From: a virus
Virus record (IMG/VR): IMGVR_UViG_3300042695_000114
Coordinates: 1 to 25,893 of that record
DNA: 25,893 nucleotides
Reading direction: 5' to 3' (one strand)
Positions 1 through 25,893 of the stretch are shown here, in pieces (within the stretch, counting starts at the first letter, position 1; the number at the start of each line of letters is the position of its first letter). The notes beneath the pieces were generated by a model. It did no database searches and had not been told where the DNA came from. It saw nothing but the letters and a program-made list of their open reading frames with translations. The position numbers and the translations under genes are program-made.

Positions 1-89
1 ATCTCAGCGGCAAGGCCATAGGTAAGATGCTCTGGTGTATCAACCAGCAGGGTAGTCAAAGCCTTTTCTTGATACTCATCAAAGTCCAT
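1..89 (-). CDS. MazG-like nucleotide pyrophosphohydrolase, N-terminus only
   Basis: Partial gene whose 3' part lies beyond the window edge; 29 codons are visible. The start reads MDFDEYQEKAL and continues to a YGLAAE segment. This resembles the opening helix of phage MazG-like NTP pyrophosphohydrolases, which usually read 'EYQ..AL....' then 'LGLAGEAGE'. These enzymes hydrolyse (d)NTPs to monophosphates and in phages are thought to affect nucleotide pools or alarmone signalling. The metal-binding acidic residues would lie outside the window, so activity cannot be judged. The start follows an AAGGAAC ribosome site and overlaps the end of the upstream DUF3310 gene by 11 nt. Family call is from the N-terminus alone. 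Confidence 0.6.
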   Translation of the reverse strand, partial: MDFDEYQEKALTTLLVDTPEHLTYGLAAE

Positions 90-345
90 CTTCTAGTTCC
101 TTTAAAAGTCTGTTCAGGTACCACTGTGCTTTCTTAAGATCTTCCAGAGGCTTCTTCTTGTACCTCCAACGATGGAGATACTTCTTCATGTTACCCTCAA
201 GATAACCAACGTAGTTATCGAAGGGCATATTATCTTTGAGGTATTCGATACACTCGATTGTCCCATTGTTGTAATGGGAGGGGGACTCCACAGAATCCCC
301 CTTATCTTTAACCTCTACTTCATCAGGGATGTAGTAGTTGATCAT
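79..345 (-). CDS. DUF3310 family phage protein
   Basis: 88 aa. Residues about 20-85 match the DUF3310 pattern: an SPSHY...IECIEYL start, then NYVGYLEGNMKKYLHR, then a LEDLKKAQWYLNRLL helix. The same domain occurs in T7 gp1.7, a nucleotide kinase, so relatives are often labelled 'nucleotide kinase'; that activity is not shown for short versions like this. The ATG overlaps the stop of the upstream SSB gene as ATGA, implying translational coupling. Its place between SSB and a MazG-like gene fits a role in replication or nucleotide metabolism. The family call is firm and the function is unknown. Confidence 0.85.
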   Translation of the reverse strand: MINYYIPDEVEVKDKGDSVESPSHYNNGTIECIEYLKDNMPFDNYVGYLEGNMKKYLHRWRYKKKPLEDLKKAQWYLNRLLKELEDGL

Positions 346-890
346 GCTTCGATTTCAAACTCCACTGACCGGGGCTTAACCTCAAGGTTCTCAGACGGAG
401 GGAACGGATCGCTTTCAATTGCAGCAGCGAACTCATCAGTAGGCTTCTCGTAAGAGACAAGCTCGACAACCTTCAGAGTACCAAACTTCTTCTTCTTATT
501 CTCTTCGTCCCAGTCAATCATCTTGCCAAGCTTGATGACCTTGCCATACTTCGGCGTATCATACGAACGCCAGTAAACAATGCACTCAGAGCCGTTACCG
601 ATTAGAGCCTTTGTACGCTTACCATTCTCATCAATGATAACCATCTCAGACTCAAAGCCCTTCAGGTCAACGACAGGATTACGCAGGGTAAGATACTTAC
701 CACCGTCATTGATCCGTTCCTTACCATCCTTGATCTTCTTATCAAGGCGAAGTTCGATAAGCTTCTTCTCAATCTCAGGAGTTACCGCAAGGTTAACTTC
801 ATAGTTCCCGAACTGCGAGGGTTCTTGAACATGGGCGAAGTAAACCTTGGTGCGGAACTCACCAGTAACAGTCTTCGATGCAGTAGCCAT
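342..890 (-). CDS. T7 gp2.5-like single-stranded DNA-binding protein
   Basis: 182 aa starting MATASKTVTGEF, chosen because GAGGAAAG sits about 8 nt upstream; a longer frame to 962 would begin inside the polymerase gene and cross a promoter. The protein looks like an OB-fold gp2.5-type SSB: an N-terminal strand ending in GNYEVNL, a central GGKYLTLRNP segment, an IGNGSECIVYW strand, and a GTLKVVELVSYE strand near the end. The tail is mildly acidic and ends with an aromatic-acidic stretch (FEIEA), like the gp2.5 tail that contacts polymerase and helicase. It directly follows the DNA polymerase gene and has its own promoter in the gap. Identification rests on pattern and context. Confidence 0.75.
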   Translation of the reverse strand: MATASKTVTGEFRTKVYFAHVQEPSQFGNYEVNLAVTPEIEKKLIELRLDKKIKDGKERINDGGKYLTLRNPVVDLKGFESEMVIIDENGKRTKALIGNGSECIVYWRSYDTPKYGKVIKLGKMIDWDEENKKKKFGTLKVVELVSYEKPTDEFAAAIESDPFPPSENLEVKPRSVEFEIEA

Positions 891-919
891 TGTGTCTTTC
901 CTCAGTTGATCGTAATCAT

Positions 920-947
920 ATATTATCATGTCGTAGTAGATTGTCAA
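920..947 (-). promoter_or_regulatory. sigma70-type promoter for the SSB gene
   Basis: On the minus strand there is a perfect -35 TTGACA (947-942), a 16-nt spacer, and a -10 TAATAT (925-920; 4 of 6 consensus). It overlaps the last codons of the DNA polymerase gene and lies about 30 nt upstream of the SSB start. The predicted leader is about 20 nt and holds the GAGGAAAG ribosome site. It uses the same 16-nt spacing as the promoters at 5900-5927 and 23861-23888. It would let SSB, needed in large amounts, be made independently of the long leftward transcript. Confidence 0.6.
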
Positions 948-2662
948 TGGGTTTCTGCCCAATTGTTCCCAACCTTGTATTCGCCGTCGAGAGGACAGTT
1001 CATCTTGAAGTATGAACCAGCATCTCTGATAGCCTGTACTTGCAGCTTACCAAGATCTTCTGCTCTTGTTTCTTCCACCTCCGTTTGCCATTCATCGTGG
1101 ACCCAGACAACCTGTTTGAAATTGATCTTCTCCTTCTTTGCTCTGTTATACCAGAAGACATTAGCCAGTCGCATGATGACAGTCTCACCGCCTTGGAGGT
1201 AGACAGAGAGAGACTTATGCTCAGACTCAATCTGTATTCTCCTGCCGTCAAGACCAACAAGATAACCACGCTGCGCTGCCATAGAAGCCTTACGCTTCAG
1301 TTCTTTCAGGGCAGGAATACTATGGAGGAAGTTATCCATAGCAACCCCTGCTTCTTTTACAGTACAGCCCAGTATCTGTGCTACCTTAGCCTGTCCTGCA
1401 CCAAGCAGCCAAGCATAGATAAAGGTCTTAGCTGTTGGGCGGTCCTTACAATGCTCACCCAAAGCATTCTTGTTAAAGGTATGGATGTCACCCTCAAGCA
1501 ATGTCTTCGTGTACTCAGGGTCATTCATGTAGTGGGCAAGTACACGAAGTTGTATTCCTGAAGCATCTGTTCCAACCAGTTTAGAGCCTCCGGGGACAGT
1601 CCAAGCCTGTCTGCATTCGTATGCAAATAGCCCAGATAAGCCACGCTCTGTGGTGATAGAGGGGATGTTCGCCATGTTGGGGTTCTGGTGAGTGGCTCTG
1701 TGGGTTGAGGCTCCGGGTACGATAACTTGTCCGTGGACTCTTCCATCTCCGTCCATTCTATCCAACCAGTCTTTTGCTGTCTTCCATCTTGTCTCAAGGA
1801 TCTTCCACCTCTTCAAGTCTTTAACACACTCAGGCATATCCCTACCGTCAGGCATACTATCAGGAATAGTATCAAGGTTTTCCTGACAGATCTTCCAACT
1901 CTTACCTGTCTTCGTAGGGACTGTCGGTTTCCAGCCAAGTTCGTCAAGTCGCTTAACGATCTGAGAAGGTGACCCAAGATTGAAGTATTCGACATGATCC
2001 TTTAACCTTTTACCTGTCTTCTCAGAGTACCGTTCTGTTACAATCGGAGGGAAGTACTGAACGATGGCATTTTCAATACGGTTAGCCTCTTGCAAAGCAC
2101 CAGTATAGATCTCCATAGCTACAGATTTATCCAGAAGAAAACCATTCCTGATTTGCTCAGAGATAATATACTGCATCGAATGCTCAAGGCGGATAGACTC
2201 AGCAGAGAAGCCTTTCATCTGGTGTGTTAGATGCAGGTACAGTTTCTCTGTAACCTTGACATCCTGTTTGCAGTACACCTTCATCTCTTCTGAGTACCTG
2301 TCGAAGGATTTGAACTCTAGTTTTCTTTCGCCAAGACGTTCACCCCATCGCTCAAGGGAATGCCCGTCCAGACTAGGCTGGTACATGCGGGACAGTACAA
2401 GAGTATCCGTTTGCCGTTGTACTGGTATAGTAATTCCCCACAGTTTGGACAAAGCCCATCCGTCAAAGTGTATTGAGTTGTGTCCAATATACTCTGCCCC
2501 GGAGAACTTATCATAAAATTCTCCAAACTTATCTTTGTCTCTGAAGATGTAGTATCCATCCTGCCCAACAATCTTTGCCACCAAGATATGAATAACCTTG
2601 GGATCAAGGGCATCAGTCTCGATGTCCCATACGATCTTCAATTTCCCAGTCTCGGATTGCAT
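944..2662 (-). CDS. DNA polymerase, family A with 3'-5' exonuclease (T7 gp5-like)
   Basis: 572 aa replicative polymerase. The exonuclease motifs are DIETDAL (D13, E15), GHNSIHFD (to D67) and YCKQD (Y130-D134). The polymerase motifs are motif A DASGIQLRVLAHY (D366), motif B RPTAKTFIY (R408, K412, Y416) and motif C VHDE (H522-E524), so all catalytic residues are present. A tyrosine at the motif B position matches T7 (Y526). The protein is about 130 aa shorter than T7 gp5 (704 aa) and shows no obvious room for the thioredoxin-binding insert of the thumb, as in other compact marine podovirus polymerases. The start overlaps the upstream 95-aa gene by about 50 nt. Very confident. Confidence 0.97.
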   Translation of the reverse strand: MQSETGKLKIVWDIETDALDPKVIHILVAKIVGQDGYYIFRDKDKFGEFYDKFSGAEYIGHNSIHFDGWALSKLWGITIPVQRQTDTLVLSRMYQPSLDGHSLERWGERLGERKLEFKSFDRYSEEMKVYCKQDVKVTEKLYLHLTHQMKGFSAESIRLEHSMQYIISEQIRNGFLLDKSVAMEIYTGALQEANRIENAIVQYFPPIVTERYSEKTGKRLKDHVEYFNLGSPSQIVKRLDELGWKPTVPTKTGKSWKICQENLDTIPDSMPDGRDMPECVKDLKRWKILETRWKTAKDWLDRMDGDGRVHGQVIVPGASTHRATHQNPNMANIPSITTERGLSGLFAYECRQAWTVPGGSKLVGTDASGIQLRVLAHYMNDPEYTKTLLEGDIHTFNKNALGEHCKDRPTAKTFIYAWLLGAGQAKVAQILGCTVKEAGVAMDNFLHSIPALKELKRKASMAAQRGYLVGLDGRRIQIESEHKSLSVYLQGGETVIMRLANVFWYNRAKKEKINFKQVVWVHDEWQTEVEETRAEDLGKLQVQAIRDAGSYFKMNCPLDGEYKVGNNWAETH

Positions 2663-2900
2663 CAGCTTGCTTTCTCAGGTATGCCGCAGTTGCTTCTAGT
2701 TCGTAGGCCAGCTTGGCAATAGCTTCCCTACCATCTTGTCTGATCGTTGGTGGGATACTTGGTACACACTGACTCTCAATGAAATCATTAGCCATCTTGA
2801 AAAAGGTAATGATCTCTTCCTTGTCATCGACAAAGATATGGAAACCTTCCTCGCTCAACCACCCATCGATGTACAAGGTAAACTTAGTTGTCATTTCCAT
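2613..2900 (-). CDS. Conserved small phage protein, unknown function
   Basis: 95 aa from the ATG at 2900, about 6 nt after a strong AGGAGG (2912-2907); adjacent ATGs at 2903 and 2894 are possible, giving 96 or 93 aa. No known family recognised. It has a hydrophobic-acidic N-terminal half (FTLYIDGW, FHIFVDDKEE) and a helical second half rich in Ala, Glu and Arg. It overlaps the helicase end (17 nt) and the polymerase start (50 nt), so it is embedded in the replication operon and probably co-translated with both. A polymerase or helicase accessory role is plausible from position only. Confidence 0.75.
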   Translation of the reverse strand: MEMTTKFTLYIDGWLSEEGFHIFVDDKEEIITFFKMANDFIESQCVPSIPPTIRQDGREAIAKLAYELEATAAYLRKQADAIRDWEIEDRMGHRD

Positions 2901-4461
2901 CATGCTCCTCCTGCCCAACGGGCTTATCAGGTTGCTCTTCGATTAGTCTGCCAGATTCAGTATGGTAACGGAGATGCGTAGCCAATCCTGTCATACCACT
3001 GAACCTGTTCTTGACTACACGGACACGGACGATGTGCCTCTCAGCAGGATCATCCGCCTGTGTATTCCTTTCAAGACCCAGAATGATATTAGACAACTGC
3101 CCAATCCCGGCAGTCCCACGGATATCAGACAGGCTAACAGCAGCGCCTTCTTCATGCGACTGACCATTCGGTTGCCTCTTCAAGTGTGCAGCCATGATGA
3201 TACAGATACCAAGCTCAACAGTCAATGTCTTAAGCTTGGTAGAGATCTCATCTAATGCACGGCGCTCATCACCATTGCTCTGGTCAGAGACTACAATAGA
3301 GATGTGATCCAGTACAACATACTTACAGTCCAAAGCACGGACAAGGTAACGTATAGTACTGAGAATCCTATCAATACTGTTACTGCCAAAGCTATCATAA
3401 AGAAATACACGGCCTGAGCCAACCGTTGCTTTATACGCATCATCGAACTCATCCTTTGTGTACTCTGCATCAGGGAGATAGAGTCTCTTATTCGCATGGA
3501 CAGACATCAACCCAAGACCAGTATCCCTGATAGGTTCTTCAAGGAAGAGGACACCGATGTTAGCCTCAGTGTTATTCAAGAGTCCATAGACAAGCTCTCT
3601 GAGGAATTGTGTTTTTCCAACGCCTGTTCCAGCAATGACAGTAACAAGTTCTCCAGTTCTGAGTCCATAGGTATAGTCGTTGACACCATCCCAAGGGTAG
3701 TTGACAGAGAGATACTCAGGCTTTCGGAGGAGAAGATCATAGATGCTTGACCCGGATACAATACCATCTGGTGTGAATGGTCCTGCTGTTCTGTGCTGCT
3801 CATAGAACTCCTTGATATTATTATTAACAAGATAATCAGAAGCATCCTTGTGATGGGACAGCTTCATGATCCTGACTTTCTTAGGATCAAAGAGACCAGC
3901 AGCCTTAGCCATAGCCTCCTGCCCTGCCTTATCATTGTCAAAGGCGAAGGTGATACGCTTAAAGGAATTGACCCATTCGTAGTTACGCTTCAGGTCAGAG
4001 ACAGCAGTGCTTGCTGAACAGACAGAGACAACAGGTTCATTCAGCATCTGGTATGCAGAGAGTGCATCAAGCTCGCCCTCTACAATAGTCAAAGAGTTAC
4101 CCCCTTGGGGGAACAACCCCTGACCAAACAACTCAACCTGACCCGGAGATCCAGACCAAGGGAAGCCAGCCTTATCAGGTAGTCTGGTCTTAACAGCAAT
4201 GAGTTTACCATCCTTATAGTACGGGTACATATGCCGTCCGTCATGCTGTAGGACTTTGTAGAACTCAACAGTCTTCTGGTTGATCCTCCGGTCATTGATA
4301 GGGGCGATGTCACCCTTCATCATCACTGGAGTATTGCTCATGTTCGTCATCTCTTCTTCACCTTTGAAGTACTTGTTGCATACGAAGCAGTACTGGTGGT
4401 CACCGTAATCGTATAGCCCGTCACTCGATGTCCCACAAGGGCAAGGTAGGTGCTTCTTCAT
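2884..4461 (-). CDS. Bifunctional DNA primase-helicase (T7 gp4-like)
   Basis: 525 aa. An N-terminal zinc-binding primase domain has Cys at 7, 9, 25 and 28 (CPCG ... CFVC). A TOPRIM domain carries IVEGELDAL (about 126-133) and FAFDNDKAG (172-180). The C-terminal RecA-like DnaB-family helicase has Walker A GTGVGKT (278-284), EE at 308-309, Walker B YVVLDH (381-386) and the AAHLKR motif (424-429). This is the T7 gp4 layout: primer synthesis plus 5'-3' unwinding at the fork. The first zinc knuckle is C-x-C rather than the C-x2-C of T7. A GAAAG ribosome site precedes the ATG. Upstream it overlaps a zinc-ribbon gene, downstream a 95-aa gene and polymerase. Confidence 0.96.
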   Translation of the reverse strand: MKKHLPCPCGTSSDGLYDYGDHQYCFVCNKYFKGEEEMTNMSNTPVMMKGDIAPINDRRINQKTVEFYKVLQHDGRHMYPYYKDGKLIAVKTRLPDKAGFPWSGSPGQVELFGQGLFPQGGNSLTIVEGELDALSAYQMLNEPVVSVCSASTAVSDLKRNYEWVNSFKRITFAFDNDKAGQEAMAKAAGLFDPKKVRIMKLSHHKDASDYLVNNNIKEFYEQHRTAGPFTPDGIVSGSSIYDLLLRKPEYLSVNYPWDGVNDYTYGLRTGELVTVIAGTGVGKTQFLRELVYGLLNNTEANIGVLFLEEPIRDTGLGLMSVHANKRLYLPDAEYTKDEFDDAYKATVGSGRVFLYDSFGSNSIDRILSTIRYLVRALDCKYVVLDHISIVVSDQSNGDERRALDEISTKLKTLTVELGICIIMAAHLKRQPNGQSHEEGAAVSLSDIRGTAGIGQLSNIILGLERNTQADDPAERHIVRVRVVKNRFSGMTGLATHLRYHTESGRLIEEQPDKPVGQEEHDGNDN

Positions 4462-4600
4462 CTTCTAGTTCTTTCAGTAGTACCGTTCGTTGAATAACAT
4501 TCTGGCATTCAGAGCATGGTGAGAACTTAACTCTGCCATTGTGCCTCTCAATTCTTATCTCTCCATCAGGTGCATCCTTGTTACAGACATAGCATCTCAT
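4421..4600 (-). CDS. Small zinc-ribbon-like protein
   Basis: 59 aa. It begins MRCYVCNKDAP and has a second pair, PCSECQ, near residue 30. Two CxxC pairs 22 residues apart suggest a single bound zinc, with an acidic C-terminal tail (KELEDEEAP). The start overlaps the upstream stop as TGATG, and the end overlaps the helicase start by 41 nt, so it is nested tightly in the operon. Small double-CxxC proteins beside primase-helicase genes recur in T7-like phages; their role is not known to me. It could bind nucleic acid or a host protein. Confidence 0.75.
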   Translation of the reverse strand: MRCYVCNKDAPDGEIRIERHNGRVKFSPCSECQNVIQRTVLLKELEDEEAPTLPLWDIE

Positions 4601-4791
4601 CAGATATTCCAGTACCTACAATAGAAATGTTTACCAAGAGAATCAATCTCATGGCGAGGGTACCCGTTATCTACAAGCCAGTCAAGTGTCCTGTGCTGGT
4701 GTTCCTTTGGGAGAACCTTCGGGAACCCATACTTCCACCCGTTAGGGGGATCTACCATGAGACGTTCAGCCTTCAACTCTGACGATGACAA
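4600..4791 (-). CDS. Conserved small phage protein (GWKYGFPK ... YCRYW type)
   Basis: 63 aa. Visible features are a PPNGWKYGFPKVLP segment near residue 15-28, a DWLVDNGYP helix and a closing KHFYCRYW. I recall similar short uncharacterised proteins in marine and rhizobial podoviruses, but no function. The start overlaps the HTH gene upstream by 26 nt, and the stop shares TGATG with the zinc-ribbon gene downstream. Lack of a clear ribosome site suggests translational coupling. Length and motif order look complete. Confidence 0.7.
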   Translation of the reverse strand: MSSSELKAERLMVDPPNGWKYGFPKVLPKEHQHRTLDWLVDNGYPRHEIDSLGKHFYCRYWNI

Positions 4792-5011
4792 TGCTGCCTC
4801 CTAGTGTGTTGATAACTGCTTCGATATCTGAAACCTTCGGGGAACTATCGTTGTTCCTCCACTTCCTGATAGTGTTGGCACCAATGCCAGACATCTCAGA
4901 TAGTTTCTCGTAGGTAATCTTTCTTTCCATTACCTGTTCATGTATCCACCTGATCATGGGGTGGATGTAAACATCAGTAGGTAGTGGCTTGAGTGGTTTA
5001 CCTTTAGTCAT
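4766..5011 (-). CDS. Cro/C1-type helix-turn-helix protein
   Basis: 81 aa from the ATG at 5011 (MTKGKPLKPLP); an upstream in-frame extension to 5089 lacks a ribosome site and runs into the previous gene. Residues about 33-51 (TYEKLSEMSGIGANTIRKW) form a classic Xre-family helix-turn-helix, followed by a helical segment and a C-terminal strand IVIVRVEG. Likely a small DNA-binding regulator of phage or host transcription. It overlaps the preceding gene's end by 8 nt. With no integrase or second repressor visible, it need not be a lysogeny repressor. Target operators are unknown. Confidence 0.8.
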   Translation of the reverse strand: MTKGKPLKPLPTDVYIHPMIRWIHEQVMERKITYEKLSEMSGIGANTIRKWRNNDSSPKVSDIEAVINTLGGSIVIVRVEG

Positions 5012-5192
5012 CAGTGTTATCCTGTGTAAGAGGGAGGATGATGCGGCTGGGGTTGAACGTGGGGCGCATCTCCATATCAGGCCATGCATTGATGGCAGCG
5101 GCGATGGCTCCCTTAGCGGTCAAGGTTCCGTCCATCCAAGCTTTGCGAAATGCACATTCCACCTCATCCGGTATCTGGTCAGCGCGGATCAT
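5004..5192 (-). CDS. Small protein, alphaproteobacterial-type hypothetical
   Basis: 62 aa. The motif IPDEVECAFRKAWMDG followed by AIAAAINAWPDME resembles short hypothetical proteins found in Rhizobiales and Sphingomonadales and their phages, where a 'IPDEVV.AA......AIAAALNAWPG' pattern recurs; this is from memory. GC is visibly higher than in flanking genes (about 60% in a line counted by hand, against about 43% around 4621-4680). The start shares ATGA with the upstream gene. Function unknown. It is part of a three-gene block with different base composition. Confidence 0.75.
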   Translation of the reverse strand: MIRADQIPDEVECAFRKAWMDGTLTAKGAIAAAINAWPDMEMRPTFNPSRIILPLTQDNTDD

Positions 5193-5464
5193 GTGTCACC
5201 TCCAAGGGGCTTCGCCATACGGTCCTGCGGACCTTCTAGAGCGGCAAGCGCGATGCGCCACCGCTGGTCATCCAATGTCATCGGGCCAGCGTCACGGATT
5301 TCCTTCAGCGCCGCCCTCAGCCGCTCAATCTCATCAGCAGCTTCAACAAGAAGAGTATCGCGCTTTCCATCGTAGCCACACGAACAGTCATACTCACGAC
5401 CTTGGCAACCACGCTCATGGTCATCTCTTGCGTAACCGCGCAGCTTCTCCACTGTGTCAGCCAT
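5189..5464 (-). CDS. Small cysteine-containing hypothetical protein, GC-rich
   Basis: 91 aa, start MADTVEKLRG chosen because GGAGGTGA lies 4 nt upstream. A CQGREYDCSCGYDGKRD segment (three Cys, residues about 20-37) is followed by a long helix LLVEAADEIERLRAALKEI. Similar Cys-then-helix hypotheticals are common in rhizobial genomes and phages, from memory; the function is unknown. GC is about 60% in the line counted. The C-terminus includes GPQDRMAKPLGGDT and ends at ATGA with the next gene. Likely an acquired host-range or accessory gene. Confidence 0.75.
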   Translation of the reverse strand: MADTVEKLRGYARDDHERGCQGREYDCSCGYDGKRDTLLVEAADEIERLRAALKEIRDAGPMTLDDQRWRIALAALEGPQDRMAKPLGGDT

Positions 5465-5630
5465 TCTCACCTCCAAGGGCAGTGCGCAGCTTGGCGTTCT
5501 CTTCCAATAGTCTACGGATCTCCTGCTTCAACCTTTCGTTCTCAGTATCCATACTCTTGTTCTCTACCTTGTAAGTGTACAGCATACTTTGAAGGTGTTC
5601 CAGTTCCCTATCCCTGTGTATCTCACTCAT
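5457..5630 (-). CDS. Short coiled-coil protein
   Basis: 57 aa from the ATG at 5630 (MSEIHRDRELEHLQ). The upstream frame to 5696 overlaps the preceding gene and has no better ribosome site. Almost the whole protein is a predicted coiled coil with heptad leucines: LEHLQSMLYTYKVENKS, then ENERLKQEIRRLLEENAKLRTAL. It overlaps the upstream gene by 8 nt and the next by 8 nt. Such short coiled coils can act as oligomerisation adaptors or inhibitors, but nothing here points to a partner. Confidence 0.65.
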   Translation of the reverse strand: MSEIHRDRELEHLQSMLYTYKVENKSMDTENERLKQEIRRLLEENAKLRTALGGENG

Positions 5631-5826
5631 GCATAGCATCCTGTTGCTTCTTGTTTCTCTCAATACAAATAGCATTCCACCCGATGAAGTCACCATTACT
5701 CTTAAGCTTGTTCATCTCTTCACTGAACATCTGTACATCTGGGCAGTTGTCTACATCAAAAACCTTCATGTTAAGGTTACCCTCATTGGTAATGACAGAC
5801 ATGACAAAGATAAATTTGGTGAGCAT
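5623..5826 (-). CDS. Small hypothetical protein, first gene after leftward promoter
   Basis: 67 aa; AGGAG lies 7 nt before the ATG at 5826, which decides the start. A hydrophobic beginning MLTKFIFVMSVI is followed by VFDVDNCPDVQMFSEEMNKLKSNGDFIGWNAICIERN, which looks like a small alpha/beta fold. No family recognised. The first residues could be a weak signal or just a beta strand. It is the first gene transcribed from the consensus promoter at 5900-5927, with a leader of about 65 nt carrying a GGGGT/ACCCC hairpin. This makes it likely to be well expressed. Confidence 0.7.
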   Translation of the reverse strand: MLTKFIFVMSVITNEGNLNMKVFDVDNCPDVQMFSEEMNKLKSNGDFIGWNAICIERNKKQQDAMHE

Positions 5827-5867
5827 GTTAGATCTCCTGTGTTAATCACTGATTTGTACCTACGATA

Positions 5868-5881
5868 GGGGTTAACACCCC
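5868..5881 (-). promoter_or_regulatory. Leader hairpin or operator GGGGTGTTAACCCC
   Basis: Read on the minus strand, GGGGTGTTAACCCC forms a 5-bp GGGGT/ACCCC stem with a 4-nt loop. It lies 18 nt downstream of the -10 box of the leftward promoter, so it is near the 5' end of the transcript. Thirteen of 14 bases match the element at 23906-23919, which sits at nearly the same distance from the other consensus promoter. No T-tract follows, so a terminator is unlikely. It could be an mRNA-stabilising hairpin or a repressor site. Confidence 0.55.
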
Positions 5882-5899
5882 GCCAACATTGGTTCAATG

Positions 5900-5927
5900 A
5901 TTATACTGGTATTCGTCTAACTGTCAA
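5900..5927 (-). promoter_or_regulatory. Consensus sigma70 promoter, leftward
   Basis: Minus strand TTGACA (5927-5922), 16-nt spacer, TATAAT (5905-5900). Both boxes are perfect. The -35 lies within the last codons of the gene ending at 5917. The expected transcript starts near 5893 and reads into the gene at 5826, the GC-rich cassette and the replication block. A CCAA..TTGG dyad spans the expected start site, followed by the GGGGT/ACCCC hairpin. A perfect match to both boxes is unlikely by chance and indicates use of host RNA polymerase. Confidence 0.85.
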
Positions 5928-6087
5928 TGAGTTTAACCAGTGTATCCCTAAGTTCAATGATCTGGTAGTACTTCGGGGTAGGTTCCTCATTGTAATAGTG
6001 GAACTCCTGATCCATATCATACAACCTACGATCCATAGCCTCCACCAATAACTCAACCTCAAACTTATTAAGACTGATCTTGTACAT
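5917..6087 (-). CDS. Small acidic hypothetical protein
   Basis: 56 aa (MYKISLNKFEVELL ... TLVKLIDS). A GGAGAAAGC ribosome site precedes the ATG by 3-4 nt after the core. Mostly helical and acidic, with an aromatic centre (FHYYNEEPTPKYYQ). No family recognised. It overlaps the HTH gene upstream by 20 nt, and its last codons contain the -35 box of the leftward promoter, so it closes the first early sub-operon. Good ribosome site and packed context support it as real. Confidence 0.65.
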   Translation of the reverse strand: MYKISLNKFEVELLVEAMDRRLYDMDQEFHYYNEEPTPKYYQIIELRDTLVKLIDS

Positions 6088-6355
6088 TTGCTTTCTCCAT
6101 CTTGTACTTAACTGTATCCGTAAGGCCCGGTATAAAGGGCAGGGAAGGCCTTGTATCCCTACCCTCTACATCCATGCCTGTCTCATAGACTGCCCGTCCA
6201 GCCCCCATTTCTAGGCTAATACGCTGGTGTTCACGATAGATGATGCCCAGTACTTGGTTAGTAGTAAGCCCCATCTGAAGTCCGACTAGCCTATACGATA
6301 GACCATCTTTCTTTAAAGCAACCACCTCATCTATTACAGCCTTAGGATGCACCAT
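6068..6355 (-). CDS. GcrA-like helix-turn-helix protein
   Basis: 95 aa. Residues about 6-45 (VIDEVVALKKDGLSYRLVGLQMGLTTNQVLGIIYREHQR) match the N-terminal HTH pattern seen in GcrA-like and other 'LKKDGLSYRQIA..LGLT.NQV.GI.YR' proteins. The C-terminal half is polar with no clear domain. AAGGTGG lies about 7 nt upstream of the ATG. The gene begins 3 nt after the GP88-family gene ends. Likely a small DNA-binding regulator; in alphaproteobacteria GcrA itself acts with sigma70, so interference with host transcription is conceivable but unproven. Confidence 0.65.
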   Translation of the reverse strand: MVHPKAVIDEVVALKKDGLSYRLVGLQMGLTTNQVLGIIYREHQRISLEMGAGRAVYETGMDVEGRDTRPSLPFIPGLTDTVKYKMEKANVQDQS

Positions 6356-6357
6356 AA

Positions 6358-7014
6358 TTACGCCACCTTTCTGACACGATTGATCTGAACGTTGATCTTC
6401 TTCTTCGGTGTATGCAGAGGATACACGACTAGACTGATAGACTTATCCCAACAGGCACGGCAAGGACCACACTTACCACCTCTGGTATAGGCATCGCAGA
6501 GTTTAGCACCATCGATGGTATCGGTGATCTCTTGGACTACGACAGAGCCATGCTCTTCTGTGTAGACTCCATTGGTAGACGGGGAAGAGTATCTGACACT
6601 GGCATTCGGCAGTGACTTAATTCTATCCAGCCAGTACCTGATCTTGGGAATAGTGTAAGACTTAGACGGGAGCCAGTGATGGCACCATGGTGTACGCCTG
6701 ATGACTTCATAGATCTTTTGTGCAAGCGCAGCAGAGTAAACGTCACCCGAATCAAACCAACGGAAGTATCGCTCTGTGTCCAAGGCTTGGACCATATCAT
6801 CCGCCCAAGAAATACGCTTCCAGTCTTGCCTGTTATGCTGGCGTGGCTTGATGACATTATCCATCCGATAGAATCCAGACTTGGCATAGCAGTCACGGCA
6901 TACCTCTATAACTTCTTTAGTTACTGGATTGATACTGCCCGGACAAGTCTCCCCTGCTTGGAGGGACCATGATTTACCGGGCATCTTGCTTGCCTTGGAC
7001 AACAGAACTGGCAT
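6358..7014 (-). CDS. GP88 family protein (PF17338-like), unknown function
   Basis: 218 aa; start MPVLLSKASKMPGKSWSL chosen on GGAGGAG 7 nt upstream, rejecting a 29-residue extension. The KMPGKSWSLQAGETCPG opening, CRDCYAKSGFYR (Cys 39 and 42), NRQDWKRISW and FRWFDSGDVYS blocks match the phage 'gene product 88' family. A late Cys cluster GGKCGPCRACW adds three cysteines, so metal or Fe-S binding is plausible. Family members occur in many phages and plasmids; the biochemical role is not established. It sits in an early operon of small proteins, consistent with host takeover or DNA metabolism. Confidence 0.85.
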   Translation of the reverse strand: MPVLLSKASKMPGKSWSLQAGETCPGSINPVTKEVIEVCRDCYAKSGFYRMDNVIKPRQHNRQDWKRISWADDMVQALDTERYFRWFDSGDVYSAALAQKIYEVIRRTPWCHHWLPSKSYTIPKIRYWLDRIKSLPNASVRYSSPSTNGVYTEEHGSVVVQEITDTIDGAKLCDAYTRGGKCGPCRACWDKSISLVVYPLHTPKKKINVQINRVRKVA

Positions 7015-7015
7015 G

Positions 7016-7276
7016 TTAGAACTCCTCCATTGCATTGTCAGACCAGAACATAGGTTCACTGTAACAGGACCAAACAGTAACCTCCTGCACAACAGGATCA
7101 CCCCAGAAATCTACATCCACCTGATCACGGTACATGACATAGACTTTATCCCAGCCACCCATATCCTCCTCACTACAGTACTTCTTAGCCCAGTTAACGG
7201 CAGATGTTCTCCAATCTGTTTCGTGTAGGCAGACAGTATCATCCGTCTTTCTATCCCAGCCCATGATATAGAACAT
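7016..7276 (-). CDS. Acidic, tryptophan-rich small protein
   Basis: 86 aa from MFYIMGWDRKTDDTV; AGGAGGTGG lies about 4 nt upstream of the ATG at 7276, which itself overlaps the previous stop as TAATG. Rich in Asp/Glu and Trp, with a central WAKKYCSEEDMGGWDKVYVMYRD segment and a TVWSCYSEPMFWSDNAMEEF end. The strong negative charge suggests a protein-protein inhibitor or DNA mimic, but composition alone does not prove it. No family recognised. The next gene starts 2 nt after the stop. Confidence 0.7.
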   Translation of the reverse strand: MFYIMGWDRKTDDTVCLHETDWRTSAVNWAKKYCSEEDMGGWDKVYVMYRDQVDVDFWGDPVVQEVTVWSCYSEPMFWSDNAMEEF

Positions 7277-7566
7277 TATTCCACCTCCTGTATTGGCAGT
7301 GCAGATACCATACAAGTAACCCAGTTGTGCAGATCTTCCACCGCATACATAGCCTCGGATCTCTTGTACTTCCGGCCAGTGTACACCGTAGCCATCTTCA
7401 ATAGCTTACTAATAGTGACTCCCCTTGTTGGGATAAGACCGCATTTAACATACAGCTTGATGCTAGTCTTGATCATGTTGACCCTGAACAGTTCAGTAGC
7501 ATCTCTTCCTACATAGGAAGTCGCTTCTTTCCGGCCCTTAGAATAGACGATGTATGAGTCTTCCAT
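7276..7566 (-). CDS. Small basic hypothetical protein
   Basis: 96 aa with an excellent ribosome site (AAAGGAGGT). Features: YVGRDATELFRVNMIKTSIKLYVKCGLIPTRGVTISKLLKMATVYTGRKYKRSEAMYAVEDL. The middle is basic with helix-turn-helix-like spacing (TRGVTISKLLKMATVYTGRKYKRS), so nucleic acid binding is possible. No family recognised. Ends with TAATG overlap into the acidic protein gene; a basic/acidic gene pair could encode interacting partners, but that is speculation. Confidence 0.7.
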   Translation of the reverse strand: MEDSYIVYSKGRKEATSYVGRDATELFRVNMIKTSIKLYVKCGLIPTRGVTISKLLKMATVYTGRKYKRSEAMYAVEDLHNWVTCMVSALPIQEVE

Positions 7567-7567
7567 T

Positions 7568-7735
7568 TTATTTTACCTCCTTTATTTGTGTATAATAAGC
7601 AGTCCTGAACTGTTCACGAATATTTACTTCTGCCTCCTCCTTAGAAGAGGCAAGTGTTTTTACATTGAAGTCTTGGCATACACCACCCAACAACCATTGT
7701 ATTGCTACCTTTACTTTGTATACATCCTTTCGCAT
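7568..7735 (-). CDS. Small hypothetical protein, 55 aa
   Basis: Reads MRKDVYKVKVAIQWLLGGVCQD through EQFRTAYYTQIKEVK. AAGGTGG lies 6-7 nt upstream of the ATG. The sequence alternates like a beta hairpin, then a helix, with a pattern (strand - FNVKTLASSKEEAEVNIREQF) typical of very small alpha/beta phage proteins. It ends one base before the next ATG, and its last codons contain that gene's AAAGGAGGT ribosome site, which supports real coding. No family recognised. Confidence 0.65.
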   Translation of the reverse strand: MRKDVYKVKVAIQWLLGGVCQDFNVKTLASSKEEAEVNIREQFRTAYYTQIKEVK

Positions 7736-7736
7736 G

Positions 7737-7946
7737 TTACACCACCTTCTTAATCAAACCATTTTCCATAGTGACATTGGCAAAGAACTCTCGCCCAATG
7801 CCAGTGATATGTGGCCTGTTAGCCACGGTAAGGACACCATCAGGTCTATACTCTGGCCCGAACAAAGATGTTTCGATGTACCGGAGCGGTTCCCCGATCT
7901 TTGCCTTGAGTTCTTTCTTAGACGGATACTTAACTACGAGTGTCAT
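7737..7946 (-). CDS. Conserved phage protein, YPSKKELK-type, unknown function
   Basis: 69 aa. Start MTLVVKYPSKKELKAKIG chosen on AGGAG 7 nt upstream and TAATG overlap with the preceding 24-codon gene. Reads GEPLRYIETSLFGPEYRPDG, VANRPHITGIGREFFANVTMENGLIKKV. I recognise this as a conserved short protein in phages of alphaproteobacteria, with near-invariant RYIETS.FGPEY and REFFA.VTM blocks; no function is known to me. Probably a small beta-rich fold. Confidence 0.75.
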   Translation of the reverse strand: MTLVVKYPSKKELKAKIGEPLRYIETSLFGPEYRPDGVLTVANRPHITGIGREFFANVTMENGLIKKVV

Positions 7947-8020
7947 TAGATCTCTCCTGTTGCTGCAAAATAAAAGACCAAGATAGTACCAGCCATGATT
8001 AGGTACATTGCCAATGTCAT
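7946..8020 (-). CDS. 24-residue membrane peptide
   Basis: MTLAMYLIMAGTILVFYFAATGEI: almost wholly hydrophobic, one transmembrane helix. The ATG overlaps the previous stop as TAATG and its own stop overlaps the next ATG as TAATG. A GAGGG ribosome site lies about 8 nt upstream. Coupling at both ends, with no slack on either side, is the main evidence that it is translated. It could modulate a host membrane protein or act in superinfection exclusion; neither is shown. Confidence 0.55.
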   Translation of the reverse strand: MTLAMYLIMAGTILVFYFAATGEI

Positions 8021-8202
8021 TAGACAACCCTCGCATCATAAACCCAGTAAATTCTACCGAACTGAGTACCCTTCATCAGGTCTGTCATATACTTTTCGTG
8101 AGCCTCCGCTTTCTTCTTTGAACTGCACACCTCAGACACATACGTTGACTTAGTATCAGGAGCATAGCCCATTACGATGTAGACCTTGCGAGACTTAGCC
8201 AT
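8020..8202 (-). CDS. Small basic hypothetical protein, 60 aa
   Basis: Start MAKSRKVYIVMGYAPDTKSTYVSEVCSSKKKAEAHEKYM chosen over a longer frame because that extension overlaps the previous gene deeply; GGATGGGGTG precedes the ATG. Layout: a beta strand (KVYIVMGYAPD), a second strand with STYVSEVCS, then a KKAEAHEKYM helix, then GRIYWVYDARVV. This pattern is frequent in phage proteins of unknown function that resemble small alpha/beta sandwiches. TAATG overlap with the membrane peptide gene. Confidence 0.7.
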   Translation of the reverse strand: MAKSRKVYIVMGYAPDTKSTYVSEVCSSKKKAEAHEKYMTDLMKGTQFGRIYWVYDARVV

Positions 8203-8203
8203 A

Positions 8204-8542
8204 TCAGCACCCCATCCTTCTCTCTGCGTTACGCATTGCTTCATACTCATAGTCATCCTGCAACTGTTGTTCGTATGCTTTCACCTCATCCTCCGTCATC
8301 CTATCATAGTCAGCTACTGTGATCTTGCCACTACCTCCGCAGCAGTCACAAGATTTGTCAAAGTTACCTGCGAAGTAATCTTCTATGAACTCATCACCTT
8401 GCTCACGTAATTCATCCCAAGTAAAGTCTCCAAGATACGCACTTGACCTGCCTTCTCCTGAGCAGTGAGAACATATCTCCCACTTATAGGGTAGAGCAAT
8501 CGGCTCACCATCTTCACTGTAAATGTACGGGACTTTAATCAT
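8204..8542 (-). CDS. DnaJ-type zinc-knuckle protein (two CxxCxGxG repeats)
   Basis: 112 aa with AGGAGGT 8 nt before the ATG at 8542. Two cysteine knuckles, CSHCSGEG (about 24-31) and CDCCGGSGKI (about 65-74), match the CxxCxGxG unit of DnaJ and many phage small zinc proteins. A long acidic stretch (DELREQGDEFIEDYF) lies between them and an acidic helix follows. It probably binds one zinc. It heads the tight run of small leftward genes. The function (chaperone-like, or host factor binding) is not determinable from sequence. Confidence 0.75.
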   Translation of the reverse strand: MIKVPYIYSEDGEPIALPYKWEICSHCSGEGRSSAYLGDFTWDELREQGDEFIEDYFAGNFDKSCDCCGGSGKITVADYDRMTEDEVKAYEQQLQDDYEYEAMRNAERRMGC

Positions 8543-8575
8543 GGCAAATACCTCCTATTCAAGATTGCCTAACGG

Positions 8576-8620
8576 GCCACCGCCTAATCATCTACTACCT
8601 TCTAAACAGCCACCGCCTAA
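8576..8620 (-). repeat. Two direct repeats GCCACCGCCTAA upstream of the early operon
   Basis: The 12-mer GCCACCGCCTAA occurs at 8576-8587 and 8609-8620, starts 33 nt apart; read leftward it is TTAGGCGGTGGC. A third half-copy (TTAGGC) is at about 8567-8572. The pair lies in the 179-nt gap between 8543 and 8721, upstream of the gene starting at 8542. About three helical turns of spacing suggests binding sites for a regulator or a phage-specific promoter element. I see no good sigma70 promoter here. Confidence 0.45.
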
Positions 8621-8640
8621 ACAATAAAAAAAAAGAAAGG

Positions 8641-8658
8641 TTTTCCTACGTAGGAAAA
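8641..8658. repeat. Perfect 18-bp palindrome TTTTCCTACGTAGGAAAA
   Basis: Perfect dyad just beyond the terminator of the gene at 8722-9228. A nearly identical dyad (one base changed) lies at 9288-9305 on the other side of the same gene. No T-tract geometry fits an intrinsic terminator in either direction. It could be an operator, a recombination site, or a cassette boundary. Confidence 0.7.
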
Positions 8659-8675
8659 GATAGGTAAAAAGGTTT

Positions 8676-8707
8676 AATAAAAAGGGAGGACCATTGCTGA
8701 TCCTCCC
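8676..8707 (-). terminator. Rho-independent terminator for the 8722-9228 gene
   Basis: Leftward, the RNA forms a 7-bp stem GGGAGGA/TCCTCCC (8707-8701 with 8690-8684) closing a 10-nt loop, directly followed by TTTTTATT. The stem starts about 15 nt after the stop codon. This separates the first leftward gene from the downstream run of small genes. Confidence 0.85.
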
Positions 8708-8721
8708 GGTTTATATTAAGT

Positions 8722-9228
8722 TTATTTCTTCACTTTCTTGTTCATGAAGGCCTCAATCTGGTGGTGCAGGTAAGAGTCAAAGGCCTTGAGGTTTTCCATA
8801 TCTAGGCCCGCCCGGATATTGTTTGCCCGCTCAATCCAGTCCGGCAATTCAGCATTGTTAAGATTGATATGTTCAATCTTGGGCGTTTCGTCTTCAGTAG
8901 AGTTTGCTTTCTTTGCCGCTGAGATTGCTTTCTTCCAATCGGCATACTTGGCAAACTGGTGGTTTACGCCCAGCTCTAGGGCGCTCCGGGAAAGGCTCCG
9001 GTAGTTAGCCAACGTCTTAGGCATTGGTTCGCCGTCAAGGCCAGCGTCACGGTCTTTCCAGCCGTTTGTGGCGGCAATAGAGGCCCACACAGTGTTGATA
9101 TCGTTCCCGTCGAATTCAGCCTGAGCAAGCACCAGCAGCAATTCGTCGGATAGTGCCGCTTGCCCGTTAGCCTGAGCGATAAGCAGCTTGGCTACGTCGT
9201 TGGCGCGGCGGATATGGTCGATTTTCAT
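8722..9228 (-). CDS. Hypothetical protein next to the control region, GC-rich
   Basis: 168 aa, GGAAAG 11 nt before the ATG. Mostly helical: an N-terminal block RRANDVAKLLIAQANGQAALSDELLLVLAQAEF, a central WASIAATNGWKDRD and ANYRSLSRSALELGV, an AISAAKKANSTEDETPK linker, and a basic end (FMNKKVKK). No family recognised. GC is about 60% in a line counted, against about 38% in the adjacent gene, so it may be recently acquired. It has its own terminator and is bracketed by two matching palindromes. As the gene nearest the divergent control region it is a candidate immediate-early product. Confidence 0.8.
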   Translation of the reverse strand: MKIDHIRRANDVAKLLIAQANGQAALSDELLLVLAQAEFDGNDINTVWASIAATNGWKDRDAGLDGEPMPKTLANYRSLSRSALELGVNHQFAKYADWKKAISAAKKANSTEDETPKIEHINLNNAELPDWIERANNIRAGLDMENLKAFDSYLHHQIEAFMNKKVKK

Positions 9229-9287
9229 TTGGTTTTACTTTCCAGTTTTGAGTTGAGGTTAGTTGGACGTTAGGCCCGTCCCGTTGA

Positions 9288-9305
9288 TTTTCCTACGTGG
9301 GAAAA
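9288..9305. repeat. 18-bp palindrome TTTTCCTACGTGGGAAAA, second copy
   Basis: Matches the dyad at 8641-8658 at 17 of 18 bases, and the single change breaks only the central pair symmetry. It lies about 60 nt upstream of the ATG of the gene at 8722-9228, where an operator controlling that gene would sit. Together with the other copy it brackets the gene and its terminator. Confidence 0.7.
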
Positions 9306-9350
9306 CCAATGGCACAGGCCCCTACAGAGCCCCAGCTTGTCAGGCTTCTA

Positions 9351-9459
9351 AGGGACTAGGGAACCCGCACAATCGGCATAGCCATAAGGCGCAGGTGCCC
9401 GAGCCCCAAAAGGGACTAGGTAAGGGATTAACGATTTGAATCAGCAATGGGTAGGGACT
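9351..9459 (+). repeat. AGGGACTAGG short repeats
   Basis: AGGGACTAGG occurs at 9351-9360 and 9411-9420, exactly 60 nt apart, with a partial AGGGACT at 9453-9459. The core GGACTAG appears again at 9691-9697 and inverted (CTAGTCC) at 10178-10184. The repeats lie in otherwise featureless DNA of moderate GC. They may be binding sites of a phage or host protein in the control region. Confidence 0.4.
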
Positions 9460-9656
9460 GGCACAAGAGCAGGGATAGAATATCAGGTCAACATGCAGGC
9501 AGCGCATATGTGTATGCAAATATTGCATGGCAATTCCTTTGTGATTTCAATGGGTTAAATCTCTACTGATATGGTAGACATTTAATCTCGCATATTAGCA
9601 ACCTCTAATATACTCTGATTTAATGCATAATCAGTACACGGACAATCGAAAAGTCT

Positions 9657-9752
9657 TACATAAAAGTTTTACCTATCGCTTTAATCCGGTGGACTAGACA
9701 AGCAGGAGGTGAGTTACCTTGACGTCAACGTCAGGTTAGAAACTTTTATGTA
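9657..9752. repeat. Long-range inverted repeat with nested dyad
   Basis: A perfect 13-bp inverted repeat (TACATAAAAGTTT at 9657-9669; AAACTTTTATGTA at 9740-9752) encloses 70 nt. Inside is a second dyad at 9716-9736 (ACC-T-TGACGT / ACGTCAGGT, one bulge) centred near the perfect 10-bp palindrome TTGACGTCAA (9719-9728). The whole could form a cruciform or a multi-branched RNA. Possible roles are an origin, an operator array or a structured regulatory RNA. Confidence 0.6.
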
Positions 9753-9841
9753 TAATTTTTTGAGTCATACCCGGTATGCGTCAGGTGCATATCATTCACG
9801 TTTTGTTCCCTTGGGTAAAACAATTATATAAAACAATATGT

Positions 9842-9857
9842 TAGGAATATATTCCTA
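9842..9857. repeat. 16-bp palindrome in the AT-rich tract
   Basis: TAGGAATATATTCCTA is a perfect dyad. It is set in strongly AT-rich DNA (about 9820-9910) with repeated TATACAAT-like words (9873-9896). A CCTAGGG word follows and recurs at 9923-9929. AT-rich DNA with a dyad beside the divergent promoters is a reasonable place for duplex opening at a replication origin, but no specific origin motif is recognised. Confidence 0.5.
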
Positions 9858-10109
9858 GGGCCTCCCCTAAGTATATACAATAAGTTTATACAATATATAG
9901 ATAAAATCTCTTTAGGTTTACTCCTAGGGTTAACGGGTGGGAGGGGGGTTAGGGCTACCTTCCATCCCCCTAATCACAACTAAAGATTTTCTCAGAAAAA
10001 TTCTAGACAAATGGGTTTTACCCCTAGTCATCCGTAGCATTTACCTGTGACATATCAGCGCAGATATATTATTATGTTGATCTAGACCGGGGGTGAGACA
10101 TAATAGTTC

Positions 10110-10138
10110 TTGATTCCCGGTTAGCTATATGTTATAAT
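10110..10138 (+). promoter_or_regulatory. Rightward extended -10 promoter for the structural arm
   Basis: TTGATT (10110-10115), 17-nt spacer, TATAAT (10133-10138), with TG one base before the -10 box (TGTTATAAT). The -10 is perfect and the -35 matches 4 of 6. Transcription would start near 10145, leaving a leader of about 180 nt before the gene at 10327. A CCCGGTT/AACCGGG inverted repeat (10116-10122, 10151-10157) and a GTTATAATAAC dyad cover the -10, so a repressor could control it. Confidence 0.7.
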
Positions 10139-10206
10139 AACCATATGTTAAACCGGGGGGATTAAACTTAAGTTAGACTAGTCCTAGATAGAGGTAATAA
10201 AATCTC

Positions 10207-10265
10207 TAAGGTACTAAAGTTAAAGTATCTTACCTAAGGAACAACTAATAGTATAACCTATAGTT
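10207..10265 (+). ncRNA. Structured 5' leader with two hairpins
   Basis: In the predicted leader, UAAGGUACU (10207-10215) pairs with AGUAUCUUA (10224-10232) as 9 bp including one G-U, around an 8-nt loop. Ten nucleotides on, AACU-A-AUAG (10243-10251) pairs with CUAUAGUU (10258-10265) with one bulge and a 6-nt loop. No T-tract follows either. They could protect the mRNA 5' end, be RNase III sites, or regulate downstream translation. Confidence 0.45.
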
Positions 10266-10326
10266 AAACCATTCTTATCTTTTGTCTTTCTTTTGTCTAA
10301 CCATTCTTTGACAGGGGCTCGAATTT

Positions 10327-10671
10327 ATGGGTGTCTACTCACCAGCAGGGAATCTTTATGTAACTGTCAATGACACGACAGGTACTGGAAGGTATGCTGC
10401 TGATGGTTCTGTCAGGATTACTCTTGTCTCTGGTAGTACCTATACTGGTCTGTATGCCCCTGATGGGTCCATGAATGTGGTCAAGGAGGATGGACCTCTC
10501 TATCATCCCTGCGGTGCTGTCCGAGGTATTATCCCCTATGGTGGTCGTAGTCTTCATGCTCCTTCTGGGGCTTTCTATATGGATGGTCTTGACCAGTCCT
10601 TCTTTAATCTTGAGACTGAGGATGGGTTTAACCTCCTTCAGGAAAACTCTAGCTTCATTCTTCTGGAATAG
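10327..10671 (+). CDS. Five-repeat small protein, likely virion-associated
   Basis: 114 aa made largely of five copies of a strand-turn-strand unit with consensus [GP]-x-[YH]-x-[PA]-x-G-[SNA]: GVYSPAGNL (2-10), GRYAADGSV (21-29), GLYAPDGSM (41-49), PLYHPCGAV (57-65) and SLHAPSGAF (75-83). The spacing of 16-20 residues suggests a short beta-solenoid or beta-propeller-like repeat. It is the first gene after the rightward promoter and lies 7 nt before the tailspike, so a tail or fibre-associated role is likely but not shown. A ribosome site is weak (GGGGC about 9 nt upstream). Confidence 0.7.
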   Translation: MGVYSPAGNLYVTVNDTTGTGRYAADGSVRITLVSGSTYTGLYAPDGSMNVVKEDGPLYHPCGAVRGIIPYGGRSLHAPSGAFYMDGLDQSFFNLETEDGFNLLQENSSFILLE

Positions 10672-10678
10672 GATCAGT

Positions 10679-12745
10679 ATGGCTAAGAAACCGAATATCA
10701 CAACAGTTACTTCTGGGTACCAGTCTACGGATGTTTTGAATACAAACTTCCAGAACCTGCGTGATGCTTTTGATAATGTCTTGTCCAGAGATGGCAGTAC
10801 TCCTAACTTTATGGATGCTGACCTTGACATGGATTCTAATGACATCCTTAATGTCAACACCCTCAGCGTTGAGGGTCTCTACATTAATGGCCAGCCAGTC
10901 TCACCGGGTACTATCCAGTACAATGGTGTTACGAAAGAGACACAGGTAGCTACCTCAGGTCAGACAGTCTTTAATCTTTCTAATATTACATACACACCGG
11001 GGATTAACAATCTTTCGGTCTACGTCGATGGTGTATACCAGAATCCGACTACATACTCTGAGACTAATGCTACAAGGGTAACATTCTCTGTTGGTCTCCA
11101 CGTAGGAGCTATCGTTGACTTCGTAGCCCTTACTATTAATGCTATCTCAGGTACAACAGACGCTACCTCTGTAACTTATACTCCTGCCGGATCTGGAGCA
11201 GTTACAACTTCAGTTGCTAATAAGCTTAAGGAGACTGTTTCAGTCAAGGACTTTGGTGCCGTAGGCGATGGCGTTGCGGACGATACGGCCGCTATTCAAG
11301 CCGCGATTAACTCTTTTAAGACAAATGGCATACCTATTCTACTGAACGGAAATTTTCGGATAACCGCGCCGCTTGTCTATCAAACGCAGGGTAGCTCTAG
11401 CGGCTTGCAGATTGTTGGAACCGGCATTTACGACAGTTCGATCATTGCCGATTTTACAGGTACAACCGCCTTTGATATTGATGGATCATCTCTCCAGAAA
11501 AATAGATTTCAATACGGTGGCGGGTTCCGCGATTTTCAGATTACAACTGCACTCGGCGCGGCGGTTGAAAACGCCATCACATGTAATGGGTGGTGGTTTG
11601 CAACGCATAGCAACTTGCTGATTGGTAATTTTGGCTCTGCTTCGTTCACAAAAAATGGCCTTTACATTCCGTTACGGACAGACATCGACGCAAACCCGGA
11701 TGCTTACGCCTCTGTTAATTGGGCGTTAAACAGCGTTCAGATAGATTTTATGGGTGAGTATGGCGTCTATGGCGCTAACAACACCGGATATGCAAACTGG
11801 ATTATCAATGGCGGGCGTTTTGAACGCAACGGCTTGGACGGTTTGTATGTCAACACTAATGGGTGGCGCGTTACTAATGCGGCAATCGCCGCAAACGGCC
11901 GTTACGGTATCAACTACACTGGTTCGGCCAGCATTACGCTTACGAACGGTTTTTTTAGCCAGTGCGAAATAGATGGTAACGCAACTGCTGGCATTCGTAT
12001 AAGCCGCGTCAACAGCGGCGTATTTCAAAACATGCGTTTGATAAGCCGCGTATTAAACACGGTTGAGACGCAACTAACACATGTATTGGGCGACGGCGCC
12101 AACGTTATTCTGGGGATGGAAATGGCCAATTTCTACCATAGAGTTGAAACAGGAATTACGTCTCCTGTGACGCTATACAGTTTTGGTTCTGCTTCTTCAA
12201 ATGTACAGGGCAACACCATTAAAGGTTACTCGCTGCTTAATTCAGCGGGAGTTACTGTTACAGAACAGTCTGCGGCTCTTCTTGATCGCAGGTACAAGAA
12301 CTACGTTTCGGATCGTTTTGGTGCCGAGAAAACAGCATCCCCAACCAAATTTGCTTGGTCTAGTCAAAGCAACCAAGCGATCACTAACACACTCTCGACG
12401 TGGATTTTTGACCAGAATGTTTCGGCTACAGGCTGGACCGACTATAATACCACTACGGGCGTTTTGACCGCTCCGCACAACGGGTTTTATTTCTTCAACA
12501 TAAACTTCAATCTTACGAGTGTCCCTGCTGGCGAACGCATTGTTGTTAACTTGGTGCGTGCGGGGTCTGTAATTCGTACTTGGTATTGGGATTGGCCTTC
12601 TGGTGTCGGCGCAGACCGCTGGGCGTTTACTGCATCTGATCTAGTCACTGTCAACGCAAGCCAGCAGCTACTTATTGAGGTTCAAGCCACTGTTGCCTCT
12701 GCTACGCTGTTTGGCAACGCAAAACTTGACATATTTGCGGTGTAG
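10679..12745 (+). CDS. Tailspike / tail fibre with T7-type adaptor and beta-helix domain
   Basis: 688 aa; start MAKKPNITTVTSGYQSTD at 10679 after AGGA, rejecting a 68-residue extension across the preceding gene. Residues 1-65 resemble podovirus fibre N-termini that bind the tail (FQNLRDAFDNVLSRDGSTPN, DADLDMDSNDILNV). Residues about 90-160 carry a QTVFNLSNITYTPGINNLSVYVDG repeat domain. From about 200, VKDFGAVGDGVADDTAAIQAAI begins a pectate-lyase-3-like right-handed beta-helix, typical of capsule depolymerases. The C-terminal about 120 residues look like a C1q/TNF-like jelly roll (GFYFFNINFNL). Composition becomes more GC-rich from about 11270, suggesting the adaptor was joined to an acquired receptor-binding part. 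Confidence 0.88.
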   Translation: MAKKPNITTVTSGYQSTDVLNTNFQNLRDAFDNVLSRDGSTPNFMDADLDMDSNDILNVNTLSVEGLYINGQPVSPGTIQYNGVTKETQVATSGQTVFNLSNITYTPGINNLSVYVDGVYQNPTTYSETNATRVTFSVGLHVGAIVDFVALTINAISGTTDATSVTYTPAGSGAVTTSVANKLKETVSVKDFGAVGDGVADDTAAIQAAINSFKTNGIPILLNGNFRITAPLVYQTQGSSSGLQIVGTGIYDSSIIADFTGTTAFDIDGSSLQKNRFQYGGGFRDFQITTALGAAVENAITCNGWWFATHSNLLIGNFGSASFTKNGLYIPLRTDIDANPDAYASVNWALNSVQIDFMGEYGVYGANNTGYANWIINGGRFERNGLDGLYVNTNGWRVTNAAIAANGRYGINYTGSASITLTNGFFSQCEIDGNATAGIRISRVNSGVFQNMRLISRVLNTVETQLTHVLGDGANVILGMEMANFYHRVETGITSPVTLYSFGSASSNVQGNTIKGYSLLNSAGVTVTEQSAALLDRRYKNYVSDRFGAEKTASPTKFAWSSQSNQAITNTLSTWIFDQNVSATGWTDYNTTTGVLTAPHNGFYFFNINFNLTSVPAGERIVVNLVRAGSVIRTWYWDWPSGVGADRWAFTASDLVTVNASQQLLIEVQATVASATLFGNAKLDIFAV

Positions 12746-12748
12746 ATA

Positions 12749-13936
12749 ATGCTTACGCCAGGATACAACTTGACTGCCACTGAACGTGTCCTCCCGCGTT
12801 TGGCTTTGGATTTTACGACGGCATCTTTGGATAGCCGCGTAACTGTTTCCCGCGCGCTTGACACAGCCACGCGCATAAACAGCAGTGGGTTTATTGAGAC
12901 GGTAAACGCAAATCTACCGCGTTTTGATTACGACCCCGTCACCATTGGAACATGCAAAGGTTTGCTTATCGAAGAGACGCGGGCAAATGCGCTGCCCAGC
13001 AGCAATGATTTTACTAACGCAACATACTGGGTAGTCAACGGATCACCGACAGTTTTAGCCGATCAGGTTTCTTCGCCAGACGGCACTACAAATGCCTGCA
13101 CCATGGAAGTATCGGGGGCCAGCAACGGATTTGGTGTCTATTCTGCCGCGACTTTTGCCGCAGGCACATACACAGCATCGCTTTATTTCAAACCTATTTC
13201 CGGCAACCTAGTGTTTCGTTTAGGGTTTAGCACGACTAACTCAACCATAAACATGAACACCTTGGCTATCGTAAACGGCGCTAACAGCGTTGGTACTGTA
13301 GAAGCTGGGCCTAACGGGTACTATCGCTTCAAGGTGACTGTAACTACGGCGTCTACTTTGTCGCTTAACATCTATAGCATTGGCAGCAACACTGGAAAGA
13401 TGGCGTTCTACGGGGCGCAAATTGAAGTCGGTGCCTTCGCTACGAGCTATATTCCTACGACGACGACAAGCCTGACGCGAAATGCCGATGTCGTCAGCAT
13501 GACAGGAACCAATTTCAGCGATTGGTATAACGCCAGCGAAGGTACGTTTGCTGCTCGGGGCACTCGTTTTGCTACTGGTTTAGTGACGAACATTCTTGGT
13601 GTTTCGGATGGCACAACGACCAACCGCATCCGTCTGTACCAAGAAACCAATAACCGCATGACAATTAATACTCCTGTGCTGGGCAGCACGACGACCGGAA
13701 ATGGCGGTTCAACATACGGAGTTGCCTCCGCATATTCTTCTAATGGTGTCGGCATTTCATGTAATGGAGGGACTGTTGCGGTTTCGGGCGCTGGGGCATT
13801 GCCAACGGGCATTTCGTCAATGGATATCGGCCGCAATAGCCCAGCATCTACCGTAACATTGAATGGTTGGCTGCAATCAATTCGCTATTGGCCGCAACGT
13901 CTAACCAATGCTGAACTTCAAGCCTTTTCAAAATAA
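12749..13936 (+). CDS. Lectin-like receptor-binding or virion protein (LamG-like)
   Basis: 395 aa beginning 3 nt after the tailspike stop. The N-terminal region LALDFTTASLDSRVTVSRA, ATRINSSGFIE, NLPRFDYDPVT and GLLIEETRAN is a common arrangement in phage proteins with carbohydrate-binding jelly rolls. A middle beta-rich domain (about 85-225) ends GAQIEVGAFATSYIPT. The C-terminal domain, closing GWLQSIRYWPQRLTNAELQAF, looks like a concanavalin/LamG fold. No catalytic motif is visible. Codon use is GC-rich like the tailspike's beta-helix, so the two probably arrived together. Likely binds host surface glycans. Confidence 0.75.
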   Translation: MLTPGYNLTATERVLPRLALDFTTASLDSRVTVSRALDTATRINSSGFIETVNANLPRFDYDPVTIGTCKGLLIEETRANALPSSNDFTNATYWVVNGSPTVLADQVSSPDGTTNACTMEVSGASNGFGVYSAATFAAGTYTASLYFKPISGNLVFRLGFSTTNSTINMNTLAIVNGANSVGTVEAGPNGYYRFKVTVTTASTLSLNIYSIGSNTGKMAFYGAQIEVGAFATSYIPTTTTSLTRNADVVSMTGTNFSDWYNASEGTFAARGTRFATGLVTNILGVSDGTTTNRIRLYQETNNRMTINTPVLGSTTTGNGGSTYGVASAYSSNGVGISCNGGTVAVSGAGALPTGISSMDIGRNSPASTVTLNGWLQSIRYWPQRLTNAELQAFSK

Positions 13937-13945
13937 GGATTTATC

Positions 13946-15520
13946 ATGGCTTTGACTAAAGTAACATACTCCATGATTGAAGGCGCAACCGCCAACATTT
14001 TGGATTTTGGTGCCTCTCCGTCAAATTCTGCTGCAGATAATACTACAGCGATCAATGCGGCTATTCAAGCAGCTAACAGTATTTATATACCATCTGGTGT
14101 ATTTACAACAAATTTTATTACATTGCGTTCTGGTGTATCAATTTATGGTGCTGGTCCTTCATCTATCCTGTCATTTCCGGCTGGACAATCTGGACTATAC
14201 GGTCTTTCTTCTGGCGCTGGAAGCTATCTAGAAGACATTACACTTTCAAACTTTAAGCTGCTAGGCGCGGTTGCAGCATCCGGGTTTAGTGAATTTGTTC
14301 ATCTGATTAACGTCAATGGCGTCCGCAATCTTTTAATTGATGGAGTGCAATTTGTAGGCTTCCAAGGTGATGGCCTGTATCTTGGAGCGCACTCCGACAA
14401 CACGCGCCATAATATTAATGTATCTGTTACAAACTGTTTGTTTGACGGTGTTAACAAAGATAATCGCAATGGTATTAGTGCTATTGATTGTGATGGTCTA
14501 AAAGTAAGCGGCTGCTCCTTTAAACGCCTTACTCGGTCAAACATGCCGGGGCCAATTGATATTGAACCAAACGTCAACGCAAATACAGTCAGAAACATTT
14601 CAGTCATTGGAAACAGTTTTGAGGATACGGACGCGGCTGTAGGTGTGTTCAGCGTTGCTGTTGTTGGCAAGACTTTAACAGTTGACCCTACTAATTTTAC
14701 TTTTAGTAACAACATTGTAAATGCTACTCAACGCATGGTAACGTTTCTTGTTGATGGAACTTATACGTCAAACCACAATCTTAATGTTATTGGGAATACG
14801 TCAGTTGGTACTGGAGGCGGAGGTCAATTTTACCCAAAACTACATGGCGGATGTTTTTCTAACAATATAATACGTGGTGGAACGTTGTTTGGCTTTTCTG
14901 CCGGAGATAGTATTAAAGACCTATCCATTATTGGAAATACTTTTGATGGCGCTAGCGTAACCGATAGAGCGTTTAACTTGCGTGACGGTAGCGGTATTAC
15001 AATTTCCGGTAACACTTTTTCAAATTACACTACCTACGGATTTTTGTGTGGTATTTCTGGCGGCACTCTTTCAAACGTGTCAATCACAGGTAATACGTTT
15101 GTGAACGTAAGCACCTATGCTGTTGGTTCAGCTGGTGGCACTGATGGTTCAACTTGTACTTATATGAACAATACCAGCGCAGTCACACATCAGTTTCCGG
15201 CTTGGAGAACTGATGACACAGGTAACATCACCAATGGTGATACCTCGCCTACTACGTTTAATGCTGACAATCTTCCTAGTGAGTTTGCTCGCCAAGGTAT
15301 TTTTAGATCAACAATAAACGGTGATACGGCTGTTCCTAATACTAGTGGGCGTCAGGGGCTTCTTGAAACACATTGCGAAGCGGGACAAAACGGGCGCAAA
15401 TGGAAGTACCAAGTGTACTGGCCCGCAAACAACACGACCAATGTAAAAAGTTTTTATCTGCGTAAAGCGGCAAATGCTACCGATACATGGGAAACGTGGG
15501 CAGAAGTAGTTGGCGTTTAA
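13946..15520 (+). CDS. Second beta-helix tailspike / putative depolymerase
   Basis: 524 aa after an AAGGAT ribosome site. MALTKVTYSMIEGATANILDFGASPSNSAADNTTAINAAIQAA opens directly into a pectate-lyase-3-type beta-helix (compare FGAVGDG..DDTAAIQAAI in the first tailspike). Repeated coil signatures follow: INVNGVRNLLIDGV, ISVIGNSFED, LSIIGNTFDG, ITISGNTFSN and VSITGNTFVN. The last 100 residues (RQGLLETHCEAG, WKYQVYWPA, ETWAEVVG) form a typical fibre C-terminal domain. It lacks a T7-type anchor, so it may attach through the first spike or another protein. Base composition is AT-rich, unlike the two genes before it, implying a separate origin. Confidence 0.82.
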   Translation: MALTKVTYSMIEGATANILDFGASPSNSAADNTTAINAAIQAANSIYIPSGVFTTNFITLRSGVSIYGAGPSSILSFPAGQSGLYGLSSGAGSYLEDITLSNFKLLGAVAASGFSEFVHLINVNGVRNLLIDGVQFVGFQGDGLYLGAHSDNTRHNINVSVTNCLFDGVNKDNRNGISAIDCDGLKVSGCSFKRLTRSNMPGPIDIEPNVNANTVRNISVIGNSFEDTDAAVGVFSVAVVGKTLTVDPTNFTFSNNIVNATQRMVTFLVDGTYTSNHNLNVIGNTSVGTGGGGQFYPKLHGGCFSNNIIRGGTLFGFSAGDSIKDLSIIGNTFDGASVTDRAFNLRDGSGITISGNTFSNYTTYGFLCGISGGTLSNVSITGNTFVNVSTYAVGSAGGTDGSTCTYMNNTSAVTHQFPAWRTDDTGNITNGDTSPTTFNADNLPSEFARQGIFRSTINGDTAVPNTSGRQGLLETHCEAGQNGRKWKYQVYWPANNTTNVKSFYLRKAANATDTWETWAEVVGV

Positions 15521-15542
15521 ACACTATAGTAAGGATAAATAA

Positions 15543-15968
15543 ATGGCTGATACAAAAATCTCTCAGTTGACTGCGGTATCAACACCGTTGGCAGGAATAG
15601 AAGTTCTTCCGATTGTGCAGAGCAGCACAACAAAGAAGGTTACTGTTGACCAGATGATTGCAGCACAGCTTACTGCTAATATCCTCACAGAATCAGGGAC
15701 AAGCAGAACTCTGTCTGCCTCGGATAATCAGAAGGTTATCTACTGCACCAGTGGGTCTGCTGTAACAATTACCTGTGCATCTGGTCTTGGTGTTGGTTTC
15801 AATTGCACGATTATCCAAGGTGGTGCAGGTAAAGTCACTGTTGCTGCTGGTGGTCAGACGCTGGTGAGTTACTCAAGCTTGTTCAGTACAATGGGCCAGT
15901 ACGCGGTGATCTCCCTTGTCTGTCCTGTTGCTAATACTTTTGTTGCTGCTGGTAATCTTGGTGTCTAA
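15543..15968 (+). CDS. Small tail-associated virion protein
   Basis: 141 aa, AAGGAT ribosome site. The MADTKISQLTAVSTPLAGIEVLPIVQSSTTKKVTVDQM opening is a widespread start of phage tail fibre-associated proteins. A second domain, LSASDNQKVIYCTSGSAVTITCASGLGVGFNCTIIQGGAGKVTVAAGG, is beta-rich and repeats in many structural proteins. Most likely a fibre or spike accessory, or a short fibre lacking a receptor domain. It follows the second tailspike and precedes the lysis genes. Confidence 0.7.
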   Translation: MADTKISQLTAVSTPLAGIEVLPIVQSSTTKKVTVDQMIAAQLTANILTESGTSRTLSASDNQKVIYCTSGSAVTITCASGLGVGFNCTIIQGGAGKVTVAAGGQTLVSYSSLFSTMGQYAVISLVCPVANTFVAAGNLGV

Positions 15969-15970
15969 GA

Positions 15971-16210
15971 ATGTCTGATGATCTCAAAGCACTTCTTGAT
16001 GAAGCCGCAGAGCGTGGTGCAGAAGCAGCCCTTAAGAAAATAGGATTGCACGATAAACACGCTGGTAAGGATATTCAGGAAGTGCGAGATCTTCTTTACA
16101 ATTGGCGCGAGACAAAGAAGACTATTGCTCAGACAGTAGCTAAGATTATAACAACAGGTATCCTTGCTATGCTGGCTTTGGGTACTTGGCAGTATATGGA
16201 GACAAAATGA
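15971..16210 (+). CDS. DUF6127-like membrane protein, possible holin
   Basis: 79 aa. A soluble helix with LLDEAAERGAEAALKKIGLHD and DIQEVRDLLYNWRETKKT leads into one C-terminal transmembrane helix (about 60-74, IITTGILAMLALGTWQYM). The order and motifs match the DUF6127 family, small membrane proteins mostly of alphaproteobacteria and their phages. It shares ATGA with the endolysin gene, which points to a lysis role (holin or holin modulator) although the family is uncharacterised. Confidence 0.7.
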   Translation: MSDDLKALLDEAAERGAEAALKKIGLHDKHAGKDIQEVRDLLYNWRETKKTIAQTVAKIITTGILAMLALGTWQYMETK

Positions 16211-16851
16211 TTAACCGTAAAATCTTTTTTGACAAGATTAGACAGAGCCTTTTCAAAGGGTCGTTAAGCCAGTCTCAGGTTGATGGCATGAACTATATGC
16301 TTGATGTCTTTGAGAATGATTATAACTGGTCTGATCTTCGTTGGATATCTTATGCGTTTGCTACGGCATATCATGAGACTGCTTTTACGATGCAGCCAAT
16401 TAAAGAGTATGGTGGCGAGTCGTATCTTCAGAGTAAGCCGTATTATCCCTACTATGGTCGTGGTTATGTCCAGTTGACTTGGGAAGAAAATTACCGTAAA
16501 ATGGGTGATAAGCTTGGTGTTAACATGCTTGGGGCTAATAAAGATAAAGCCCTTGAGCCATCTATTGCTGCTGAAGTTATGTATGTTGGCATGAGAGATG
16601 GTGACTTTACTGGTAAAAAACTGTCAACTTACTTTTCTTCTTCGGTTAATGATCCAGTGAATGCCAGAAGAATTATCAACGGTACTGACAAGGCTCAGAC
16701 AATTGCTGGATACCACGATAAGTTCCTTTCTGCTTTTAATGAAGCGCATACCTCAGAAGAAAATACGAATACAGTAGACGAATCTATTTGGATTAAAAGA
16801 GAAGAAGTAGCCCAAAAGCTGGAAGCATTAGCAAAGGAAATCAGAGGATGA
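16207..16851 (+). CDS. Endolysin, GH19 (chitinase/lysozyme) type
   Basis: 214 aa from MINRKIFFDKIRQ (16207), chosen for the ATGA overlap with the preceding gene. Catalytic-domain hallmarks: AYHETAF with candidate acid E57, KEYGG with E67, and YYGRGYVQLTWEENYRKMG (82-100), typical of glycoside hydrolase family 19 endolysins that cleave peptidoglycan glycan strands. No N-terminal signal or membrane segment, so a holin is needed for access. A helical C-terminal extension (KREEVAQKLEALAKEI) is separate from the catalytic domain. Overlaps the next gene as ATGA. Confidence 0.88.
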   Translation: MINRKIFFDKIRQSLFKGSLSQSQVDGMNYMLDVFENDYNWSDLRWISYAFATAYHETAFTMQPIKEYGGESYLQSKPYYPYYGRGYVQLTWEENYRKMGDKLGVNMLGANKDKALEPSIAAEVMYVGMRDGDFTGKKLSTYFSSSVNDPVNARRIINGTDKAQTIAGYHDKFLSAFNEAHTSEENTNTVDESIWIKREEVAQKLEALAKEIRG

Positions 16852-17042
16852 CCGACGAACTTGCAGGAAAAGTTCTTGAAGCTTATAAAACTTCACCTCT
16901 TCTTACCGGATTGCTTCTGTTAAACATTGGGCTATTCATTGGGATGGGCTGGTACATTGTGCAGGTCCAGAACAATGCCAGAGAATTTGTTAAAGATCTG
17001 CAAACTGAAGTAATAGCATTAGCTAAGACTTGTAATAAATAG
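16848..17042 (+). CDS. Small membrane protein in the lysis cassette (spanin-like candidate)
   Basis: 64 aa. A short cytoplasmic helix (LAGKVLEAYKTSP), a transmembrane helix at about 18-38 (LLTGLLLLNIGLFIGMGWYIV), then a charged helix (NNAREFVKDLQTEVIALAKTC). This is the layout of a small inner-membrane spanin or holin accessory. A Cys near the end is not a lipobox. ATGA overlap with the endolysin gene supports a lysis role. The exact class is not resolvable. Confidence 0.65.
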   Translation: MTDELAGKVLEAYKTSPLLTGLLLLNIGLFIGMGWYIVQVQNNAREFVKDLQTEVIALAKTCNK

Positions 17043-17052
17043 GAAAAAATAA

Positions 17053-17226
17053 ATGAATAAAGAATCAATTCTTGGTGTTATTCGTCACATCCTGACCTTT
17101 GGTGGTGGCTTTGTCGTAGCACAGGGTTTTGTTGACCAGAGCATGGTTAGCGATGCCGTTGGTGCGCTTATGACATTGATTGGTATTGCTTGGTCTGTCT
17201 ATGACAAGAAGGCTCTAATTAAGTAA
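17053..17226 (+). CDS. Holin, Pam3-gp28-like
   Basis: 57 aa with AGGA before the ATG. MNKESILGVIRHILTFGGGFVVAQGFVDQSMVSDAVGALMTLIGIAWSVYDKK has two hydrophobic helices (about 7-25 and 36-50) and matches the small-holin pattern 'LG.IRH.LT..GG......G..D......GA.MTLIG..WS...K', known as the Pam3-gp28 family. Holins form the membrane lesion that lets endolysin reach peptidoglycan. It ends with TAATG into the next membrane gene. Confidence 0.82.
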   Translation: MNKESILGVIRHILTFGGGFVVAQGFVDQSMVSDAVGALMTLIGIAWSVYDKKALIK

Positions 17227-17453
17227 TGGATTGGATTGGAGTCATCCTTTTCCTCTGCGCTTTACTCGGTCTTACTGCTGGGGCTTTTATGGTTGCTAGA
17301 AGTCCTGCATTCTGGCTAGGTATGGGTGAAGAAATCTTTAAGAAGATGATTCCAATTATTACAAAGAGAATGACACCAGAGGAAGAAGAAGCTTGGAGAA
17401 AGTGTATTCTTAAGGGTGGCGAATGGGATTACAAAAAGAAGAGATGTAAATGA
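17226..17453 (+). CDS. Membrane protein with conserved charged tail
   Basis: 75 aa. An N-terminal transmembrane helix (residues 2-24, WIGVILFLCALLGLTAGAFMVA) is followed by an amphipathic helix and a charged end: MTPEEEEAWRKCILKGGEWDYKKKRCK. The TPEEE..WR......WD.....R pattern recurs in short proteins near phage lysis and terminase genes. It may be an inner-membrane spanin or lysis regulator. TAATG at its start and ATGA at its end indicate coupled translation with neighbours. Confidence 0.65.
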   Translation: MDWIGVILFLCALLGLTAGAFMVARSPAFWLGMGEEIFKKMIPIITKRMTPEEEEAWRKCILKGGEWDYKKKRCK

Positions 17454-17572
17454 AAAAGAAGTTTGACGGAGACCAGCTTGTCAAGATTGTTAGGAAGCGT
17501 AGGACAAAGCCTAAGCACCTCAGAGTACGGAAGAAGCTTGGACCCAAGTCTGATATGAGAGGTGCAAGATAA
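17450..17572 (+). CDS. Tiny very basic protein
   Basis: 40 aa, starting MKKKFDGDQLVKIVRKRRTKPKH; about 17 Lys/Arg and few acids. ATGA links it to the preceding membrane gene and TAATG to small terminase, so it is inserted without spare bases. The charge suggests nucleic acid binding, perhaps in packaging, given its position directly before the terminase genes. No family recognised. Confidence 0.65.
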   Translation: MKKKFDGDQLVKIVRKRRTKPKHLRVRKKLGPKSDMRGAR

Positions 17573-18072
17573 TGGGTATGACGCATACAAAGGGTTTGTT
17601 CTATGAGACTACCCTCCCTGAGAATAGGGAAGAAATGGGTACTGCATGGACTCTGAAAGAGAATGATCATCAGGCTGATGGCCGGGTCTACAAGTCCATG
17701 AAGAAGATGTATATTGAAATGGAGGATGTAACTGAGTACGATTTTGCTCATGCTGCCCTTGGCTCTTATAAGCATTGGGAGCGACTTCTTGAATCTCCTA
17801 TCATTCGTCCTCACATTGACCAGTGGAGAAAAGAACTGAACCTGAAGCTGAAGGCCAGAGCTATGAAGTCTATCATTAAGGCTGCTACCGAAGATGAGAA
17901 GCTTTCGTTCCAGGCTATGAAGTATCTTGCTGATAACGATTACCTTGATAAGAAGGGTAAGAGAGGAAGACCCAGCAAGGAAGAAGTACAGGCTGAACTC
18001 CGTAAGGAAGTCCAGACGAATAAGACCTTGCTTGATGATGCAGCCAGAATTGGTCTTAAGCTGGTTAAGTAA
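17572..18072 (+). CDS. Terminase small subunit (DNA maturase A-like)
   Basis: 166 aa. A central helical domain (VYKSMKKMYIEMEDVTEYDFAHAALGSYKHWERLLESP, then QWRKELNLKLKARAMKSIIKAA) precedes an AT-hook-like KRGRPSKEE near residue 130-138 and a C-terminal helix. Position directly before the large subunit with TAATG overlap, together with size, fits the T7 gp18-type small terminase, which recognises concatemer DNA and loads the motor. Family naming rests mainly on context and helical pattern. Confidence 0.8.
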   Translation: MGMTHTKGLFYETTLPENREEMGTAWTLKENDHQADGRVYKSMKKMYIEMEDVTEYDFAHAALGSYKHWERLLESPIIRPHIDQWRKELNLKLKARAMKSIIKAATEDEKLSFQAMKYLADNDYLDKKGKRGRPSKEEVQAELRKEVQTNKTLLDDAARIGLKLVK

Positions 18073-19616
18073 TGGCAAGCATTGAAGACATCAGAGAAGC
18101 TGCTGAACAGGATCTTCTGACCTTTATTAGGCTTGTTGCACCGCAGAGAGTTCTTGGCTCAGTCCATGAAGAACTCTGCCGTTGGTGGAACAGGGAAGAT
18201 GCTAAGTCTCATCAGCTTACCCTGCTGCCCAGAGATCATGGTAAGTCTGCCATGATTGCTTATCGGGTTGCTTGGAAGTTGACCAGAGACCCTACCCTGA
18301 GAATCCTGTACATCTCTGCAACTTCTAATCTGGCCCAGAAGCAGCTTTCGTTTATTAAGTCTATTTTTACTTCGGATATCCATAGGAGATATTGGCCTGA
18401 CCATATCCATGATGACGAAGGCAAGAGAGAAAAGTGGACAATGAGTGAAATCTCACTGGATCACCCCAGAAGAAAAGAGGAACACATCCGTGATCCTTCA
18501 GTCTTTACTGGTGGTCTGACCACTTCACTGACAGGATTGCACTGTGATATTGCTGTACTCGATGATGTCGTCGTCTATGAGAATGCGTATACTCAGGAAG
18601 GTAGGGACAAAGTTAAGTCTCAGTATTCTCTTCTGTCTTCTATTGAGGGCGCTAACGCCAGAGAATGGGTGGTGGGTACACGGTACCATCCCAAGGACTT
18701 GTACTCAGAACTCCTCAGTATGGAGGAGGATATCTATAACAAGGATGGTGAGATAATCGGGTCTGAGCCTATCTATGAAACCTTCGAGAGGGCTGTAGAG
18801 GACGTAGGGGATGGAACTGGTGAGTTTCTGTGGCCGAAGCAGGTAAGACACGATGGTAAGTCCTTTGGGTTTGACATTCAGATCCTTGCTAAGAAGAGAG
18901 CGCAGTACTTGGACAAGACCCAGTTCAGGGCGCAGTATTATAATGATCCGAATGACCCGGATAACAGACCCATTGACTATGATAAGTTCCAGTATTTTGA
19001 AAAAGAATACTTGACAAATACGGCAGGTTCGTGGTATTATAGAGAACGAAAGCTTAATGTCTTTGCTGCTGTAGACTTTGCTTACAGTCTTAGACGTAAA
19101 GCAGACTATACCGCGATTGTAGTTATAGGTGTTGATTACGAAAATAATGTTTATGTTCTTGACATTGACCGATTCAGAACGGACAAGATTTCAGAATACT
19201 TCAGACACATTCTTGATCTGCTTAATAAATGGGATTTCAAGAAGCTTAGGGCTGAAGTAACGGCTGCACAGGCCGCGATTGTGCAAGAGTTAAAGGACAG
19301 TTATATCAAGCCTCATGGCCTGATGCTCAAGATCGAAGAGCATAGACCGACAAGGCATGATGGTTCAAAGGAAGAGCGAATGTCTGCTGTCCTAGAACCA
19401 AGGTACGATAACCTTTCCATCTACCATTACAAGGGTGGTAACTGTCAGCTTCTTGAGGAAGAGCTTGTAACGAATAATCCTCCTCATGATGACATCAAGG
19501 ATGCTCTTGCCTCTGCTATCGGTATTGCTGTTAAACCGTCAAGCAATGCTGCTGGTAGAAGATTTAATACCGAGAACATTATTTTTTCTTCTAGATTCGG
19601 AGGCATTGCTCACTAA
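18072..19616 (+). CDS. Terminase large subunit (T7 gp19-like)
   Basis: 514 aa DNA packaging motor. The ATPase domain has an atypical Walker A, PRDHGKS (53-59), a GTR motif (202-204) and Walker B DIAVLDD (159-165). The RNase H-like nuclease domain shows AAVDFAYS (D335), a strand at YVLDIDRFR (361-369) and a late HDDIKDALA (472-480). This matches the T7 gp19 group of podovirus terminases, which package and cut concatemeric DNA. Coupled to the small subunit (TAATG) and to the portal gene. A possible weak promoter inside it is described separately as rejected. Confidence 0.95.
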   Translation: MASIEDIREAAEQDLLTFIRLVAPQRVLGSVHEELCRWWNREDAKSHQLTLLPRDHGKSAMIAYRVAWKLTRDPTLRILYISATSNLAQKQLSFIKSIFTSDIHRRYWPDHIHDDEGKREKWTMSEISLDHPRRKEEHIRDPSVFTGGLTTSLTGLHCDIAVLDDVVVYENAYTQEGRDKVKSQYSLLSSIEGANAREWVVGTRYHPKDLYSELLSMEEDIYNKDGEIIGSEPIYETFERAVEDVGDGTGEFLWPKQVRHDGKSFGFDIQILAKKRAQYLDKTQFRAQYYNDPNDPDNRPIDYDKFQYFEKEYLTNTAGSWYYRERKLNVFAAVDFAYSLRRKADYTAIVVIGVDYENNVYVLDIDRFRTDKISEYFRHILDLLNKWDFKKLRAEVTAAQAAIVQELKDSYIKPHGLMLKIEEHRPTRHDGSKEERMSAVLEPRYDNLSIYHYKGGNCQLLEEELVTNNPPHDDIKDALASAIGIAVKPSSNAAGRRFNTENIIFSSRFGGIAH

Positions 19617-21370
19617 TGGCTGGTACTACAATTGACATGTCGCTGATTATCAGCCCGGACAATATCGCTACGGAAATCTCCGATAGATGGCGTCTCTGGA
19701 ATCAGCAAAGAGTTGGTAAGCTTGAGGAGTGGAAGGAACTTCGTAACTACCTCTTCGCTACCGATACCAGATCCACAAGCAACAGTGATCTTCCTTGGAA
19801 GAACTCTACGACTGTCCCTAAGCTGACACAGATCAGAGATAACCTCCATGCCAATTACATGGCTGCTCTGTTTCCACAGAACAAGTGGATGAGATGGACT
19901 GGTCAGGACAAGGATTCTAATACCAAGGTCAAGAGAGATGTTATCCAAGCTTATATGGAGAACAAGGTACAGCTTTCTGACTTTGAGATTACGATGTCTA
20001 AGCTTGTCCTTGATTATATTGACTATGGTAATTGCTTTGCCACGGTAGATTACGAGACTAATTATACAGAACTTGAAGATGGCGAGTTTATCGCCGGGTA
20101 TATCGGCCCGAAGATTGTCAGAATCTCTCCCTACGATATTGTCTTTAACCCCGTTGCTGCTGACTTTAAGAAGACTCCGAAGATCATCAGATCTCTTGTT
20201 ACCTTTGGTGAGGCTAAGAAGATGATTGAGGATGATCCGAACAAGGAGTTCATGTCCAAGGTCTTTGATAGAATGATCGGGACCAGAAGTGCTATTCAGG
20301 GTTACTCTGACTCGGATCTTCATAAGAACGATGGCTTTGTTGTAGATGGCTTCGGGTCTATCAGAGAATACTATGAATCTGATTATGTTGAGATCCTGAC
20401 ATTTTATGGGGATATCTATGACAAGGCAACGAATACTCTGCTCAAGAACAGAATCATTAAAGTTGTTGATAGATCTTACATCCTTAACGATATTCCTAAT
20501 CCTAGTTGGCTTGGTACTTCCCCTATCTTCCATGTAGGTTGGAGAGAAAGACCTGATAACCTGTACGCTATGGGGCCTCTGGATAATCTTGTTGGTATGC
20601 AGTACCGTATTGATCACCTTGAAAACCTTCGTGCTGACGTATTCGATCAGGTAGCGTTTCCTGTCATCAAGATCAAGGGTGATGTTGAGGACTTTGACTT
20701 CCAGCCCGGTTCCAGAATCTACTGTGGTGATGAAGGTGATGTAACCTACCTCCAGTCTGATGCTGCTGGTACAGCCCTTACCGCTGACAACCAGATTGCT
20801 GTCCTTGAGAACAGGATGGAACAGCTTGCTGGTGCGCCCAGAGAAGCTATGGGTATTAGAACACCCGGTGAAAAGACAGCATTTGAGGTAAGTTCTCTCC
20901 AGAATGCTGCATCCAGAATCTTCCAGAACAAGACCCAGCACTTTGAAAAGATCTTCGTTGAGCCTATCCTGAACTCAATGCTTGAGGCTGCAAGAAGGAA
21001 CATGGATGCTACGGATATCATCCGGGTCTTTGATGATGAACTTGGTATCTCTATCTTCCAAACGATTACAAAGGAAGATATTACAGCAAAGGGTAAGATT
21101 ATCCCAATGGGTGCCAGACACTTTGCTGAGAGAGCGCAGAGACTTCAGAACCTCCAGCAGCTTTGGCAGATTAAGTCTGCTGATCCTACGGTTGCTGCAC
21201 ATATGAGTGGTAAAGAGTTTGCCCGTATCCTCTCTGAGGAGCTTGGTGAGAAGAACCTGTTCTCTGAGAACATTGCTGTCTATGAAAACTATGAGACACA
21301 GAAGACAGCACAGGAAGTCCAGCTTATGGCTGAAGAAGAGAACATGATTGCTGCTGAACAGGGAATCTAA
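19616..21370 (+). CDS. Portal protein (T7 gp8-like head-tail connector)
   Basis: 584 aa; TAATG overlap with large terminase. An N-terminal ISDRWRLWNQQRVGKLEEWKELRNYLFATDTRST motif, then LPWKNSTTVPKLTQIRDNLHANYMAALFP, are characteristic of podovirus portals. DYIDYGNCFATVDY, a GPKIVRISPYDIVFNP strand, and MGPLDNLVGMQYRIDHLENLRADVFDQVAFP (wing-stem) follow. The stem region APREAMGIRTPGEKTAFEV and a helical C-terminal barrel end in an acidic tail. Forms the dodecameric DNA gate at one vertex and binds terminase and scaffold. Confidence 0.93.
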   Translation: MAGTTIDMSLIISPDNIATEISDRWRLWNQQRVGKLEEWKELRNYLFATDTRSTSNSDLPWKNSTTVPKLTQIRDNLHANYMAALFPQNKWMRWTGQDKDSNTKVKRDVIQAYMENKVQLSDFEITMSKLVLDYIDYGNCFATVDYETNYTELEDGEFIAGYIGPKIVRISPYDIVFNPVAADFKKTPKIIRSLVTFGEAKKMIEDDPNKEFMSKVFDRMIGTRSAIQGYSDSDLHKNDGFVVDGFGSIREYYESDYVEILTFYGDIYDKATNTLLKNRIIKVVDRSYILNDIPNPSWLGTSPIFHVGWRERPDNLYAMGPLDNLVGMQYRIDHLENLRADVFDQVAFPVIKIKGDVEDFDFQPGSRIYCGDEGDVTYLQSDAAGTALTADNQIAVLENRMEQLAGAPREAMGIRTPGEKTAFEVSSLQNAASRIFQNKTQHFEKIFVEPILNSMLEAARRNMDATDIIRVFDDELGISIFQTITKEDITAKGKIIPMGARHFAERAQRLQNLQQLWQIKSADPTVAAHMSGKEFARILSEELGEKNLFSENIAVYENYETQKTAQEVQLMAEEENMIAAEQGI

Positions 21371-21372
21371 AA

Positions 21373-21603
21373 TTGAAAACAATTTGGTTTATGGATCTTC
21401 CGAAGGACCAACAGGAAGGTTTCAAGAAACAGATTAGTTCTTCCAAGGATGTCTTGGAGAAACTTGAGAAGATAATCAAGGATAAGATCAAGGAAGTTGT
21501 TCTTACCGAAGATTATGAGAATCCTAGCTGGGCTTATAAGCAAGCAGATAGGAACGGTTATAACAGGGCTTTGACAGAAGTCCTTAACATTTTAAAGTTC
21601 TAG
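21373..21603 (+). CDS. Conserved small protein between portal and scaffold (TTG start)
   Basis: 76 aa from a TTG at 21373, preferred over an ATG at 21391 because AGGGA sits 8 nt before the TTG while nothing suitable precedes the ATG. KTIWFMDLPKDQQEGFKKQIS, then VLEKLEKIIKDKIKEV and DYENPSWAYKQADRNGYNRALTEVLNIL. The ENPSWAYKQADRNGYNRAL block recurs in small proteins found after portal genes in related podoviruses, from memory. Possibly a head assembly or packaging factor; the function is unknown. Confidence 0.75.
   Translation: MKTIWFMDLPKDQQEGFKKQISSSKDVLEKLEKIIKDKIKEVVLTEDYENPSWAYKQADRNGYNRALTEVLNILKF
21571..21598 (+). promoter_or_regulatory. Possible sigma70 promoter for scaffold and capsid genes
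   Basis: TTGACA (21571-21576), 16-nt spacer, TAAAGT (21593-21598; 4 of 6). It lies inside the last codons of the preceding gene, just 20 nt before the scaffold start, using the same 16-nt spacing as other promoters here. It could boost capsid gene expression, but the -10 is weak. Confidence 0.35.
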
Positions 21604-21617
21604 ACCAAGGAGAACGT

Positions 21618-22367
21618 ATGACAGATATTTTTAATGCCGCGACCACGGCTGAGACGGCAACTGCGGATCAGGTGACTCAGACAAACGATTCATTTGTGGC
21701 ACAGTTGGTAGGAGAAGGCAAGAAGTTTAAGGATGTGGAATCCCTTGCAAAGGGGAAACTTGAGGCAGATAGACACATTGGTGAAATCACCAAAACTCTG
21801 GATGAACTCCGGGCAGAGCTTGCAAAGCAGGACTATGCCAAGACACTCCTTGAACAGATGAGCAAGGGTTCTGATGCTGGTGCAGAACAGCCGACTCTGA
21901 ATACTACCAGTCCCTCTAATACTGAGAATACCACTCAGAGCGCGAGTGACATCGAATCCCTTGTAGAAAGAGTTATCACTGAGAAGGAAAAGAATCGGAC
22001 TCTTAACCAGAACCTTGGAGTTGTCTCTGAGGAAATGGAGAAGAAGTTTGGAGACAAGGCTGGTCAAGTTCTTAAGACGAAGAGTCAGGAACTTGGAATG
22101 TCCTTGGATAGGCTAAAAGAAATTGCTGCTGAGTCTCCTACCGCATTTTTCCAGTTGATTGGTGTATCTGCACAGAAGCCTTCAATGGCCGCAGCACCCC
22201 AGTCTTCAGTTCGTAGTGAGGGCTTTAATCCTAATTCTGCTGACAGAGATTTTGATTATTATCAGAAGCTTCGTAAGGAGAACAGGAGTCTCTATTATTC
22301 CCCGAAGATTCAGAATATGCTTATTCAGGATCGTCAACGTCTGGGGGATAGGTTCTACAAATCTTAA
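21618..22367 (+). CDS. Scaffolding protein (T7 gp9-like)
   Basis: 249 aa, AAGGAGAAC ribosome site. Helical and charged, with FVAQLVGEGKKFKDVESLAKGKLEADRHIGEI, a typical podovirus scaffold opening, then ELRAELAKQDYAKTLLEQM. A low-complexity Ser/Thr/Asn stretch (about 90-115) separates this from ESLVERVITEKEKNRTLNQN and a C-terminal helical segment (DFDYYQKLRKENRSLYYSP). Scaffold proteins direct procapsid assembly through the C-terminus and leave before DNA entry. Lies directly before the capsid gene, as in T7. Confidence 0.87.
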   Translation: MTDIFNAATTAETATADQVTQTNDSFVAQLVGEGKKFKDVESLAKGKLEADRHIGEITKTLDELRAELAKQDYAKTLLEQMSKGSDAGAEQPTLNTTSPSNTENTTQSASDIESLVERVITEKEKNRTLNQNLGVVSEEMEKKFGDKAGQVLKTKSQELGMSLDRLKEIAAESPTAFFQLIGVSAQKPSMAAAPQSSVRSEGFNPNSADRDFDYYQKLRKENRSLYYSPKIQNMLIQDRQRLGDRFYKS

Positions 22368-22387
22368 CATTATAAAGGAGAACAGTT

Positions 22388-23329
22388 ATGTCGGGTATGA
22401 CAACTGCTAATACTACACTCCTTACTCGCGCAGAGGTTTGGTCGCGTGAGCTTAAGGAAATTCTGCGTGATGAGCTTATGGCTCAGACCTACGTTCGTTG
22501 GCTTCAGGAGTTCCCTGATGGCGATACGTTCAAGATCCCGTCTATCGGTCAGGCGTATGTCGATGACTACGCTGAAGATGAGGCGGTTAAGTACCGTCCT
22601 CTGGATACGGGTCAGTTCACCTTCCAGATCACTGAGTACCTGTCTTCGGGTACCTATGTGACAAAGAAGGCTGAGCAGGATATGTTCTACATGAACGAGC
22701 TTGTTTCGCGCTTTGTGCCGGAGCAGGAGCGTGCGATTATGGAGCATGTCGAGGAGGCTATCCTTGGTCTTCAGTCGCAGCAGACAGCGGCTAACACGAA
22801 CACGATCAACGGCGGTAAGCATCGCTACGTTGCTACGGGTTCCTCGAATGTTATCAACGTGGCTGACTTTGCCCGTGCTAACCTTTCGCTGAACCTTGCC
22901 AATGTCTCGGCTAACAACCGTGTCGCTATCGTGGACCCGTCTGTGGCCTACACGATTGAGACGGCTACTCAGCTTGTTGGTATTAACAACAACCCGATGT
23001 TTGAGGGTATTGTTTCGACGGGTATTGCTACGGGTATGCGCTTCGTCCGTAATGTCTACGGCTTCGATGTCTATACTTCGCAGCGTCTGGCTACGATCTC
23101 TGCCGAAACACTGGAGACGATTAACTGCGCTGGCTTCAAGGCCAACCTGTTCTTCTCTGCTGATGCTTCGGTGACGCCGTTCATTGGCGCTTGGAGACAG
23201 ATGCCGGAAGTTGATACAGAGTATAACAAGGACTTCCAGCGTACAGAGTTTGTGACTACCGCCAGATATGGTGTCAAGCTCTATCGTCCTGAGAACCTCG
23301 TTACTGTTCTGTCGAACCCGTCTGTGTAA
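22388..23329 (+). CDS. Major capsid protein (HK97 fold)
   Basis: 313 aa, AAAGGAGAAC before the ATG. Hallmarks: LTRAEVWSRELKEILRDELMAQTYVRWL (N-arm and spine helix start), FPDGDTFKIPSIG, then ITEYLSSGTYVTKKAEQDMFY. A RFVPEQERAIMEHVEEAI spine helix and the A-domain strand NNRVAIVDPSVAY follow, with YGVKLYRPENLVTVL at the end. Gene order confirms the identity. Codon use has a higher G+C third position than neighbours, typical of the most abundant virion protein. No frameshift extension site is evident. Confidence 0.93.
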   Translation: MSGMTTANTTLLTRAEVWSRELKEILRDELMAQTYVRWLQEFPDGDTFKIPSIGQAYVDDYAEDEAVKYRPLDTGQFTFQITEYLSSGTYVTKKAEQDMFYMNELVSRFVPEQERAIMEHVEEAILGLQSQQTAANTNTINGGKHRYVATGSSNVINVADFARANLSLNLANVSANNRVAIVDPSVAYTIETATQLVGINNNPMFEGIVSTGIATGMRFVRNVYGFDVYTSQRLATISAETLETINCAGFKANLFFSADASVTPFIGAWRQMPEVDTEYNKDFQRTEFVTTARYGVKLYRPENLVTVLSNPSV

Positions 23330-23343
23330 TAGGAGGATAGAAT

Positions 23344-23823
23344 ATGAGTGTTGATTGGACAAATTCGGATGGTCTAGAGATCCGTTTCACTGGCCCGGAA
23401 GCTAACCAGAGTGGTGCTGGTGTTTCCACGCTGGGTGCCGTAAAGAACCTTATTGTGGACTTTACCTTCTCAGAAGCTATTACGGCTGCTGCTTGGTCCC
23501 ATGAGGCTTTTATCCCGGCTGGCTCGTACATTAAGGCAGCTACGCTGGTTGTTACGGAAGCGGCTACCTCTGGTGGTACAGCTACCCTGACGATTGGTCT
23601 GGCTAAAAAGGATGGTACGGTAATTGATGCTGATGGCATTGATGCTACTATTGCTCTGGCTGACCTTGCCGCTGCTAAGGTGGTGAAGTGTGATGGTGCG
23701 CTGTCTGGTGGTGTAACCTCTGTTGGTGCAGATAATGCCTATGTGTACACGACTCCGACTACTTCTTCTAATGCCTTTACGGCTGGTAAGGGTAGACTTG
23801 TGATTGAGTACATCGAAGTCTAA
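23344..23823 (+). CDS. Putative capsid decoration or head fibre protein
   Basis: 159 aa, strong AGGAGG ribosome site. All-beta, Ala/Gly/Thr-rich: VKNLIVDFTFSEAIT, FIPAGSYIKAATLVVTEAATSGGTATLTIGLAKKDGTVIDADG, then GKGRLVIEYIEV. The 'GTATLTIGL.KKDGT.ID.DG' block is common in small virion proteins placed right after the capsid gene in podoviruses. It closes this transcription unit, as a terminator follows 8 nt after the stop. Decoration role inferred from position and fold. Confidence 0.72.
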   Translation: MSVDWTNSDGLEIRFTGPEANQSGAGVSTLGAVKNLIVDFTFSEAITAAAWSHEAFIPAGSYIKAATLVVTEAATSGGTATLTIGLAKKDGTVIDADGIDATIALADLAAAKVVKCDGALSGGVTSVGADNAYVYTTPTTSSNAFTAGKGRLVIEYIEV

Positions 23824-23831
23824 CGAACTTA

Positions 23832-23853
23832 GGGGAGATCTTCGGGTCTCCCC
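23832..23853 (+). terminator. UUCG-tetraloop hairpin terminator after capsid block
   Basis: A 9-nt arm GGGGAGATC (23832-23840), loop TTCG (23841-23844) and arm GGTCTCCCC (23845-23853) form a 9-bp stem (one G-U pair) closed by a C-G pair on a UUCG loop, an unusually stable hairpin. It lies just after the 159-aa gene's stop and just before the promoter at 23861. The T-run is weak (AATACTCTT), so it may be leaky and also protect mRNA 3' ends. Confidence 0.75.
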
Positions 23854-23860
23854 AATACTC

Positions 23861-23888
23861 TTGACAATTTTGAAAATAATAGTATAAT
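23861..23888 (+). promoter_or_regulatory. Consensus sigma70 promoter for the tail genes
   Basis: TTGACA (23861-23866), 16-nt spacer, TATAAT (23883-23888), both perfect. It lies in the gap after the capsid terminator. A dyad ACCATTACTGGT (23889-23900) covers the expected start site near 23895, followed by the GGGGT/ACCCC hairpin at 23906. The leader to the GTG at 23939 is about 45 nt. It mirrors the leftward promoter at 5900-5927. Confidence 0.88.
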
Positions 23889-23905
23889 ACCATTACTGGT
23901 CAGGC

Positions 23906-23919
23906 GGGGTGTAAACCCC
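23906..23919 (+). promoter_or_regulatory. Leader hairpin or operator GGGGTGTAAACCCC
   Basis: A 5-bp stem GGGGT/ACCCC with a GTAA loop (a GNRA tetraloop) at about +12 of the tail-gene transcript. It matches the minus-strand element at 5868-5881 at 13 of 14 positions, including the GGC just before it, and is 17 nt from its -10 box versus 18 nt there. Likely shared regulation or 5' mRNA stabilisation. Confidence 0.6.
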
Positions 23920-23938
23920 ATACATAGGGATAAAATCA

Positions 23939-24574
23939 GTGGCAAATGTGCAACACAGTAACCTAACAGATCCTAACCTTCATGAGCCTAAGGGTATCTC
24001 TACGGCTACTGCTGATCAGGTGTATCTCTCTAATGGTAGTGCCTCTGGTAACTGGAGAGATGTAAACAGACTACCGGGTACTGGCTGGGGTCAGTACTCT
24101 AACAGTGTGTATACAGCTACGACTTACCTTAATATTACTGATGCAGGTGTTGTCCTTCCCTTTGATACAAATGTTAATGTTACCCAGCTTCCGATTACTC
24201 TGACTGGCAGTACAAGTCCTTTGATGGATCTGACTACGGAAAGACTTCTTTTTGTCTCTGCTAACGATATGCACTCGATTACCATTGGGTTCTTTATTGC
24301 TACTGAAACAGGATCTGCTGCGTATGTAGATCTCTCTTTGTATACTTCTACTGATGGTTCAACATACGCTACTCTTGTTGGTGAAAGTACATACCCTATC
24401 CTGAAGTCTACTGGTGGTACTGTTAACCAGTATGTTAATGCTTCTTCCTTGTTCCCTGTCTCATCTAATATGGCTACATACGGGGCTAAGATCCAGCTTA
24501 AGACAGCAACAGGTGATGCTATCAATATCAAAGATATTAATCTGATTACAACCAGAGTTCATAAGGCTAGATAA
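23939..24574 (+). CDS. Virion protein with MANVQHSNLTDPNLHEPKG start
   Basis: 211 aa from a GTG start, supported by AGGGAT about 7 nt upstream. The opening MANVQHSNLTDPNLHEPKG followed by STATADQVYLSNGSASGNW is a widely shared N-terminal segment of phage structural proteins. The remainder is a beta sandwich-like domain (LPITLTGSTSPLMDLTTERLLFVSANDMHSITIGF, YVDLSLYTSTDGSTYATLVGEST). Likely a head fibre or tail-associated protein, as it lies between capsid and tail tube genes. First gene after the strong promoter. Confidence 0.72.
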   Translation: MANVQHSNLTDPNLHEPKGISTATADQVYLSNGSASGNWRDVNRLPGTGWGQYSNSVYTATTYLNITDAGVVLPFDTNVNVTQLPITLTGSTSPLMDLTTERLLFVSANDMHSITIGFFIATETGSAAYVDLSLYTSTDGSTYATLVGESTYPILKSTGGTVNQYVNASSLFPVSSNMATYGAKIQLKTATGDAINIKDINLITTRVHKAR

Positions 24575-24577
24575 AGC

Positions 24578-25330
24578 ATGGCTACAATTAAGATGACATT
24601 GCTGGAGATCGTTCAGGACGTAATGAACGATATGGACTCTGATGAAGTTAACGGTATCGCAGATACTGTAGAAGCTACCCAGATTGCCAACATCTGTAGG
24701 AGTGTGTATTATGATGTAATTACAACGATAGATCTTCCTGAACATTCTGAGTTGGTTACTGTAACCGGGTTGTCTAATTCCCTCTACCCTAACTGGATGG
24801 ATGCCAATTCTGTTACAGAGATTAAGGAGTTGAGGTACAATGTATCTGACACCCCCGGGGAACTTGAGTACAAAACAATCGATTATATTCCACCGGATGA
24901 ATTTGTTCAGAGAATTTCTACAAGGGATACCACTGCGACCGAAGTAATTGTAGTAAATGATCCCGTATCCGGTATTGGTCTTCCGATTGTAAATAATAAG
25001 ATGCCTGACTATTTCACATCATTCGATGACAGGTATTTTTGCTTTGATAGTTATGACTCCTCTATCGATAATACACTCCAGACAAGCAAGACTCTCTGCC
25101 TTGGTATCAAGATTCCTACCTTTACCATGACAGATAGCGCAGTACCGGATATGGATGATACGATCTTTCCTTACTACCTCGCAGAGGTAAAGACTCGGGC
25201 TCTGTCTCTCCTTAAGGGAGGGGCAGACCCATCTGTTACAGAGTTTGCCAGAAAGCACAGGTACTTCCAGAAGAACAATCGTTGGAAGACCGGAGAACAA
25301 AGGATACTTAACAACTATGGCCGTAGATGA
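24578..25330 (+). CDS. Tail tubular protein A (T7 gp11-like adaptor)
   Basis: 250 aa. MTLLEIVQDVMNDMDSDEVNGIADTVEATQIANICRSVYYDVI is the helical N-terminus typical of gp11-type adaptor proteins that bind the portal. A strand segment TEIKELRYNVSDTP and a final FPYYLAEVKTRALSLLKGGADPSVTEFARKHRYFQKNNRWKTGE match family features. The KHRYF...NNRW end is characteristic of the marine podovirus version. Forms the ring linking portal and tail nozzle. Starts 4 nt after the previous stop. Confidence 0.88.
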   Translation: MATIKMTLLEIVQDVMNDMDSDEVNGIADTVEATQIANICRSVYYDVITTIDLPEHSELVTVTGLSNSLYPNWMDANSVTEIKELRYNVSDTPGELEYKTIDYIPPDEFVQRISTRDTTATEVIVVNDPVSGIGLPIVNNKMPDYFTSFDDRYFCFDSYDSSIDNTLQTSKTLCLGIKIPTFTMTDSAVPDMDDTIFPYYLAEVKTRALSLLKGGADPSVTEFARKHRYFQKNNRWKTGEQRILNNYGRR

Positions 25331-25637
25331 TCTACTCATTGTAGAAGAGAACCCTGAGGGTACTATCATGACAGTATCCTCAGAGAAGAGAAAGTCTAAG
25401 TACACGATTTATAAGCCTGAAGATGGCTTTAGCATGTTCAAGATTAAGTCTGAGTCTGGTAATGTACCTGAGCAATTGTCCGGGTATTATACAAGCCGGA
25501 AGTCTGCCCTGAAGGATCTGACCTACTGGCTTGATCATGTACCTGAGAGTAAGAATGTTAAGTGGGATAGGATGTTTGGTGAGGAGAAAGCTCCTCCACT
25601 AAAGACAAAGGAAAAGAAGATTGCCCCAACAGTATAG
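25317..25637 (+). CDS. Small structural-region protein, unknown function
   Basis: 106 aa from MAVDDLLIVEENPEGT (ATG at 25317), overlapping the gp11-like gene's end by 14 nt; the longer frame from 25245 lies deep within that gene. TVSSEKRKSKYTIYKPEDGFSMFKIKSESGNVPEQLSGYYTSRKSALKDLTYWL looks like a small alpha/beta domain with a lysine-rich tail. A 'G.Y.S...A...L..WL' pattern recurs in T7-like small proteins between gp11 and gp12 genes. The function is not known. Confidence 0.72.
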   Translation: MAVDDLLIVEENPEGTIMTVSSEKRKSKYTIYKPEDGFSMFKIKSESGNVPEQLSGYYTSRKSALKDLTYWLDHVPESKNVKWDRMFGEEKAPPLKTKEKKIAPTV

Positions 25638-25893
25638 CACCAAACCAGTAAACAACTTCATCAAGGGGCTTATCACCGAAGCCTCTGTGATGACGTTTCC
25701 TGATGGTGCTTCTTCTGATGAACTGAACTGTGACCTCCTTAGAAATGGTGCAAGGCAGAGAAGAAGAGGCATTGAGTTTGAATCTGGTTACCAGACAAGT
25801 ACTTTTAATGCCCCTGTTGGTTCCTTTATCCATACCCAGACATGGCAGAATGTCTCTGGTCTTGGTGGTGCTGAGTACCTTGTTGTTCAGGTA
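25621..25893 (+). CDS. Tail tubular protein B / nozzle (T7 gp12-like), N-terminus
   Basis: 91 codons visible; the gene continues past the window edge. A TTG at 25621 is the best start: AAGGA lies 8 nt upstream, and MPQQYSTKPVNNFIKGLITEAS gives a family-like N-terminus. The 'VNNF..GLITEA...TFP..AS.DE.NC...R.G.R.RR.GI..E' pattern matches the nozzle proteins of SIO1/cobavirus-type podoviruses. Full T7 gp12 is about 790 aa, so most is missing. Overlaps the preceding gene by 17 nt. It forms the tail nozzle below the gp11 ring. Confidence 0.85.
   Translation, partial: MPQQYSTKPVNNFIKGLITEASVMTFPDGASSDELNCDLLRNGARQRRRGIEFESGYQTSTFNAPVGSFIHTQTWQNVSGLGGAEYLVVQV

Follow-up and report, generated by a model that had tools for sequence, protein, structure and literature searches.

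Early genes that regulate themselves through operators are familiar from phages. CI and Cro of phage lambda and C2 of P22 are autoregulated repressors with symmetric operators, and in T7 the gene 0.3-type slot is the first early gene slot. For phages such as the one described here the early genes are mostly unnamed and, to our knowledge, little has been established about how they order early expression.

The DNA analysed here comprises 25,893 nt (positions 1–25,893 of the IMG/VR record IMGVR_UViG_3300042695_000114) and is referred to as the window; contigs of relatives are designated by L numbers. The window probably represents a siovirus-like phage, judged by its primase/helicase, which is ∼55% identical over 96% of the protein to those of SIO1-type records (Siovirus/Cobavirinae: SIO1, P12053L and ICBM1). 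The window further encodes a DNA polymerase and a terminase large subunit; its replication genes run leftward from 9228 and its structural genes rightward from ∼10327. As published, cobaviruses have two arms of opposite direction with a bidirectional terminator between them, and cultured members carry direct terminal repeats (PMC6775973). When the arm order of the window is compared with this layout by eye, the divergent region would, by analogy, hold the joined genome ends, and a leftward gene for a 168-aa product (8722–9228, minus strand) is probably the first gene of the early/replication arm.

This gene is bracketed by two 18-bp palindromes. Like the operators of CI, Cro and C2, the site is symmetric with a degenerate centre, occurs in two to three copies near a small gene of regulatory size and covaries between phages. 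Unlike in these systems, no helix-turn-helix (HTH) repressor fold was recognised in the 168-aa product, and the sites are placed in the leader and past the terminator, where no promoter-like match covers them. The locus shares with the T7 gene 0.3 slot that a single-gene unit, presumably at the genome entry end, differs between close relatives. The two differ in that no named early protein was matched here, and we know of no counterpart to palindrome control at the T7 slot. P12053L (10 kb read) and SIO1 (16 kb read) differ from the window in holding one weak site match each, with scores of 11.2 and 11.5; site scores of 9–12 are at chance level, since shuffled windows give 0.75 matches each at this threshold. 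The literal 18-mer was absent from the open-access literature searched, in which a few search terms also retrieved nothing combining early genes, palindromes and autoregulation. Within that search, no description emerged of the site or of its position within an exchangeable module.

Some resemblance exists to the site of Noc, ATTTCCCGGGAAAT, and to the ParB site parS, TGTTTCACGTGAAACA. The Noc half-site TTTCCC and the parS centre ACGT are similar to sites of the window type, and the gene-bearing relative L015 has ATTTCCC-ATGT-GGGAAAT, but the spacing differs, and a Pfam scan of eight window proteins gave no ParB match. The likeness is likely due to chance.

Palindromes and the bracketed gene in the window

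The original prediction, made from the letters of the window, described two 18-bp palindromes differing at one base, and this is what we found: TTTTCCTACGTAGGAAAA at 8641–8658 and TTTTCCTACGTGGGAAAA at 9288–9305. They are the only two matches at ≤3 mismatches in the 25.9-kb window (0.02 expected), and none of 100 shuffles reached two matches. The approximate consensus, TTTCCYAYRTRGGAAA, is two-fold symmetric with a YR centre. A single gene with its own terminator had been placed between the palindromes, in agreement with the leftward ORF of 168 aa and an intrinsic-terminator-like hairpin on the minus strand (8707–8684), which has counterparts in L018 and L014. Along the transcript, the upstream palindrome is followed by 59 nt of presumed leader, the start codon, the gene, the terminator, the downstream palindrome, a T-rich tract and the next early gene (8204–8542, minus strand, 112 aa with CxxC motifs), so that the downstream copy stands past the terminator and ahead of the rest of the early operon.

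The gene had also been described as clearly higher in GC. It does exceed the window average (51.7% vs 45.3%), but the stretch 5001–5500 is richer still, at 57%. Since the gene has 46–53% GC in six relatives against 41.5–44.5% in the following 2 kb, the higher GC is a modest family trait.

A third, weaker palindrome had been overlooked. It lies at 7504–7521 (core TTCCTACATAGGAA, site score 15.3) within a conserved downstream gene, 7276–7566.

The T-rich tract after the downstream palindrome (8622–8640 on the transcribed strand) is present in the window, L014, L015, L018 and L035, and lies ∼110 bp later in L032. Repeats resembling TAGAAGGTRGC follow the tract in several of these six sequences.

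Conservation in gene-bearing relatives

Scanning IMG/VR with the primase gave 39 loci, six of them with the bracketed gene, and scanning with an alignment of the gene gave eight, L049 and L051 being added. The downstream site is present in all nine gene-bearing contigs (these eight and the window). Of the nine, eight (the window among them) cover the gene together with both flanks, and all eight have both sites; the upstream copy thus has a counterpart in the 7/7 other contigs that hold its flank, while L015, which has the downstream site, ends before it. The outer arm of the upstream site is imperfect in L035 and L051. The contigs are not independent of each other, as L032 and L034 have the same sequence here and L018 and L049 encode the same protein. 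The start-to-start distance of the flanking sites, 647–676 bp, is mostly set by gene length.

The type of site changes in both copies together, being CCTA..TAGG in the window and L014 and CCCA..TGGG in L018, L032, L034, L035, L049 and L051; the upstream copy of the window is mixed, with one arm of the other type. The bracketed gene is the only ORF family found in 8/8 gene-bearing and 0/6 gene-lacking loci (L034 left out), and two further families occur at seven gene-bearing and no gene-lacking loci, all of these loci being unequal in coverage. L014 holds two more, weaker site matches elsewhere in the contig.

Other features of these genomes include a short HTH protein, GcrA-like by eye (6068–6355 of the window, minus strand), which is common to gene-bearing and gene-lacking relatives, and two tRNA genes each in L014, L015, L018, L029 and L032, between 11.5 and 16.2 kb.

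Gene-lacking relatives and exchange of the early module

Six gene-lacking loci were read at the slot (L004, L013, L016, L017, L029 and L036). Related slot genes are found in the first four, that of L016, the one scanned, matching phrog_1448 (E 2.4e-47). In L029 the slot holds a different small ORF, and the sequence of L036 is the same at this place. The idea that the two alternative slot genes form one protein family was dropped, as a profile comparison of their families A2 and A3 (8 and 3 sequences) gave no match.

L004 shows zero mismatches to the window over 1–7479 (7,479 bp) and 9839–25893 (16,055 bp), and differs in the segment 7480–9838, which holds the bracketed gene, the CxxC gene and all three palindromes. 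In place of the bracketed gene L004 has a phrog_1448-type gene, and no such palindrome occurs within 3 mismatches in its 43 kb. The two ends of this contig (43,231 bp) share a repeat of 199 bp that has one mismatch, which suggests that the alternative module runs on from one end into the other; chimeric assembly of the window or of the L004 contig may still be the source of the difference. Since L004 lacks the gene together with all sites, the sites seem to travel with the gene, which suggests an exchangeable early module swapped between otherwise matching phages. The third site is lost in L004 by four synonymous differences within the gene MEDSYIVYSK... Its core matches TTCCYAYRTRGGAA in five of the seven gene-bearing sequences covered (window, L014, L018, L035 and L049; not L032 and L015) and in 0/6 gene-lacking sequences (duplicate loci including L034 left out), a tie to gene presence that is suggestive only, as the sequences are related.

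The proposal of a cassette-like unit therefore stands insofar as gene and palindromes lie inside a segment that is replaced in L004, but the flanking palindromes are not the boundaries of the exchange. In the only pair that is near-identical, the outermost differences fall at 7480 and 9838 rather than at 8641 or 9305. An empty site with a single copy, expected for a cassette, did not appear, as neither slot flank carries a flanking site in any of the six gene-lacking relatives. The flanking pair does not mark the ends of a mobile element.

Copies also occur away from the gene. The records of L004, L029 and L036 have none within 3 mismatches; in L013, L016 and L017, three of the six gene-lacking relatives, one site lies inside the gene MTLIVRYPSKKEL.., which counts against a strict link of gene and site. 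The gene-bearing L015 has the same coding site as L016 and one more in a paralog, and the two contigs are 92–98% identical in aligned blocks downstream. As to palindromes in unrelated places, named beforehand as an argument against a cassette, two downstream genes do contain extra copies, of which three belong to gene-lacking contigs. Exact IMG/VR scans with two 16-base versions of the site returned 33 and 12 stretches, 45 in all, of which two belong to L015 and L035 and the 43 new ones were examined. Five of the 43 are in gene-bearing contigs. The other 38 have no homolog of the gene (tblastn, E≤1e-4), and a second site within 2 mismatches occurs only in L087, 1.3 kb away, so that within the scanned set paired sites accompany the gene. 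The other observation named as contrary, two palindromes with no gene between them, was not made among these 38 stretches with an exact 16-base copy, the second match of L087 being weak. Site copies in L001, L060 and L074 look coincidental on reading.

In L015, the paralogs at 1058–1318 and 1694–1903 are ∼35% identical, and the stretch TTCCCATGTGGGAAAACCGTTGAA around the palindrome, which is coding, is nearly unchanged between them.

The 168-aa protein

No Pfam, PHROG or NCBIfam assignment was obtained for the 168-aa protein. Its AlphaFold model, based on an alignment of eight sequences, is mostly helical (pLDDT 80, pTM 0.59). The invariant run PMPKTLANYRS..SR enters and occupies helix 71–86 of this AF2 model, a region that is compatible with a nucleic-acid-binding helix. 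A fold search of the PDB with the model gave nothing at E≤0.001, and in a second look the best Z among the families listed there was 4.3 over 81 residues, a value of little significance when the model is helical.

A fold search of BFVD, the only route by which the Pseudomonas homologs came to light, matched the Pseudomonas phage PPpW-3 protein V5YTR4 (E 9e-4), which is taken to be ORF-59 of that phage by its length of 183 aa. PPpW-3 ORF-59 was in turn matched in 16 phage records, itself twice among them. Alignment of the window family with five aligned ORF-59-type proteins by hhalign (prob 92, E 5.5e-7, 148 columns) indicates that the 168-aa protein is a remote homolog of unnamed Pseudomonas phage proteins. 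The set consists of PPpW-3 ORF-59, MR5 gp06, pphageBV72_04, Torfinnsbu CDS0068 and DDSR119 gp35; MR5 and pphageBV72 belong to the Krylovirinae, and their two genes sit near the start of the record, comparable to the presumed first position of the window gene in its arm. Unlike the window gene, none of the five is bracketed by such palindromes, and the 20-bp palindrome that DDSR119 has ∼170 bp upstream is unrelated. Nothing in our analysis supports the label 'guanosine nucleotide pyrophosphohydrolase' of the DDSR119 protein. No homolog was found in the bacterial genomes scanned, in viral contigs searched with the window protein alone, or in phage records by tblastn with the window and L014 proteins.

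Proposed regulation of the early module

We tentatively favour, at slightly less than an even chance, that the palindromes are sites for the gene's own product and control this gene together with the early operon behind it. A dimer of the 168-aa product would bind the two-fold symmetric palindromes. From its positions in the leader and just past the terminator, the bound dimer would restrict both transcription of the gene and read-through into the following early genes, either as a roadblock or by forming a loop of ∼650 bp, and gene and sites would move together as an exchangeable early module. Binding by the own product fits best because the sites are symmetric, covary, flank one gene, stand before the next operon and are absent along with the gene in L004. 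Counting against it are the missing recognisable DNA-binding fold, the five Pseudomonas phage homologs without flanking palindromes, the site copies in gene-lacking L013, L016 and L017 together with the extra weak matches in L014, and the lack of a promoter-like match at either site. In consensus scans of the window, L018 and L014 a promoter candidate ends 130 bp (L018) and 184 bp (L014) before the site, and the window has no minus-strand match near it; hits showed no clear excess over shuffles (6 vs 3.9 in the window, 2 vs 3.6 in L018, 3 vs 4.6 in L014). Because a single exchanged segment holds both gene and sites, linkage and function are inseparable here; nor do the relatives count as independent samples. 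A more specific version, in which the protein would represent a novel family of mostly helical nucleic-acid binders, recognise the bracketing palindromes as DNA and perhaps also in its leader RNA and close a repression loop around its gene, with gene, leader and sites swapped as one module between otherwise identical phages, appears doubtful to us.

Among the alternatives, RNA-level control through the upstream copy ranks first. The palindromes would then act in the early transcript, by translational control, attenuation or RNase III-type processing that splits the mRNA from the operon, which we regard as unlikely. The upstream palindrome stands at the tip of a long predicted hairpin (9272–9321, minus strand, z −4.2), and the leader inverted repeat folds strongly in all five sequences compared with shuffles, with −36 to −46 kcal/mol and z scores of −4.2 to −7.0 (−5.8 to −7.0 in the four relatives) against shuffles that preserve base composition only. 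The lower stem of the window hairpin is unlike that of the relatives and yet pairs, and by inspection the outer pair is G-C in L014 and A-U in L018. The palindrome itself, however, is conserved in sequence beyond pairing alone, and that it is kept while the lower stem differs and still pairs points to sequence-specific recognition. Moreover, in six of seven predicted leader folds, all but that of the window, its arms do not pair together, one pairing with outer sequence and the other lying in the loop; on the transcribed strand a C/A mismatch interrupts the upstream copy of the window, the start codon is outside the hairpin, and folding gave no long stem for the downstream copy. The window leader had no Rfam match at E≤1, and at Rfam gathering scores seven sources yielded tRNAs only. 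Less probable again is that a host regulator, a nucleoid protein or another phage protein binds sites that merely travel with the module. Such a binder would accommodate both the absence of a known DNA-binding fold in the 168-aa protein and the copies in gene-lacking L013, L016 and L017, and the short GcrA-like protein shared by both groups of relatives could be one; that protein is also encoded by L004, L029 and L036, though, and these have no copy of the site although their hosts are presumably similar. Two other candidates were rejected: the next gene of the module was not found in L018, which keeps both sites, and the Cro-like HTH protein at 4769–5089 matches only L004 and L006 among the loci compared and is not common to the gene-bearing relatives.

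Roles of the palindromes in DNA rearrangement or replication were also considered. That they are exchange sites, used by a recombinase or in replication-linked breaking and joining of a mobile cassette, is improbable. The window/L004 difference at 7480 is 24 bp from the third palindrome and that at 9838 is 4 bp from TAGGAATATATTCCTA, a palindrome of another kind, at 9842, and the similarity of L015 and L016 starts ∼42 bp before one coding copy, a separate block ending ∼11 bp after another. Ordinary homologous recombination would nevertheless also be expected to give junctions near the starts of conserved genes, the two flanking copies are not boundaries, and a single-copy scar was not seen. 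Highly improbable is a service in replication or end processing near the genome terminus, as an origin or as a hairpin of the kind found in the concatemers of T7. In its favour, a T-rich tract follows the downstream site, where the cumulative GC skew of the window has its minimum, and the two-arm layout and direct terminal repeats given for cobaviruses in PMC6775973 would by analogy put joined ends into the divergent region. The skew minimum lies elsewhere in the six gene-bearing relatives tested, whose loci are truncated, and a replication origin placed by GC skew, being at the site in the window only, was discarded; L004, L029 and L036 have no sites at all.

Returning to binding by the gene's own product, the sequence comparisons taken together suggest a self-regulating, exchangeable early-infection module. 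It offers a defined candidate pair of protein and site that is directly testable. In addition, the window and L004 form a natural near-isogenic pair in which, across the length of the window, nothing but the early module differs, and the effect of the module on infection could be compared in one backbone.

Two further elements were noticed at these loci. The leader of the alternative first gene (L016:4396–4727, L013, L017 and L029:6756–6960) contains a block of ∼90 nt that hardly differs between L016 and L029, in contrast to the divergent sequence around it. The L016 leader is closed by a stem of GGACAAACGCAACGG and CCGTTGCGCTTGTCC with one mismatch and had no Rfam match at E≤1; the block is possibly an undescribed structured RNA. 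A second family of palindromes, comprising TAGGAATATATTCCTA and its variants, has the half-site TAGGAA in the opposite orientation and occurs repeatedly in several relatives within the divergent region; members lie at 9842–9857 in the window, at 4001, 4076 and 4138 in L016, at 6428 in L029 and at 3251 in L032.
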